From the NCBI RefSeq assembly GCF_019977355.1, contig NZ_AP024655.1, positions 4,340,001 through 4,404,000 on the forward strand: 64,000 nucleotides of DNA, in the 5' to 3' direction. Position numbers and translations under genes: made by a program. Positions 1 through 64,000 of the stretch are shown piece after piece (position 1 is the stretch's first letter; each line of letters begins with the position of its first letter). The notes beneath the pieces are model-generated. The model saw nothing but the letters and a program-made list of their open reading frames with translations. It did no database searches and was not told where the DNA came from. This DNA is from Arthrobacter sp. NicSoilB8. GTDB lineage: Bacteria; Actinomycetota; Actinomycetes; Actinomycetales; Micrococcaceae.

Positions 1-1230
1 TGCTTTGAAGGGTCGTTCCAGGTCGACAAAGGCCGGGTGTTTTCTGGCTCGGACATAGGCGAACAGGCTGATGCCGTTGGCGCAGGTGTAACCAATCGCC
101 GCGGCCGCAAGAATTGCCGCGAGGGATCCCATCGAAATCAGGACCACGTTAAATGCTGCGGTGACGAGCAAGGCAATGAACGGGGTGCCGTGGCGGTTCG
201 TTTTGCCGAAGACCTTAGGGAGGTTGCCTTCCGTCGCCATGGAGTGCATGGCGCGGGATGAACCCAGATAGGCCGTTTGGATGATCAGGATCATGGCCGC
301 GATCAACATGATGATGGTGATTATGGAGCCGGCCTCGCCAAAGACAGCCCGGGCCACCGGAATCAGTGGCGACACGGGCTCGGCCCGTACACCGTCAACA
401 CCAAGCACCCCGATCACTGCGGTTTGGACCAGTACATATGAGAAAAAGCAGATGATGCCGCAGGCAAACAGCGCCTTGGGGACATCTTTGGCCGGATTTT
501 TGTACTCAGGGCCATAGATCGCTGCCGTTTCCCAGCCACAGGCACTCCACTGCGCGATCGCGAAGATGCCAAAGAGAATCAGGATGTGGTGCATGTCCCA
601 GGCCCAGTCGGCCGGTAACCAGTTGCCGGTGATGTTGGCTAGCTCGACGTGTCCGGTCGCGAAAGGTGCCACGGTCAGGATAACGAGCGGTATCAAGGAA
701 ACAGCCGCCAGGATGTAACCCAGAATGGCGCCGTCCTTGAGGCCGAACCAGTTGACCATGAACAATCCGGCGAAAATTACCAGACCGGAGATCAACGAGA
801 GCTGGTACTCGGTGAATGTCGCGGCCAGCACCGGGAACAGCCCATGCAGGTAGCCGCCGACCAGGATGGCGAAGATCGCCAGTACCGGGTTCCAAGCAAA
901 CCAGTAGCTCCAGGCGCTGAACCCGCCGATCAGCTTGCCCTTGTCGTACTTGCCCTTGTAGTTTTCGGTGCGAAATATATGCTGTGCATAGCCCGGAAGG
1001 CCCGAGGCCTTGGGAAACGTGGTGGCCATTTCAGCGTATGCGGCGTTCTGCATGAAACCCTGAAGGACCGATAATCCCCAGATCAGGATCGCCGCGGCAG
1101 ATAAATACAGCGGAATATAGCCCAAAGAGGGCAGTATCAGCAAGGGCACGCCCAGCGAAATGGCCAAACCCTGCTTCCAGTCAATCGACCTTTTCAAATG
1201 ATCGACTGCAAGCAAACTGTTTTCACTCAT
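1..1230 (-). CDS. APC-family amino acid/amine permease (3' end outside window)
   Basis: The reading frame is open from the ATG at 1230 to the window edge (about 410 codons, no stop), so the C-terminus is missing. It starts MSENSLLAVDHLKRSIDWKQ and has repeated hydrophobic helices typical of APC-superfamily permeases. The start has an AAAGGAG ribosome site. It is a clear paralogue of the permease at 50822-52306: the two align nearly along their whole length without gaps but differ at many third positions, so this is not a recent copy. It faces away from the cupin/tmm genes. Substrate is unknown; location suggests uptake of an N-methylated amine or a related amino compound (inference). Confidence 0.88.
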   Translation of the reverse strand, partial: MSENSLLAVDHLKRSIDWKQGLAISLGVPLLILPSLGYIPLYLSAAAILIWGLSVLQGFMQNAAYAEMATTFPKASGLPGYAQHIFRTENYKGKYDKGKLIGGFSAWSYWFAWNPVLAIFAILVGGYLHGLFPVLAATFTEYQLSLISGLVIFAGLFMVNWFGLKDGAILGYILAAVSLIPLVILTVAPFATGHVELANITGNWLPADWAWDMHHILILFGIFAIAQWSACGWETAAIYGPEYKNPAKDVPKALFACGIICFFSYVLVQTAVIGVLGVDGVRAEPVSPLIPVARAVFGEAGSIITIIMLIAAMILIIQTAYLGSSRAMHSMATEGNLPKVFGKTNRHGTPFIALLVTAAFNVVLISMGSLAAILAAAAIGYTCANGISLFAYVRARKHPAFVDLERPFKA

Positions 1231-1551
1231 AAAAATTCTCCTTTGAATTGCGGTGAAAAACTACAAACAGCCCTGCGGGCAAGTGATGACGCGTAACTTT
1301 GCCATTGCCACAAACCACTGAGTGATCAAAGATGGCATCTCTGGGTAATAGCAACCGGGATATAAACGCGAATAGGCAGGCCGTAGTTTGCCACCTTCAA
1401 ACGTTTGGGAGCTGGGTTAGCCGTTGCGCGACATTAGCCAGATCTGCAGTTGGAGGGTTGTCCTCCGATTACTGGGGGCGTTGAGCCCGGTAACTCCGGG
1501 GCCTCAGCTTGAGGAAAGCGTGTAGGCGTCCCGTAACCGGCTGTGACCGGC

Positions 1552-1965
1552 TCAGATTTCGAAGTATCGGAAGGAATGTGACTCCAGGCCTTCCGGGTTG
1601 GGGCCGTAGACGGTGACCATGCGTGCGTAGACCGGGGCCCAGTATCGGCCGAGTTGTCCGGGGTTTACGCGTGCTGAATCGCCTGGCCTCAGGATGACAG
1701 TCTTGCCTTCGCTCTCGACGTGGAGCTCGCCTTCCAGTACGAAGTTCGTCTCGGTGTGGGGGTGGAAGTCTTCCCACCCGCAGGACGTCAGTTCCCATTC
1801 CGACAAGATGAAATCATCCCAGCTGCCTACAGGATCAGCGTTGATGAACCTGCAGTGCAGTCGTTGCCATTCTTCCTTCATAGGCTTCATGGCCTTCATT
1901 GGCCAGAAGTCGATCTTTTCCCCTGCCTTAGGTGTCAGGGGCTGAGGAGTGGTGGTAGTGGCCAT
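1552..1965 (-). CDS. Cupin-domain protein
   Basis: This 137-residue single-domain cupin begins MATTTTPQPLTPKAGEKIDF. It has a near-canonical first cupin motif (FHPHTETNFVLEG: HxH, then E-x6-G) and a second-motif-like RPGDSARVNPG, so it could bind a metal. An AAGAAGGG ribosome site lies about 10 nt before the ATG. It is divergent from the cupin at 2395 and shares a 430-bp intergenic region rich in palindromes with it. It is not closely similar to the other cupins in the window. Function is unknown; it may be an enzyme or ligand-binding accessory of methylated-amine metabolism. Confidence 0.8.
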   Translation of the reverse strand: MATTTTPQPLTPKAGEKIDFWPMKAMKPMKEEWQRLHCRFINADPVGSWDDFILSEWELTSCGWEDFHPHTETNFVLEGELHVESEGKTVILRPGDSARVNPGQLGRYWAPVYARMVTVYGPNPEGLESHSFRYFEI

Positions 1966-2038
1966 TGTTTTATAACCCTTCTTAAGCGCGCCATCTGCTG
2001 GGGGGATGCTTCGGTGAATCCGAGTTAGATCGCGCCCT

Positions 2039-2054
2039 CGTGATGTGGGTCACG
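2039..2054. promoter_or_regulatory. GTGA-N6-TCAC palindrome (CRP/FNR-like), cupin side
   Basis: CGTGATGTGGGTCACG is a 16-bp inverted repeat about 75 bp before the minus-strand cupin start at 1965. It matches the GTGAY-N4-RTCAC pattern found upstream of the other amine modules (2207, 34816, 52614, 55715). The form resembles binding sites of CRP/GlxR-type regulators, but no such regulator is in the window, so the binder is unknown. Confidence 0.5.
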
Positions 2055-2067
2055 GCGCTGTCCACTG

Positions 2068-2091
2068 TGACAGGGACGCGCGTTCAAGTCA
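2068..2091. promoter_or_regulatory. 24-bp palindrome, candidate TetR operator O1
   Basis: A TGAC...ACG-CG-CGT...GTCA palindrome: the outer TGAC/GTCA and the inner ACG/CGT pairs are symmetric about a CG centre. A closely related palindrome of identical length lies at 2163-2186. The left part (2080-2099) is also a 17/20 inverted match to 2155-2174, so O1 and O2 are oriented symmetrically between the divergent cupin genes. The TetR-family gene at 4909 is the obvious candidate regulator (inference). Confidence 0.6.
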
Positions 2092-2162
2092 ATGGTTCAC
2101 CAACAAGATGGGCGCTATTACCTCCCCGAAACCCGATGTGGGGAAAAGTTTTCATGAACGGT

Positions 2163-2186
2163 TGACTTGTACGCCCGTTCATGTCA
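2163..2186. promoter_or_regulatory. 24-bp palindrome, candidate TetR operator O2
   Basis: Reads TGACTTGTACG-CC-CGTTCATGTCA in outline: outer TGAC/GTCA, then TG/CA and ACG/CGT symmetric around CC. It has the same length and spacing as O1 (2068-2091). It lies about 210 bp before the plus-strand cupin start at 2395, so it could control the cupin-tmm side of the divergent region. Confidence 0.6.
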
Positions 2187-2206
2187 CCTTTTTGTAGCGA
2201 GCAAGC

Positions 2207-2220
2207 GTGACTGGCATCAC
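2207..2220. promoter_or_regulatory. GTGA-N6-TCAC palindrome, cupin/tmm side
   Basis: GTGACTGGCATCAC, flanked CG/A, lies 21 bp downstream of operator O2 and about 175 bp before the cupin ATG at 2395. It is one of five sites fitting GTGAY-N4-RTCAC in the window, all in intergenic regions before amine-utilisation genes. Confidence 0.5.
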
Positions 2221-2394
2221 AGCACGAGGGCTCGGGCCGGCGCCTGACAGGCCTTCCCGAAACTAGAGAATGTCGGCTTTACGACGTTCCCCGGAGCCCC
2301 TACAGGGGTATCGATCTGATCTTTAGGGCAATTCTGCCAGGCATCACAGACGACCAGTTCTGACTATCTTTCCCCCATTTTCAAAGGAGAAATC

Positions 2395-2775
2395 ATGGAA
2401 ACCACCCTCGTAGGAAAGCTCAGCAAGACCGGATCCATCCACAAGGTGGAAGGCGGCTACGTCGGTCTGCCGCCGATGAACGAGCCCGGGACGGACGCTG
2501 CCATCGGTGACTCCCTCCACAATCCGCAGGGCTCGGTCATGTGTGCCGGGTTTTTCGAGCTCAAAGCGTCGGAGCCGCTGGTGTACACGTACACCTACGA
2601 CGAGATGAAGGTCGTCATCAAGGGTGAGTTCATCCTCACTGACGAGGCGACCGGAGAAGTCACGCACGCGAAGGAGCGTGACGTGCTGTTCTTCCCGAAG
2701 GGAACGACGGTCAAGTTCGAGACCCCTGAGCATGCTCTGGGGTTCTTCGTTGGCGACCGCACTTTTGCACCCTAG
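2395..2775 (+). CDS. EutQ-like small cupin, linked to tmm
   Basis: A 126-residue protein starting METTLVGKLSKTGSIHKVEG, preceded by AAAGGAG 6 nt before the ATG. It is a paralogue of the cupin at 52720-53100, which opens the dimethylamine monooxygenase operon; the two agree over nearly the full length. The segment that usually carries the cupin HxH metal ligands reads VYTYTYDEMKVVIKG, with tyrosines instead of histidines, as in some EutQ-type cupins, so metal binding by the usual ligands is doubtful. A strong hairpin (2790-2830) follows the stop, and tmm starts about 400 bp later. Function unknown; a role in binding or processing TMAO or another methylated amine is a hypothesis. Confidence 0.85.
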   Translation: METTLVGKLSKTGSIHKVEGGYVGLPPMNEPGTDAAIGDSLHNPQGSVMCAGFFELKASEPLVYTYTYDEMKVVIKGEFILTDEATGEVTHAKERDVLFFPKGTTVKFETPEHALGFFVGDRTFAP

Positions 2776-2789
2776 ATCAGCTACGCGGT

Positions 2790-2830
2790 CCGGTTCCATG
2801 CCTCGGCAGCAGGTGCCGGCATGGAACCGG
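2790..2830 (+). terminator. Hairpin after cupin gene
   Basis: A perfect 13-bp stem (CCGGTTCCATGCC with its complement at 2818-2830) and a 15-nt loop begin 14 bp after the cupin stop. No clear T-run follows, so it may be a weak or attenuating terminator between the cupin and tmm. Confidence 0.55.
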
Positions 2831-3117
2831 CCGGCAGACCAATGGCATTGATGCCGTTGGTGTAGGCAACCCGAAGACCATTTCGGACCTGGTGTCCGTG
2901 CATGGAGGTCCGCGCGTCTGCTCCGTCTCGTGCTTTCGGGGTTCTCTCCGGACAGGCTGTCAGGGACGGCGTCACCACCCCGCATTCTCTAACCGCTCTC
3001 TGGACGTATCGGCCTCGGCTTTGCACTAGCCGGACTCCGGAATGGCGTGGCCGAGCGCAAAGACATCGCCGCGCCATCACAAACCGGTATCTGTCTGATT
3101 GCCGGCAGGACACGTAG

Positions 3118-4578
<1,461 letters not shown>

Positions 4579-4754
4579 CCCAGGGGGCGTGGCTGTTCGG
4601 GCATCCCCAAGACAAGGGGAAAGCAGGTGATTGTGGAGGGCCGCCCCTGGTCCCCGCTCGTAGACCGCACGCCGTAGATCCCGTCCAATAGCGAGGTTGA
4701 GGGACGGCCGCTTCCCTCCGGACCTCCCGCACGCAACAGGGGTCCCGCTCATTA

Positions 4755-4789
4755 CAGGCCGCCGTCTGGGCATACCAGGCGGCGGCCTG
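4755..4789 (+). terminator. Hairpin downstream of tmm
   Basis: A 15-bp stem (CAGGCCGCCGTCTGG against 4775-4789, one G-T type mismatch) with a 5-nt loop lies about 175 bp after the tmm stop and 120 bp before tetR. It may separate the two transcripts. Confidence 0.55.
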
Positions 4790-4908
4790 CCACGCATACA
4801 GAAGTTCAGGTCAGTCGTTCAAGACAGAGGTGGAACATTTCGCTCTCCAAGCAATAGTCTTATGACGTGTCCCAGCCGGGCCGAAATCGGGAGACTGGAG
4901 AGTGAGCT

Positions 4909-5496
4909 ATGCGGGTATCCACAAAAGATCGAAAAGAACAGCTGATTTCAGCAACCGTGGAACTAATGAGGCGTAAGGGTGTTCAGTCCGTGACCATGCG
5001 GGCTATCGCTAAAGAGGCTAATGCCCCCTTGGCCACCGCCCATTATTGCTTCAGCGATAAAGAAGAGCTCATGGAGGCGGCCGCCGAGGCCTGGCTGAAG
5101 AACCTCAGCAGTTATTCCGGTGACGTCCCGGTCCACCTGGGGCTTCGTAAGGCGGTGGAACAAGTAGCCGAAGGCTACTGGCGAGCATTAGAAAAAGAAC
5201 CGGCCAGCCTCCTTGCTGAGATCGAACTCATTCTGTGGGCAACACGCAATGCCCCCGGCAGCCCTCTGGCCGCGAAGATTTATCCTGCATACGAAGTGGA
5301 ACTGGGAAATATATTCTCCTCCGCGGCCCAAAACAATGGTGACCAGTGCCGTATTGGCGTACCTGCGCTCGTAAGGTCTTTCCTGATGATCTACGACGGA
5401 GCGGCCCTGCAATACATGACCGACCCGAAGGCGACCGACCACCGCGCCTTGTTCTTCATGACGCTTGATGCACTGCTGACCAGAGCCGGCGTCTAA
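4909..5496 (+). CDS. TetR-family transcriptional regulator
   Basis: A 195-residue protein with an N-terminal TetR helix-turn-helix (VTMRAIAKEANAPLATAHYCFSDKEELMEAA, residues about 25-55) and a helical ligand-binding C-terminal half. It is the only TetR gene in the window and lies beside tmm. The paired 24-bp palindromes at 2068 and 2163 have the form of TetR operators and are good candidate targets. The inducer is not evident; TMA, TMAO or formaldehyde are possibilities. Confidence 0.88.
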   Translation: MRVSTKDRKEQLISATVELMRRKGVQSVTMRAIAKEANAPLATAHYCFSDKEELMEAAAEAWLKNLSSYSGDVPVHLGLRKAVEQVAEGYWRALEKEPASLLAEIELILWATRNAPGSPLAAKIYPAYEVELGNIFSSAAQNNGDQCRIGVPALVRSFLMIYDGAALQYMTDPKATDHRALFFMTLDALLTRAGV

Positions 5497-5593
5497 GACT
5501 CCCCTGCCGCCAACCGTGGCAACGCGGAGAGGTCAACAACCGGAAGGACGTGCCAGCACCGCTGCTTCCGACAGTGAAGCGGAGTTCATATCC

Positions 5594-6648
<1,055 letters not shown>

Positions 6649-6813
6649 GCTGATTCCTTGTTCTGGTCAAATATGACTGGGGTTGCGGTGGCTGAGCCTG
6701 ATTCGGCACGGACCCGCGCCTGTTGGCCAGGCTCCTAGGCGTGTCCAGAGCGCTTTTCGGGCGCATCAACGGCTTCGATTCGCGACCGCCTGGCCTCACG
6801 CCGGCCAGTGCAA

Positions 6814-6884
6814 TGACCCTCCGAAGCGTTTGATCAGGTGCAACGGGTGTTCTCTCAGCCCGGCCAGCAGGTCACCCGTGTCAC
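6814..6884 (-). promoter_or_regulatory. Degenerate TPP riboswitch candidate
   Basis: Read on the minus strand this contains ACGGGTGACC, then GGGCTGAGAGAACACCCG and GCACCTGATC in the order and spacing of a TPP (THI) element. The 3' half is abnormal: the usual GGxTAATxCC part of P4/P5 is missing and CCTGATC runs directly into AAACGCTTCGGAGGGTCA. It lies about 165 nt before thiS. It is probably a THI element that has lost part of its pyrophosphate-sensing arm. Confidence 0.6.
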
Positions 6885-6899
6885 TAGAACAAAACCCTA

Positions 6900-7012
6900 C
6901 CCGGACGATTCACACAGCGACCTATCAGAACGGGTAGTCTGAACCATTCCGAATTGGCGTTTCCCCTACCAACAAATGACAGGACGATTGGATGCAAGGC
7001 TCACCTCTGAAA
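6900..7012 (+). repeat. Degenerate copy of the hxl promoter region
   Basis: This segment aligns with the upstream regions of hxlB copies 1 and 2 (about 9223-9335 and 13352-13464), with shared runs such as AACGGGTAGT, AACCATCC/TTCCGAATT and AATGACAGGACGAT. The dyad here (6922-6937) is CTATCA-GAAC-GGGTAG, so only the right half is conserved. It is followed by a gap remnant rather than hxlB. Confidence 0.7.
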
Positions 7013-7040
7013 GAGGAGACCCTTTTGGAAAGGAAGTCCG

Positions 7041-7192
7041 ATGCTACAAACCTCCAATTCGTGTGTTGATACGTGGATGGGCAGGGGGGCCCTCCATGGT
7101 TCCGGTGATCGCCCGGCTGTACCGCGAAACAACGTGGTGACCTGCATCCATGGTCAAGGCCTGATCAAGCAGTCCGTCAGGAACATCTTTAA
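7041..7192 (+). pseudogene. 5' remnant of glyceraldehyde-3-phosphate dehydrogenase gene
   Basis: From GGAAAGG-AGTCCG-ATG onward this matches the start of gap at 14993 (ATGCTACAAACCTC, GTGATCGCCCGGCTGTACCG, AACAACGTGGTGACC, then CCTGATCAA). Several small deletions shift the frame, and similarity ends near 7192. Only about the first 50 codons of the 495-codon gene remain, so it cannot be functional. With the promoter-like block before it, it indicates a past hxl-promoter/gap junction. Confidence 0.8.
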
Positions 7193-7417
7193 CCAGAACA
7201 CGGTGCCGCCGTCATGGCCCGGATGTTCGACACTAGGTCGGCATGAACGAAACGCTCTTGCGCATGACGTGACCCGCGGCCTGCTAATAGCACGTGTTCG
7301 TATTATGAACGCGGCATTCAAATTGAATGATCCGCTCAGCACTAAGCACCCAGAAGGAAGGCTTGAGAGGGAAAGCCATTATGTCCGAGGCGAAGGCGAA
7401 TCAGGAGGATGTCGTCG

Positions 7418-8407
7418 ATGACTGAGCGGTTGATCGACGGATACGATGGCGTGCTCGCGGACCTCGACGGCGTCGTTTACACCGGACCGCGGGCAATCGA
7501 CGGGGCAACAAAGGCCCTGGAGAAGCTCGCGGGCGAAGGCAAGAGCCTCGCCTACGTGACGAACAACGCGTCCCGCTCGTCCGAGCAGGTGGCGGCCCAT
7601 CTCCGGGAGCTAGGGGCTCCAGCCAGCGCGGAGCAGGTCTTCGGTTCGGCCTTGGCCGGCGCGGAACTGCTGGCCGGACAGATTGCTGCCGGGTCGGCAG
7701 TCCTCGTCGTCGGGAGCGAGACCCTCGCTGATGCCGTCAGGGCACAGGGGCTCGTCGTCGTCGGCACGGCCGATGACCGACCGGATGCCGTCATCCAGGG
7801 GTTCTCGCCGGGGCTGGGATGGAAGGACTTGGCGGAGGCTGCCTACGCCGTGGCCGCGGGTGCGGTCTGGGTGGCCACGAACACCGATATGTCCCTTCCG
7901 CAGGAGCGCGGGATCGCGCCGGGAAACGGTGCCCTCGTGGCGGCGGTTGCCGCTGCTACCGCGAAGTCGCCCTTGGTCGCAGGAAAGCCTGGGGCCGCCC
8001 TCTTCGAGACCGCGGCCCGCCACTCCGGAGTTGACCGTGCGATCGTGGTGGGGGACCGGCTCGACACCGACATCCTCGGTGGAAACCGCGCGGGGATGGC
8101 CACGGCGCTCGTCCTCACGGGCGTGGACTCGGTCGGCACAGCCTTGGCAGCACAGGTGGACCAGCGCCCGGACTATTTGATTGGCTCCCTCGGGGAGCTG
8201 TACGAGGAGTACCCGGCGGTAACGTTCGACGGCGTCTCGTACTCCTGCGGTGGGGCAGTTGCCTCTGCGACCGACTCGACGGTGACCATCAGCGGACGCG
8301 AGGACGACCTCGACAGCTGGCGTGCCGCATGCGCGGCATGGTGGGCAGTCCACCCCGAGGTGACCCCCGCTGCCGCGCCAGAGGTCAGCTTCACAACCGC
8401 TGGTTAG
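7418..8407 (+). CDS. HAD-superfamily (IIA, NagD-like) phosphatase
   Basis: 329 residues. It has HAD motif I DLDGVVYTGPRAIDGA near the N-terminus (nucleophile Asp and acid Asp), the NagD-type YVTNNASRS motif II, the KPG lysine motif (VAGKPGAALF) and the Mg-binding VVGDRLDTDILGG motif. It should hydrolyse a small phosphate ester such as phosphoglycolate or another sugar or glycerol phosphate. AGGAGG lies 8 nt before the ATG at 7418, making this start better than 7409. A 14-codon reading frame at 7381-7425 overlaps the start in ATGA fashion and could be the tail of a lost upstream gene or a coupling leader. Confidence 0.88.
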   Translation: MTERLIDGYDGVLADLDGVVYTGPRAIDGATKALEKLAGEGKSLAYVTNNASRSSEQVAAHLRELGAPASAEQVFGSALAGAELLAGQIAAGSAVLVVGSETLADAVRAQGLVVVGTADDRPDAVIQGFSPGLGWKDLAEAAYAVAAGAVWVATNTDMSLPQERGIAPGNGALVAAVAAATAKSPLVAGKPGAALFETAARHSGVDRAIVVGDRLDTDILGGNRAGMATALVLTGVDSVGTALAAQVDQRPDYLIGSLGELYEEYPAVTFDGVSYSCGGAVASATDSTVTISGREDDLDSWRAACAAWWAVHPEVTPAAAPEVSFTTAG

Positions 8408-8947
8408 GCTCGAAGCAGGAATGACCGCTCAGCGGAGCGCAGGAAGGGCGCGAGGCAACTGATGATGGGGACGGCGCGACGGTGCGCTGCGTCCGCTGAG
8501 CGGGGACACGCACGTCGACCAGAACGCGGCCGTTCTCGACGGGCTGGATGACTTGCCCGTTGAGGAGCACACCGACATTTACCTCGAGGTCCATGACCGG
8601 GTTGAGCGACGAGCTGAACCAGGAGCAGAAAATGTCGCCACGCGGGAGCCCGTGGCGAAGCTGATCTCGGCGGGGCCAGGTCCTGACGGGAGGTCACAGT
8701 GGCCCTCCCAGCGGAACCGTCTCGACGTCGAGGAACGCGGCGAGGAGCACGTTAGTCGGGCCCAAGCTGAACTGTGCCCTGCCTGCCTTCCCGGTTGTGG
8801 ACCCGACTGGCAAGCGACACCTCGACGGTGGTGCTTCAACCGGAGGCTTCACGGATGTCAGCCGTCGATATGGGCGCGACAGGTGACGTTAATACATGGA
8901 CGCATCCGTTGAGCCTGCTACCAACTTTGCCTGGGCAGATTTGAGCC
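8408..8947. other. 540-bp region without a recognisable gene
   Basis: Only short overlapping frames are present and none shows a family motif or a convincing ribosome site. The stretch lies between the HAD gene and a regulator remnant, in a segment full of broken genes, so it is probably rearrangement debris. Confidence 0.5.
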
Positions 8948-9199
8948 TTAATGGTGGACAAGTTCGCTTGTAACCCGGAGCCGTTCCGCCGAGGCCGCCC
9001 GGGATTCCAGCAGGCAAGAAGGTGCGGCGTCGCTGATCTTTTCCTGGATGCGGCAGACTGCGAGCCCCAGGTAGCGCATCTCCCCGAGGGTTTCATTCAC
9101 CAGGCTTCCGGGCCTATCCGCGTAGCTGATGACGAGCAGTGCGTTGCTTGCTGCATATGTGAGCGCCAGGACCTTCCGGTTCCTGCCGGTAATGTGTGT
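8948..9199 (-). pseudogene. Remnant of kinase-like/LuxR regulator (copy A)
   Basis: The minus strand reads ...LALTYAASNALLVISYADR... and ...SCLLESRAASAERLRVTSEL before a stop at 8948. This matches residues about 90-169 of the intact regulator at 25638-26903, including the exact LLESRAASAERLRVT run. The sensor start, ATPase-like part and HTH are missing. It lies divergent to hxlB copy 1, in the same arrangement as the intact regulator to tkt. Confidence 0.8.
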
Positions 9200-9240
9200 G
9201 GGCTCATTTAGCCGGCGTGCGGGACGATCCACCCAGCGGT

Positions 9241-9256
9241 CTACCCAAACGGGTAG
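9241..9256. promoter_or_regulatory. CTACCC-N4-GGGTAG dyad before hxlB copy 1
   Basis: A perfect 6-bp inverted repeat with AAAC as spacer, 83 bp before the hxlB start. The same dyad is at 13370, a close variant is in the tkt promoter (25551), and degenerate ones are at 6922 and 47744. It is a plausible operator for the LuxR-type regulator whose gene or remnants adjoin these promoters. Confidence 0.6.
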
Positions 9257-9338
9257 TTTAAACCATCCCGAATTAGCGTTTCCCCTCCCCGTGAATGACA
9301 GGACGATGGATGTCAGGCCCACCTTTGGAGGAGGAGAA

Positions 9339-9638
9339 GTGAATTTGACCGTGATGACCGGACCGGCCTCGGACGTATCCGGGGAAGCCTTCACCGGCAG
9401 CGTCTCCCTTGTCCTGGACGAGATCGCGGATACCGCCGCAGGCATCGAGGGGCAGCAGGTCGCCGACCTGGCCCGTCATCTCAGCCAGCCGGGCCGGGTG
9501 TTCGTGGCCGGCGAGAGCTCTGGCTCCGGCACGCCAACCTCGAATAACCGGGGCCCCTCAATTTCCATACCCGCCGTAGTTTCCACTCAATTTTCAACAC
9601 CCACCGCGTTGCCCAACAGAAAGAAAACACCATCATGA
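9339..9638 (+). pseudogene. hxlB: 6-phospho-3-hexuloisomerase, internally deleted
   Basis: Starts with the same GTG and GGAGGAGGAGAA ribosome site as copy 2. After codon 58 it jumps to the last codons of the gene: compared with 13468-14067, bases equivalent to 13643-14033 (391 bp) are missing. As 391 is not a multiple of three, the tail is read out of frame and ends at a TGA overlapping the hxlA start (9635). Most of the SIS domain is lost, so this copy should be inactive, but the fused frame may still couple translation to hxlA. Confidence 0.92.
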
Positions 9639-10258
9639 AGCTCCAAGTTGCTATCGACTTCCTGACCACCGAAGCCGCCCTCGAACTCGCCGGCCAGGTT
9701 GCCGAATTCGTGGATATCATCGAACTCGGTACGCCGCTGATCAAGGCCGAAGGCCTCTCCGTCATCACCGCGATCAAGAACGCCCACCCGGACAAGGTCG
9801 TCTTCGCTGACCTGAAGACGATGGACGCCGGTGAACTTGAAGCCGACATCGCCTTCAAGGCCGGCGCCGACCTGGTCACCGTGCTCGGTGCAGCCGACGA
9901 CTCCACCATCGCCGGCGCCGTCAAGGCCGCCAAGGCCCACAACAAGGGCATCGTCGTGGACCTCATCGGTGTCGCCGACAAGGTCACCCGTGCCAAGGAA
10001 GTCCGCGCCCTGGGTGCGAAGTTCGTCGAGATGCACGCCGGCCTGGACGAGCAGGCCAAGCCCGGCTTCGACCTGAACGGTCTGCTCCGCGCCGGCGCAG
10101 AAGCCCGCGTTCCGTTCTCCGTCGCCGGCGGCGTGAAGCTCGCCACCATCGCAGACGTCCAGAAGGCAGGCGCCGACGTCGCCGTCGCCGGCGGCGCCAT
10201 CTACGGTGCAGCCGACCCCGCCCTGGCCGCCAAGCAGCTCCGCGCAGCCATCAACTAA
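9635..10258 (+). CDS. hxlA: 3-hexulose-6-phosphate synthase (copy 1)
   Basis: 207 residues, orotidine-decarboxylase-like TIM barrel. It condenses formaldehyde with ribulose-5-phosphate to hexulose-6-phosphate, the entry step of the RuMP cycle. Seen: MKLQVAID start, EFVDIIELGTPLIKAEG, VFADLKTMDAGELE (catalytic Asp-x-Lys-x-x-Asp) and VAGGVKLATI. It differs from copy 2 by Phe for Leu at residue 9. hxlB upstream is broken, so this copy may depend on HxlB made elsewhere. A strong hairpin follows at 10282. Confidence 0.95.
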   Translation: MKLQVAIDFLTTEAALELAGQVAEFVDIIELGTPLIKAEGLSVITAIKNAHPDKVVFADLKTMDAGELEADIAFKAGADLVTVLGAADDSTIAGAVKAAKAHNKGIVVDLIGVADKVTRAKEVRALGAKFVEMHAGLDEQAKPGFDLNGLLRAGAEARVPFSVAGGVKLATIADVQKAGADVAVAGGAIYGAADPALAAKQLRAAIN

Positions 10259-10281
10259 CCAGCCGGCCGCCCCCAATGACC

Positions 10282-10319
10282 GCGGCGGCCCGCACCTGAC
10301 AAACGGTGCGGGCCGCCGC
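10282..10319 (+). terminator. Strong hairpin after hxlA copy 1
   Basis: A perfect 15-bp GC-rich stem (GCGGCGGCCCGCACC and its complement at 10305-10319) with an 8-nt loop starts 23 bp after the stop. There is no T-run, as is common in high-GC actinobacteria. Confidence 0.75.
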
Positions 10320-10464
10320 ATCCACGCCCAACGAGCAGCGGCCCCCAGGCACCCGGCATCGTAGCTGCCAGGTGTCGCAGTCACTGCGTTGCCCCACCAG
10401 GTTGGGCTGCGCCGAACATCGAGGGATCGCGCAGGCTGATACGGGCCGCGGGAAGGACCAAAAA

Positions 10465-10710
10465 ATGGGTCAGGAATCACTGGCGATATCGAACGGAAGT
10501 TGCAGACTCCCCCATCAGCAGTCTGTTCGGCAATGGGACTCCCTTCGGCACGGGGATTGCGTTGAGGTCTGGTCCACGGATTCGTCATACTATGTGGCCT
10601 ATGTCGATGACCGCGCCGACGACGGCCGGCTGATATGGGTCATCGAGAACGGCACCGGCTGCCGCCGTCTCTTTATTCTTGGGGATCCCGTAACGCTGTA
10701 TCTGGTCTAA
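10465..10710 (+). CDS. Small conserved-looking protein of unknown function
   Basis: 81 residues, starting MGQESLAISNGSC with a GGAAGGA ribosome site. The C-terminal part (EVWSTDSSYYVAYVDDRAD...LFILGDPVTLYLV) alternates hydrophobic and polar residues like a small beta domain. No family is recognised. It sits between the RuMP unit and an opcA remnant. Confidence 0.55.
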   Translation: MGQESLAISNGSCRLPHQQSVRQWDSLRHGDCVEVWSTDSSYYVAYVDDRADDGRLIWVIENGTGCRRLFILGDPVTLYLV

Positions 10711-10764
10711 GACGCACGGCCGTCGCTTTCGATGAGGGACCACATACGAAAATCCACTGCTCTC

Positions 10765-11030
10765 CTGGCCATCCTTTTCGCAGTCTGGCTGACCCTGGCC
10801 CTGGACGCTCCCGTCACGATCGTCGCGGACCCCGCGGACCCCGGCATCCGCCGCGTCCGCCTCACCCGGCCCGGCGGTGACATCCAGCTGTATCAGCCCG
10901 ACCCCGCCATCGCGGAGCTGCCCCAGCCCGGCCAGCCGGCGCAGCGGATTTCCCTGCCGCGCCGCGGCCTCAAGGACTGCCTGGCAGAGGAACTCCGCCG
11001 CCTGGACCCCGACGAAGTCTTCGGCGATGT
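10765..11030 (+). pseudogene. opcA: 3' remnant of glucose-6-phosphate dehydrogenase assembly protein gene
   Basis: Translation gives AVWLTLALDAPVTIVADPAD, RRVRLTRPGGDIQL, QPAQRISLPRRGLKDCLAEE and LRRLDPDEVF, which align with the C-terminal third of OpcA encoded at 43263-44255. The first two thirds are absent. The remnant lies directly before gnd, suggesting an ancestral opcA-gnd junction, with the intact opcA now next to zwf. Confidence 0.85.
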
Positions 11031-11109
11031 CCTTCCGGCGTCACGAGATAGAGCAAGAACGGTAATACCCCGCTTCAATCACTTGTAATCTTCTAACCTT
11101 GGAGTTTTG

Positions 11110-12546
11110 ATGTCAGCACACATCGGTGTCACCGGCCTCGCGGTGATGGGGGCCAACCTCGCACGCAACCTGGCCCGGAACGGCTTCACCGTTGCCCTGC
11201 ACAACCGGTCCGTGGAAAAGACAGACGCCCTCCTGGCAAAGCACGGTGACGACGGCGACTTCGTCCGCACCGAGACGTTGCAGGAGCTCGTCGACTCGCT
11301 GGAGAAGCCGCGCCGGGTCCTGATCATGGTCAAGGCCGGCAAGCCGGTGGACTCCGTGATCGAGCAGCTCGAACCGCTGCTGGAGCCCGGCGACATCATC
11401 ATCGACGCCGGCAACTCGCACTACGAGGACACCCGCCGCCGCGAGGCCGCCCTGGCGAAGAAGGACCTGCACTTCGTCGGCATCGGCGTCTCCGGCGGCG
11501 AGGAGGGCGCCCTCAACGGCCCCTCGATCATGCCGGGCGGTTCCAAGGAGTCCTACGACGCCCTCGGCCCGCTGCTGGAAAAGATCGCCGCCCACGTCGA
11601 CGGCAAGCCGTGCTGTGCCTGGATCGGCACCGACGGCGCCGGACACTTCGTCAAGATGGTCCACAACGGCATCGAATACGCCGACATGCAGGTCATCGGC
11701 GAGGCCTTCGATCTCCTGCGCTCCGGCGCCGGCATCGAACCGGCCGATCAGGCCAAGATCTTCGAAGAGTGGAACAAGGGCGAGCTGGCCTCCTTCCTGA
11801 TCGAAATCTCCGCCGAGGTCCTCGGCCACGTCGACGCGAAGACCGGCAAGCCGTTCGTCGACGTCGTGGTGGACGCCGCCGGCCAGAAGGGCACCGGCCG
11901 CTGGACGGTCATCTCCGCGCTGGAGCTCGGCTCCCCGGTCTCGGGCATTGCCGAGTCCGTCTTCGCCCGCGCCCTGTCCTCCCAGGCCGAGCAGCGCGTG
12001 CTGGCCCAGGAACTGCTCGCCGGCGGCGAGGCCGCCGTCGAGGTCCCCGAAAGCTTCGTCGAAGACGTCCGCCAGGCGCTCTACGCCTCCAAGCTCGTCT
12101 CCTACGCGCAGGGGCTGGACATGCTCACCTCAGCGGCCAAGGAATACGGCTGGGACCTGAAGCTGGATGAAATCGCCTCGCTGTGGCGCGGCGGCTGCAT
12201 CATCCGCGCCGAACTGCTCAAGGAGATCACCAAGGCGTACGCCGCGGCGGAGAAGCCGGCCAACCTGCTCTTCGCGCCGGCCTTCACCAAGGCGATCGCC
12301 GAGGTCCTCCCGGCCTGGCGCCGCGTGGTGGCCACCGCGGTCCAGCTCGGCATCCCGGTGCCGGTGTTCTCCTCCTCGCTGGCCTACTACGACGGCCTGC
12401 GCCGCAAGCGCCTGCCCGCCGCCGTGATCCAGGGCCAGCGCGACCTCTTCGGCGCCCACACCTACGGCCGCGTCGACGCCGAGGGCACCTTCCACACCCT
12501 CTGGGGCGAGGACAAGTCCGAGATCGCGGCAGTCGACACCCACTAG
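11110..12546 (+). CDS. gnd: 6-phosphogluconate dehydrogenase, decarboxylating
   Basis: 478 residues, the long GndA form. It oxidises 6-phosphogluconate to ribulose-5-P and CO2 with NAD(P), the last step of cyclic formaldehyde oxidation and a source of the RuMP acceptor. Seen: GVTGLAVMGANLARN Rossmann start, IIDAGNSHYEDT, GVSGGEEGALNGPSIMPGG (substrate loop), HFVKMVHNGIEYADMQ (catalytic Lys and Asn) and the C-terminal LWRGGCIIRAE and QGQRDLFGAHTY stretches. The ATG at 11110 follows GGAG; a TTG one codon earlier is possible. It lies directly after the opcA remnant. Confidence 0.96.
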   Translation: MSAHIGVTGLAVMGANLARNLARNGFTVALHNRSVEKTDALLAKHGDDGDFVRTETLQELVDSLEKPRRVLIMVKAGKPVDSVIEQLEPLLEPGDIIIDAGNSHYEDTRRREAALAKKDLHFVGIGVSGGEEGALNGPSIMPGGSKESYDALGPLLEKIAAHVDGKPCCAWIGTDGAGHFVKMVHNGIEYADMQVIGEAFDLLRSGAGIEPADQAKIFEEWNKGELASFLIEISAEVLGHVDAKTGKPFVDVVVDAAGQKGTGRWTVISALELGSPVSGIAESVFARALSSQAEQRVLAQELLAGGEAAVEVPESFVEDVRQALYASKLVSYAQGLDMLTSAAKEYGWDLKLDEIASLWRGGCIIRAELLKEITKAYAAAEKPANLLFAPAFTKAIAEVLPAWRRVVATAVQLGIPVPVFSSSLAYYDGLRRKRLPAAVIQGQRDLFGAHTYGRVDAEGTFHTLWGEDKSEIAAVDTH

Positions 12547-12779
12547 GCGGTGAGCTTGTCCCCGGTTCCCCCGGAGCCGGCCATCTGACTTCCGTCGTCC
12601 CGCCCCCACCGACGGTCCAACCGGCCCGTAGCCTTGATCCGCCGACGGGCTCGTTGGGGACCACGGGAATTGGTTTGGCCGGGCGCGTCGGGTTCGGGGC
12701 GGGCCGGAGTGCCCGGCCCCGCTACCGGTGGTGTCCCACCGTGGTCCTTGGGTATTTCGGTACGGGGCGGCCTGCCAGA

Positions 12780-13091
12780 TCTTTGAAGATCCGGTTCAAC
12801 AGCTCCGTCCTGGGGGTTTCCCAGGGCGCTGTCATTCAGATCGGCGTTGACCTGCTCGATGATCGCGTGCCCGCGGTGGGTCTTATCGGCGGCAACGGTG
12901 TCGAGGGCCCCGGTGGCGATGAACGCACGGAGCCGGCAGGTCGGGAAGATCGTCGGCTGCCCGGGGCTGGCGCGCGGGTTCAGGTCCTGGATCCTGCGGA
13001 CGAGCAGACGACCGAGGACGCGTTCGCCCTGTTTCCGGAAACTGAACGCGGTGAACGGTGTTTCGACGGCGGAGATCCAGGGCATCGGCAA
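12780..13091 (-). pseudogene. IS1380-family transposase remnant
   Basis: The minus strand reads ETPFTAFSFRKQGERVLGRL, then LVRRIQDLNP, QPTIF and LDTVAADKTHRGHAIIEQVNADL, which are typical of the C-terminal half of IS1380-type DDE transposases (the DxTHRxHA...EQ block). The N-terminal part and intact ends are missing. It abuts the regulator remnant at 13100, so the insertion or a later deletion probably truncated both. Confidence 0.75.
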
Positions 13092-13099
13092 TGAGCCGT

Positions 13100-13264
13100 G
13101 CCGCGCCGCGGGGCGAACCGGCCGACCTCATATGCGAGCCCCAGGACCTGCCGATTCCTGCCGGTAATGTGTGCTTCTCCTGACCAGGCCGCGTCTCCCG
13201 TCAGTGATGCGCGCAGCTGCTGCAGTTCACCGATGGACACCTTGGCAACGGTATCGACGGGCAA
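13100..13264 (-). pseudogene. Remnant of kinase-like/LuxR regulator (copy B)
   Basis: KVSIGELQQLRASLTGDAAW followed by SGEAHITGRNRQVLGLAYE aligns with residues about 64-100 of the intact regulator (RVSITELDTLRSALKDEAPW...). It also shares ITGRNRxVLxLxY with remnant A at 8948-9199. As there, it is divergent to an hxlB-hxlA unit. Confidence 0.75.
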
Positions 13265-13369
13265 TGGAACGAAGGAGTGGCCACGGCAGCCCGGGCTCGG
13301 TCACTTTATGCAGGGGAACGAATGCTGTGGGCTCATTTAGCCGGCGTGCGGGACGATCCACCCAGCGGT

Positions 13370-13385
13370 CTACCCAAACGGGTAG
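13370..13385. promoter_or_regulatory. CTACCC-N4-GGGTAG dyad before hxlB copy 2
   Basis: Identical to the dyad at 9241 and at the same distance (83 bp) from the hxlB start codon. Confidence 0.6.
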
Positions 13386-13467
13386 TTTAAACCATCCCGA
13401 ATTAGCGTTTCCCCTCCCCGTGAATGACAGGACGATGGATGTCAGGCCCACCTTTGGAGGAGGAGAA

Positions 13468-14067
13468 GTGAATTTGACCGTGATGACCGGACCGGCCTCG
13501 GACGTATCCGGGGAAGCCTTCACCGGCAGCGTCTCCCTTGTCCTGGACGAGATCGCGGATACCGCCGCAGGCATCGAGGGGCAGCAGGTCGCCGACCTGG
13601 CTCGTCATCTCAGCCAGCCGGGCCGGGTGTTCGTGGCCGGCGCGGGCCGGAGCGGCCTGGTCCTGCGGATGGCCGCCATGAGGCTGATGCACCTGGGCTT
13701 GAATGTCCACATCGCCGGTGACACCACCACTCCCGCAATCGCTTCCGGTGACCTGCTCCTGGTGGCCTCCGGATCGGGGACGACCTCGGGAGTGGTCAAG
13801 TCAGCCGAAACGGCGGCCAAGGCGGGAGCACGGATCGCAGCGTTCACCACCAACGCGAGTTCACCGCTCGCCGGCCTCGCCGACGCCCTGGTGATCATTC
13901 CCGCCGCGCAGAAGACCGACCACGGCTCCAGCGTTTCCCGCCAGTACTCGGGGTCCCTGTTCGAGCAGGTGCTGTTCCTCGCCACCGAAGCCCTCTTCCA
14001 GTCGCTGTGGGACAACACCGATGTGCCCGCCGAAGAGCTCTGGCTCCGGCACGCCAACCTCGAATAA
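13468..14067 (+). CDS. hxlB: 6-phospho-3-hexuloisomerase (copy 2, intact)
   Basis: 199 residues, one SIS (sugar isomerase) domain. It converts hexulose-6-P to fructose-6-P, the second RuMP step. Seen: RVFVAGAGRSGLVLRMAAMR, LNVHIAGDTTTPAI, DLLLVASGSGTTSGVV (phosphate-binding Ser/Thr loop) and KTDHGSSVSRQYSGSLFEQ near the C-terminus. The GTG at 13468 is chosen for its GGAGGAGGAGAA site; upstream frame extension has no ribosome site. From codon about 49 on it is nearly identical in DNA to copy 3 (47027-47626), but the first 48 codons differ. Confidence 0.95.
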   Translation: MNLTVMTGPASDVSGEAFTGSVSLVLDEIADTAAGIEGQQVADLARHLSQPGRVFVAGAGRSGLVLRMAAMRLMHLGLNVHIAGDTTTPAIASGDLLLVASGSGTTSGVVKSAETAAKAGARIAAFTTNASSPLAGLADALVIIPAAQKTDHGSSVSRQYSGSLFEQVLFLATEALFQSLWDNTDVPAEELWLRHANLE

Positions 14068-14149
14068 CCGGGGCGCAAATCTCACCCGCCGTAGTGTCCA
14101 CTCAATTTTCAACACCCACCGCGTTGCCCAACAGAAAGAAAACAACATC

Positions 14150-14773
14150 ATGAAGCTCCAAGTTGCTATCGACCTCCTGACCACCGAAGCCGCCCTCGAA
14201 CTCGCCGGCCAGGTTGCCGAATTCGTGGATATCATCGAACTCGGTACGCCGCTGATCAAGGCCGAAGGCCTCTCCGTCATCACCGCGATCAAGAACGCCC
14301 ACCCGGACAAGGTCGTCTTCGCTGACCTGAAGACGATGGACGCCGGTGAACTTGAAGCCGACATCGCCTTCAAGGCCGGCGCCGACCTGGTCACCGTGCT
14401 CGGTGCAGCCGACGACTCCACCATCGCCGGCGCCGTCAAGGCCGCCAAGGCCCACAACAAGGGCATCGTCGTGGACCTCATCGGTGTCGCCGACAAGGTC
14501 ACCCGTGCCAAGGAAGTCCGCGCCCTGGGTGCGAAGTTCGTCGAGATGCACGCCGGCCTGGACGAGCAGGCCAAGCCCGGCTTCGACCTGAACGGTCTGC
14601 TCCGCGCCGGCGCAGAAGCCCGCGTTCCGTTCTCCGTCGCCGGCGGCGTGAAGCTCGCCACCATCGCCGACGTCCAGAAGGCAGGCGCCGACGTCGCCGT
14701 CGCCGGCGGCGCCATCTACGGTGCAGCCGACCCCGCCCTGGCCGCCAAGCAGCTCCGCGCAGCCATCAACTAA
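14150..14773 (+). CDS. hxlA: 3-hexulose-6-phosphate synthase (copy 2)
   Basis: 207 residues, differing from copy 1 by one residue (Leu9) and from copy 3 only silently as far as compared. It has the same catalytic ADLKTMDAG motif. It lies 82 bp after the hxlB stop, so the pair is co-transcribed. The start ATG has only a weak AGAAAGAAA upstream. gap follows about 220 bp downstream. Confidence 0.95.
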   Translation: MKLQVAIDLLTTEAALELAGQVAEFVDIIELGTPLIKAEGLSVITAIKNAHPDKVVFADLKTMDAGELEADIAFKAGADLVTVLGAADDSTIAGAVKAAKAHNKGIVVDLIGVADKVTRAKEVRALGAKFVEMHAGLDEQAKPGFDLNGLLRAGAEARVPFSVAGGVKLATIADVQKAGADVAVAGGAIYGAADPALAAKQLRAAIN

Positions 14774-14992
14774 CCCCCTCCTTCGGAAAGACCGGCGGCG
14801 CACGGGTGTTCGTCTTGGCCGGCTCTTCGACCAAGACGAAGGGTATGAGGGCATTTTTGGACATCCGGTCCGTATCTCATCGGACCAAAACAGCACGGCG
14901 GCACAACCTAAGCAAAGAGCCGTCAAATTCCTGGAACATCTCAGGAGCTGAAGCCCCCACAGACCCGACCCCCTTTTTGGAAAGGCAGCCCG

Positions 14993-16480
14993 ATGCTACA
15001 AACCTCAGATTCCTGTCTTGATGCGTGGATGGGCCGGGAGGCCCTCGCCGAGGCCATGATCCCCGTGATCGGCCGGCTGTACCGCGAGAACAACGTGGTG
15101 ACCTCCATTCACGGGCGCAGCCTGATCAACAACTCCACCATGAACATCCTCAAGGCACACCGCTTCGCCCGCCGGATCGGCACGGACGAATTGCTCCTGG
15201 AGGAGACTGCCCCGCTGCTGAACACCTTGGCACAGCTGGAGCCCGGTCCGGCTTCGATCGACATCGCCCGGCTGAACCAAAAATTTAAGGAAAAGGGCAA
15301 CGGTGCCACCCTGGAGGAGTTCCTCCGCGCGGAACTCGCCGAGCTCGTGGGCAAACGCGGCGGCGATGACCGCACCAGCACCGACGTCGTCCTCTACGGC
15401 TTCGGCCGCATCGGCCGGCTCCTGGCCCGCCTCGTGATCGAAAAGACCGGCGGCGGCCACGGCCTGCGCCTGCGCGCCATCGTGGTGCGCCGCGGCTCGG
15501 ACAACGACCTCGCCAAGCGCGCCAGCCTGCTGCGCCGCGACTCGGTCCACGGCTCCTTCGAAGGCACCATCAAGGTGGACCTCGAAAACGACACCATCAC
15601 CGCCAACGGCGTGCAGATCCAGGTCATCTACTCGGACAACCCCGCCACGGTCGACTACACCGCCTACGGCATCAAGGACGCCCTGGTGGTGGACAACACC
15701 GGCCGCTGGCGCGACGCCGAGGGCCTGTCCCAGCACCTGCAGAGCAAGGGCGTCTCCCGCGTCCTGTTGACGGCTCCGGGCAAGGGCGAGCTGAAGAACA
15801 TCGTGCACGGCATCAACCACGGCACCATCACCGATTCGGACACGATCGTCTCGGCCGCGTCCTGCACCACCAACGCCATCACCCCGGTCCTGAAGGCCAT
15901 TAATGACAGGTTCGGCGTGGTCCACGGCCACGTGGAGACCGTCCATTCCTTCACCAACGACCAGAACCTGATCGACAACTTCCACAAGGGCGACCGCCGC
16001 GGCCGCTCCGCAGCGCTGAACATGGTGATCACCGAGACCGGTGCCGCCAAGGCCGTGGCCAAGGCGCTGCCCGAACTGCTCGGCAAGCTCACCGGAAGCT
16101 CCATCCGCGTCCCCACCCCCGATGTGTCCCTGGCCATCCTGAACCTGAGCCTGGTCAACGGCACCACCAAGGACGAGGTCAACAACTTCCTCCGCCAAAT
16201 GTCACTGCACTCGGAGCTGCGCAGGCAGATCGACTACATGGACTCCCCCGAGGTGGTCTCCACCGACTTCGTCGGCTCGCGCCGCGCCGGCATCGTCGAC
16301 GGCCTCGCGACCATCTCCAATGACAAGAACCTGGTCCTGTACGTCTGGTACGACAACGAGTTCGGCTACAGCTGCCAGGTGGTCCGCGTCATGGAAGAGA
16401 TGGCCGGCGTGAAGCGGCCGTCCTTCCCCGCCACGGATGTCGTTGAGGAGGCCATGTCGGTGCTTGCCGCCCTGGGATAA
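14993..16480 (+). CDS. gap: Glyceraldehyde-3-phosphate dehydrogenase, long form
   Basis: 495 residues, including an N-terminal extension of about 125 residues before the Rossmann start VVLYGFGRIGRLLARL. The long form resembles the second GAPDH (GapB/GapX type) of corynebacteria. The catalytic Cys is in SAASCTTNAITP, and WYDNEFGYSCQVVR marks the C-terminal part. GGAAAGG lies before the ATG. It oxidises glyceraldehyde-3-P, here possibly to feed pyruvate formation from RuMP-derived triose. NAD or NADP preference cannot be read directly. A remnant of the same gene is at 7041. The 220-bp leader holds two small hairpins (GTCTTGG/CCAAGAC and GGTCCG/CGGACC). Confidence 0.93.
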   Translation: MLQTSDSCLDAWMGREALAEAMIPVIGRLYRENNVVTSIHGRSLINNSTMNILKAHRFARRIGTDELLLEETAPLLNTLAQLEPGPASIDIARLNQKFKEKGNGATLEEFLRAELAELVGKRGGDDRTSTDVVLYGFGRIGRLLARLVIEKTGGGHGLRLRAIVVRRGSDNDLAKRASLLRRDSVHGSFEGTIKVDLENDTITANGVQIQVIYSDNPATVDYTAYGIKDALVVDNTGRWRDAEGLSQHLQSKGVSRVLLTAPGKGELKNIVHGINHGTITDSDTIVSAASCTTNAITPVLKAINDRFGVVHGHVETVHSFTNDQNLIDNFHKGDRRGRSAALNMVITETGAAKAVAKALPELLGKLTGSSIRVPTPDVSLAILNLSLVNGTTKDEVNNFLRQMSLHSELRRQIDYMDSPEVVSTDFVGSRRAGIVDGLATISNDKNLVLYVWYDNEFGYSCQVVRVMEEMAGVKRPSFPATDVVEEAMSVLAALG

Positions 16481-16567
16481 ATTCCACCGCTGCTTAACCG
16501 AGCCGCGGCCATCACCACCTGCCCGCCGGAGACGTTACCGGCGGGCGGCAGCAGAAAGGAAAATCCA

Positions 16568-16930
16568 ATGAGCAAAACCTTCCAGCCCGCAGAGCTCTTC
16601 GCGGGAGAGCTAGACGAATCCCTGCTCGGCCCTCCCCTGGCCGAGGTGCTAGGCGACGAGATTCCAACGAGAATTTCCATCCCCTTCACCAGCGACGACT
16701 CCCGCATCCTCTCTGGAGTCTGGGAGGCCGAACCCGGCCTCTCGCGGTGGGAGTTTCTGGAGCGCGGTGAGGTGATTCACGTCCTTGAAGGGCGCATGGT
16801 GGTCACTGAGGACGGCGGTGAACCGGTCACACTGGAGGCCGGAACCGCCGGCTTCTTTCCCATCGGGTGGCGAGGGACCTGGGAGATCCAGGAACGGATC
16901 AGAAAATTCTTTGTGATCTTCACGCCCTGA
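16568..16930 (+). CDS. Cupin-domain protein (DUF861-like)
   Basis: 120 residues. The core LERGEVIHVLEGRMVVTEDG and the glycine-rich LEAGTAGFFPIGWRGTWEI fit the single-domain (S)-ureidoglycine-aminohydrolase-type cupins. The HxH ligands are replaced (SRWEFLERGE), so a metal site is doubtful. AGAAAGGAAAATCC precedes the ATG. It is followed by a textbook hairpin (16950-16978). It is the fourth distinct cupin in the window; function unknown. Confidence 0.78.
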   Translation: MSKTFQPAELFAGELDESLLGPPLAEVLGDEIPTRISIPFTSDDSRILSGVWEAEPGLSRWEFLERGEVIHVLEGRMVVTEDGGEPVTLEAGTAGFFPIGWRGTWEIQERIRKFFVIFTP

Positions 16931-16949
16931 CCGCCAAAGCTCTGCCGGC

Positions 16950-16978
16950 CCAGGCCCGGGGCTACACCCCGGGCCTGG
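16950..16978 (+). terminator. Terminator after cupin
   Basis: A 12-bp perfect stem (CCAGGCCCGGGG with its complement) and 5-nt loop, followed by CAGGTTTTGG. It begins about 20 bp after the cupin stop and separates it from pfkA. Confidence 0.8.
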
Positions 16979-17047
16979 CAGGTTTTGGCGCGTGATCGCT
17001 GCATGGTGTCCTGCCTGTAAACCCTCTCCTATGATTTGAGCCGAAAC

Positions 17048-18073
17048 ATGAAAATTGGAATCCTCACCAGCGGTGGCGACTGCCCCGGTCTAAACGCCGT
17101 TATCCGCGGCGCCGTCTTGAAGGGCATTGCCATCCATGGTCACGAATTCGTGGGCTTCCTGGACGGCTGGCGCGGCGTGGTTGAGGGCGACATCATCGAG
17201 ATTCCCCGCACTTTGGTCCGGGGCATCGCGAAGCAGGGCGGAACCATCCTTGGTACCTCCCGCACCAACCCGTTTGAGAACGGCGGCGGCCCCGGGGTCA
17301 TCAAGGCGCACATGGAGCGATTGGGCATCGACGCGATCATCGCCATCGGCGGTGAGGGAACCCTGGCTGCGGCCAAGCGCCTGACCGACGCCGGGCTCAA
17401 GATCGTGGGCGTCCCCAAGACTGTAGACAACGACCTTGACGCCACGGACTACACCTTCGGTTTCGACACCGCCGTGCAGATCGCCACCGAGGCCCTCGAC
17501 CGGCTGCGGACTACCGGAGAATCGCACCATCGGTGCATGATCGTGGAGGTGATGGGCCGTCACGTGGGCTGGATCGCGCTGCACGCCGGCATGGCAGCGG
17601 GCGCCCACGCCATCCTCATTCCGGAGCAGAAGGTCAGCATCGAGCAAATTGCCCAGTGGGTGAAGGAAGCCCACACTCGAGGCCGCGCACCACTGGTAGT
17701 GGTGGCCGAAGGGTTTGTCCCGGACCATATGGAATCCCCGCACTCCGAGCGCGGGCTGGATACCTTTGGGCGGCCCCGGCTCGGCGGGATCGCGGACCAG
17801 CTGGCCCCGGAACTGGAAGCCCGGACCGGCATTGAAACGCGCGCCACTGTTCTGGGCCATATCCAGCGCGGAGGCGTGCCGTCAGCCTTCGATCGTGTCT
17901 TGGCGACCCGCCTGGGCATGGCCGCCGTCGACTCTGTCGTGGAAGGCTTCTGGGGCACCATGGTTGCCCTGAAGGGCACGGAGATCGAGCAAGTGGGCTT
18001 CAAGGAGGCCCTGGGCCAGCTGAAGTCCGTTCCGCAAAAGCGTTACGACGAAGCCGCAGTCCTGTTCGGCTGA
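17048..18073 (+). CDS. pfkA: 6-phosphofructokinase
   Basis: 341 residues, single-domain PFK of the actinobacterial type. Seen: ILTSGGDCPGLNAVIRG, IGGEGTLAAAKRL and VPKTVDNDLDATDYTFGFDT (catalytic Asp region), and LGHIQRGGVPSAFDR. The glycine after GGE (GGEGT) favours ATP rather than pyrophosphate as phosphoryl donor, since PPi-PFKs usually have Asp there. It makes fructose-1,6-bisphosphate for cleavage by Fba in the RuMP cycle. The ATG at 17048 is used; a TTG at 17036 is possible. The ribosome site is weak. Confidence 0.93.
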   Translation: MKIGILTSGGDCPGLNAVIRGAVLKGIAIHGHEFVGFLDGWRGVVEGDIIEIPRTLVRGIAKQGGTILGTSRTNPFENGGGPGVIKAHMERLGIDAIIAIGGEGTLAAAKRLTDAGLKIVGVPKTVDNDLDATDYTFGFDTAVQIATEALDRLRTTGESHHRCMIVEVMGRHVGWIALHAGMAAGAHAILIPEQKVSIEQIAQWVKEAHTRGRAPLVVVAEGFVPDHMESPHSERGLDTFGRPRLGGIADQLAPELEARTGIETRATVLGHIQRGGVPSAFDRVLATRLGMAAVDSVVEGFWGTMVALKGTEIEQVGFKEALGQLKSVPQKRYDEAAVLFG

Positions 18074-18348
18074 GCCGGTCGCACGGCGGCCTAGGCGCCG
18101 GGGGAATCGGCTCGCGGACCGCAGAGATCCTGCCAGCGTCGGTCCAGGAGCTTAATGCCTCAGTAGAGCGCTGGACAAGATCCCATGGCCACAACCACCG
18201 TTGTCCGGTAGCCAGAGGTTGACTGCGTCATGTGCCAACCTCAGGCGCAGGAGCAGATGGTCCTACATGCGCCTGGTGCCGCTCGCCGAACGAACCCGTC
18301 TCAATCCCATCGCCGAGCGGCGGGCCAGCGCCAGAATGTGGTTCCGGT

Positions 18349-19344
18349 TCAGACGCGCCCCTCTTGTTTCCGTGCTGCCCTGTCGAGAGCTTCCAACACC
18401 CGCGCGTTGTTTGCCGCGTCCGTGAGATCGTAGCGGAGCGGCGTTCCGTTTAGGACGCTGTCGGCGAAGTGTTCGCCCATCAGTACGAAGTGGTTTTCGC
18501 CCTTGACCTCGTGATAGATCGTGTCCTGCCCGAAGTGATGCTCCTCCAGGACCGAATCCTCCGCCAGGAGCCCAAAAGGATTGTCGAGGTAGAGCCGTCC
18601 CTCGGTGCCCGTGAGTTCCACGAAGTTGCGGCGCTCGAGGTTCACTCCGGTATCAAAAAGCGCGGTTGCGCCGCCGGGAAAGCGGAGCATGCCTGCAACG
18701 CTGGTGTCGATTCGTCCTCCGTCGTTGGCTTCGCGGTAGTTGCCAAAGGCGGCGGCTCGAGCCGGCTCCTGGGCCGTGACCATCCGGCTCATGTTGACGC
18801 AGTAGCACCCCGTATCGAAAAGTGCGCCGCCACCGAGCCCGGCATACCAGCGGATGTTGTCGTCCCCGCCCGCATCGAAGGAGTGACCGACGTGGACAAA
18901 AGTCAATTTGCCCACCGCATGGGCCGCGAGTAGTTCTTGCAGCTTCTCGAAACGCGGGTGAAAACGGTACATAAAGCCTTCTAAGACTTTGAGCCCGGTC
19001 TCCTCGGCCTTGCGCGTAATCTCCTCGCACTCGGCGGCGCTCATCGCCAAGGGTTTTTCACAGAGGACGTGTTTTCCTGCGTCCAAGGATTTAAGAATCC
19101 ATTCGAGGTGCAGGGCATTCGGCAGCGCAATGTAGACGGCGTCGATGTCCGGGGAAGCGAGCAGCGCCTCATAAGAGCCAAACGCCTGTGGTACGCCGTG
19201 CCGGTCGGCGTACTCCTTGGCCCTTTCCTCGGTGCGGGACGCAATACCTGTGACCTCCCCATTTTTCGTTTCCTGCAACGCCGGAATCGTCTTGCGGACG
19301 ATCCGGGCGGTGCCCAGGACGCCCCAACGCAATTTCTCGCTCAC
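18349..19344 (-). CDS. Gfo/Idh/MocA-family NAD(P)-dependent oxidoreductase
   Basis: 331 residues with Rossmann start RWGVLGTARIVRKTIPAL, the family EKP motif (VLCEKPLAMSAAEC) and the C-terminal beta-sheet domain. Closest in feel to sugar or trans-dihydrodiol dehydrogenases of this family. The start is a GTG with AAGGAG upstream, so the longer frame reaching 19503 is not used. Role in the cluster is not obvious; oxidation of a sugar is likely. Confidence 0.85.
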   Translation of the reverse strand: MSEKLRWGVLGTARIVRKTIPALQETKNGEVTGIASRTEERAKEYADRHGVPQAFGSYEALLASPDIDAVYIALPNALHLEWILKSLDAGKHVLCEKPLAMSAAECEEITRKAEETGLKVLEGFMYRFHPRFEKLQELLAAHAVGKLTFVHVGHSFDAGGDDNIRWYAGLGGGALFDTGCYCVNMSRMVTAQEPARAAAFGNYREANDGGRIDTSVAGMLRFPGGATALFDTGVNLERRNFVELTGTEGRLYLDNPFGLLAEDSVLEEHHFGQDTIYHEVKGENHFVLMGEHFADSVLNGTPLRYDLTDAANNARVLEALDRAARKQEGRV

Positions 19345-19417
19345 TGAAGACTCCTTGTTGCAGGCTGTCTGCCCAGGAAGGGCGGTAGATAAGACCGTCG
19401 GTTTGAGTTCGGGCAGT

Positions 19418-19639
19418 TTACAGGGTGAGCATAGGGCGGTTCCACGCCCGGTTGCGGTTGATGGGTTTCGGATCGTACTGCATTGAGGGATCTTGGCGCC
19501 CACGCCCTCGTGGCTGGAAGCTTTCCATGGATCGGTCCACGGCTTCCTGGCCGAGCGCGAGGTGCTGGTAGATCTCAGTCTCGGCAGGCAGGAGCGTGGG
19601 CTCGGGGCCCATCAGGTTCTTGCGGAACTCGTCGGACAT
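19418..19639 (-). pseudogene. Truncated DUF3151-type gene downstream of fba
   Basis: The N-terminus MSDEFRKNLMGPEPTLLPAE followed by TEIYQHLALG is what I expect of the DUF3151 protein that normally follows fba in Arthrobacter relatives. After about 33 residues the resemblance stops and an unrelated 40-residue tail ends at 19418. The full domain is therefore missing. It starts 3 bp after the fba stop. The break marks a rearrangement junction with the Gfo/Idh gene. Confidence 0.65.
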
Positions 19640-19641
19640 GA

Positions 19642-20661
<1,020 letters not shown>

Positions 20662-20726
20662 GCTGACTCCTGAAGTGAATTTTGTTTTGGCCACGCCTGC
20701 CACAAGCACGTGCCGGACAGTCCCCA

Positions 20727-20763
20727 GGCCCCGCGCAGTCCTTGGAAAGGATTGCGCGGGGCC
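20727..20763 (-). terminator. Hairpin between rpiB and fba
   Basis: A 17-bp stem with one mismatch (GGCCCCGCGCAGTCCTT against 20747-20763) and 3-nt loop, 10 bp after the rpiB stop. It probably ends or attenuates the tkt-rpiB transcript. Confidence 0.7.
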
Positions 20764-20772
20764 CCAGTGAAG

Positions 20773-21246
20773 CTACTCGGCAACCTCGCCGGTGGTTTCA
20801 TAGGTGGCGATCTTGCCGATGCGGCGTTCGTGGCGCTCGGCGTTGCTGAACGGTTCGGCCAGGAAGGCTTCGATCAGTTCCGTGGCTTCCTGAACAGTGT
20901 GCTGGCGGCCACCGACTGCCACGACGTTGGCGTTGTTGTGTTCGCGGGCCAGTTTGGCGGTGTCGAGGTTCCATGCCAGGGCCGCACGCACGCCCTTGAC
21001 CTTGTTCGCGGCGATCTGCTCGCCGTTGCCGGACCCACCCAGCACTATCCCGAGGGCGTCCACGCCGGCGGCCTGGTCGGCCACGACGGCGTGGGCGGCC
21101 TTGATGCAGAAGGCCGGGTAGTCGTCCTCGGCGTCGTAGGCCGCAGGCCCGTGGTCCACCATCTCGTAGCCGCTTGCTGACAGGGCGGTGATGAGGTGGG
21201 AGCTGAGCTCCATGCCGGCGTGGTCGGTTGCGATGTGAACGCGCAT
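20773..21246 (-). CDS. rpiB: Ribose-5-phosphate isomerase B
   Basis: 157 residues. Interconverts ribose-5-P and ribulose-5-P. Seen: MRVHIATDHAGMELSSHL, DYPAF, LGIVLGGSGNGEQIAANKV (catalytic Glu of the mycobacterial-type RpiB) and NANVVAVGGRQ. GAAGGACC lies before the ATG. It follows rpe by 10 bp, so the two are co-transcribed. Confidence 0.94.
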   Translation of the reverse strand: MRVHIATDHAGMELSSHLITALSASGYEMVDHGPAAYDAEDDYPAFCIKAAHAVVADQAAGVDALGIVLGGSGNGEQIAANKVKGVRAALAWNLDTAKLAREHNNANVVAVGGRQHTVQEATELIEAFLAEPFSNAERHERRIGKIATYETTGEVAE

Positions 21247-21256
21247 GATTGGTCCT

Positions 21257-21967
21257 TCAGGCTTGTTGGAATACGACGGTGTTGGGGCGCGGGGCGAAAG
21301 CGAGTTGGCCGTTGGCGCGCAGCGAGTCGATTGCCTCCTCAGGCGACGGCTTGCCGAATACGGCCGATCCGGCCACGAAGACGTTGGCACCGGCCTCAGC
21401 GGCGCGGATGATGGTTTCCTCGGTGATGCCGCCGTCGACCTGGATGGCCACGTTCACGCCCGAACCGTCCACCGCCGCGCGGGCACGGCGGATCTTGGGC
21501 AGCATGACGTCCAGGAATGCCTGGCCGCCAAAACCCGGCTCCACCGTCATGATCAACAGCATGTCCAGTTCCGGGAGCATGTCCAGGTAGGGATCCACAG
21601 GGGTGGCCGGGCGCAGCGCCATGCCTGCCTTGGCACCGCGTGCGCGAAGTTCGCGGGCGAGTTTGATGGGGGCGTCGGACGCCTCGACGTGGAACGTCAC
21701 CGAGTCCAGGCCTGCGTCGGCGAACTGCGGCGCCCAGCGGTCCACATTGGAGATCATCAGGTGAGCGTCCAACGGCACAGGGCTGACCTTTTGCAGCCGT
21801 TCCACGACGGGCAGGCCGATGGTCAGGTTCGGCACGAAGTGGTTGTCCATGACATCCACGTGCACGGCGTCGGCGTTGCTGATGCGGGCCAGCTCGGCCT
21901 CGAGGTTGACGAAGTCGGCCGAGAGGATGCTGGGGTTGATGCAGCAATTCAAGGGTGAAGTGAACAT
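21257..21967 (-). CDS. rpe: Ribulose-phosphate 3-epimerase
   Basis: 236 residues, TIM barrel. Interconverts xylulose-5-P and ribulose-5-P. Seen: [31 protein letters not shown] (metal-binding His/Asp), [24 protein letters not shown] and [19 protein letters not shown] lies before the ATG. A strong hairpin (21991-22023) separates it from tal. Confidence 0.95.
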
Positions 21968-21990
21968 GGTGTCTGCCTTTCGTTAGCGGC

Positions 21991-22023
21991 CTGCGTGGAG
22001 ACCCCCAGAGGGTCTCCACGCAG
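21991..22023 (-). terminator. Hairpin between tal and rpe
   Basis: A perfect 14-bp stem (CTGCGTGGAGACCC and complement) with a 5-nt loop, about 30 bp after the tal stop and 24 bp before the rpe start. Confidence 0.75.
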
Positions 22024-22051
22024 CCGAGAGGGACGGCGGATGGCTCGGTGG

Positions 22052-23173
22052 TCAGGCGGCTTTTCGTGCGGTGGTGAGAGCCTCGTTGACGTCGGCCAGG
22101 AGTTCTTTCCAGCTGGCCACGAATTTGTCCAGGCCCTCGGACTCGAGCAGTGCGACGACATTGTTGTAGGAGATGCCGAGGTTTTCGAGGGCGGTGAGGA
22201 CGGTATTCGCTTCGGCGTAGCTGCCGGTGATGGTATCGCCGGTGACGACGCCGTGGTCGAAGGTGGCGTCGAGGGTTTTCTCGGGCATGGTGTTGACGAC
22301 GCCGGCGGCGGCGAGCCCGGTGACGTAGAGGGTGTCCGGGTAGGCCGGGTCCTTCACGCCGGTGGAGGCCCACAGGGGGCGCTGCGGGAGGGCGCCGGCT
22401 TCGGCCAGGACGGCCCAGCGTTCGGTGGAGAAGAGTTCCTCGTAGACCTGGTAGGCAAGGCGGGCGTTGGCAACGCCCGCCTTGCCCTTGAGGGCCTTGG
22501 CTGCGTCGGTGCCGATCGCGTCGAGGCGCTTGTCGATCTCGGAGTCCACGCGGGAGACGAAGAACGAGGCCACCGAGTGGATCCTGGCGAGGTCGTGACC
22601 GTTTTCCTTGGCAAGTTCCAGGCCGGACTGGAAAGCGTTGATAACTGCCCGGTAGCGTTCCAGAGAGAAAATCAGGGTCACGTTGACGCTGATGCCTTCG
22701 CCCAGGACTGCCGTGATGGCCCCGAGGCCTTCACGGGTTGCCGGGATCTTGATGTGGACGTTGTCCTTGTCTACCTTCTTATAGAGGTTCTTGGCTTCGG
22801 CGATGGTGCCGGCGGTGTCCCAGGCCAGGCGCGGGTCGACTTCGATGGAGACACGGCCGTCGACGCCGTTGGTGGCCGCGGCGATGGGGGCGAACAGGTC
22901 ACAGGCGTCGGCAACGTCGGTGGTGGTGATCTCGAAGATCGTCTCCTCGACGCCGGCGCCCTGCGCGGCAAGTTCGGCGATCTTTGCGTCGTAGTCCGAA
23001 CTGGAAGTGATCGCAGCCTGGAAGATGGACGGGTTGGTGGTCACACCCACCACGTTCTTTTCGTCGATGAGCTTCTGCAGGCTGCCGCTGGCGAGACGCT
23101 CGCGCGAGAGGTCATCGAGCCAGATGGACACACCGGCGTCGGACAGCTGGGCGGTGGGGGTTGCGTTGGTCAT
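22052..23173 (-). CDS. tal: Transaldolase
   Basis: 373 residues, the long actinobacterial transaldolase. It moves a dihydroxyacetone unit between sugar phosphates in the RuMP rearrangement branch. Seen: [40 protein letters not shown] (Schiff-base Lys), [12 protein letters not shown] and [16 protein letters not shown] lies before the ATG. It lies 110 bp downstream of tkt with a hairpin between. Confidence 0.95.
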
Positions 23174-23219
23174 GATGCTTCTTCCTTCAAAAAATTATGG
23201 ACTGGTGACAGTTCGCTGT

Positions 23220-23260
23220 CGCGCCGCGGGCCGTCTCCTATGAGTCCGTCCCGCGGCGCG
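23220..23260 (-). terminator. Hairpin between tkt and tal
   Basis: A perfect 11-bp stem (CGCGCCGCGGG with 23250-23260) and 19-nt loop. Each of three junctions in this operon holds such a hairpin, which may set relative expression by attenuation or mRNA processing. Confidence 0.6.
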
Positions 23261-23283
23261 CCGGCCGCAGTGCCGGTAAAAGG

Positions 23284-25437
23284 TCAGTTGCGGGCAGCGG
23301 TCAGGGAGTCCTTGGCGGCAGCGGTGACAGCCTCCGCGGTGATGCCGAACTCCTGGAACAGGCGCTTGTAGTCTGCCGAAGCGCCGTAATGCTCGAGGCT
23401 GATGGAACGGCCGGCGTCGCCGACGAATTCCTTCCAGCCCAAGGCCAGGCCGGCTTCCACGGAGACGCGGGCCTTGACGGCAGAGGGCAGCACGGACTCG
23501 CGGTAGGCCGCGTCCTGCTTGTTGAACCACTCGACGCACGGCATGGAGATGACACGGGCGGCGATACCTTCAGCCTGGAGGGTCTCGCGGGCCCGAACGG
23601 CCAGCTGGACCTCGGAGCCGGTAGCGATCAGCAGCACGTCGGCCGGAACGGTTGTGCCGTCCTTGGCTGCTTCGGCCAGCACGTAGCCGCCCTTGGCCAC
23701 ACCCGCCGGGGAAGCGAACGTGTCACCCTGTGCTGCGCCGTTACCGCGGGCGAAGGTGGGGACGTTCTGGCGGGTCAGGACGATGCCTGCCGGGTTCTCA
23801 TGGTTCTCCAGCATGGTCTTCCACGCGATGCCCACCTCGTTTGCGTCGCCGGGGCGGACCACGTCCAGGCCCGGAATGGCGCGCAGGGTGGAGAGCTGCT
23901 CCACCGGCTGGTGGGTGGGGCCGTCCTCGCCAAGGCCGATGGAGTCGTGGGACCACACGTAGATGGACGGAACACCCATCAGGGCGGAGAGGCGGATGGC
24001 CGGGCGCTGGTAGTCACTGAAGATCAGGAAAGTGCCCGAGAACGCGCGGGTCCGGCCGTGCAGCGAGATGCCGTTCACGATCGACGCCGCGGCGTGTTCG
24101 CGGATGCCGAAGTGCAGGACCCGGCCGTTGGGGTTGCCCTTCCACGCATCCGTGGAGCGGGAGACCGGGATGAACGACGGCGAGCCTTCGATGGTGGTGT
24201 TGTTGGACTCCGCGAGGTCGGCCGAACCGCCCCACAGCTCCGGCATGACCGGACCGATAGCGTTCAGGACCTTGCCGGACGCTGCGCGGGTGGAGACATC
24301 TTTTCCGGCTTCGAAGACCGGCAGGGTTTCGTCGAGTCCGGCGGGAAGCTTCTTGGCTTCGATCCGCTCCAACAGGGCAGCGCCCTCAGGGTTGGCCGAC
24401 TGCCACGCCTCGAACGAGGCATCCCATTCGCTGCGGGCGGCGGCGCCCCGGTTGACCACGGCTCGGGCGTGGGCAAGGACGTCCTGATCCACCTCGAAGG
24501 ACTTGGCCGGATCGAAGCCGAGGACCTCCTTGAGGCCTGCCACTTCGTCGGCGCCCAGGGCTGAGCCGTGGATCTTGCCGGTGTTCTGCTTCTTCGGGGC
24601 CGGGTACCCGATGATGGTGCGCAGCGAAATGATGGACGGCTTGGAGGTCTCGGCCTTCGCGGCGAGCAGGGCCGAGTAGAGCTCTTGGACGTCTTCGACG
24701 TAATCGCCCGTCTCGGTCCAGTCCACGCGCTGGGTGTGCCAGCCGTAGGCCTCGTAACGCTTCAGGACATCCTCGGTGAAGGAGATGTCGGTGTCGTCCT
24801 CGATGGAGATGTGGTTCTCGTCGTAGACCACCACGAGGTTGCCCAGTTCCTGGTGCCCGGCCAGCGAGGAGGCCTCAGAGGTCACGCCCTCCTGGATGTC
24901 GCCGTCGGACGCGATGACCCAGATGGTGTGGTCAAACGGGGACGTGCCCTCGGCAGCGTCCGCGTCGAACAGGCCGCGCATCCGGCGCTGGGAGTAGGCG
25001 AAGCCCACCGAGGAGGCCAGGCCCTGGCCCAGCGGGCCGGTGGTGATCTCGACGCCGGCGGTGTGCTTGTATTCCGGGTGGCCGGGAGTCAGAGAATCCC
25101 AGGTTCGGAGCGCCTTGAGGTCGTCCAGTTCCAGGCCGTAGCCGGAGAGGAACAGCTGGATGTAGAGGGTCAGGGAGGAGTGGCCCGGTGACAGGATGAA
25201 CCGGTCACGTCCCAGCCAGTCCGGGTCGCGGGGATCGTGGCGCATGAGCTTCTGGAAGAGAAGGTACGCCGCCGGAGCCAGGCTCATCGCGGTGCCGGGG
25301 TGGCCGTTGCCGACCTTCTCCACGGCGTCTGCGGCCAAAATGCGGGCGGTGTCCACGGCGCGCTCGTCCTCGAGCGTCCAGTGGAGTGTTGCTGAAGTTT
25401 CAGTGTCGGGGGCCGTCACGTTTGTTGTCGGGTTCAC
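23284..25437 (-). CDS. tkt: Transketolase
   Basis: About 717 residues, thiamine-diphosphate enzyme moving two-carbon units to regenerate the C5 acceptor of the RuMP cycle. Seen: [17 protein letters not shown], the TPP-binding [12 protein letters not shown] segment, [19 protein letters not shown] and [11 protein letters not shown]. The start is set at the GTG at 25437 ([10 protein letters not shown]...), 6 nt after AAAGGA; the frame is open to 25620 but without a ribosome site. Its promoter shares about 49 bp with that of hxlB copy 3 and carries the CTACCC dyad. It is divergent from the regulator gene. Confidence 0.96.
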
Positions 25438-25517
25438 AGTCTGTCCTTTGGATCTGGTCGGCCTGGAGAGGCCGGACGGATACTTTCTGGTTGGTATCCA
25501 TAATTGCGAACCAAATG

Positions 25518-25566
25518 GGCAGGGGTAACACTGTTTTCTGACGGTTCTTACTACCCTTTTGGGTTG
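25518..25566 (-). promoter_or_regulatory. tkt promoter block with CTACCC-type dyad
   Basis: This segment matches 47711-47759, upstream of hxlB copy 3, almost throughout (shared GGGGTAACACTGTTTTCTGA). Its distal end, 25551-25566, is CTACCC-TTTT-GGGTTG, a near-perfect version of the dyad before hxlB copies 1 and 2. It lies in the divergent tkt/regulator gap, so the regulator probably binds here and may autoregulate. Confidence 0.65.
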
Positions 25567-25637
25567 GGTTGGCGTGCGTTCCCGGGTATGCTGTCCGGAT
25601 GAGCGCAGCTGCCGACCCATCGCTGAAGGAATTCACC

Positions 25638-26903
25638 ATGCCGCTTCCAGATCTGCCGTGGCCGCTTTTGCAGGGCGTGGCAACTTTGGCCGACGCCCCC
25701 TTGGCCCAGATAGCGGACCGCCTGCGTGATGCCACGCTCCCCTACATGGGAAGCAGCGCTCTGGTTATCTTCACGGAAGACTGCACAGGCCGGCCGCAGA
25801 AGAAGTCGGGCGACGAAGACATCATCTCCCGAGTCTCCATCACCGAACTGGACACGCTTCGCAGCGCCCTTAAGGATGAGGCGCCCTGGTTCGGGGAGGC
25901 CGAGCTCGCCGGCCAGACCCGCCCCGTACTTGCCATGAAACACGCTTCCAGCAACGCCCTCCTCGTCCTCACCGATCCCCCTGCAGATCCGGGACGCGAC
26001 GCCCGGCTGGAGCTGGTGACGTATCTATGGCACCTTACTGCGCGGCGGATCCGGGAGAAGGTGGCGGATGCACCGCCGTCGTACCTGCTTGAATCGCGGG
26101 CGGCATCCGCTGAACGCCTCCGCGTGACGGCGGAATTGACCGATCTGCACTCCACCACCTTGGAGACCCTCCTGGCAGCCCTGCGTTCAACCTCCTTGGA
26201 CGATGCGGCAGCCCGCTCAACCGTCACTGACCTCGCCGCCAAGGCATTGATCGGGCTCCGGACCCACAGCGACCGCACAACAGACCTGGTAAAAGAGCCC
26301 GTCGCCAAGGCCTTCGAACGCCTGCGGGAGGACCTGCGGCCGCTCACCCGCTACAGCGGCATCGAGATCGAATTTATCGAGCCGCCGCTGAACGGAAGGG
26401 CCCTGCCCGGCGAAGTTGCCCACGCGGCACGGGCCATCGTCCGCGGACTTGTGCTGGCCATGACGGAGCAACCGGATGTCAGCAGGGTACGGACGCAGTG
26501 GGACTGCGACGGCGAAAACCTGCTGATCAACGTCCGCGACGACGGCCGGGGTGCACTCAAAGCCGACGCGCCGAGCATCGCCCGCCTGGACCGCCGGGTC
26601 CAGGCGCTCACCGGCCAGCTGCGGATCGACGTTATGCCAGGCTGGGGTGCGGACGTTTTTGTTACCCTCCCCCTGGACCTGCAAACGCGCCCGACCGGGG
26701 ATGTGGCCGGATGGGACCTTGCCGCCCGGGAACTCGAGGTGCTCCAGCACCTTGTTGCCGGGCACCGCAACCGGACCATCGCCTCAACGCTGGGCATTAG
26801 CGAGAATACGGTCAAGTTCCACGTGCGGAACCTGTTCAGGAAGCTCGACGTCGGCTCACGCACCGAGGCCATCGCTCTGGCACACAGCCATGGGCTCCGG
26901 TGA
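25638..26903 (+). CDS. LuxR-type regulator with histidine-kinase-like ATPase module
   Basis: About 421 residues. N-terminal region (about 1-150) resembles a GAF/sensor segment. Residues about 155-215 are helical (LLESRAASAERLRVTAELTD) like a histidine-kinase dimerisation segment. A HATPase_c-like part follows (LLINVRDDGRGALKADAP... with WGADVFVTLPL), and a C-terminal LuxR HTH (WDLAARELEVLQHLVAGHRN and ISENTVKFHVRNLFRKL). The start at 25638 has AAGGA; 25599 and 25569 are alternatives. It is divergent from tkt, and two gene remnants of it flank RuMP units. Proposed role: activator of RuMP genes through the CTACCC-N4-GGGTAG dyad. Confidence 0.8.
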   Translation: MPLPDLPWPLLQGVATLADAPLAQIADRLRDATLPYMGSSALVIFTEDCTGRPQKKSGDEDIISRVSITELDTLRSALKDEAPWFGEAELAGQTRPVLAMKHASSNALLVLTDPPADPGRDARLELVTYLWHLTARRIREKVADAPPSYLLESRAASAERLRVTAELTDLHSTTLETLLAALRSTSLDDAAARSTVTDLAAKALIGLRTHSDRTTDLVKEPVAKAFERLREDLRPLTRYSGIEIEFIEPPLNGRALPGEVAHAARAIVRGLVLAMTEQPDVSRVRTQWDCDGENLLINVRDDGRGALKADAPSIARLDRRVQALTGQLRIDVMPGWGADVFVTLPLDLQTRPTGDVAGWDLAARELEVLQHLVAGHRNRTIASTLGISENTVKFHVRNLFRKLDVGSRTEAIALAHSHGLR

Positions 26904-27469
26904 CGGTGTAAGAAACACTGCGGCTCCGGAACACTCTGTGCCACGTCGAAAAAAGGGCAGCGCACCCGGGACGAAGCGGGCCATCGCTAGGAGACTGCTC
27001 GCCGGTCACGCAGGCCAGGATTCAGGCGTCTGGACCATCAGCAGCGCGAGCGACAAGGTGGAAATCGTCCAGATGCATTGAGTCTTCCAGCACTTGTCTC
27101 ACAGCACTCGGGCCGCATGAGGAAACAGAGAGCGCCGGCGGGACCAAGCGCTCCGTAGTCGACGATTCCTTGGGTATGACATATGGCAGGACTGACCCAG
27201 GTCAGGTCAGGTCAGGTCATTGGCGTTATCGTGGCCTCGGCCATCGCTGTGGCGACCCGCGGAGTGGGGCGGCACGGAACCGGGGAGGACTGTAGGAAAA
27301 GGGCTGCCACAAAGCGAGTACGGGATCCTAAAAGCCCAGCGGACTGCTGTTTCGGGTTCGGTCTGCCCAAGGTTCAGTGGACAGTTTGAGCTGGCATTTT
27401 GTGCATCGGCCGAGTCGTCTTGATTATTGACTCAGGCTCAATCCGGGTTAGCCCGGGTCAGCGGCGGGA
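26904..27469. other. 566-bp intergenic region, tandem GGTCA repeat
   Basis: No convincing gene. The only visible structure is four tandem copies of a 5-bp unit (AGGTC) at 27199-27219. It lies between two convergent genes (the regulator and the CopC gene), so it should contain terminators, but I see no strong hairpin. Confidence 0.4.
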
Positions 27470-28033
27470 TTACGGGCCGCGGAGCCGGCGTTTGATGATG
27501 ACGGACAGCGCGACGAACGCAATCACCAGGACGAGAGAGACGGTTCCGGCTGTGATCAGTCCCGCCGGGACGGCACCGCTGGTGTCTGCCGGAGCCGGGC
27601 CGGGGGACGACGACGGCGTTGCGGGGGCGGCCGTGTTGGCGGCACCGGCGGTGAAGGTGAAAGTTCCGTCGATGGGATGCCCGTCGGAGGACACCACCCG
27701 CCAGACCACCGTGTAGTCGCCTTCCGGCGCGCCGGCCTTGACCGCCTGGCTGACGTGGTTGTCGAGGATAGCTACGGACCCGTCGGCCTGGTCGGTGCCG
27801 GTGGCGTCCTGGACGCGGACCACGGAACCGATCGCGATCGGGGTGTGGCTGAAGGTCAGGCCGATCTTGGCCGGAACGGTGCCGACAACCGATCCGTTGG
27901 CCGGGTCGGTCGTCTCGAGGGCATCGTGGGCCTGCGCCGCGGCGGCGGGAACCATCAGGAATGCTGCCGTCGCCAGGGTCGGCAGGAAACGGCCGGCCCG
28001 GTATCCGGAACGGTGACGGGGTGGGGTTTTCAC
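27470..28033 (-). CDS. CopC-domain copper-binding protein, membrane anchored
   Basis: 187 residues. Signal peptide (FLPTLATAAFLMVPAAAAQA) followed directly by the His of HDALETTDPANGSVV, the copper-binding N-terminal His of CopC domains. SSDGHPIDGTFTF carries the second conserved His. A linker rich in Ala, Pro and Ser and a C-terminal membrane helix (LITAGTVSLVLVIAFVALSV) end in basic residues. Probably an extracytoplasmic copper carrier. It is downstream of ycnI on the same strand; the pair may supply copper for methylamine oxidase (inference). Confidence 0.88.
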   Translation of the reverse strand: MKTPPRHRSGYRAGRFLPTLATAAFLMVPAAAAQAHDALETTDPANGSVVGTVPAKIGLTFSHTPIAIGSVVRVQDATGTDQADGSVAILDNHVSQAVKAGAPEGDYTVVWRVVSSDGHPIDGTFTFTAGAANTAAPATPSSSPGPAPADTSGAVPAGLITAGTVSLVLVIAFVALSVIIKRRLRGP

Positions 28034-28138
28034 GGGCGGGTCCTTTCGGCGGCCGGCGCCGGGGCGTCGTAGGGCCGTGGGGCCGGGGGCTGCGGCGGGA
28101 TGAGGTGCGTCCCGCCACAGCCCCGGAGGCCTTGGTGA

Positions 28139-28870
28139 TTACTTGGCGGCGCGGGCGCGGCGGCCGGCTAGGACAAGGCCCAGGGCCGCTGCACCGAGGA
28201 CGAATCCGGCGCCGCTCAGGACTGTGCCCCACACGGATGCCGCGTTGCCGGAGACGTCGGAAGTCTGGCTCGCGGGGGCCGCGGCCACCGGGGACGCGGT
28301 GGCTGTGGCGCCGGTTCCGTCTTCGGCGGTCGTGGTGAAGGACGGGGCCGGGTGCTTGGGCTCGGGCTGGCCCTCAGCGGCTTGTCCGTCCCAGTTGACG
28401 ACGGTCCCGTCGGTGTAGGTCTGCGCCGCCGGCAAGGTCACGGCGGTCCCGGCGGCGGGGAGTTTGCCCACGGACAGCGAGAACGACTGGTATTGGTCCT
28501 GCCCGATCTGGTGCGCCTCATCCGCGGTCCAGACCACGGAGCTCGGTGCCTTGGTGACGGTGGTGCCGGACACGGTCACCGGCGTGGGCAGCTTGCTGGT
28601 GATGACCTGCGCAGTCCAGCCCTCGACGGGCTTGACCGAGACGGCAGTGAACGGGGTCCCGGTGGGCAGCGTGACTTCGAGTTTGCTGGTCTTCGCGGTC
28701 GGGGATTCGTTCGGGACGTTGAAGGTCAGGTGCGAGTAGCCGTTCGCGCCAGTGTCGTCGGGGTCGACCTTGACGTGGGCGGAGGCTGCGGTGGCGCCCA
28801 AGGCGATCAGCCCCACCGTCGCGGTCGCAGCGGTGACGGTCTTGAGGGTACGGCGGATAGAGGTTTTCAT
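28139..28870 (-). CDS. YcnI-family (DUF1775) copper-binding protein
   Basis: 243 residues with a signal peptide ending ATAASAHVKVDPDD; the mature N-terminal His is the known Cu(II) ligand position of YcnI. The DUF1775 beta domain follows (SHLTFNVPNES, GWTAQVITSKLP, SSVVWTADEAHQI), then a low-complexity linker and a C-terminal helix with RRARAAK anchor. The ATG at 28870 has GGAAGGC. It is transcribed toward the CopC gene. Confidence 0.9.
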   Translation of the reverse strand: MKTSIRRTLKTVTAATATVGLIALGATAASAHVKVDPDDTGANGYSHLTFNVPNESPTAKTSKLEVTLPTGTPFTAVSVKPVEGWTAQVITSKLPTPVTVSGTTVTKAPSSVVWTADEAHQIGQDQYQSFSLSVGKLPAAGTAVTLPAAQTYTDGTVVNWDGQAAEGQPEPKHPAPSFTTTAEDGTGATATASPVAAAPASQTSDVSGNAASVWGTVLSGAGFVLGAAALGLVLAGRRARAAK

Positions 28871-29019
28871 GAACATGCCTTCCAAAAACGGGTTGCGCCA
28901 AGGGGCCGCGGGTGCGGCGGCGCAGGAGAGGGAATCACGCGGCCGGGCACCGGCAAGGGATCGCCCCGGTTATGGCCAGGGTCCGGCCGGGCGGGCGCGT
29001 GGGTGTGGCTGGGCCGCTC

Positions 29020-29610
29020 TCAGGGAGCGGGGTGGGCGCACGGCGGGCCGCGCAGGGCCGGCAGCCGGAGGCTTCTCCACCGGGAAGGAATGACGGTGAG
29101 TGGCGGCGCAGGAAGGCGCGGCCAGTCAGGAATGAGCACGGCCTTCAGGAGCCGGATCAGAGGGCGCAGCCAGGCTGCCAGCGCCCACAGGGCCGCCTCG
29201 CCCCGGGCCAGGAGCACTGCTGTGGCCAGGGTCGCTGCGGTGTGCAGGACCAGCATCAGGCCACCGGGCGCAGCGGTGTGCTCCGGCATCAGGGCCGCCA
29301 CTGACGGGAGCGCCGGCCCGATTCCATGCAGATGCCCGCCGGACACGGCAGTGAATCCCGACGATACCGACAGGGCATCGAAGGCCTCATGCAAGGCCAG
29401 TTGGCCGGCCCCGAGCAGCCCGGCCATCACCGGTGCCGTGATCCTGATCCTGGTCAGGACCATCACGGGCGCCAGGACCAGGACCAGGAGCCCAAGAGCT
29501 ATGGCCGGCGCGGGCAGTTCGCCGCCGGCCAGGACGTGCGCTCCGGCGGCCAGCGCGAACACCGCGGCCGTCACCGCAACGGCACGGGGGAAACGCAACG
29601 GGGCACTCAT
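29020..29610 (-). CDS. Multi-helix membrane protein beside copper genes
   Basis: 196 residues with about four to five hydrophobic helices (VAVTAAVFALAAGAHVLAGG, ALGLLVLVLAPVMVL, MLVLHTAATLATAVLLARG). Several histidines lie in an outer loop (SGGHLHGIGP, MPEHTA). The C-terminus is proline and arginine rich. The start at 29610 follows GGAAGGGTGGGG. Its place directly upstream of ycnI and copC suggests a copper-related role; such a protein often accompanies YcnI in actinobacteria, but I cannot name a family. Confidence 0.72.
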   Translation of the reverse strand: MSAPLRFPRAVAVTAAVFALAAGAHVLAGGELPAPAIALGLLVLVLAPVMVLTRIRITAPVMAGLLGAGQLALHEAFDALSVSSGFTAVSGGHLHGIGPALPSVAALMPEHTAAPGGLMLVLHTAATLATAVLLARGEAALWALAAWLRPLIRLLKAVLIPDWPRLPAPPLTVIPSRWRSLRLPALRGPPCAHPAP

Positions 29611-30043
29611 GCCAATCCCCACCCTTCCCTTCCGAGAGGCTGCCGGGCTCCACTCTAGATTGCCAACTCATCGTTGGCGGCATCGACATTTGCAAATTCT
29701 CTCGATCGAAACCATGAGGGCCAGACGCAGTTCCTCCCGCAGTTCCTGTGTGTCGGTCCAACGGTTTGATGCGTCGGCGGCAGGCCCGGTATGCGTTGGT
29801 ATCCAGTTCGAGCAAGCTGGTTTGGCCGCCATGGACCAGACGGGCACGCACCAGGGCCCGGTCAGTTCCGAACCGACGGAGCGGCGCGTCCGAAAAGACG
29901 CGGAAGGAACCGGGCGTGGCCGAATACCCGGAGGCCAGGCATCACGGGGTAACGGTAGTCATCCGGGTCTACGCCGTCGCCGGCCCGCGCAGCGTTCATG
30001 CCGGCGTCGGTGCGATTCCGGCATACGGCTGTGTGGGCCGGGG
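29611..30043. other. 430-bp region without a recognisable gene
   Basis: Overlapping frames exist on both strands but none has family motifs or a good start. It separates the copper genes from the DUF5134 gene. Confidence 0.4.
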
Positions 30044-30715
30044 TCATGCGGCCAGGGCGGCGAACATCAGGGCCATGACTGCGGCGCCGAGGGCTTCGAG
30101 TCCGTGTTCTGGGCGGACGGAGCGCATTGGCCCCGCCGCGTGGCGGAGAGTGGTTGTCGTTACCCGGGCACACAGTAAAAAGATAAGGAAAACCACTGCC
30201 GCGGTGGCGAAGATGATTGTCAGTGGGATGGCGAGATTGGGCAGGTGATTGAGGGTTGCGGTGGCTGTAGTGGGGGTTGCGGCTGTCATCGCGTGGTGGG
30301 CGTGCGGCATTGACGTTCCGCCTGGCGGAACAATTTCGTGGCTCGCTGTTGTGGTCATCTGACCCATCATGGTGGCCATGAGGGCGGCGCCGGCCATGCT
30401 GAGGCTGTGGTAAGCGCATTTGAGCCGGCCTTGGCTGCCGGCGCAGAGTATTTTGAATTCCGGCCGGGCGACCGCCTGAATGATAAACCACAGTGCCGCG
30501 CCGGCGAGGACTGCGATCTGGGCCAGCATGGTCGAGGGCGCGAGGTTCCACAGCATGGCCGCCATCAGGGCGTTCATAAGGGCATGGAGACTGTAGTTAA
30601 CGCGGTCGGTGACGTGGTGGGACCGTGTCGCCTGCAGAACGTGATAGCTTCCGCCAAGCAGCAGCACGGCCGTGAGGGTCCAGGTAATTGCGGGGATATT
30701 GAACACGCGGATCAC
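30044..30715 (-). CDS. DUF5134 membrane protein (copy 1)
   Basis: 223 residues, about five membrane helices (ITWTLTAVLLLGGSYHVLQA at the N-terminus; LAIPLTIIFATAAVVFLIFLL near the C-terminus). A methionine/histidine-rich loop (MATMMGQM, SMPHAHHAMT) could bind copper. It is almost identical to 58052-58720 for about 175 residues, after which the C-terminal tails differ. Both copies lie downstream of a methylamine oxidase gene, so a role in copper delivery to that enzyme is a fair hypothesis. Family assignment is from memory. Confidence 0.75.
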   Translation of the reverse strand: MIRVFNIPAITWTLTAVLLLGGSYHVLQATRSHHVTDRVNYSLHALMNALMAAMLWNLAPSTMLAQIAVLAGAALWFIIQAVARPEFKILCAGSQGRLKCAYHSLSMAGAALMATMMGQMTTTASHEIVPPGGTSMPHAHHAMTAATPTTATATLNHLPNLAIPLTIIFATAAVVFLIFLLCARVTTTTLRHAAGPMRSVRPEHGLEALGAAVMALMFAALAA

Positions 30716-30748
30716 ACTCTCACTACAGGGTTGGGACAGGTACGGGTT

Positions 30749-30847
30749 CGGTCCCCGACGCGACTCTCGACAGCGCCGGGGACCGAAGGTGGTGGGGTCC
30801 GGAAAAGGGGGCGATCCCCGATGCCGCTGCGGACGGCACCGGGGACC
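30749..30847 (-). terminator. Two GC-rich hairpins between permease and DUF5134 gene
   Basis: GGTCCCCG (30749) pairs with CGGGGACC ending at 30784, and a second stem pairs 30813-30826 with 30834-30847. The same GGTCCCCGG...CCGGGGACC theme forms a perfect 36-bp palindrome at 57984, in front of DUF5134 copy 2, so the element travelled with the duplicated gene. Confidence 0.6.
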
Positions 30848-30859
30848 TCCTGTCGAGGG

Positions 30860-32518
30860 CTAGTCCTTCTCCCGTTCCAGGCTCGTCTCCAGCTCCAGTT
30901 CATCGAGCTCCCGCCCCAGTTGACCTGAGGCTCGCTGCCGCTCCAGTTCCCTGATGGTTTCGAGATCGATCGGGCGCAACGGCTCCGGATCTTCCTCGTC
31001 CAGGACGGGGCCGTGAGCATCGTCGGCGAGAACCACGTAACCGATAGTCTCGTACCTGAGCGGATCGGTCTTCCGAAGGTACAAGGCCAGGGCCGCCCCA
31101 GCGATAAAGAGCCCTGCGGCGATGTAGGGGATGAGCTTGAAAAGCAGGGACGACGCTGCAGGTCCGGCAGCCGTGTCCAAATTCAGACACATCAGGATGA
31201 CGACACCAAGCATCCCCACTCCACCGACTATCGGAGCGACTTTGGTGCGCCATACGTTCTCTTCCGGGTGGTGCTTGCGGAAGTAGTTGAACACCGCGCC
31301 CATGGTCACCGTCTGCACAATCAGGAGCGTGAATGTCCCGAGTACCGCCAGCAGGACAAAGACATCCAGGTATGGGTCCTTGTTGAAGAACCAGAATCCG
31401 AGAATCCACAGGATTGCAATACCTGTCTGGAGGAACGACGCGACATGCGGCGACCCGTGCTTCGGGTGGGTCTTGCCCAGGACGCTGGGCAGGATTCCTT
31501 CCCGTCCCAGGGAGTACATGTAGCGTGCTGCGGCGTTGTGGAAGGCCATCGCGCAAGCGAAGGATCCGGTCATCATCAGCCACTCCATGACCAGAACCCA
31601 CCCGTGCCCTACAAAGACGTCCGTGGGGTGAAAGAACATGTCGAGGGGATTAGCGCTTTGCGCCAAAGCTATGGCTTCGTCGGCGCCGTTCCCGGCGACG
31701 GACATCCAGGAGACGAACGTGTAGAAGATGCCGACTCCGGTGACCGCGATCAACGTGGCGATAGGGACGATCTTCTTCGGGTTCTTCGATTCCTCCCCAT
31801 ACATGACCGTCGATTCAAATCCGGTCCAGGACCAGAACGCAATGAACATCGCGAGACCCGGCGCGGCCACCTGCAGACCGTTTGGCAGGAATATATTGAC
31901 TGGATTCAGCGTCTGAGGCATCAGCCCGTCGGGGCCGCCGCCATGGAAGAGCACGCCGAAGGCCATGATTGCGAGAATCCCGATCTCAGTGGCCAGCAGC
32001 AGTGTAAGAATTTTCGCTGCGAGGCTGATCTCGAAGTAGGTCAGAAACCCGATTAAGAGGAGGCCGACCACGGCGAAAACGACCCAGTGAATATCCACCC
32101 CGAGTTGGTCCTGGAAAGCCAGATGGCCGAAGTAGGAAAAGATACCGATGATGCTCGCCTCAAAGACGATGTAGCTGAAGGTGACCATGAAGCCAGTCCC
32201 GAGGCCAAGCACGCGTCCCAAACCGCGGGAAATGAATCCGTAGAAGGCCGCCGTTGAAGTCACGTAGCGGGCCATGGAGACATAAGCGACCGCAAAGACC
32301 GTCAGGATAACCGTCGCCCAGATATACGTTGCCGGGGTTCCTGTTCCGACGCCGTAGCCGACCGAAAACGGGACATTTCCGCTCATCACCGTAATCGGTG
32401 CGGACGTCGCGACGGCCATGAAAACCACATCCCACAGCCCCAGAGTGTTGGCTTTTAGCTTGCCCGGTTGGGAGCCCTGCTTAGGAGGAGCGTTTCCGCC
32501 GGGGCTTTGGGCGCTCAT
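30860..32518 (-). CDS. APC-superfamily permease in the methylamine oxidase operon
   Basis: 552 residues, about 12 helices, with a charged cytoplasmic C-terminal tail of about 60 residues (DEEDPEPLRPIDLETIREL...). The N-terminal GLWDVVFMAVATSAPITVM is typical of APC transporters. Its ATG overlaps the stop of methylamine oxidase copy 1 (ATGA), so the two are translationally coupled, and methylamine or a related amine is the likely substrate. The second oxidase copy has no permease after it. Confidence 0.88.
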   Translation of the reverse strand: MSAQSPGGNAPPKQGSQPGKLKANTLGLWDVVFMAVATSAPITVMSGNVPFSVGYGVGTGTPATYIWATVILTVFAVAYVSMARYVTSTAAFYGFISRGLGRVLGLGTGFMVTFSYIVFEASIIGIFSYFGHLAFQDQLGVDIHWVVFAVVGLLLIGFLTYFEISLAAKILTLLLATEIGILAIMAFGVLFHGGGPDGLMPQTLNPVNIFLPNGLQVAAPGLAMFIAFWSWTGFESTVMYGEESKNPKKIVPIATLIAVTGVGIFYTFVSWMSVAGNGADEAIALAQSANPLDMFFHPTDVFVGHGWVLVMEWLMMTGSFACAMAFHNAAARYMYSLGREGILPSVLGKTHPKHGSPHVASFLQTGIAILWILGFWFFNKDPYLDVFVLLAVLGTFTLLIVQTVTMGAVFNYFRKHHPEENVWRTKVAPIVGGVGMLGVVILMCLNLDTAAGPAASSLLFKLIPYIAAGLFIAGAALALYLRKTDPLRYETIGYVVLADDAHGPVLDEEDPEPLRPIDLETIRELERQRASGQLGRELDELELETSLEREKD

Positions 32519-34464
32519 GATTCGTGTCCGTTACAGCATGTTCCGGTGTTGGTTGTTTCGGTTCGGTTTTCGTTGCTGGGCAGGTTCAGGGTGGGGTTTT
32601 GGTCGAAGAAGCCGTGGGGTTCGAGCATGAAGCCGATGTTCTGGCGGGGCATGACGGGCCAGTCTTCGAGGCGGACGACGTGGTGCATGCCGAAGGTGTA
32701 CCAGACGACGAGGTCCTGGTCGACGATGTTCCGGTCTGCTTTGGTCCAGATGTGCAGGCCGTCGTCGGCGCCGGTGGCCTGGTTGGGGAATTCGCCGGCT
32801 GCGAAGCGTTCGGTCCGGTCGTAGGCGGTGACCCAGAGGTTGTTGCGGGCGAACTGGGCTCGTTTGCTGACGTAGGACTCGTCGCCGGCGGCGAGCTGGA
32901 TGCCGTCGGTGGGGATGAGGCGGTAGGCGACCGGTTCGTTGACCAGGTTCTTGCTGTCGCGGTTGGCGATCTTCCAGAAGCGGTGCTTGGAGGAGTCTGT
33001 TTTCCGGATGGCGGCCTGTTCGGTTTCCAGGAGCCGGTCCACTGCCATGAAGGCGGTGTGGGTGGGGTTGTCTTCGGGGATTTTCATGTCCACTTCGTAG
33101 ACGGCGTTGCGGGGTCCGTCGATTTCGAAGTCCATGCGGACGTTGAACATGTGCTGGTGGATCGGTGCGTAGAGTCCGTCGTTGTTCAGGGTCTGGCCGT
33201 AGGGGCTCTTCTCGCCGGGCTTCTGGCCGGCGGTGGAGAGGATGCCGGTGGCCTTGACCAGGAACTCGATGCTGCCGTCGAGGAAGAGGTGCCAGTAGAA
33301 GGCGTACTCGTAGTTCGCGACGGTGGCGATGAAGGAGATCACGAGCTTGCGGCTGCGCCGGGTTTCGGTGGTGCCCTCGCGGAAGTCGAAGTGCTTCCAG
33401 AGGATGGAGTCGTCTTCCTCGTGCATGCAGATGGCGTTCTCGATGGTCAGCGGGTTGCCGTGGCTGTCGGCGGTGATGCCGTCGAAGTACTTGATTTCGC
33501 CCAGGCAGTCACAGCCCAGGGTCAGGGAGTTGGCCATGTTGCCGATGTTGTATTCGCCGGAGTCGAAGGCGTTCTTTTTGGCCTGGACGGGGGCGGTATC
33601 GCCGTAGGGGACGACCATTTCCGACAGTGAGGCCCGGTTGATCACGGGACGTTCGACGCCCTTGTTGCGGAACTTCAGCTGGTGCAGGACCAGGCCCTCG
33701 CGGGGGGTGAAGCCGACACGGAAGGACCAGTCGGCCCACTGGACGTGGTTTCCGGTGACCGTGAAGGACGCGCCTTCGGGCTGGGTGATGGAGATCGGCT
33801 TGAGGTCGGTGCGGGCCGGCCCGACGTACTTGGGCAGGTAGTTGCCGCTGGCGCTGGGGACGGGGATGGCCTGGTCATCCTCGACCTTGACGACGTCCCC
33901 GGAGTTCAGGTCCACGATGACGATGAAGTTCTCGATCGGGTGCGCGTACGGGCTGTCATCGGCCTCCTCGCGGACGAACACCAGGGCGCGCATCAGGCGC
34001 CGGCCCTCGTCGTCTTCACCGAAGTAGCCCACGGACCACGGCTCGAAGCAGACCAGGGACATGTCGGTGATCCCGCGCTTGGCCAGGGCGGCCTGGACCT
34101 CGGGGTTCTTCCGGCAGCTCTCTTCACCCTCGGCGAACTCGTCCAGCATGAACGGAGGCTGGATGTTCGCAGCCAGCTGCGTCCATTTCGAGACGATGCC
34201 CGAATCAAGGTCGACAATCGCTTCGTAGGAACGTCCCTCGGCACGGTTGACCAGGACCGCGTCAGCCTCGCGCACCGTCTGAGCGCCGCTCCGCAGCAGT
34301 TCCTTCTCCGGCTCGCGCAGCTCAATACTGATAAAGCGGAACGACTCCGCCGCGGCCTGGCCACCCTTCAGGATCGCAGCCGCCCGGGAAATCTCGGCGC
34401 GGGACAACGGATCCAGAGGGTGCGATACCCCTACAACGGTCTCGGTTTCAGTGTTAAGAGTCAT
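32515..34464 (-). CDS. maoX: Copper/TPQ methylamine (primary amine) oxidase, copy 1
   Basis: 649 residues. Oxidises methylamine with O2 to formaldehyde, NH3 and H2O2. The topaquinone precursor is Tyr385 in TVANYEY, the catalytic base Asp301 (AFDSGEYNIG), and copper ligands His436 and His438 (APIHQHMF) with His595 (GMHHVVRLEDWP). No signal peptide, so cytoplasmic. Length and sequence style match the Arthrobacter P1 enzyme, for which two near-identical genes are known. AAGGAG precedes the ATG. It is base-for-base alike to copy 2 except the last codons (NGHES here, TDK there). Confidence 0.95.
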   Translation of the reverse strand: MTLNTETETVVGVSHPLDPLSRAEISRAAAILKGGQAAAESFRFISIELREPEKELLRSGAQTVREADAVLVNRAEGRSYEAIVDLDSGIVSKWTQLAANIQPPFMLDEFAEGEESCRKNPEVQAALAKRGITDMSLVCFEPWSVGYFGEDDEGRRLMRALVFVREEADDSPYAHPIENFIVIVDLNSGDVVKVEDDQAIPVPSASGNYLPKYVGPARTDLKPISITQPEGASFTVTGNHVQWADWSFRVGFTPREGLVLHQLKFRNKGVERPVINRASLSEMVVPYGDTAPVQAKKNAFDSGEYNIGNMANSLTLGCDCLGEIKYFDGITADSHGNPLTIENAICMHEEDDSILWKHFDFREGTTETRRSRKLVISFIATVANYEYAFYWHLFLDGSIEFLVKATGILSTAGQKPGEKSPYGQTLNNDGLYAPIHQHMFNVRMDFEIDGPRNAVYEVDMKIPEDNPTHTAFMAVDRLLETEQAAIRKTDSSKHRFWKIANRDSKNLVNEPVAYRLIPTDGIQLAAGDESYVSKRAQFARNNLWVTAYDRTERFAAGEFPNQATGADDGLHIWTKADRNIVDQDLVVWYTFGMHHVVRLEDWPVMPRQNIGFMLEPHGFFDQNPTLNLPSNENRTETTNTGTCCNGHES

Positions 34465-34485
34465 GGTTTTCTCCTTGATTGTTCA
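32534..34485. repeat. 1.95-kb inverted repeat, arm 1 (methylamine oxidase)
   Basis: Aligns in opposite orientation with 55940-57891. The match starts 21 bp upstream of the ATG (TGAACAATCAAGGAGAAAAC) and ends 5 to 6 codons before the stop. In the segments compared I saw no differences, including silent sites. Confidence 0.85.
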
Positions 34486-34815
34486 CAATGAGGGTGACTA
34501 CGGGCTGACAACGGCATGGCACCCGCGGCCGGTAAACACGGACCCCGCGGGGTATGCGTGTTAGCTGTTGACCCGCGCCGGCCTGGATCCTGCTGCCCGG
34601 TAGGCGGTGTTGCCGTTACCCGACCCAGTTCAAAAGATCCTTCGAATATCAGAACTGTTTATCTATGTCAGAACTGTTCATCTTGGGGCGCATATGAGGC
34701 TGCGCTGAAGATCACCCCACAAACCCCGGTTGGGGGTCTGGGAGGGATCGTCCGCATACCCGACATCCCTCTATTCCTAGAGGGCCGGCCGGGCTCTACT
34801 CCGAGCCCTGCTGGC

Positions 34816-34829
34816 GTGATGCCGGTCAC
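34816..34829. promoter_or_regulatory. GTGA-N6-TCAC palindrome between maoX and permease
   Basis: GTGATGCCGGTCAC, flanked C and G, lies 352 bp before maoX copy 1 and 245 bp before the permease start at 35074. The latter spacing equals that of the site at 55715 to maoX copy 2 (246 bp). The remaining intergenic DNA (34465-35073) shows no gene; a small frame at 34889 has no motif. Confidence 0.5.
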
Positions 34830-35073
34830 GTACATTCCGTCCGTGTAGAAAAAACTACGTCACGGAATTCATGTAGGCGAGACCTTTCATGAATATTTAC
34901 GTGAGAAATTCGGGGCCATATTTTCTCAATGTAGTTAACACGTTGGAAACATTCGGAAAGGGGTTCACGACCGTCCATACAGGGCCCTGGGATGCTAATG
35001 TTTTGCACCTCGGGTCGATGACGTCCCTCATGAGCAAGGCGAGCGTGCCCATCCGAGGGAAAGTAGGTACGCA

Positions 35074-36546
35074 GTGTCTGCCCGTGGTGACCGCTTCATC
35101 ACCTCCCGCTCTCCGGTGGAGGGTCTGAGCCGCCGGAAGCTTTCCTTCTTGCCGGTTTTCGCCCAGGCAGTGGCCGGCGTGGCGCCTGCGGGTGCCATGT
35201 CCGTCATTCCGGCTCTGGTTTTTCCCGGTCTTGTCTTCGGCTCCAATGGACCGAACCTCGTGCTGACATTCAGCATTGCCATGGCGGTTATGGTCCTGGT
35301 GTCCTTCTGCCTGAGACCGATGGCCAAGCGCATGGCTGCCGTCAGCGGCCTCTACAGCTACACAGCCAAGGGACTTGGCCAGCGGACGGCGATTACCGCC
35401 GGCTGGTCGGCCATGTTCGGTTACGGCCTCGTGGCCATGGCCAGTCTGCTGCTTGTTGGCGTATATGTGATTCAGTTGTTCGTCAATCTTGGGGTCCCCC
35501 TCGCGGATCCCAAGGTTTTCGAAGTGATGGTCATTCTTGCCGCCGCGGGCGCCGCCTGTTTCCTCATGGTTAGGGGGATCCGCATATCGGCGTGGTTCAC
35601 GTTGTTGATGGAAACCATTTCAATCGGAGTCTTGGCCGTCCTCATGATTGTCTTCTTCGCCTTCAACGCGCCGAAAATCAATCTCGGGAGTGTGTTTGTC
35701 TGGGACGGAAATTTTGATGCGTTACCGATCGGAATCGTCGTCGCCGTAAGTGCCTTTGTCGGCTTCGAAAGCCCGACCACACTGGGAGGCGAGGCGCACA
35801 GGCCCTTCATCAGCGTCCCACGGGCCATCACGTGGACCCCCATCCTCATGGGTGTGCTTTGTCTTCTTGCCGTGGCCGCCCAGGACGTAGCCCTCAAGGA
35901 GGCACCGCTAAGCATCGCGGCCAGCCACACTCCGTTATCTGACCTGTTTTCCCAGAGTTCCCCTGCGTTCGCCGCAGTCCTTGACTTGGGAATCGCGGCC
36001 TCGTGGTTTGCGTGCTCGATCGCCTCTGTAAACGCCCTTGCCCGGATATTTTTCTGTATGGGCAGAGAAGGCGTTGCGCCGCGAATAGTGGGCCGGACCC
36101 ATCCCGCCTTTCGAACCCCTTCGGGGGCAATCATGGTCATAATGCCGGTAATTGCCATCGTTCCCATCGCGGTGATCATCTCCGGTGCGAGCCCCGAGCG
36201 GGCCCTCGTGAACCTCTTGACGCTGGGCGCCTACGGATACCTGGGGTCCTATATCCTTGCCAGCGCGTCTCTGCCCTTCTTCCTGCGCCGGATAGGGGAG
36301 GACACTTATGCCAGCTGGGTACTGGGAGCAGCGACCACCCTGGCCCTCGGGGCGGTGTTCTGGACGGCTACGGAGGTATCGGTTCGCACAGGCAACCTGC
36401 AGACCGTCGTCTACGGCGGTGTACTCCTTGCCAGCGTCATTTACGCCAGGTTCCTTCAGCTCCGGTTACCTACGCGTCTGGCGTCCGTCGGCATCTACGA
36501 CGAGACGAGGGAATTAGACCTCTTTCATGGCAGGCCCACCCCATGA
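35074..36546 (+). CDS. APC-superfamily permease
   Basis: 490 residues with about 12 helices. The start is a GTG (SARGDRFITSR...); AGTAGG is a modest ribosome site. FVGFESPTTLGGEA in the middle is the conserved APC segment with the helix-breaking FESP. The stop overlaps the ATG of the IclR gene (ATGA), so transporter and regulator form an operon divergent from maoX copy 1. Substrate unknown; an amine or amino acid is likely. Confidence 0.88.
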   Translation: MSARGDRFITSRSPVEGLSRRKLSFLPVFAQAVAGVAPAGAMSVIPALVFPGLVFGSNGPNLVLTFSIAMAVMVLVSFCLRPMAKRMAAVSGLYSYTAKGLGQRTAITAGWSAMFGYGLVAMASLLLVGVYVIQLFVNLGVPLADPKVFEVMVILAAAGAACFLMVRGIRISAWFTLLMETISIGVLAVLMIVFFAFNAPKINLGSVFVWDGNFDALPIGIVVAVSAFVGFESPTTLGGEAHRPFISVPRAITWTPILMGVLCLLAVAAQDVALKEAPLSIAASHTPLSDLFSQSSPAFAAVLDLGIAASWFACSIASVNALARIFFCMGREGVAPRIVGRTHPAFRTPSGAIMVIMPVIAIVPIAVIISGASPERALVNLLTLGAYGYLGSYILASASLPFFLRRIGEDTYASWVLGAATTLALGAVFWTATEVSVRTGNLQTVVYGGVLLASVIYARFLQLRLPTRLASVGIYDETRELDLFHGRPTP

Positions 36547-37283
36547 ACTACAGGCCCACACACTCCAAGCCCAGCACAGCGTTAAACTCGCTCAGGATCT
36601 TGGAGGTTGTGGCACGGTTCGGCACCGGGACAACGGCGAAAGAAATCACCGATGCCCTGCAGATGCCTCAGGCGACCGCCTACCGGATCCTGAATTCGCT
36701 CGTCGCGGACGAGTACCTGGCCCGCACATCCGACCTCCGCGGATTCGCACTCGGACAGGCGATTTCAGGCCTGATTACGGCTGCGACGCCCCCAACCATT
36801 CCCACCGCAGCCCGCACCGTAATAGAAGAGTTCCGGAGTGGAAACCGGTTCGCAGTGCACCTCATAATGTTCCGGAATGCTTCCCTCAGAATCGCCGATG
36901 AAGATCCGGATTATCCCCTCCACTCAGTTTCCGAAATGCTCCGGTATCCACACGCCTCCGCCGCAGGGAAATTGATGCTCGCTGAACTTGGCGATTCGGC
37001 CTCCCCTCTCCCGAGAGGGCCGCTGATGAAGCTGACACAGCACACGCTCACAGAGGCGCAACTGGAAGGGCAACTCGCAGAAATACGGTTCAAAGGCGAG
37101 GCCTCGGAAATCAACGAACTGGCACAAGGATCCGCCAGTCTGGCACTTCCAGTAAGACTTCCCAGCAAGCCCGCCGGCGCAGCCCTCTGCCTCTCCGGCC
37201 CCGCAGAACGGTTCGCTACAATCTGCGAACACGCCGGAGCGGCCCGTGAACTGACCTCCCGCCTGGCACCTTTCCTGTTCTGA
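36543..37283 (+). CDS. IclR-family transcriptional regulator
   Basis: 246 residues. N-terminal winged helix (SLRILEVVARFGTGTTAKEI, PQATAYRILNSLVADEYL) and a C-terminal IclR effector domain (LRYPHASAAGKLMLAE, ASLALPVR). Coupled to the permease by an ATGA overlap. It may control the permease and the divergent methylamine oxidase. The effector is unknown. Confidence 0.9.
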   Translation: MNYRPTHSKPSTALNSLRILEVVARFGTGTTAKEITDALQMPQATAYRILNSLVADEYLARTSDLRGFALGQAISGLITAATPPTIPTAARTVIEEFRSGNRFAVHLIMFRNASLRIADEDPDYPLHSVSEMLRYPHASAAGKLMLAELGDSASPLPRGPLMKLTQHTLTEAQLEGQLAEIRFKGEASEINELAQGSASLALPVRLPSKPAGAALCLSGPAERFATICEHAGAARELTSRLAPFLF

Positions 37284-38036
37284 TTAACAAACCGGGCGAT
37301 CACCGGTGAAGCCGGCACTCCCCCGGCCGGCCGGCCCTCAAGCAGCGTCCTTCCCGCGGGGCACTCGATGAACGATCTCGCCGGCCCGTGATCGTCCTCC
37401 ACGAAGCCCACCGCTGAGCCAGCAACGCTTTCCCTGTCGCCTGCTGGATGGTGCGGTGAGCCCGCACTTAGATACGGGAGTAGCCGGCTCCTTCGAAATG
37501 CAGGAGGCGCCTGGCTCCTGTTCCAAGTCATCACCGATGGCTGTGAGAAACGCAGTCTGATCATCACCACCAGCCTCGAAATCAGTGCGCTGGGGAACCG
37601 TGTACGGCGACAACATGGCAGCCGGGAATGGAACGCCCGTGCGGCCGTCCGGCCGACATCATAAGAACGGCCCAGCCTTCTTTGGGATGCGGGGCCGTTC
37701 TGCTGTTCCTACGGCGTGTCTCCTTACGTTTGGGGTGCACAGCATTGAAAGATGCGCCATGCGTGGCGAGCAGTTCCGCGCGGTCGACTGCCTCAGACAC
37801 AAGTACCGCCCCTTTTCTTTGAGGAGCTGGTGGTCCCCTGCCGACAGCCGGCGCCGGAGTACTATCCCGGTAAGGTTGCCCGCCCAGACCGGAAACTGCC
37901 AGACTGGCAACTGTGAAGTCTGCGAGATCGTAGTCGAACAAACGGAGCGGAACCCTAGCAGCGCACCGATCCTGCCGTTCGTGCGGGAACCCGGTAACCG
38001 TTGAGCAATGAATCTGATCTAAGCAGGGGGAATCGG
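37284..38036. other. 750-bp region, no supported gene; one hairpin
   Basis: No frame shows a family motif. A perfect 10-bp stem (AGAACGGCCC with GGGCCGTTCT) spans 37664-37701 with an 18-nt loop and could terminate transcription in either direction. The frame at 37585-38004 has a Cys-rich end (NCQTGNCEVCEI) but no ribosome site; I do not call it a gene. Confidence 0.4.
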
Positions 38037-38435
38037 ATGTCAGTTCTGGACGATCAACTAAAAAGACTGCAAGCAGACCTGGCGGGACGGGAGCGTTGGG
38101 CTGTCTGTCTTCAGCGCCATATCGCGGAATTCCAAGATGAACTAGCCGTGCACGAAGCGATTATTACGCTCGGCCGAGACCCTTCAGTCCTGCGGGTGAT
38201 TGAGGAACTTTTCGACCGGCCAGGGCTGGGGGAGGAAATCGCCCGAGATCCTCGGTCCTTCTTCTCCAATCGGGGGGTTAGCCTTCCCGAGGATGCGACG
38301 GTGACCGTCGTGGGCGGGATGCCAAGCCCAGCCATAGAGATCCGCGTTCGTACGGCGGCCTTCGAGTATGGCGTGGGTTGGTCGCGGCGCGACGGGTTCT
38401 ACGTCCTTTCCCAGCAGCCGGCTTTGGAAGCCTAA
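38037..38435 (+). CDS. Unknown protein with nitrile-hydratase-leader-like segment
   Basis: 132 residues, start after AGCAGGGGGAATCGG. The N-terminal third is helical and charged (DDQLKRLQADLAGRERW). The middle DPRSFFSNRGVSLPEDATVTVV follows the D-P-x5-RG-x-x-LP-x-x-x-x-VxVV pattern of NHLP/nitrile-hydratase-alpha-like leader segments. The C-terminal 45 residues look beta-rich. No RiPP maturase is nearby. Function unknown. Confidence 0.65.
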   Translation: MSVLDDQLKRLQADLAGRERWAVCLQRHIAEFQDELAVHEAIITLGRDPSVLRVIEELFDRPGLGEEIARDPRSFFSNRGVSLPEDATVTVVGGMPSPAIEIRVRTAAFEYGVGWSRRDGFYVLSQQPALEA

Positions 38436-38483
38436 ACCGAAGCGCAATAGCTTTTTCCAGCTGACACGAATCGAGGGTTGGCC

Positions 38484-38780
38484 GTGACTCTGACAATCTC
38501 GGTGTACGAAAAACAGGGTCTCTGCCGGGGCCCTGCAATCCAGAACGCCAGCTTCAGGGCGGTAAGCAACCAACTCGTCATCTACGACATCCCCCTGCGC
38601 ATCGTGTCGTCCCCCGGGCCACTCAACCCCGGCGCAGCGACTTACGAGGTCATGGACTCGGCGCTCTTCCCGGGCACCCTTTGGACACTGCGGGTGGGAG
38701 CACCGAAGTACGACTCGTGGGACTTCCAGGTTAAGAACGGGGAAACCCACGAGGTCTGGCTTTCTCGCACACCCGGGTGA
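38484..38780 (+). CDS. Small unknown protein downstream
   Basis: 98 residues from a GTG with GAGGG 7 nt upstream (a TTG at 38478 is also possible). Sequence suggests a small beta-sandwich (LTISVYEKQG, YDIPLRIVSSPGPLNPG, WDFQVKNGETHEVWLSR). It lies 48 bp after the preceding gene and is probably co-transcribed. No family recognised. Confidence 0.6.
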   Translation: MTLTISVYEKQGLCRGPAIQNASFRAVSNQLVIYDIPLRIVSSPGPLNPGAATYEVMDSALFPGTLWTLRVGAPKYDSWDFQVKNGETHEVWLSRTPG

Positions 38781-38807
38781 GGGTAACAGAGTACGGCGGT
38801 GTCTCTC

Positions 38808-38960
38808 AGCTTCGACAAAGAAGACTACAAAGGCCGAGAACGTCGTCGAACGGAACTTCTACATCGTCAAGCAATGGCGGGCCCTGTCAGCACGCTACGA
38901 CAAACTCGCACTGACCTACCGCGGCGGAGCAGTTCTCCCGGCAGTCCAAATCTCGCCCAC
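38808..38960 (+). pseudogene. IS5-family transposase C-terminal remnant
   Basis: FDKEDYKGR in one frame continues as ENVVERNFYIVKQWRALSAR, then YDKLALTYRGGAVLPAVQI, in the next. This is the conserved C-terminus of IS5-type transposases (NVVER...LKQWR...RYDK). One frameshift and loss of the rest make it non-functional. It lies between the unknown gene pair and the convergent fdhF-like gene. Confidence 0.75.
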
Positions 38961-38977
38961 AGCATTAGGAGACACGC

Positions 38978-41329
38978 CTAGATGACAGTGGCCGGTTCGA
39001 GAGCGCCGGCCGCGGCGGATGGAGCCGCGCCGGGGTGCGGTTCGAAGCGGACGAACATGGCTTTGAAGCCGGGGGTGTTGGATTCGCGGGCGACGTTTTC
39101 CTTGTGGACCAGGGCGTTGGCTTCGGGGAAGTAGGCTGCGGCGCAGCCCTTGGCCGTGGGGTAGGCCACGAGCCGGAATTTCTCGGCCTGCCGGTCGTGG
39201 CCGCGGAAGGTGCTCACGACGTCCACGAGGTCGCGGTCCTGGAAGCCGAGTTCGGCGAGGTCCTCCGGGTGGACGAGGATCACGCGGCGGCCGCCGGAGA
39301 TCCCGCGGTAGCGGTCGTCCAGGCCGTAGAACGTGGTGTTGTACTGGTCGTGGCTGCGGATGGTCTGCAGGACCAGGTGCCCGGCCGGGGGCGTGAGGTA
39401 TTCCAGGGGGCTGACGGTGAAGCGGCCGCGGCCGATGTCCGTGGCGAAGGAGCGGGTGTCCCGTGGCGGGTTGGGCAGCACGAAGCCGTTTTTGGTCCGG
39501 ACCCGGGTGTTGAAGTCTCCGAAGCCGGGGATGACGCGGGAGATGTGGTCCCGGATGACGTCGTAGTCCTCGGCCATGGCCTTCCAGTCCACGGGATGGT
39601 CCTCGCCGAAGGTGGCGTCGGCCATGCGTGCGACGATGACGGGTTCGGCGAGCAGGTGCTCGGAGACCGGCTGGAGCCGGCCCCGGGTGGAGTGGACCAC
39701 GGACATGGAGTCCTCCACGGACAGGAACTGGGCGCCCGTGGGGTGTTTGTCGTCCTTGTCCGTCCGGCCCAGGGTGGGCAGGATGAGCGAGGTGCGGCCG
39801 TGCACCACGTGGGACCGGTTGGGTTTGGTGGAGATGTGCACGGTCAGGCCGATCCGCTGCATCCCCGCCTCCAGGGTTTCCGTGTCGGAGCAGGCCAGGG
39901 AGAAGTTGCCGCCCATGGACACGAACACGTCCACGTCGTCGCGCTCGAACGCCTCCATCGCCTCCACGGCGTCGAAGCCGTGGCCGCGGGGCGAGGTGAT
40001 CCCGAACTCGGTGTCCAGGGCCGTCAGGAGCCATTCCTTCGGTTTCTCCCAGATGCCCATGGTCCGGTCGCCCTGGACGTTGGAGTGCCCGCGGACCGGG
40101 CAGGCGCCGGCGCCGGGTTTGCCGAAATTGCCCTGCAGCAGCAGGACGTTGACCATTTCCTTGATGGTGTCCACCGAGTGCGGCTGCTGCGTGACGCCCA
40201 GGGCCCAGCAGAAGATCGTGGCCTTGGACCGGATGAGCATGCCGGCCACGTCCTGGATCTGGGCCCGGGTCAGGCCCGTGGCCTTCTCGGTCTCCTCCCA
40301 GTCCAGGACCCGGCGGGCCGCGCGGTAGGCGTCGAAGCCGTCGGTCTGCGCCGCAAGGAAGGAATGGTCGACGACGGTGCCCGGGTTGCGTTCTTCCTCG
40401 GCCAGGAGCAGGTGTCCCAGGGCCTGGAACAGGGCCAGGTCCCCGCCGACCTTGATCTGCAGGTACTCATCGGCCAGCGGCGTGCCGCCGCCCACGACGC
40501 CCGAGATGGTCTGCGGGTCCTTGAAGTTGAACAATCCGGCCTCGGGCAGCGGGTTCACCGCCACCACCTTGCCGCCGCTGTCCTTGCATTCCTTCAGCGC
40601 GGACAGCATGCGGGGGTGGTTGGTGCCGGGGTTCTGCCCGACGACGAAGATCAGCTCCGCGTCGTGGATGTCCTCCAGGGACACGGTCCCCTTGCCGATC
40701 CCGATGGTCGGGTTCAGCGCCGAGCCGGAGGACTCGTGGCACATGTTCGAGCAGTCCGGCAGGTTGTTGGTGCCCAGGGCCCGGGCGAACAGCTGGTACA
40801 TGAACGCCGTCTCATTCGCCGTGCGCCCCGAGGTGTAGAACACGCAGCGCTCGGGCGTGGATGCCCGGAGGTGCTCGCCAATGAGCCCGAACGCGTCCGC
40901 CCAGGAAATCGGCGAATAGTGCGTCTCCCCGTCCCGGATCACCACAGGTTCGCTGAGCCGGCCCTGGTTGCCCAGCCAGTACTCGCTCTTCCCCGCCAGC
41001 TCCGCGATGGAATGCCGGGCCCAGAACTCCGCGCCCACGGTCCGCAGCGTGTTTTCCTCGGCCACGGCCTTCGCGCCGTTCTCGCAGAACTCGGCGGCCT
41101 TGCGCTTCGTGGCCGATTCCGGCCAGGCGCAGCCCGGGCAGTCGAAGCCGCCCTGCTGGTTCAACCGCAGCAGCGACTGAGCCGTGCGGGTCACCCCGGC
41201 CTGCGCCACCGCGCGTTCCAGCGCCACCATCACGGCCTTGACCCCGGCGGCCTCGGTCTTGGGCTTGTGGACCTGGAGCTCGTCCTCGTTGATGTCCGCG
41301 ACGGGGGCGGGCTGTTTCCCGAACTTCAT
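38978..41329 (-). CDS. FdhF/YdeP-type molybdopterin oxidoreductase
   Basis: 783 residues. N-terminal Cys pair in FDCPGCAWPE, molybdopterin-domain segments (FYTSGRTANETAFMYQLFAR, NMCHESSG, VVGQNPGTNHPRM, FGKPGAGACPVRGHSNVQGD) and a C-terminal dinucleotide-binding domain (SHDQYNTTFYGLDDRYRG). It belongs to the FdhF/YdeP group of formate-dehydrogenase-like proteins. Next to formaldehyde oxidation genes, formate oxidation to CO2 is the natural role, though true activity of this group is poorly established. AGGAAAG precedes the ATG. Confidence 0.85.
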   Translation of the reverse strand: MKFGKQPAPVADINEDELQVHKPKTEAAGVKAVMVALERAVAQAGVTRTAQSLLRLNQQGGFDCPGCAWPESATKRKAAEFCENGAKAVAEENTLRTVGAEFWARHSIAELAGKSEYWLGNQGRLSEPVVIRDGETHYSPISWADAFGLIGEHLRASTPERCVFYTSGRTANETAFMYQLFARALGTNNLPDCSNMCHESSGSALNPTIGIGKGTVSLEDIHDAELIFVVGQNPGTNHPRMLSALKECKDSGGKVVAVNPLPEAGLFNFKDPQTISGVVGGGTPLADEYLQIKVGGDLALFQALGHLLLAEEERNPGTVVDHSFLAAQTDGFDAYRAARRVLDWEETEKATGLTRAQIQDVAGMLIRSKATIFCWALGVTQQPHSVDTIKEMVNVLLLQGNFGKPGAGACPVRGHSNVQGDRTMGIWEKPKEWLLTALDTEFGITSPRGHGFDAVEAMEAFERDDVDVFVSMGGNFSLACSDTETLEAGMQRIGLTVHISTKPNRSHVVHGRTSLILPTLGRTDKDDKHPTGAQFLSVEDSMSVVHSTRGRLQPVSEHLLAEPVIVARMADATFGEDHPVDWKAMAEDYDVIRDHISRVIPGFGDFNTRVRTKNGFVLPNPPRDTRSFATDIGRGRFTVSPLEYLTPPAGHLVLQTIRSHDQYNTTFYGLDDRYRGISGGRRVILVHPEDLAELGFQDRDLVDVVSTFRGHDRQAEKFRLVAYPTAKGCAAAYFPEANALVHKENVARESNTPGFKAMFVRFEPHPGAAPSAAAGALEPATVI

Positions 41330-41379
41330 TGTTCCAACTTTCCTAACCGCTAAATTCCTGCTGGTCCGCTCGCAAGTAT

Positions 41380-41405
41380 GGCGCGCCAGCCTTTCCTGGC
41401 GCGCC
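41380..41405 (-). terminator. Hairpin after the MBL hydrolase gene
   Basis: A perfect 10-bp stem (GGCGCGCCAG, complement at 41396-41405) with a 6-nt loop, 32 bp downstream of the MBL stop and 50 bp before the fdhF-like start. Confidence 0.75.
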
Positions 41406-41436
41406 TTACTGGATGTTTGTTACTCAGAAACCCTGC

Positions 41437-42057
41437 CTACCGGGACAACTTCGCCAGCGTTTCCCGCTCGGCACCAATGGTGGTGCTCTCGCCGTGACCG
41501 GTCCGGACCACCGTGTCCTCCGGCAGCGTCAGCAGCCGATCGCGGATGGAGGCCAGGATGGTCGGGTAATCGCTGTAGGAGCGCCCCGTCGCACCCGGTC
41601 CACCGTTGAAGAGCGTGTCCCCGGTGAACACCGTTCCCTCGCTTTCGAGGTAAAAGCAGGTGGAGCCCGGGGAATGCCCCGGGGTGTGGATGGCCAACAG
41701 CGCGGTGCCGCCCACCTCGAACACGTCACCGTCGCCGTGGTACCGGTCCGGTTCCGTATCCGGGTAAGCCTGCTTCCAGAGGACCAGGTCCTCCGGGTTC
41801 AGGTGGATCGGGGCGCCCAGTGCCTCTGCCACCTCGCGGGCGGCACCGATGTGGTCGTTGTGCGCATGGGTCAGCAGGATGGCCAGGACCTTCCGGCCGC
41901 GCACCTGGTTGATGATGGCTGCCGCATCATGCGGTGAGTCGATGATGACGCACTCATAGTCGTTGCCCACGATCCAAACGTTGTTGTCCACGTCCCAGGT
42001 GCCCCCGTCGAGCGAAAAAATGCCCGAGGTGACAAGGTTTTCGATGGTGACTGTCAT
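41437..42057 (-). CDS. MBL-fold hydrolase, probable S-formylmycothiol hydrolase
   Basis: 206 residues with the metallo-beta-lactamase metal motif [27 protein letters not shown] and [10 protein letters not shown]. The start overlaps the stop of the mycothiol dehydrogenase gene (ATGA), a coupling seen widely in actinobacteria. The expected reaction is hydrolysis of S-formylmycothiol to formate and mycothiol (inference from coupling; the fold alone also fits other thioester hydrolases). Confidence 0.85.
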
Positions 42058-43160
42058 GAGAGCTCCTTCAGAGACTGTATTTCAACGACCGAGCGCAGGA
42101 CCTTGCCGTCATGCATTTTGGCGAAGGCTTCCTCCACCTGGTCGATCGTGATGCGCTCCGTGACGAAAGCGTCCAGGTCCAGGTTGCCCAGCTTGTAGTG
42201 CGCCACGAGCATCGGGAAGTCCCGGGACGGCAGGCAGTCCCCGTACCAGGAGGACTTCAGCGACCCGCCCCGGCCAAAGACGTCCAGCAGCGGCAGCTCA
42301 AGCTTCGCGCCCGGCGTCGGCACGCCCACCAACACCACACGGCCGGCGAGGTCCCTGGCGTAGAACGCCTGCCTGTACGTCTCGGGGCGTCCCACCGCGT
42401 CGATTACGACGTCGGCACCATTACCCCCGGTCAGCGACCGGATGGCTTCGACCGGGTCCTCCCTGCTGGAGTCCACGCCGTGCGTCGCGCCCAGAGACCT
42501 GGCCATCTCGACCTTGTTCGCGTCGATATCCACCGCGATGATCGTCGTCGCGCCGGCCAGCTTGGCCCCGGCGATCGCGGCGATGCCCACGCCGCCGCAG
42601 CCGATCACGGCCACCGATTCGCCACGCTTGACCTCACCGGTGTTGATGGCGGCGCCGATGCCCGCCATCACACCGCAGCCGAGCAGCCCGACGGCCGCTG
42701 CATCAGCGTCCTCGTCAACCCTGGTGCACTGCCCGGCCGCGACCAGCGTCTTCTCCGCGAACGCGCCGATGCCCAGCGCAGCCGAGAGCTCCGTCCCGTC
42801 CTCCAGGGTCATCTTCTGCGTTGCATTGTGCGTGTTGAAGCAGTACTGCGGCTCACCCTTGGCGCACGCCCGGCATTCGCCGCACACCGCCCGCCAGTTC
42901 AGGATCACCCGGTCCCCCGGCCGAATCTGCGTGACATCGGACCCCACAGCGCTGACCACACCCGTGGCCTCGTGCCCCAGCAGGTAGGGGAAGTCGTCGC
43001 CGATGCCGCCCTGCTTATAGTGCAGGTCCGTGTGGCAGACCCCGCACGTGAGAATGTCCACCAGGGCCTCCCCCGGCCCCGGATCCGGGACCAGGATTGT
43101 CTCCAGCGAAACCGGGGCATTCTTCTCCCTGGCGATGACTGCCTGTACTTTGTGGACCAT
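42054..43160 (-). CDS. mscR: S-(hydroxymethyl)mycothiol dehydrogenase
   Basis: 368 residues, zinc-dependent long-chain alcohol dehydrogenase family. Oxidises the formaldehyde-mycothiol adduct with NAD. Seen: [14 protein letters not shown] and GHEATG (catalytic zinc), the structural-zinc cysteines in [16 protein letters not shown] and the coenzyme site [22 protein letters not shown] lies before the ATG at 43160. It forms an operon with the MBL hydrolase and then leads to formate and the FdhF-like enzyme: a linear dissimilation route for formaldehyde. Confidence 0.93.
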
Positions 43161-43262
43161 TATTCCTGTGTTCCTTTCCTGGATCCGGCCGGATCCGGTA
43201 TCGGCACGAGGTGCCAATCTAACTAACGCGTTGGGGTTCCTGGTCCTCGGTTGCGCGGTCCC

Positions 43263-44255
43263 CTATACGGCGATCAGTGACTGAAGATCCCGGTTACGCC
43301 TTGGTTCCCCGTTGCACGTGAACGTCATGTCGGTTTCCTGGTGCATTTTGGAGGTATCAAGACTGCGGACGGTTTCGCCGAAGACTTCGTCGGGGTCCAG
43401 GCGGCGGAGCTCCTCGGCGAGGCAGTCCTTGAGGCTGCGGCGGGGCAGGGAGATCCGCTGTGCGGGCTGGCCGGGCTGGGTCAGTTCCGCGATGGTCAGT
43501 CCGGGCCGGAAGAGCTGGATGTCGCCGCCTGGCCGGGTGAGGCGGACGCGGCGGATGCCGGTGCCGGCCGGGTCCGCGACGATCGTCACGGGGACATCCA
43601 GGGCCAGGGTGAGCCAGGCCGCGAGCAGGATGGTGGAGGGGGAGTCCGAGGCCCCTTCGACGGCGACGGCGGTGACCGGTGAGTCGTCGACCTGGTCCAG
43701 GACCGCGGCGAGCTGGATGCGCCAGTTGGTCAGGCGGGTCCAGGCGAGGTCCGTGTCGCCGGCCTTGTACGTGGCCCGGATGTTTTCCAGCGCCGCGACC
43801 GGGTCGGCCTCGTTGGCCGAGTCGGTGATCCGGCGGTGCGCGATGCTCCCGATCGAGGTCTGGCAGGCGTTCCGGGGGGCGCCGTGCGGCCACCAGGCCA
43901 CGATCGGGGCGTCCGGGAGCAGCAGGGCCGCGACCAGGGATTCGCTTTCCTCGGCGAGTTCGCCGTAGCCGCGCAGCAGGATGACCTCGGAGGCCCCGGC
44001 GTCGCCGCCGACCCGGATCTGGGCGTCCAGCCGGGTCGGGGCGGAGGCCCCGGCGTCGGCGAGGACGATGATCCGGCACGGGTGTTCGCGGCTGGCCTCG
44101 TTGGCGGCCTCGATGGCCTCCTCCTCGAGCCCGGAGCGGGTGACGACCACGAGGGTCAGCACCCGGCCCAGGGCGATCACGCCGCCCTGCTCGCGCAGGG
44201 CCATGATCTTCTTGGAGATCTTGGAGGTGGTGGTGTCGGGAAGATCTACGATCAT
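43263..44255 (-). CDS. opcA: Glucose-6-phosphate dehydrogenase assembly protein OpcA
   Basis: 330 residues. Activates Zwf allosterically in actinobacteria. Seen: MIVDLPDTTTSKISKKIMAL start, APIVAWWPHGAP, TNWRIQLAAVLDQ, RVRLTRPGGDIQL and DCLAEELRRLDPDEVF. Its ATG overlaps the zwf stop (ATGA). The last 35 or so residues (SKMHQETDMTFTCNGEPRRN...) do not look like the usual OpcA end and may result from a 3' rearrangement. The OpcA remnant before gnd is a second copy of the same region. Confidence 0.94.
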   Translation of the reverse strand: MIVDLPDTTTSKISKKIMALREQGGVIALGRVLTLVVVTRSGLEEEAIEAANEASREHPCRIIVLADAGASAPTRLDAQIRVGGDAGASEVILLRGYGELAEESESLVAALLLPDAPIVAWWPHGAPRNACQTSIGSIAHRRITDSANEADPVAALENIRATYKAGDTDLAWTRLTNWRIQLAAVLDQVDDSPVTAVAVEGASDSPSTILLAAWLTLALDVPVTIVADPAGTGIRRVRLTRPGGDIQLFRPGLTIAELTQPGQPAQRISLPRRSLKDCLAEELRRLDPDEVFGETVRSLDTSKMHQETDMTFTCNGEPRRNRDLQSLIAV

Positions 44256-45820
44256 GGCCTTCTCCAGGTTCGTCCGTCGCGGGCAAGGAGTTCATCGGCC
44301 GAGGCCGGGCCCCAGCTGCCGGGCCGGTACGGCTCGGGCTGTTCGGGCAGGGACGCCCAGTAGTCCTCGAACGGGTCAAGGATCTTCCAGGACAGCTCGA
44401 CCTCGGCGTGGCGGGGGAACAGCGGGGGCTCGCCGAGGAGCACGTCGAGGATGAGGCGTTCGTACGCTTCGGGGCTGGACTCGGTGAAGGAGTGGCCGTA
44501 GCCGAAGTCCATGGTGACGTCGCGGACCTCCATCTGGGTGCCCGGGACCTTGGACCCGAACCGGATGGTGGCGCCCTCGTCGGGCTGGACCCGGATGACC
44601 ACGGCGTTCTGGCCGAAGTCGTCCTCGCTGTGGTCGCGGAACAGCAGGTTGGGTGCGCGTTTGAACACGACGGCGATTTCCGTCACCCGGCGCCCCAGCC
44701 GCTTGCCGGCGCGCAGGTAGAACGGCACGCCGGACCAGCGGCGGGTGTTGATGTCCACCCGGATCGCGGCGAACGTCTCGGTCTTCGAATCGGCCGGGAT
44801 GCCTTCTTCCTCCAGGTAGCCCAGGACCTCCTCGCCGCCCTGCCAGCCGCCGGTGAACTGGCCGCGGGCGGAGTGGGTGGAGAGATCGTGCGGGAGCCTG
44901 ACGGCGGCGAGGACCTTTTCCTTCTCCGCCCGCAGGTCATCGGCGTTGAAGGAGATCGGCTCCTCCATGGCCGTCAGGGCCAGGAGCTGGAGCAGGTGGT
45001 TCTGGATGACGTCGCGGGCCGCGCCCACGCCGTCGTAGTAGCCCGCCCGGCCGCCGGTGCCGATGTCCTCGGCCATGGTGATCTGGACGTGGTCCACATA
45101 GTTGGCGTTCCAGAGCGGCTCGAAGAGCTGGTTCGCGAAGCGCAGCGCCAGGATGTTCTGCACCGTCTCCTTGCCCAGGTAGTGGTCGATCCGGAACACC
45201 GCGTCCGGCGGGAACACCGACTCGACGATGTCGTTGAGCTGCCGGGCCGACTCCAGGTCGTGCCCGAACGGCTTCTCGATCACCACCCGGCGCCACTTGT
45301 CGCCCTCGGCCTGCGCCAGGCCGTGCTTGGAGAGCTGGCGGCAGACCTGCTCGAAGGCCTTCGGCGGGATCGAGAGGTAGAACGCGTGGTTGCCGCGGGT
45401 CCCGCGCTGCTCGTCGAGCTCATCGATCGTTTCGGACAATCGCTTGAACGCCTCGTCGTCGTCGAACTCGCCCTGCACGAAGCGGATGCCCTCGGAGAGC
45501 TGCTTCCAGACCGTTTCATCGAACGGGGTCCGGGCGTAGGCCTTGACGGACTCCTTGACCTCCGCAGCGAAGTCCTCGTTCTCCCACTTCCGGCGGGCAA
45601 AGCCCACCAGGGCGAAGCTCGGCGGCAGCAGCCCGCGGTTGGCGAGGTCATACACCGCCGGCATGAGCTTCTTGCGGGCGAGATCCCCGGTCACCCCGAA
45701 CAGGACCAGCGAAGACGGTCCGGCGATACGGTTCAGACGGCGGTCACGAGGCTCCCGGAGCGGATTACGCCCGGACTTGTGCCCGGGCCTCGCGCTTGAT
45801 TCGACGCTGGTAAGTGACAT
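44252..45820 (-). CDS. zwf: Glucose-6-phosphate 1-dehydrogenase
   Basis: 522 residues. Oxidises glucose-6-P with NADP, first step of cyclic formaldehyde oxidation. Seen: LVLFGVTGDLARKKLMPAVY (coenzyme site), RIDHYLGKETVQNILALRF (active-site His/Asp) and VIEKPFGHDL. The ATG at 45820 (SLTSVESSARPG) is preferred to 45847; the ribosome site is weak. It is coupled to opcA. hxlB/hxlA copy 3 lies just upstream on the same strand, so the RuMP fixation and oxidation genes may be co-ordinated. Confidence 0.95.
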   Translation of the reverse strand: MSLTSVESSARPGHKSGRNPLREPRDRRLNRIAGPSSLVLFGVTGDLARKKLMPAVYDLANRGLLPPSFALVGFARRKWENEDFAAEVKESVKAYARTPFDETVWKQLSEGIRFVQGEFDDDEAFKRLSETIDELDEQRGTRGNHAFYLSIPPKAFEQVCRQLSKHGLAQAEGDKWRRVVIEKPFGHDLESARQLNDIVESVFPPDAVFRIDHYLGKETVQNILALRFANQLFEPLWNANYVDHVQITMAEDIGTGGRAGYYDGVGAARDVIQNHLLQLLALTAMEEPISFNADDLRAEKEKVLAAVRLPHDLSTHSARGQFTGGWQGGEEVLGYLEEEGIPADSKTETFAAIRVDINTRRWSGVPFYLRAGKRLGRRVTEIAVVFKRAPNLLFRDHSEDDFGQNAVVIRVQPDEGATIRFGSKVPGTQMEVRDVTMDFGYGHSFTESSPEAYERLILDVLLGEPPLFPRHAEVELSWKILDPFEDYWASLPEQPEPYRPGSWGPASADELLARDGRTWRRP

Positions 45821-45867
45821 GGTGGCTTCTAACTTTCGACAGGGCATTTGCGGCCGCGGACCGGCGG

Positions 45868-46083
45868 TTAGGAGAGGATCTGCTCGCGGGTCTCACCGTA
45901 GGGAACGGTGTCGCTGAGGGCGAGCGTGTAACGGCTGGGAGTATGGCGGGTGACTAGAATGCCGGAGTAGCAGTGGGGCCTGGCTACCTGCCGGAGGGTG
46001 GCCTCGGCATCGTCGAGCAACTCGTAAAGACGGCTTGGCTCGGTAACAACTACTTCTACGTTGTGTGTGGCCTGACTACGCAT
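45868..46083 (-). CDS. Small conserved actinobacterial protein
   Basis: 71 residues (ATHNVEVVVTEPSRLYELLD...ILVTRHTPSRYTLALSD), with GAAGGA before the ATG. Similar small proteins of unknown function are common in Arthrobacter relatives. It is 47 bp upstream of zwf on the same strand, so it is probably in the zwf-opcA operon. Confidence 0.7.
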   Translation of the reverse strand: MRSQATHNVEVVVTEPSRLYELLDDAEATLRQVARPHCYSGILVTRHTPSRYTLALSDTVPYGETREQILS

Positions 46084-46179
46084 GATGAACGGTTCCTTCC
46101 CATGGGTTTAAGTGCGCCCATGCGCCAACCCCACTTCATTGGGGTGTTGTTTTCTTGGAATTGGATTCAGGACTGAACC

Positions 46180-46267
46180 GTACTGCCCGCAGTGACGGAT
46201 CTCCGCGGGCAGTACAGAAAAAGACATTCCGGGCTGCAGCCCCCAATCACAAGGTCCTGCAGCCCGG
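46180..46267 (-). terminator. Two tandem hairpins after hxlA copy 3
   Basis: Perfect 11-bp stems at 46180-46215 (GTACTGCCCGC) and 46229-46267 (CCGGGCTGCAG) lie just downstream of the hxlA stop, before the small-protein gene. They probably end the hxlB-hxlA transcript. Confidence 0.75.
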
Positions 46268-46320
46268 AGGTGGCGTCTCGCAGCCGTTGGGAGTGCGGGA
46301 CGTCACCGTCAACCGGCTGG

Positions 46321-46944
46321 TTAGTTGATGGCTGCGCGGAGCTGCTTGGCGGCCAGGGCGGGGTCGGCTGCACCGTAGATGGCGCCGCCGGCGACGGCGA
46401 CGTCGGCGCCTGCCTTCTGGACGTCTGCGATGGTGGCGAGCTTCACGCCGCCGGCGACGGAGAACGGAACGCGGGCTTCTGCGCCGGCGCGGAGCAGACC
46501 GTTCAGGTCGAAGCCGGGCTTGGCCTGCTCGTCCAGGCCGGCGTGCATCTCGACGAACTTCGCACCCAGGGCGCGGACTTCCTTGGCGCGGGTGACCTTG
46601 TCGGCGACACCGATGAGGTCCACGACGATGCCCTTGTTGTGGGCCTTGGCGGCCTTGACGGCGCCGGCGATGGTGGAGTCGTCGGCTGCACCGAGCACGG
46701 TGACCAGGTCGGCGCCGGCCTTGAAGGCGATGTCGGCTTCAAGTTCACCGGCGTCCATCGTCTTCAGGTCAGCGAAGACAACCTTGTCCGGGTGGGCGTT
46801 CTTGATCGCGGTGATGACGGAGAGGCCTTCGGCCTTGATCAGCGGCGTACCGAGTTCGATGATATCCACGAATTCGGCAACCTGGCCGGCGAGTTCGAGG
46901 GCGGCTTCGGTGGTCAGGAGGTCGATAGCAACTTGGAGCTTCAT
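46321..46944 (-). CDS. hxlA: 3-hexulose-6-phosphate synthase (copy 3)
   Basis: 207 residues, protein sequence as copy 2. DNA is nearly identical to both other copies and so is the spacer to hxlB (TCCACTCAATTTTCAACACC), including the weak AGAAAGAAA before the start. Function as for the other copies: formaldehyde fixation onto ribulose-5-P. Confidence 0.95.
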   Translation of the reverse strand: MKLQVAIDLLTTEAALELAGQVAEFVDIIELGTPLIKAEGLSVITAIKNAHPDKVVFADLKTMDAGELEADIAFKAGADLVTVLGAADDSTIAGAVKAAKAHNKGIVVDLIGVADKVTRAKEVRALGAKFVEMHAGLDEQAKPGFDLNGLLRAGAEARVPFSVAGGVKLATIADVQKAGADVAVAGGAIYGAADPALAAKQLRAAIN

Positions 46945-47026
46945 GATGGTGTTTTCTTTCTGTTGGGCAACGCGGTGGGTGTTGAAAATTGAGTGGACAC
47001 TACGGTGGGTGAGATTTGCGCCCCGG

Positions 47027-47626
47027 TTATTCGAGGTTGGCGTGCCGGAGCCAGAGCTCTTCGGCGGGCACATCGGTGTTGTCCCACAGCGACTGGAAGA
47101 GAGCCTCGGTGGCGAGGAACAGCACCTGCTCGAACAGGGACCCCGAGTACTGGCGGGAAACGCTGGAGCCGTGGTCGGTCTTCTGCGCGGCCGGAATGAT
47201 CACCAGGGCGTCGGCCAGTCCGGCGAGCGGTGAACTCGCGTTGGTGGTGAACGCGGCAATCCGCGCTCCCGCCTTCGCCGCTGTTTCGGCTGACTTGACC
47301 ACTCCCGAGGTCGTCCCCGATCCGGAGGCCACCAGGAGCAGGTCACCGGAAGCGATTGCGGGAGTGGTGGTGTCACCGGCGATGTGGACATTCAGGCCCA
47401 GGTGCATCAGCCTCATGGCGGCCATCCGCAGGACCAGGCCGCTCCGGCCCGCGCCGGCGACGAACACCCGGCCCGGCTGGCTGAGATGACGAGCCAGGTC
47501 GGCAATCTGCTGTTCATCAATCTTGGCCGCTGTGTCCGCGATCTCGTCCCGGACGAGAGAAAGATTCCGGACAATGTCATCTGTGCTGCTGTACCCGGTG
47601 CGAACCGCACCTGCTGTCGTAGTCAC
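47027..47626 (-). CDS. hxlB: 6-phospho-3-hexuloisomerase (copy 3)
   Basis: 199 residues from a GTG with AGAAGGGG upstream. The first 48 or so codons (TTTAGAVRTGYSSTDDIVRN...IDEQQI) differ clearly from copy 2, whereas from ADLARHLSQPGRVFVAG on the DNA is almost identical. The abrupt change marks a gene-conversion or recombination boundary. SIS-domain residues are complete. Confidence 0.94.
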   Translation of the reverse strand: MTTTAGAVRTGYSSTDDIVRNLSLVRDEIADTAAKIDEQQIADLARHLSQPGRVFVAGAGRSGLVLRMAAMRLMHLGLNVHIAGDTTTPAIASGDLLLVASGSGTTSGVVKSAETAAKAGARIAAFTTNASSPLAGLADALVIIPAAQKTDHGSSVSRQYSGSLFEQVLFLATEALFQSLWDNTDVPAEELWLRHANLE

Positions 47627-47710
47627 GATGTTTCCCCTTCTATTCGGTCGTTGGCCTGTAGCAGCCGGACGACGCTTTTCTGGTTGATGTCCATACTCCC
47701 GAAGCGAAGG

Positions 47711-47759
47711 GGCGGGGGTAACACTGTTTTCTGACGGTTCTGACTACACTTTAGGATGG
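47711..47759 (-). promoter_or_regulatory. Promoter block of hxlB copy 3, shared with tkt
   Basis: Matches 25518-25566 before tkt. The dyad position (47744-47759) is degenerate here: CTACAC-TTTA-GGATGG. It lies about 85-130 bp before the hxlB GTG. Copy 3 thus has a tkt-like promoter while copies 1 and 2 share a different one with the same dyad. Confidence 0.6.
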
Positions 47760-47990
47760 GTTTAGTCGCAGGCCGTCCGCTGAGGCAGCGTCCATCTTCT
47801 GGATAGCCAGGACGGCGGCAGCCCTGGCGGGAAGATCTGGATGACTGGACGGAGGTCTATCTCCTGAAGGCCTCAGTTTTGAAGGATTTATTGCATAGAC
47901 TCTGAAGTACCAGTTAAGTCCACTACCAGGTACGGACCGGACTGCTTGTTACTGACCGACCCCTTAGCCCATTTTCCGGAGCGCAGACTT

Positions 47991-48752
47991 TTGGCCTCGC
48001 CGTCCTCATTCCAGTCCCAGATATATCGGTCCCTGCCGGAAATCGAGAGGGCCGATGCGATTGTGGACAGAATTACCAAGGCCATCGGCCTTGGGCTGCT
48101 CAAAGTAGGTGAACGCTTGCCCCCCGAAGCGGCACTCTCGGAAATGTTTGGGGTTGGCGGCGCGACTCTTCGTGAGGCTTTGGGGGAACTGCGCGAGCGG
48201 GGAATTGTCGAGACCCGCAGAGGCCGGAGCGGGGGAACTTTTGTCGTCAGCCAGCCACGCACCCAGACCGACGTCATTCGGGATTGGTTCCTCTCGACCT
48301 CAATTTCGGAAATACGTGACATCGGAGACGAACATTCAGCCATAGCGGCCACTACCGTCCGCTTGGCCTGTGAACGTGCCGAAGCACACGACTTCGAGCG
48401 TCTTCAGGAGCTTGCACGGGCGCTGGTACTGGCCGATAGCCCCGAAGTGCGTGCACCTGCTGACAGCCGCTTCCACATCGAGTTGGCAATCGCCGCGCAA
48501 TCACCGCGGCTTGCCAACGCCGAAATCCGGCTTCAGGAAGAAACCGTCCAACAGCTATGGACCCCCCTCACCGTCACATTTGACCCCGAACAGGCAACCG
48601 CTGAACACTTGGAATTGGTCCGGGCAATCGCCCAGGACCAACCCGAGAAGGCCCAGAAACTTGTCCTTGAGCACATCCGGCGAAACATTTTCCACCTGAT
48701 CGACAAGAAACTCACCCTCGGCTACGCCCAATCAACCCAGGATGGTCAATGA
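47991..48752 (+). CDS. GntR/FadR-family transcriptional regulator
   Basis: About 253 residues. N-terminal GntR winged helix (VDRITKAIGLGLLKVGERLP, FGVGGATLREALGELRERGI, GRSGGTFVV) and a C-terminal FCD-like helical domain. The TTG at 47991 has GGAG upstream; a TTG at 47946 is an alternative. Its stop overlaps the start of the cache-domain gene (ATGA). Divergent from hxlB copy 3. Confidence 0.85.
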   Translation: MASPSSFQSQIYRSLPEIERADAIVDRITKAIGLGLLKVGERLPPEAALSEMFGVGGATLREALGELRERGIVETRRGRSGGTFVVSQPRTQTDVIRDWFLSTSISEIRDIGDEHSAIAATTVRLACERAEAHDFERLQELARALVLADSPEVRAPADSRFHIELAIAAQSPRLANAEIRLQEETVQQLWTPLTVTFDPEQATAEHLELVRAIAQDQPEKAQKLVLEHIRRNIFHLIDKKLTLGYAQSTQDGQ

Positions 48753-49456
48753 AGCCCAGCGCTGAAGTCGTACATGCTGCCACAGCCCTTTCTTCCTGGC
48801 TGAGCGGCGTCTGCACGGAGGTCAATAGGCTCTCCAGCGACGTTTCTTCCCTCCTTGAACGAAATCAAGCGGGCAAGTCTAGGATCGATAGGGCTGCCCT
48901 AAAAGGATTGGACGAATATCCTCGGGAGTTCCTAACCAGAAACGCTTTTGCAGCCGGAGCCGGGACCTTCTTCGCAGTGGACACCCTCGAGGAGGGTGTG
49001 CCGGCTTTGGACTGGTGGGCGCGCAAGGAATCCGGTGCCGTCGGAAGGCTGGATTTAGACATGACTCCAGGCAGCAGCCGTTATTACGACTATGAGAGGC
49101 TGCCGTTCTTCTCGACTGCCGCTTCCACGGGTGAGCAGAGCCTTTGGGGGCCATATGTGGACTTTCTCGGCTTCGAGGAATACATCCTCACCTTTGCGGC
49201 GCCGGTTTCCGTTCAAGGACGATTTATGGGGGTGGCTGCCTGCGACATCCGGATTAGGGACTTGGAGGCCCTCATCATGCCAACCCTGCGCGGCATCCCA
49301 GGAGATGCCGCCCTCGTCAACGCCAGCAACCGCGTCATACTCGGCAACTCCGGGCAGTACTTGGTTGGCGAGAGGATCAAATCCGGATCCCCGGACCAGC
49401 CTCGAGTTCCTCTGGATGTTCCCCACCTCGGGCTCTCCCTCATCTACACGACCTAG
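48749..49456 (+). CDS. Soluble cache (PDC-type) sensor-domain protein
   Basis: 235 residues with no membrane segment or signal peptide. The middle (SLWGPYVDFLGFEEYILTFA, APVSVQGRFMGVAACDIRI) is the beta-sheet core of a cache/PDC small-molecule sensor, but no output domain is attached. Coupled by ATGA to the FadR-type gene, so it likely works with that regulator or binds the same ligand. Ligand unknown; amines or amino acids are plausible. Confidence 0.72.
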   Translation: MKPSAEVVHAATALSSWLSGVCTEVNRLSSDVSSLLERNQAGKSRIDRAALKGLDEYPREFLTRNAFAAGAGTFFAVDTLEEGVPALDWWARKESGAVGRLDLDMTPGSSRYYDYERLPFFSTAASTGEQSLWGPYVDFLGFEEYILTFAAPVSVQGRFMGVAACDIRIRDLEALIMPTLRGIPGDAALVNASNRVILGNSGQYLVGERIKSGSPDQPRVPLDVPHLGLSLIYTT

Positions 49457-49561
49457 CTGCACCGAGCCGGGACGTTGTTGACATGTGGGGCTTGAAAACG
49501 AGGAGGACCTCCGGGCTAAGTGGAGCTGTCTAGTTCACACACTTTGCGCTCGGAGGTCCTC

Positions 49562-50299
49562 GTGTCCCACGTTAGTGCCCGACTGACAGTTCATGGAAGA
49601 CGCCTGATCGTTGACCGTGTGGCCGCAGGCCGCCCGGTCGCCCATATCGCGGCGGAGCTGGGCGTGTCCCGGCAGACCCCGTACCGGTGGGTCAGGAGGT
49701 TCCGGGCCGAGGGCGCGGCCGGCCTGCCGGACCGCTCGAGCCGGCCGCGGTCATCACCGTCCCGGACGAGTGCCGACCGTGAACAGGCCGTCCTTAACGC
49801 CCGGCGTTCGTTACGGTTCGGGCCGCTGCGGATCCTGCACCGGCACGGGGTTCCGCGGCTGGCGGACTGCGACCCGCTGACCGGTGCCCCGATCCGCACG
49901 GCCCGGACCACGCCCAACCGGTACGAACGGGCCCGGCCCGGGGAACTCGTCCACCTGGACGTCAAGAAGCTCGGCCGCGTCCCGGACGGCGGCGGCTGGC
50001 GCGCCCACGGCCGCTCGGAGCAGGTCAAGGGACGCGGACTCGGATACGACTACGTCCACGTCGCGATCGATGACCACACCCGCATCGGCTACGCCGAGGT
50101 CCTCCCCGACGAGAAAGGCGCCACCGCGGCCGGGTTCCTCACCCGCGCCGCAGGCTGCTTCGCCGGCCACGGCATCCACCGGATCGAGCGCGTCATCACC
50201 GACAACGCCTTCGCCTACCGCAACTCCGCCGCGTTCCATCAAGCCAGCACTACAACACTGAACGAATCCACACCCATTACCCGGGTGTCACCAACCTAG
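49562..50299 (+). pseudogene. IS481-family transposase, internally deleted and truncated
   Basis: N-terminal HTH (HIAAELGVSRQTPYRWVRRF) and integrase core (ELVHLDVKKLGRVPDGGGWR, YDYVHVAIDDHTRIGYAEVL, IERVITDNAFAYRNS) are clear. A piece is missing after ARRSLRFGPLR (the second HTH), and the C-terminus jumps near 50250 to an out-of-frame HYNTERIHT end. An 11-bp inverted repeat (GAGGACCTCCG at 49503, complement at 49551) precedes it. Not able to transpose on its own. Confidence 0.85.
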
Positions 50300-50449
50300 A
50301 GGCCCAGTACACCTGCCCCGGACTCCCCTCCCTCGTATGGGGTGGCACAGCTATGGCGACAACGGTTCCTAGAAGAGGACAACTGCGGCAGCAAAATTGG
50401 CATCTATAAAAGCTATCGCAATAGAGCTTTTACGCTGTAACCTCTGGAA

Positions 50450-50463
50450 GTGATCCGTTTCAC
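50450..50463. promoter_or_regulatory. GTGA-N6-TCAC palindrome before permease
   Basis: GTGATCCGTTTCAC lies about 360 bp before the permease at 50822. It fits GTGA-N6-TCAC but not the narrower GTGAY-N4-RTCAC form. The rest of 50300-50821 shows no gene. Confidence 0.35.
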
Positions 50464-50821
50464 ACAAGATACCGCGGGACAGCCCCAGTCCTTCGACACC
50501 GGAGGGGGAACTTCTCCGACTTTGGCACACCCTCGTCCAAGTCGTTCGGGTTCGATGCTAGTTGCGTCTTCGCAAGCTGCCCATGGGCGCATTTTTCGGT
50601 CTGGCAAGCATGGCTTTATTCATCCGCCACGACGGAGCCCGTCCCGTTTGCTCGCCGGACCGCCGTCGGATATTCATGCTGCTGCAGGACCGCCTGCTGA
50701 GTGGCATCGGCAGTACCACTCGCCGAAGCCGGTTGTGTTTTAACAGCCACTTTAGATCCAAAATCTACGTTGCCTAACTCACAAAGTCAGAGACGACTTT
50801 AAGTAGTTGAAGGAGATTTTT

Positions 50822-52306
50822 ATGAATGAAAATCGTTTAGATGGAGCCGATCACCTGGAACGGTCGATCGATTGGAAGCAGGGTTTGGCCATTGCGCTGG
50901 GTGTGCCTTTGCTCGTTCTGCCCTCCTTGGGCTACCTTCCGCTGTACTTGTCGGCTGCAGCAATTCTTATCTGGGGGCTATCGGTCATTCAGGGTTTCTT
51001 CCAGAACGCTGCATATGCTGAGATGGCTACGACCTTTCCCAAGGCCTCCGGTCTTCCGGGTTTTGCGCAGCATGTATTCCGGACCGAGAACTACAAGGGC
51101 AAGTACGACAAGGGCAAGCTGATCGGCGGGTTCAGCGCCTGGAGCTACTGGTTTGCCTGGACCCCGGTACTGGCTATCTTCTCCATCCTGGTCGGCGGAT
51201 ACCTGCATGGGCTCTTTCCGGTGCTGGGAGAAACGTTCACCGAGAATCAGCTCGCTCTGATAACAGGGGTGGTGATTTTCACCGGCCTGTTCACGGTCAA
51301 CTGGTTCGGCCTCAAGGATGGCGCCATCCTGGGTTACATCCTGGCGGCCGTTTCGTTGATACCGCTGGTTATCCTGACCGTGGCACCTTTCGCCACCGGA
51401 CACGTCGAGATGGCCAACATCACCGGCAGCTGGTTGCCGGCAGACTGGGCATGGGACATGCACCATATCCTGATTCTGTTTGGCATCTTCGCGATTGCGC
51501 AGTGGAGTGCCTGTGCATGGGAAACGGCAGCGATCTACGGGCCTGAATACAAAAACCCGTCCAAAGATGTACCCAAAGCGCTGCTTGCCTGCGGCATCGT
51601 CTGCTTTTTCTCGTTTGTCCTGGTACAAGGTGCGGTGATCGGAGTGCTTGGTGTTGACGGCGTGCTAGCCGAGCCCGTGTCGCCGCTGATCCCGGTGGCC
51701 CGGGCAGTCTTTGGCGAAGCCGGTTCAATCATTACCATCATCATGCTGATCGCCGCCATGATCCTGATCATTCAGACCGCCTACCTCGGTTCATCCCGCG
51801 CCATGCACTCCATGGCGACGGAAGGCAACCTCCCCAAATCCCTCGGCAAGACGAATCGCCACGGCACCCCCTTTGTTGCCATGCTGGTCATCGGAGCCTT
51901 CAACTTGGTGCTGATTTTCATGGGAAACCCGGCGGCAATCGTCGCAGCGTCTGCGATCGGTTACACCTGCGCCAATGGCATCAGCCTGTTCGCCTATGTC
52001 CGAGCCAAGAAGCACCCGGCCTTCGCCAACCTGGAACGACCCTTCAAAGCACCGAAGGGCTGGAAGCATGTCGCCATGCTCTTTGGCCTATTCAACCTAC
52101 CCCTATGCCTGGTCGGTGTGGTCTACCTGAACAGCCTGGAGATCGGCTGGACGCCGACTTGGGTCGGGTTCATAGTACTGGCGCTCTACATACCCATCTG
52201 GTTCTACTCCCAGCATGAAACAAGACGCTCCAAATCCAATTCAGCCACTGCCTCTTCTTCAGATCACGATGCCCCAGAACCGGAAAAAATGCTGGACCTT
52301 AGGTAA
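50822..52306 (+). CDS. APC-family amino acid/amine permease
   Basis: 494 residues, about 12 helices, with GAAGGAG before the ATG. Paralogue of the partial permease at 1-1230. Segments such as IAQWSACAWETAAIYGPEYK and LGSSRAMHSMATEGNLPKSLG are shared. It lies upstream of the cupin-dmmABC operon, with a 19-bp-stem hairpin between, so dimethylamine or a related compound is the likely substrate (inference). Confidence 0.9.
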   Translation: MNENRLDGADHLERSIDWKQGLAIALGVPLLVLPSLGYLPLYLSAAAILIWGLSVIQGFFQNAAYAEMATTFPKASGLPGFAQHVFRTENYKGKYDKGKLIGGFSAWSYWFAWTPVLAIFSILVGGYLHGLFPVLGETFTENQLALITGVVIFTGLFTVNWFGLKDGAILGYILAAVSLIPLVILTVAPFATGHVEMANITGSWLPADWAWDMHHILILFGIFAIAQWSACAWETAAIYGPEYKNPSKDVPKALLACGIVCFFSFVLVQGAVIGVLGVDGVLAEPVSPLIPVARAVFGEAGSIITIIMLIAAMILIIQTAYLGSSRAMHSMATEGNLPKSLGKTNRHGTPFVAMLVIGAFNLVLIFMGNPAAIVAASAIGYTCANGISLFAYVRAKKHPAFANLERPFKAPKGWKHVAMLFGLFNLPLCLVGVVYLNSLEIGWTPTWVGFIVLALYIPIWFYSQHETRRSKSNSATASSSDHDAPEPEKMLDLR

Positions 52307-52438
52307 AAAGCTGCCCCCAGGGCCGCCCGGTCAAGAATGTGCTGCCCGCAACGGCGCTGAGCGCCCGCGCGTTGTCGCAGGCGGCCCAGTTGCGGTCGTC
52401 ATTAGGCCCACCGGCCGGGCAGCGGGCCGCGCTTGCTT

Positions 52439-52482
52439 CACGGCGGTCACCAGGCCCCTGCGAGGGCCTGGTGACCGCCGTG
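52439..52482 (+). terminator. Strong terminator between permease and dmm operon
   Basis: A perfect 19-bp stem (CACGGCGGTCACCAGGCCC) with a 6-nt loop, about 130 bp after the permease stop. It separates the permease from the cupin-dmm transcript. Confidence 0.82.
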
Positions 52483-52613
52483 AGTTCGTTTCTGAGAGTG
52501 CCCGCCCGTCAACCATGCAACGGGAAATAAACCTTAAATTCTTTGCTAAATATCCAAAAAAAGACTGGACTATATGAATTACGTCCCGTAGCTTTGCGGA
52601 TGGGAGGACGAGC

Positions 52614-52627
52614 GTGATTCGTATCAC
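52614..52627. promoter_or_regulatory. GTGA-N6-TCAC palindrome before dmm operon
   Basis: GTGATTCGTATCAC, extended symmetrically to GC...GC on both sides (an 18-bp palindrome), lies 93 bp before the cupin start. It is the best-conserved of the six sites. Confidence 0.55.
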
Positions 52628-52719
52628 GCCACCAGGGTTCGGAACAGAGCCCGGCGGTCATGCAGAAAGACGTCCCTCCCGGAGCCCCATCTTTCACACC
52701 ACTTGTCATAGGAGCCACC

Positions 52720-53100
52720 ATGGAAACCACCCTCGTAGGAACACTGAGCAAGGCCGGATCCATCCACAAGGTAGAAAACGGCTACATCGGACTGCCGTCG
52801 ATGAACGAGCCCGGGACGGTCGCTGCGATCGGCGATTCCCTCCACAACCCAGAGGGCTCGGTCATGTCCGCCGGGTTCTTCGAACTGAAGGCCTCCGAGC
52901 CGCTGGTGTACACGTACACCTACGACGAAATGAAGGTCGTCATCAAGGGTGAATTCATCCTCACGGACCAGACGACGGGAGACGTGACGCACGCCAAGGA
53001 GCGCGATGTGCTGTTCTTCCCCAAGGGCACCACCGTCAAGTTCGAGACCCCCGAGTACGGCCTGGGGTTCTTCGCCGGCGACCGCACCTTCGAGCCGTAA
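52720..53100 (+). CDS. EutQ-like small cupin, first gene of the dmm operon
   Basis: 126 residues, paralogous to 2395-2775. The ATG at 52720 with ATAGGAG is chosen over the 52660 start because it gives the same METTLVG N-terminus. It again has VYTYTYDEMKVVIKG in place of the HxH metal motif. Only 9 bp separate its stop from dmmA, so it is the first cistron of a cupin-dmmABC operon. This linkage and the same cupin next to tmm imply a function common to both steps, perhaps the TMAO-to-DMA link, formaldehyde capture or substrate binding; none is shown. Confidence 0.88.
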   Translation: METTLVGTLSKAGSIHKVENGYIGLPSMNEPGTVAAIGDSLHNPEGSVMSAGFFELKASEPLVYTYTYDEMKVVIKGEFILTDQTTGDVTHAKERDVLFFPKGTTVKFETPEYGLGFFAGDRTFEP

Positions 53101-53109
53101 GGACCGACC

Positions 53110-53592
53110 ATGCGTTCCGCGTCCATGCCGCCAGCAGCCGGCACCGGCCTGGAACCTGGTTTCCGCGGTGTCATCTGTGTATCATTCGGATCCACAGGTG
53201 ACACCGCAGTTCCAGACACCGATGGCCAGCCCCGCTACGATCTCCATTTCGAAGCAGCAACCGCCGACACCCTCTCGGAACTCAAGTCCGTGTTCAGCAG
53301 TTCCCGTGTAGGCGTCCGCCTTGTGCTCGCAGGCCCCCCCACGGATATCCGTGCAGCCGCCGCAGCCGCCGCGGACTGTGGACTTCTGGGCGAGGAGGTA
53401 ACACTCCTGCCTCATGAAACCGGGCCCCGGTTAGTTTATTGCCCGCATTGCCTTACCACCACCATTGATGTGGGAGCCGGCACCGAGGTGAAGTGTCAAG
53501 GATGCACCACCACCTTGAGCATCACTGATCACTTTTCCCGACGAAGAGGCGCATACCTGGGCTACTCAGCCCATGCCGAGGAGGCAGCATGA
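53110..53592 (+). CDS. dmmA: Dimethylamine monooxygenase subunit DmmA-like
   Basis: 160 residues. C-terminal zinc ribbon or metal knuckle: Cys111, Cys114, Cys129, Cys132 (CPHC-x14-CQGC). AAGGACC precedes the ATG, and the stop overlaps the dmmB start (ATGA). The order dmmA-dmmB-dmmC with a flavin/2Fe-2S reductase and a DUF3445 haem protein fits the bacterial dimethylamine monooxygenase. The role of the small subunit is not clear from sequence. Confidence 0.8.
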   Translation: MRSASMPPAAGTGLEPGFRGVICVSFGSTGDTAVPDTDGQPRYDLHFEAATADTLSELKSVFSSSRVGVRLVLAGPPTDIRAAAAAAADCGLLGEEVTLLPHETGPRLVYCPHCLTTTIDVGAGTEVKCQGCTTTLSITDHFSRRRGAYLGYSAHAEEAA

Positions 53593-54575
53593 CCGCCACA
53601 GCGCTCCAGCCCCATGTCCACCCGGCGGTGGAGGGAGGCCTCCACCTCGAGGTGACAAACGTCAGCCGTCAGACGGAATCGATTGTCAGCATTACATTGG
53701 CTGCTCCGGAAGGTGGAAGGTTGCCCTCCTACGTCCCGGGAAGCCACCTGGTAGTTCAATACGGGAGCGGCGTCAACGCATACTCGCTGACAGGTTCAGG
53801 CAACGCGCCATCCGAATACAACATCTCTGTGCTGAGGGTCGAAGAGGGTGCCGGCGGCTCCGTGGCCATGCACCGGCTCTCCGTCGGTGACCGGGTTAAC
53901 GTTTCGCGCCCCCGGAGTGCGTTTGCGCCCGCATCAACAGCGAAGCATCATCTGCTTGTTGCTGCAGGCATCGGGATCACGCCGATTCTTTCGCATGCCA
54001 GGGCCGCGGTAGAACGTGGCAACACAGCATCAATGATCTACGTGCACCGGCCAGCCGCCGGCGCCCACGTGGCGGAAGCGCGGGAACTGCTGGGGCCGGG
54101 GTTGACCGCTTTGGTCGAGTGCACTGACCGGGGCAGTTTCCAAAATGTTCTGGCGGAAGCGCTTATCACGCAGCCCCTCGGAACCCACCTCTACGTGTGC
54201 GGTCCGGTTGTCTTCATGGATGCGGTCCTCGAAGAGGCCCGCAGCCAAGGCTGGTCATCCGCCCGGCTCCATTCAGAAGCCTTTGGCGCAGCCGAACTGG
54301 ATGCGGGCGAACCTTTTACGGCGCATCTGGCACGCAGCGGCGTTCGCTTGGAAGTTCCGGCCGGCGTTTCGCTGCTGGAGACGCTCGAAGCGGCAGGGAA
54401 AACCATCCCCAATATGTGCCGCAAAGGAATCTGCGGCGAATGTGTCCTCCCGGTACTTCGCGGCGTACCTCAGCACCGGGACCTTTACCTGTCCGACCAG
54501 GAAAAAGCAGCGAACGCCACCATGATGTGCTGTGTTTCGCGCAGCAACGACCCAGAATTGGAGTTGGACCTTTGA
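53589..54575 (+). CDS. dmmB: Dimethylamine monooxygenase reductase subunit
   Basis: 328 residues, phthalate-dioxygenase-reductase type. Flavin site (AYSLTG, about 64-69), NAD(P) site (VAAGIGITPILSHA and LYVCGP), and a C-terminal plant-type 2Fe-2S domain with Cys277, Cys282, Cys285 and Cys315 (CRKGICGEC...CC). It passes electrons from NAD(P)H to the haem subunit. The stop overlaps the TTG start of dmmC. Confidence 0.92.
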   Translation: MTATALQPHVHPAVEGGLHLEVTNVSRQTESIVSITLAAPEGGRLPSYVPGSHLVVQYGSGVNAYSLTGSGNAPSEYNISVLRVEEGAGGSVAMHRLSVGDRVNVSRPRSAFAPASTAKHHLLVAAGIGITPILSHARAAVERGNTASMIYVHRPAAGAHVAEARELLGPGLTALVECTDRGSFQNVLAEALITQPLGTHLYVCGPVVFMDAVLEEARSQGWSSARLHSEAFGAAELDAGEPFTAHLARSGVRLEVPAGVSLLETLEAAGKTIPNMCRKGICGECVLPVLRGVPQHRDLYLSDQEKAANATMMCCVSRSNDPELELDL

Positions 54576-55573
54576 GTAGCACAATCATCGATATTGATCC
54601 TGACGCCGCCCTCCTCCCGGAACGGATCAGGCGCTTCCCCTTTCCTTTTGCCTCCGACACCTACCGGTACAGCGCGAACGTCGAACCGGCCACCAAGACA
54701 GCACCGACAGAAGCCGGCGCCTGGGGAGCCCATTTGGTGGACATCGATGAACATTATCTGGACGAACTGGCCGAGCGCGCCAAGGTACTGAGCCGCGACC
54801 CTTCCCGTGTGAATGTCCTCCCCCACATGCGACCGGCAGTATGGGACGCCCTCACCACTCTGCTGTCCTCCATGGCGGAAGATTACCCGGATACGATGTC
54901 GTTCCAGCGTGAAGGAAACAGCTGCCGCTGGCGTAATGGCTTGCAGAATCTCGAGGTGGAATTCACCGTCGGCGACGACAGTTCACTGCCGGAGGGGCCA
55001 ATGCGGTTCCTCGGCAGCCAGATCCAGGACGACATCATTCTTCTTGACGTCCGTGAAGATACGCTGTGGCTGGATGCCGGCCTCGTGACGTTCGCCGCCG
55101 ACTGGTCATTCGGATTCGATGTCGGCATGAACTTCCTCGAAATCCACCACCCCGTCCCGCGGGTAAAGGAAGAACGCATCATCAGCCGGGCTGAGCAGTT
55201 CCTGTTGCGCCTGCAGCCCGGGGAACAATTCCGGCGGACCAACTGGACGATGACCATCGGCCGGCGTATGGACACCTCCACGGAAACCTACCCTGAATGG
55301 GGCCCGGACCGCAGCACCATAGCCGACGACCCTGCCATGCCGGAGAAGCTCCATCTGCGGGTGGAAGTACAGCACTTGATCCGTCTCCCCCACTCCGGTG
55401 CCCTCCTGTTCTTGGTGCGGACCCACCTCTTGCCCCTCACCGACATTGCCCGGGTACCTGCGTGGCGGGAAAAAATGGGCCATGTGCTGGCCGAACTACC
55501 CGACGACATGGCCGAATACAAAGGCATCATCCGCTATCGCAAAGCGGCATCTGATTGGCTGCTGGCGCGCTAA
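54572..55573 (+). CDS. dmmC: Haem-dependent oxidative N-demethylase (DUF3445) subunit
   Basis: 333 residues from a TTG overlapping the dmmB stop. It starts SSTIIDIDPDAALLPERIRR and has the family's RFPFPF, VNVLPHMRPAVWDAL, NWTMTIGRRMDTSTETYPEW and LRVEVQHLIRLPHSGALLFLV segments. DUF3445 proteins are haem proteins of oxidative N-demethylases. With DmmB it should oxidise dimethylamine to methylamine and formaldehyde. Methylamine oxidase follows 390 bp downstream and handles the product. Confidence 0.9.
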   Translation: MSSTIIDIDPDAALLPERIRRFPFPFASDTYRYSANVEPATKTAPTEAGAWGAHLVDIDEHYLDELAERAKVLSRDPSRVNVLPHMRPAVWDALTTLLSSMAEDYPDTMSFQREGNSCRWRNGLQNLEVEFTVGDDSSLPEGPMRFLGSQIQDDIILLDVREDTLWLDAGLVTFAADWSFGFDVGMNFLEIHHPVPRVKEERIISRAEQFLLRLQPGEQFRRTNWTMTIGRRMDTSTETYPEWGPDRSTIADDPAMPEKLHLRVEVQHLIRLPHSGALLFLVRTHLLPLTDIARVPAWREKMGHVLAELPDDMAEYKGIIRYRKAASDWLLAR

Positions 55574-55714
55574 CCAGCGGGTCGGCACCCTGTCCTGGGG
55601 CCCATATCGGCCGGAACACGACTGTTCCGAACGAAAAACGACGCATAAGAATATCCATAAAAAAAGCTAGACTAAATGATTTATTTGAAGTAGCTTGGCA
55701 GTGAAGAGGAACAC

Positions 55715-55728
55715 GTGACCGGCGTCAC
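55715..55728. promoter_or_regulatory. GTGA-N6-TCAC palindrome before maoX copy 2
   Basis: GTGACCGGCGTCAC, flanked C and G, is 246 bp before the maoX copy 2 start and about 140 bp after the dmmC stop. No gene is seen in 55574-55960. Confidence 0.5.
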
Positions 55729-55939
55729 GCTGGTGGAGTTCAGGGTAGAGCTCCACTGGCCTTTAGCAACTTAAGGGATGCCGGTTTGCCGGGTCAGGAG
55801 CTTGCAGGCCAACTGCAGCCGTCTAGGCTCGGCGTCCTCCAGGCAGGTTTCAAGCACATGAGTGGTCTGCCACCTATTCGCCAAATCCCACACATTTCGC
55901 GGGGCAATTCACCTGCCAGGCCATAGGGATCCCTCGCCC

Positions 55940-57891
55940 TGAACAATCAAGGAGAAAACCATGACTCTTAACACTGAAACCGAGACCGTTGTAGGGGTAT
56001 CGCACCCTCTGGATCCGTTGTCCCGCGCCGAGATTTCCCGGGCGGCTGCGATCCTGAAGGGTGGCCAGGCCGCGGCGGAGTCGTTCCGCTTTATCAGTAT
56101 TGAGCTGCGCGAGCCGGAGAAGGAACTGCTGCGGAGCGGCGCTCAGACGGTGCGCGAGGCTGACGCGGTCCTGGTCAACCGTGCCGAGGGACGTTCCTAC
56201 GAAGCGATTGTCGACCTTGATTCGGGCATCGTCTCGAAATGGACGCAGCTGGCTGCGAACATCCAGCCTCCGTTCATGCTGGACGAGTTCGCCGAGGGTG
56301 AAGAGAGCTGCCGGAAGAACCCCGAGGTCCAGGCCGCCCTGGCCAAGCGCGGGATCACCGACATGTCCCTGGTCTGCTTCGAGCCGTGGTCCGTGGGCTA
56401 CTTCGGTGAAGACGACGAGGGCCGGCGCCTGATGCGCGCCCTGGTGTTCGTCCGCGAGGAGGCCGATGACAGCCCGTACGCGCACCCGATCGAGAACTTC
56501 ATCGTCATCGTGGACCTGAACTCCGGGGACGTCGTCAAGGTCGAGGATGACCAGGCCATCCCCGTCCCCAGCGCCAGCGGCAACTACCTGCCCAAGTACG
56601 TCGGGCCGGCCCGCACCGACCTCAAGCCGATCTCCATCACCCAGCCCGAAGGCGCGTCCTTCACGGTCACCGGAAACCACGTCCAGTGGGCCGACTGGTC
56701 CTTCCGTGTCGGCTTCACCCCCCGCGAGGGCCTGGTCCTGCACCAGCTGAAGTTCCGCAACAAGGGCGTCGAACGTCCCGTGATCAACCGGGCCTCACTG
56801 TCGGAAATGGTCGTCCCCTACGGCGATACCGCCCCCGTCCAGGCCAAAAAGAACGCCTTCGACTCCGGCGAATACAACATCGGCAACATGGCCAACTCCC
56901 TGACCCTGGGCTGTGACTGCCTGGGCGAAATCAAGTACTTCGACGGCATCACCGCCGACAGCCACGGCAACCCGCTGACCATCGAGAACGCCATCTGCAT
57001 GCACGAGGAAGACGACTCCATCCTCTGGAAGCACTTCGACTTCCGCGAGGGCACCACCGAAACCCGGCGCAGCCGCAAGCTCGTGATCTCCTTCATTGCC
57101 ACCGTCGCGAACTACGAGTACGCCTTCTACTGGCACCTCTTCCTCGACGGCAGCATCGAGTTCCTGGTCAAGGCCACCGGCATCCTCTCCACCGCCGGCC
57201 AGAAGCCCGGCGAGAAGAGCCCCTACGGCCAGACCCTGAACAACGACGGACTCTACGCACCGATCCACCAGCACATGTTCAACGTCCGCATGGACTTCGA
57301 AATCGACGGACCCCGCAACGCCGTCTACGAAGTGGACATGAAAATCCCCGAAGACAACCCCACCCACACCGCCTTCATGGCAGTGGACCGGCTCCTGGAA
57401 ACCGAACAGGCCGCCATCCGGAAAACAGACTCCTCCAAGCACCGCTTCTGGAAGATCGCCAACCGCGACAGCAAGAACCTGGTCAACGAACCGGTCGCCT
57501 ACCGCCTCATCCCCACCGACGGCATCCAGCTCGCCGCCGGCGACGAGTCCTACGTCAGCAAACGAGCCCAGTTCGCCCGCAACAACCTCTGGGTCACCGC
57601 CTACGACCGGACCGAACGCTTCGCAGCCGGCGAATTCCCCAACCAGGCCACCGGCGCCGACGACGGCCTGCACATCTGGACCAAAGCAGACCGGAACATC
57701 GTCGACCAGGACCTCGTCGTCTGGTACACCTTCGGCATGCACCACGTCGTCCGCCTCGAAGACTGGCCCGTCATGCCCCGCCAGAACATCGGCTTCATGC
57801 TCGAACCCCACGGCTTCTTCGACCAAAACCCCACCCTGAACCTGCCCAGCAACGAAAACCGAACCGAAACAACCAACACCGGAACATGCTG
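55940..57891. repeat. 1.95-kb inverted repeat, arm 2 (methylamine oxidase)
   Basis: Opposite-orientation partner of 32534-34485, the same length. About 21.4 kb lies between the arms, including the copper-independent RuMP and formaldehyde oxidation genes. Homologous recombination between the arms would invert that segment. Confidence 0.85.
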
Positions 57892-57907
57892 CACCACCGA
57901 TAAATAG
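55961..57907 (+). CDS. maoX: Copper/TPQ methylamine (primary amine) oxidase, copy 2
   Basis: 648 residues, the same as copy 1 up to the last few residues (ending CCTTDK). The same TPQ Tyr385, base Asp301 and copper His436, His438, His595. AAGGAG precedes the ATG. In this copy the permease is absent and a DUF5134 gene follows after a 36-bp perfect palindrome. Probably expressed with the dmm genes, since methylamine is their product. Confidence 0.95.
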   Translation: MTLNTETETVVGVSHPLDPLSRAEISRAAAILKGGQAAAESFRFISIELREPEKELLRSGAQTVREADAVLVNRAEGRSYEAIVDLDSGIVSKWTQLAANIQPPFMLDEFAEGEESCRKNPEVQAALAKRGITDMSLVCFEPWSVGYFGEDDEGRRLMRALVFVREEADDSPYAHPIENFIVIVDLNSGDVVKVEDDQAIPVPSASGNYLPKYVGPARTDLKPISITQPEGASFTVTGNHVQWADWSFRVGFTPREGLVLHQLKFRNKGVERPVINRASLSEMVVPYGDTAPVQAKKNAFDSGEYNIGNMANSLTLGCDCLGEIKYFDGITADSHGNPLTIENAICMHEEDDSILWKHFDFREGTTETRRSRKLVISFIATVANYEYAFYWHLFLDGSIEFLVKATGILSTAGQKPGEKSPYGQTLNNDGLYAPIHQHMFNVRMDFEIDGPRNAVYEVDMKIPEDNPTHTAFMAVDRLLETEQAAIRKTDSSKHRFWKIANRDSKNLVNEPVAYRLIPTDGIQLAAGDESYVSKRAQFARNNLWVTAYDRTERFAAGEFPNQATGADDGLHIWTKADRNIVDQDLVVWYTFGMHHVVRLEDWPVMPRQNIGFMLEPHGFFDQNPTLNLPSNENRTETTNTGTCCTTDK

Positions 57908-57983
57908 ACCCAGCCCGGCTTCAGGGAAAGCCAAGAACCAGGCACATGACCCTAAAGCTGGGAACGAACAACCCTCAAACAGG

Positions 57984-58019
57984 CGGTCCCCGGTGCTGTA
58001 GCTACAGCACCGGGGACCG
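57984..58019 (+). terminator. Perfect 36-bp palindrome after maoX copy 2
   Basis: Left arm CGGTCCCCGGTGCTGTAG, right arm its exact complement, with no spacer. Transcripts from either strand would fold into an 18-bp hairpin less loop. It lies between maoX and the DUF5134 gene. A related broken form lies at 30749-30847. Confidence 0.75.
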
Positions 58020-58051
58020 ACCTGCACCTGCCCCAACCCTGTAGTGAGAGT

Positions 58052-58720
58052 GTGATCCGCGTGTTCAATATCCCCGCAATTACCTGGACCCTCACGGCCG
58101 TGCTGATGCTTGGCGGAAGCTATCACGTTCTGCAGGCGACACGGTCCCACCACGTCACCGACCGCGTCAACAACAGCCTCCATGCCCTTATGAACGTCCT
58201 GATGGCGGCCATGCTGTGGAACCTCGCGCCCTCGACCATGCTGGCCCAGATCGCAGTCCTCGCCGGCGCGGCACTGTGGTTTATCATTCAGGCGGTCGCC
58301 CGGCCGGAATTCAAAATACTCTGCGCCGGCAGCCAAGGCCGGCTCAAATGCGCTTACCACAGCCTCAGCATGGCCGGCGCCGCCCTCATGGCCACCATGA
58401 TGGGTCAGATGAGCACAACAGCGGGCCACGAAATTGTTCCGGCAGGCGGAATGTCAATGCCGCACGCCCACCACGCGATGACAGCCGCAACCCCCACTAC
58501 AGCCACCGCAACCCTCAATCACCTGCCCAATCTCGCCATCCCACTGACAATCATCTTCGCCACCGCGGCAGTGGTCTTCATCGCCCTCCTACTGCGCAAC
58601 CGGAAACCGGCAACCACAGCCCCCAACAAAACAGTCCCAAAACACTCCCCCCGAAAACAACACAGCCTCGAAGCCCTCGGCGCCGCCATCATGGCCCTCA
58701 TGTTCGCCACCATGGCATAA
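58052..58720 (+). CDS. DUF5134 membrane protein (copy 2)
   Basis: 222 residues, nearly identical to 30044-30715 over about the first 175 residues, with a different C-terminal tail (LLLRNRKPATTAPNKTVPKH). Its upstream CCTGCCCCAACCCTGTAGTG also matches copy 1. GTG at 58052 starts IRVFNIPAITWT. It keeps the SMPHAHHAMT His/Met loop. Linkage to maoX in both copies supports a shared function. Confidence 0.75.
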   Translation: MIRVFNIPAITWTLTAVLMLGGSYHVLQATRSHHVTDRVNNSLHALMNVLMAAMLWNLAPSTMLAQIAVLAGAALWFIIQAVARPEFKILCAGSQGRLKCAYHSLSMAGAALMATMMGQMSTTAGHEIVPAGGMSMPHAHHAMTAATPTTATATLNHLPNLAIPLTIIFATAAVVFIALLLRNRKPATTAPNKTVPKHSPRKQHSLEALGAAIMALMFATMA

Positions 58721-58960
58721 GTGCTGATCCCCAATGAGCGCTGCGGCCCAGTCCTTCAGCAGCAGGACCCGCTGCCTGGTTGGCCGGACGATTGGGCGCT
58801 GCCACCCGATGAGTCCACAAGCGAGAAAGTAGCGGCCATGGATACACGAACCGTAAGCGTGGCGCTAAATGATGCCGATGAACACCTCATCGAAAAGACT
58901 TGCGACTCAAGCCTCGAACCCGGGGAGTGCTTCTTCTGCACCGGACCAGAGACGGATTGA
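58721..58960 (+). CDS. Possible small protein with CxxC end
   Basis: 79-residue frame from a GTG directly after the DUF5134 stop, ending ECFFCTGPETD. An ATG at 58839 is an alternative start. There is no good ribosome site and no known family. The rest up to 59192 has no recognisable gene. Confidence 0.3.
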   Translation: MLIPNERCGPVLQQQDPLPGWPDDWALPPDESTSEKVAAMDTRTVSVALNDADEHLIEKTCDSSLEPGECFFCTGPETD

Positions 58961-59192
58961 GTGCGCAACACAGCCCGGGGCCTTCCGTTTCGCATTGGGG
59001 GAGCTCCCGGTACCAACCAATAGGGAGGCTAATCTTGAGACTGGCGGGCTTTGATGCGTCAGCCATGGCCCAGCTGCCGGCTAACATCAGCTTTGTTCTT
59101 CCTGTCCTGCGCCGGGGCATTCCGGCGGTGAGGCTGGCCACCGCCCGGGCCACCCGGCGTCGGGCGTTCCAGGCGTGGCCAAAGGATCTGTC

Positions 59193-59519
59193 ATGTCGTG
59201 GTTAATCCTCATCTCCTCCGGGGCATTGGAAGCCGTCTGGGCCGCTGCCCTGCACCGGACGTTCCAGTGCTCCGGCAGGCGCCGCATCGCCCCCGCACTC
59301 CTCTTCCTGGCCTCCGTACTCGCCAGCATGACCGGCCTCGCCTTCGCCATGCACACCATCCCCACCGGCACCGCCTACGCCGTCTGGGTAGGCGTCGGCG
59401 TGATACTGACCTCCGCATACGCGATGCTCACCAAAGCTGAACGCCCGACGACGGCGCGCCTGCTGCTGCTCACCGGCATCGCCGGATGCGTGGTCGGACT
59501 AAAGATAGCGGCGCAATGA
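59193..59519 (+). CDS. Small multidrug resistance (SMR) protein, subunit 1
   Basis: 108 residues, four helices, with the SMR signature: membrane-embedded Glu in LEAVWAAALH (helix 1) and the GTAYAVWVGVGVILTSAY segment. AAAGGATC precedes the ATG. The stop overlaps the next SMR gene (ATGA), so the two form a paired heterodimeric exporter. SMR pairs export quaternary or guanidinium-type cations; methylated amines are conceivable. Confidence 0.88.
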   Translation: MSWLILISSGALEAVWAAALHRTFQCSGRRRIAPALLFLASVLASMTGLAFAMHTIPTGTAYAVWVGVGVILTSAYAMLTKAERPTTARLLLLTGIAGCVVGLKIAAQ

Positions 59520-59893
59520 GCCAACGTTCACGAGCCTGGCTGCTGCTGCTTGGCTCCGCCGTGCTGGAAGCCGTGTGGGCCACATCCCTCGGCCTGTCCA
59601 ACGGCTTCACAGTTCCCCTCCACACCGTGGTTTTCGCCGTGACGGCCACCCTGAGCATGATCGGGCTGGGCACGGCCATCCGCAGCATCCCGCTAGGCAC
59701 CGCCTACGCCGTCTGGGTAGGAATAGGCGCCGCCCTGACCGTCGGCTGGGCCATGGTAACCGGCGTCGAACCCTTCAGCCTGTTGAAGGTGCTGTTCATC
59801 GCCGGGATCGTTGGCTGCGCGGCCGGGCTGAAGTCCCTGCCGGCGGACGCCACTTCCGATGCCAACCGTTCCGACACCAAGGTCCCCGCCTGA
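59516..59893 (+). CDS. SMR protein, subunit 2
   Basis: 125 residues, the same family (LEAVWATSLGLS, GTAYAVWVGIGAALTVGWAM), with an extra 15-residue polar C-terminal tail. Coupled to subunit 1. The Glu in helix 1 is kept in both subunits. Confidence 0.88.
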   Translation: MSQRSRAWLLLLGSAVLEAVWATSLGLSNGFTVPLHTVVFAVTATLSMIGLGTAIRSIPLGTAYAVWVGIGAALTVGWAMVTGVEPFSLLKVLFIAGIVGCAAGLKSLPADATSDANRSDTKVPA

Positions 59894-59930
59894 GGCTACC
59901 GATGGTTCTCCCGACCATTAAGGCCATCCG

Positions 59931-60770
59931 ATGGCTATGCCCCGCCGTATTCCCCTTGGCGCGTTCTGGGGGTTCGTCGAGCCCCCACAGCGGAGTAGTT
60001 CATACGCAGCAGCGGAGATCTACCTGGGATCGGTCTCCACGTTCAACCCGGTGCTGGAGGAAAACCAGCAGGTGAAGGAACGCCGGGCCCTGGCCAGGCA
60101 CCCGGCCCGGGCAATCCCCGAACTGGTCGCCACCGCCCCTGCCAGGTGCTTTCATGGAACATCCCCAAGCTCGCCGGCCCGGTGAAGGGCAAAGACTTCG
60201 ACTGCTACCTGATGACCGATATCCATTCGCGGTTCATCGTCGGCGCGCACGTGCACGCCACCGAATCGGCGATCCCTGCCGTGGAAATGATGAAGGAGAT
60301 CTTCGGCATCCACGGCATCCCGCACGTCGTGCATGCGGACCGCGGAACCTCGATGACCTCCAAGACCGTGGCGGCGCTCCTCTCGGATCTGGAAGTCACC
60401 CGGTCCCATTCCAGGCCCCGGGTGAGCAACGATAACCCCTACTCGGAGTCGCTTTTCAAGACCATGAAATACGGGCCTGAATTCCCCGGGCGCCTCGCCT
60501 ACCTGGGCGATGCCCCGGCACTCATCAACGGATTCGTGGACTGGTACAAACATCAACACCAGCACTCCGGCATCGGCTTCCACACCCCGGCCAACGTGTA
60601 CTACGGCCTCGCCGACGGAGTCCCCCGGAAACGCTCACAGACCCTGGCCGCGGCCAGGGCCAAACACCCCCCACCGATTCGGCACCACCACAGACCCCAA
60701 AATCCTGGCCCTACCCGGGCCGGCATGGATCAACCAACCCAACGAAACCACCGAAAAAGAAGCAGCCTAA
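59931..60770 (+). pseudogene. IS3-family transposase, frameshifted
   Basis: DDE integrase core: Asp in CYLMTDIHSRFIVGAHVHA, Asp in VVHADRGTSMTSK and Glu in NPYSESLFKTMKYGP, then YKHQHQHSGIGFHTP. A base is missing near 60145, so the N-terminal part (ELVATAP) and core (QVLSWNIPKL) are in different frames. A second shift near 60668 moves the normal end (FGTTTDPKILALP...) to another frame. Inactive. The first orf of the IS is absent. Confidence 0.85.
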
Positions 60771-60921
60771 GGACGGCTGTCTAACTCACCATCGTACCGC
60801 TGGACTTGAAAAATTCCGGGGGAAGGCCGATGACAGCGCATATGTAGACTCCATAAGTTGAAGGCGAGACGTCCTGTGGCCTTATCAATCGTGGACTCGT
60901 GGATCCTTCTAGCTGCGTGCC

Positions 60922-62961
60922 CTAAACCTCCGCCACAGGTGCCGCGAACTGCGCCGCGTACAGCGCCGCATACGCCCCGCCGGCAGCCAGCAGCTGGGCA
61001 TGGGTCCCCTGCTCCACGATCTGCCCGGATTCCATCACCAGGATGAGGTCGGCGTCGCGGATGGTGGAAAGCCGGTGGGCAATGACAAACGAAGTCCGGT
61101 CGGACCGCAGGGCGCTCATGGCCTTCTGCACGAGCACCTCGGTGCGGGTATCCACTGAAGAAGTCGCCTCGTCCAGGATCAGCACGGACGGCCGGGCCAG
61201 GAACGCCCGGGCGATGGTGAGCAACTGCTTCTCACCCGCCGAGACATTGGAGCCCTCGTCGTCGAGCACGGTGTCGTAACCGTCCGGCAGGGACCGGACA
61301 AACCGGTCCACGTACGTCGCACGGGCAGCCTCGAGGATCTCGGCCTCCGTGGCGCCGGGCCGGCCGTAGGCGATGTTGTCCCGGATGGTCCCGCCGAACA
61401 GCCAAGTGTCCTGCAGCACCATGCCCATCCGCGAGCGCAGCTCGTTGCGGGTCATCGCGGTGATGTCCACGCCGTCGAGCGTGATCCGCCCGGCGTCGAG
61501 CTCGTAGAAGCGCATCATCAGGTTCACCAGCGTGGTCTTGCCTGCGCCGGTGGGGCCCACAATGGCGACGGTCTGGCCCGGCTCGGCCACCAGGCTGAGC
61601 GAAGAGATCAGCGGTTTGTCCGGCGAGTAGGAGAAGGAGACGTTCTCGAACACCAGCCGCCCCCGCCCATCGGAAGGAGCCTCGCCGGGCACCGGGTCGG
61701 CCGACTGCTCCTCGGTGTCCAGGAGCTCAAACACCCGCTCGGCCGAGGCCACGCCGGACTGCAGCAGGTTCGCCATGGACCCCAGCTGGGCCAGCGGCTG
61801 GGTGAACTGCCGGGAGTACTGGATGAACGCCTGCACATCGCCCAACTGCATCGCCCCCGACGCCACCTGCAGGCCGCCCACCACGGCGATCCCCACATAG
61901 ACCAGGTTCCCGATGAACGTCATGGCCGGCATGATCAGCCCGGAAATGAACTGCGCGCCGAAGCTCGCCTGGTACAGCTCCACGTTCTTCTGCCGGAACC
62001 GCTCCTCCACCTCGCGCTGCCGGCCGAACACCTTCACCAGCGCGTGCCCGGTGTACGTCTCCTCGATCTGCCCGTTCAGCTCGCCGGTGTGTCTCCACTG
62101 CGCGACGAACAGCTTCTGCGAGCGCTTGGCGATCACGGTGGTGGTCACGAGGGTCAGCGGAATGGTCACCAAGGCAATGATCGCCAGCGTGGGCGAGAGC
62201 AGGAGCATCATCACCAGAACGCCCACGACGGTCAGCAGCGAGGTGACGGCCTGGCTGATGGACTGCTGCAGGCTCTGGGAGATGTTGTCGACGTCGTTCG
62301 TCACCCGGCTGAGCAGCTCGCCGCGCTGCACGGTATCGAAGTAGCGCAGCGGCAGCCTGTTGATCTTCGCCTCGATCCGCTCACGCAGCCGGAAGACCGT
62401 GCGCTGCACGACGCCGTTGAGAATATAGGCCTGCATCCAGCCGAACGCCGAGGCCAGCACGTACAGCACCAGCGCCCACAGCAGCACCGTGGCCAGCGCG
62501 GCGAAGTCGATCCCGGTGCCCGGCGTCAGCGTCATGGCGCTGAGCATGTCCGCCTTCTGGTTCTCCCCGGCGGCGCGCAGCTGGGCGATCAACTGGTCCT
62601 GACTCACCCCGGCGGGCAACTGCTTGGACACGACGCCGGCGAAGATCAGGTTGGTGCCCTCGCCCAGCAGCCGGGGCCCGATCACCGAGAACGTCACGCT
62701 CACGACGGCGAGCAGCAGGACCAGCGTCAGCCACAGCCGTTCGGGCCGCAGCTCCCCCAGCAGCCGCCGGGCGGACGGGCCGAAGTTCATCGCCTTCTCG
62801 GCCGGGATGTTCATCCCGGCAAACGGGCCGCCGCGGCCCGGCCCGCCCGCCGGGCGGGGAATCCGCAGCGGGGCCTGCGCGGCCGGAGCGGCGCCGGGGG
62901 TCGTACCGGCCGCGGGCGCGGCGGCGGGGGCCGGCGTCGGCGCCTTGTCGGTGCGGCTCAT
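60922..62961 (-). CDS. ABC exporter, fused membrane/ATPase half-transporter (subunit 2)
   Basis: 679 residues. A Pro/Ala-rich N-terminus, six-helix ABC exporter membrane domain, then ATPase domain: Walker A VGPTGAGKTTL, Q-loop MVLQDTWLFGG, signature NVSAGEKQLL and Walker B LILDEATSSVDTRT with the catalytic Glu. The signature NVSAGE is slightly unusual. The ATG overlaps the stop of the upstream half-transporter (ATGA), so the two form a heterodimer of the multidrug or lipid export type. No link to amine metabolism is evident. Confidence 0.92.
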   Translation of the reverse strand: MSRTDKAPTPAPAAAPAAGTTPGAAPAAQAPLRIPRPAGGPGRGGPFAGMNIPAEKAMNFGPSARRLLGELRPERLWLTLVLLLAVVSVTFSVIGPRLLGEGTNLIFAGVVSKQLPAGVSQDQLIAQLRAAGENQKADMLSAMTLTPGTGIDFAALATVLLWALVLYVLASAFGWMQAYILNGVVQRTVFRLRERIEAKINRLPLRYFDTVQRGELLSRVTNDVDNISQSLQQSISQAVTSLLTVVGVLVMMLLLSPTLAIIALVTIPLTLVTTTVIAKRSQKLFVAQWRHTGELNGQIEETYTGHALVKVFGRQREVEERFRQKNVELYQASFGAQFISGLIMPAMTFIGNLVYVGIAVVGGLQVASGAMQLGDVQAFIQYSRQFTQPLAQLGSMANLLQSGVASAERVFELLDTEEQSADPVPGEAPSDGRGRLVFENVSFSYSPDKPLISSLSLVAEPGQTVAIVGPTGAGKTTLVNLMMRFYELDAGRITLDGVDITAMTRNELRSRMGMVLQDTWLFGGTIRDNIAYGRPGATEAEILEAARATYVDRFVRSLPDGYDTVLDDEGSNVSAGEKQLLTIARAFLARPSVLILDEATSSVDTRTEVLVQKAMSALRSDRTSFVIAHRLSTIRDADLILVMESGQIVEQGTHAQLLAAGGAYAALYAAQFAAPVAEV

Positions 62962-64000
62962 ACCGCCTCCTCCGCCGCGAGCTGGGAGTTCACAATCTCC
63001 TGATACGTCTCCGATGTCTCCAGCAACTCCTCGTGCGTGCCGTGGGCGACAATCCTGCCGCGGTCCAGCACCAGGATTTGGTCCGCGTCCGCGATGCTGG
63101 AGACCCGCTGGGCGATGATCACCAGGGTGGCCCCCGCGGTGTTCTTCTTGAGCGCCAGCCGCAACCGGGCGTCCGTGGCGGTGTCCAGCGAGGAAAACGA
63201 GTCATCAAAGATGTAGAGCTCGGGCCGTTTCACAAGCGCCCGGGCGATCGCGAGCCGCTGCCGCTGGCCGCCGGAAACGTTGGTGCCGCCCTGCGAAATC
63301 GGCGCATCCAGCCCGCCCTCCATCTCCCGGACGAAGTCCTCCGCCTGCGCTATCCCCAGCGCCCGCCACAACTCGGCCTCGGTGGCGTCCGGTTTGCCGT
63401 AGAGCAGGTTGCTGCGCACCGTGCCGGAGAACAGGTAGGGCTTCTGGGGGACCAGGCCGATGTGCCCCCACAGCAGGTCCGGGTGGAGCTCACGGACGTC
63501 CACGCCGTCGATCCGCACCGAGCCGGACGTCGCGTCGAAGAGCCGCGGCATCAGGTTCACCAGGGTGGTCTTGCCGGAGCCGGTGCTGCCGATGATCGCC
63601 GTCGTCTGCCCCGCGCGGGCGGTGAAGGTGACGTCCTGGAGCACCGGCTGCTCGGCCCCCGGGTAGGCGAACCCGACGTCGATCATCTCCAGTTCACCCC
63701 GGCGCACCGCGCTGCTGACCGGGTGTTCCGGCGGCCGGACGCTGGATTCGGTCCCGAGCACCTCGCCGATCCGGTCCGCCGAGACGGAGGCGCGCGGGAT
63801 CATGATCGCCATGAACGTGGCCATCATGACGGACATCAGGATCTGCATGAGGTAGCTCAGGAACGCGATCATGGTGCCCACCTGCATGGAGCCGTCCTCG
63901 ATCCGGAACGCGCCGAACCAGATCACGGCCGTGCTGGAGACGTTGAGCACCAGCATCACGGTGGGGAATGCGAGCGCCATGAGCCGGCCGGCGCGCAGGG
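62958..64000 (-). CDS. ABC exporter half-transporter (subunit 1, 5' end outside window)
   Basis: The frame is open to the window edge beyond the Met at 63980, so the N-terminal membrane helices are missing. The ATPase domain has Walker A IGSTGSGKTTL, signature NVSGGQRQRLA and Walker B LYIFDDSFSSLDTAT, in which Asp replaces the catalytic Glu. Degenerate site in one half and intact site in the partner is the usual pattern of heterodimeric ABC exporters. Confidence 0.92.
   Translation of the reverse strand, partial: LRAGRLMALAFPTVMLVLNVSSTAVIWFGAFRIEDGSMQVGTMIAFLSYLMQILMSVMMATFMAIMIPRASVSADRIGEVLGTESSVRPPEHPVSSAVRRGELEMIDVGFAYPGAEQPVLQDVTFTARAGQTTAIIGSTGSGKTTLVNLMPRLFDATSGSVRIDGVDVRELHPDLLWGHIGLVPQKPYLFSGTVRSNLLYGKPDATEAELWRALGIAQAEDFVREMEGGLDAPISQGGTNVSGGQRQRLAIARALVKRPELYIFDDSFSSLDTATDARLRLALKKNTAGATLVIIAQRVSSIADADQILVLDRGRIVAHGTHEELLETSETYQEIVNSQLAAEEAV

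Follow-up and report, generated by a model that had tools for sequence, protein, structure and literature searches.

The small EutQ-like cupin that precedes the trimethylamine (TMA) monooxygenase gene tmm in the DNA analysed here is probably (we put the probability at roughly 0.8) a dedicated accessory of the haem-type dimethylamine (DMA) monooxygenase operon, Dmm/HODM, in certain Gram-positive bacteria and not a trimethylamine N-oxide (TMAO) demethylase, the copy before tmm being the survivor of a decayed cupin-dmmABC-tmm operon. The DNA, referred to below as the window, comprises 64,000 nucleotides (contig C1, 4340001-4404000) of the genome labelled G000 in our comparisons. The cupin leads the dimethylamine-oxidation genes in many soil actinobacteria. 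How Gram-positive methylotrophs without the demethylase Tdm break down TMA past TMAO has been a question since 2015 or earlier (PMC5023230). Our results remove the obvious cupin as the likely TMAO answer, explain its adjacency to tmm by decay of a dmm operon, and name testable candidates for the TMAO step, namely another cupin at position 1552 and, elsewhere, a protein family that we call X.

The linkage of the cupin to tmo and mao is already in print. In Arthrobacter and Mycobacterium, McTaggart 2015 described near-identical EutQ cupins in the vicinity of Tmo and Mao, with > 80% identity between the genera, found no aminomethyltransferase-type Tdm close to Tmo, and suggested that the cupins take part in the oxidation of methylated amines (PMC5023230, in excerpt). 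Their candidate for the demethylase, Tmd, was a ferredoxin-flavodoxin protein encoded between Mao and EutQ (genes 2723, 2725, 2727, strain 31Y), which by gene order is the window reductase at 53589-54575, here read as part of Dmm. The same excerpt names no separate DMA monooxygenase and contains neither the decayed operon nor the Tdm coexistence nor the pocket signature. In the open-access literature we found no later paper settling the function of the cupin, nor the demethylase idea for it.

The two cupins and the genes around them

The features of the window on which the argument draws are as follows.

1..1243, minus strand: permease gene running off the left window edge, 86% DNA identity to 50810-52051
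2395..2775, plus strand: EutQ-like cupin, tmm-side copy, 126 aa; PF06249 35.4 bits and PF05899 27.5 bits, both above cut-off
3160..4578, plus strand: trimethylamine monooxygenase, tmm; NF058570 equivalog 737.4 bits, cut-off 675
4909..5496, plus strand: TetR-type regulator, found repeatedly near tmm; no NCBIfam match above cut-off
50807..52306, plus strand: permease upstream of the dmm operon; scores highest, though below cut-off, with the NCBIfam models for TMAO permease and ethanolamine permease
52720..53100, plus strand: EutQ-like cupin, dmm-side copy, 126 aa; passes the Pfam EutQ and Cupin_3 cut-offs
53110..53592, plus strand: DmmA-like subunit of the DMA monooxygenase; PF22289 57.8 bits, NF041259 99.1 bits (cut-off 60)
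53589..54575, plus strand: reductase subunit; PF22290 and Fer2
54575..55573, plus strand: haem-dependent oxidative N-demethylase (HODM) alpha subunit; PF11927 230 bits
55961..57907, plus strand: putative methylamine oxidase gene (mao) with a near-identical inverted copy at 32515-34464

The first-pass annotation of the window had placed the same small cupin before tmm and at the head of the dmm operon, and this proved correct: the two proteins are 88% identical, the one separated from tmm by 384 bp, a distance that implies no tight coupling, and the other from the DmmA-like gene by 9 bp. Its naming of tmm and dmmABC also agrees with the family models, Tmm scoring above its equivalog cut-off and the DmmA-like, PF22290/Fer2 reductase and PF11927 HODM alpha genes standing in a row behind the dmm-side cupin, with mao after them. 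The name mao is putative and follows the gene order in PMC5023230.

Against PF06249 (EutQ; gathering cut-off 21) the two cupins score 35.4 and 37.5 bits, and with a limit of E <= 0.001 a search of the whole genome (5.17 Mb, two contigs) gave these two matches only. The dN of 0.058 against a dS of 0.573 between the copies points to purifying selection; the Dmm-linked cupin is a real gene under selection, noted before in print.

Remnants of a dmm operon before tmm

The DNA similarity of the two cupin copies extends beyond the stop codon, and comparison of the spacer 2776-3159 with the window's own dmm operon by blastn gives three collinear matches.

2785..2828, plus strand: dmmA 5' end remnant, matching 53112-53156; E 2e-05, 78% over 45 columns
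2951..2983, plus strand: weak match, possibly a remnant of the central part of HODM alpha, to 54831-54863; E 0.007, collinear with the other two
3017..3106, plus strand: HODM alpha 3' end remnant, matching 55478-55566; E 2e-08, 68% over 90 columns

The local score of either outer remnant (2785..2828, 3017..3106) was reached by 0/500 shuffled spacers. Across loci, matches to dmm operons occur in 12/26 cupin-tmm spacers (12/17 of those of at least 100 nt) and in 0/520 shuffles, some of the matches being only 29 to 42 nt long and two spacers of locus L073 being near-copies. Locus L063 still shows cupin, dmmA, pieces of the reductase gene, HODM and tmm in succession, and a Rhizobium plasmid carries dmmD, dmmABC and tmm in that order. 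To judge from these matches, the tmm-side cupin appears to have headed a second cupin-dmmABC-tmm operon and to have outlasted its decayed dmm genes, and the simplest history would be such an operon beside the mao-linked one, followed by dmm loss. Promoter capture behind the spread of the cupin was considered and rejected: the similarity begins about 30 bp before the start codon, and a shared promoter was not seen in it.

The repeated linkage to tmm and dmm had been put forward as a pointer to function. Since the cupin next to tmm is what a decayed dmm operon has left behind, with pieces of dmmA and HODM alpha in the spacer, the two linkages are not independent.

Neighbours of the cupin across genomes

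A scan of named genome contigs gave a similarity-found set of 68 loci with 75 cupin copies. The gene immediately downstream belongs to dmm in 35 of these and is tmm in 25; a further 2 copies precede dmm remnants, 4 are found at contig ends, and 9 have neither dmm nor tmm behind them. Part of these 9 lie with the two other cupin types near a BCCT gene, partly on the opposite strand. The next gene is a transporter in few cupin loci (permease in 2/73, BCCT in 1/73). The second sample, of 394 genomes, was drawn evenly from the class and not by context, and with a cupin threshold of E <= 1e-15 it contains the cupin in 9 genomes, HODM in 39 and tmm in 10. Since HODM is present in 9/9 cupin carriers (39/394 overall; Fisher 4e-10, the genomes not being independent) and tmm in 4/9, with 5/9 lacking it, the common partner of the cupin is the DMA monooxygenase. 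For 11 of the 12 cupin copies in these nine genomes the next recognised downstream gene is tmm, a dmm gene or Tdm, if one counts the copy of G115, whose dmmA itself is unrecognised and whose reductase lies about 670 bp downstream; the twelfth (L121/L072) is flanked by a 1552-type cupin in divergent and a BCCT gene in convergent orientation. The specific part in methylated-amine breakdown that the first-pass annotation proposed is upheld by these 11 copies, and a part in DMA N-demethylation is likely.

A further set consists of 38 cupin genomes (G000-G037), shares G000 and G025 (= G232) with the class sample, and includes 27 genomes with tmm and 11 without it. In a tree of 73 cupins, which has few resolved forks, the before-tmm/before-dmm label needs 20 changes, the shuffled means being 19.9 and 19.8, and 297 and 302 of 500 shuffles are as low as 20. 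Four sets of identical cupin proteins stand before tmm as well as before dmm, and no tmm-specific lineage was seen in this sparsely resolved tree.

The reverse association is looser. Among the 39 HODM genomes of the class sample the surroundings of 23 were read: the cupin is in front in 7, dmmD in 1, the cupin lies elsewhere beside Tdm in 2, the contig is cut in 2, and neither gene occurs in 11, "neither" applying to the stretch read, which in G279 shows only about 1.3 kb upstream. The dmmD gene heads the dmm operon instead of the cupin in the actinobacterium G240 and in the Rhizobium plasmid, where it is annotated as an aminomethyltransferase and called dmmD by its position. As a strict replacement for DmmD the cupin was rejected on the same count. 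Because 11/23 HODM surroundings are without cupin and dmmD, the cupin is thus not general for Dmm: either its step is dispensable there or those HODM enzymes serve other amines.

Two further arrangements were observed in these loci. In L165 (G176), L166 (G343), L183 (G115), L074 and L075 a single cupin is followed by two tandem dmmA-reductase-HODM sets; the second HODM of each pair shares 41-55% identity with that of the window, and a second amine substrate for it is possible. In other loci a gene that we take to belong to the BCCT-type transporter family lies near one to three small cupins (L015:11106-13145, L026:10863-12929, L059:6480-8498, L066:4759-6777, L072:10869-12857). It is preceded in L015, L059 and L066 by a piece of the dmm reductase, and here the BCCT gene may have replaced lost dmm genes.

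Tdm and the missing TMAO step

The earlier statement that a Tdm-type demethylase is missing holds genome-wide: a domain search found no fused DUF1989-GcvT (Tdm) gene in the genome of the window, where GcvT matches at six places (five above cut-off) and DUF1989 at three, unfused, and separate genes of both kinds lie on contig C2. Likewise no full-length match to the Rhizobium Tdm was found there, whereas two control plasmids did match. The gap after TMAO in this TMA pathway is confirmed as real. A split Tdm with standalone DUF1989 was rejected as a general solution, since at E 1e-10 this domain is found in only 14/38 cupin genomes, in a search by which two of the window genome's three DUF1989 genes were recovered. 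A second HODM acting on TMA was also rejected, PF11927 being present in a single copy in that genome.

It would be natural to see in the EutQ-like cupin itself the missing TMAO demethylase of Tdm-less actinobacteria, since 0/38 cupin genomes (including the 27 that bear tmm) have a full-length Tdm, 27/38 have tmm, and 25/75 copies stand before tmm. In G319 and G327, however, one strand carries in succession the cupin (identity 50 and 49%), a full-length Tdm that shares 58% identity with its Rhizobium counterpart, and tmm, in G327 with the matched stretches within about 20 bp of each other, and the dmm operons of both genomes are located elsewhere with no cupin in front. Genomes G164, G240 and G341 of the class sample possess tmm and Tdm and have no cupin match, and G141, G259 and G316 possess tmm without full-length Tdm, cupin or HODM. 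Owing to this coexistence and to the cupin-less tmm genomes, the cupin neither excludes Tdm nor is needed by tmm. Of the neighbourhood pattern that had been expected, the co-occurrence with HODM stands (9/9 carriers) and the absence together with Tdm does not.

The remaining evidence points the same way. Many cupin carriers are without tmm (5/9 and 11/38), a tmm-specific lineage is not seen, the adjacency to tmm derives from a decayed dmm operon, and the cupin is without His ligands, whereas Tdm binds Fe2+ and Zn2+ (PMC12560246, in part). Tdm shares with the cupin the position next to tmm and differs from it in being a metal-binding protein of unrelated sequence, 789 aa long in Rhizobium. On these grounds we rejected the cupin as TMAO demethylase; this reading is unlikely, indeed extremely improbable, and the part in TMAO processing once suggested for it is not borne out. 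The same two genomes also count against the reading that we prefer, a Dmm accessory: in G319 and G327 the cupin is not placed before dmm but next to Tdm, a protein that itself already contains a GcvT domain.

A Tmm above the equivalog cut-off was also detected in C. glutamicum, used as a control genome. This protein and those of G141, G259 and G316 indicate that Tmm seems to be used also outside the full TMA pathway.

The cupin pocket and its possible role

Among 216 similarity-selected sequences of the cupin family, Y64 is conserved in 215, Y66 in 214, D69 in 215, E70 in 216 and K72 in 214, and position 68 holds Tyr in 196 and Cys in 17. The alignment to 4axo places Y64, Y66, E70 and V106 at the metal-ligand positions of cupins, so that neither the HxH...E motif nor the fourth His is present; the earlier remark that tyrosines occupy the place of metal-binding His was right. 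In 4axo the same positions hold Trp94, Leu96, Glu100 and Ile134, and the loss of His ligands is a known trait of the EutQ family (PMC3483176, partial text). Foldseek ranks EutQ structures (2pyt, 4axo) first for the cupin, and in VIA-align many cupins tie as fold matches, such that function is not derivable from fold comparison. With EutQ the window cupins share the barrel, the YDE motif and the lack of His ligands. They differ from it in being without the N-terminal region of about 100 aa, in having Tyr/Tyr/Lys for Trp/Leu/Asp, and in their placement in amine-oxidation operons. They are not EutQ proper: against the equivalog NF012001 they reach 40.3 and 39 bits (cut-off 193) and match profile positions 144-218 only. 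As judged from the alignment, the Tyr/Tyr/Glu/Lys signature is what distinguishes the Dmm-linked cupin from EutQ, its database name. The Pfam search found neither a GcvT nor a DUF1989 domain in the two cupins, which are accordingly neither Tdm nor DmmD.

That the cupin keeps a EutQ-like acetate kinase activity, or serves the operon as a sensor or regulator, we consider quite improbable. EutQ structures are the closest solved ones, and acetate kinase activity is reported for the C-terminal cupin domain of the Salmonella EutQ (PMC12487888, in part); for the C. difficile EutQ the authors found no ligand or activity (PMC3483176, in part). The motif, however, is altered from that of EutQ (W to Y, L to Y, D to K), and the Pfam matches of the cupin include no DNA-binding family. 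We also know of no acetyl phosphate step in the pathway, which weighs against the kinase.

Dmm acts by oxidising a methyl group, which is expected to give a carbinolamine that splits into methylamine and formaldehyde; demethylation of TMAO, too, is expected to pass via an N-hydroxymethyl amine to amine and formaldehyde. In the pocket of the cupin the His ligands are replaced by Tyr64, Tyr66 and Glu70, and Tyr68 and Lys72 lie at alternating positions of the same stretch. Because such a Tyr, Glu and Lys pocket could bind or split an adduct of this kind, the cupin may bind the carbinolamine, or the released formaldehyde and amine, and might speed or control the split or the hand-over to the RuMP pathway, acting where some bacteria have the folate protein DmmD. 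We offer this mechanism on the carbinolamine or its split products tentatively; the whole explanation, Dmm accessory and carbinolamine/formaldehyde mechanism taken together, falls slightly short of even odds. AllA and YlbA (the latter presumably ureidoglycine aminohydrolase) are cupin folds that, as we take their hemiaminal chemistry to be, act on hemiaminal-type substrates, and the window cupin may be compared with them at the level of the fold. Cupins acting on N-C-O adducts do exist, since ureidoglycolate lyase, AllA, has a cupin fold, with nickel-dependent activity (PMC3793230, in part). DmmD is the GcvT protein of dmmDABC in Ruegeria and Methylocella (PMC5520151, in part); like the cupin it is the first gene of the dmm operon, and handling of the C1 product would be common to both by analogy, although its fold is unrelated.

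The main rival to the carbinolamine role is an amine-binding protein, in which the Tyr-rich pocket and Glu70 would hold di- or trimethylammonium in a cation-pi cage and so concentrate or buffer volatile amines, or hand them on, between the transporter and the oxygenase. The conservation of Y64, Y66, Y68 and E70 (215, 214, 196 and 216 of 216) is consistent with this, as is the position of some cupins before a permease or BCCT gene, the 1552-type cupin often leading a permease operon (15/35); the copies before transporters fit amine binding better than product handling. Lys72 (214/216), if it faces inward, nevertheless points away from a purely cation-binding pocket, and we regard amine binding as somewhat less probable than the carbinolamine role.

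Candidates for the TMAO step

Two other small cupins of the window enter here.

1552..1965, minus strand: second cupin type, 137 aa, next to the permease gene; D66, H68, H70 and E72 invariant
16568..16930, plus strand: third small cupin (Cupin_3); in other genomes, 41-46% identical relatives adjoin the other two cupin types

For the missing step the 1552 cupin is a better candidate than both the 16568 cupin and the EutQ-like cupins. It could perform the TMAO step in this cassette with its candidate metal ligands, and the unrelated family X could do so in another clade, a proposal that we consider doubtful. In its favour, the 1552-type cupin occurs in 24/27 tmm genomes and in 3/11 without tmm among the 38 cupin genomes, the three tmm genomes without it (G027, G028, G032) all hold X, and D66, H68, H70 and E72 are found in 23/23 sequences. 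Among the five genomes with Tdm and tmm it is absent in four, and G164 has a distant match on a contig other than that of tmm. The carriers, however, appear to share one laterally moved cassette, so that the counts represent few events, and G141, G259 and G316 have tmm, yet neither this cupin nor Tdm, nor HODM. A transport role fits equally well, the 1552-type cupin heading a permease operon in 15/35 cases and lying beside other cupins and BCCT without tmm. It also has no third or fourth canonical His; G003, G018 and G021 (all draft assemblies) carry it without a tmm match; G019 and G020 hold it together with X; and its AlphaFold model is poor (pLDDT 45.6). A bolder version would make the 1552 type a small Fe-dependent TMAO-splitting cupin unrelated to Tdm, and the Tyr/Tyr/Glu/Lys cupins carbinolamine lyases or formaldehyde hand-over proteins in the place of DmmD; this combination would be unlikely.

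Protein X, of about 260 aa, is a neighbour of tmm or of the cupin-HODM operon. It is encoded in L065:7633-8433, L067, L071:9105-9953, L077:9031-9810 and L078, its carriers including Arthrobacter sp. M4, Nesterenkonia and Paenibacillus, and it has a match in 7/38 cupin genomes. Three proteins of the family match no Pfam family, and none of their NCBIfam matches has an E-value below 0.28. We consider X a candidate enzyme of methylated-amine breakdown.

Repeats in the window

The two inverted copies of mao (32534-34485 and 55940-57891) share 99.95% identity over 1,952 bp. A gene that we take to be hexulose-phosphate synthase is present in three near-identical copies (9504-10266, 13534-14775, 46313-47560), and a further gene occurs twice at 91% (30051-30785 and 57984-58716). 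Judging by these near-identical repeats, the methylotrophy cluster of the window is duplicated.
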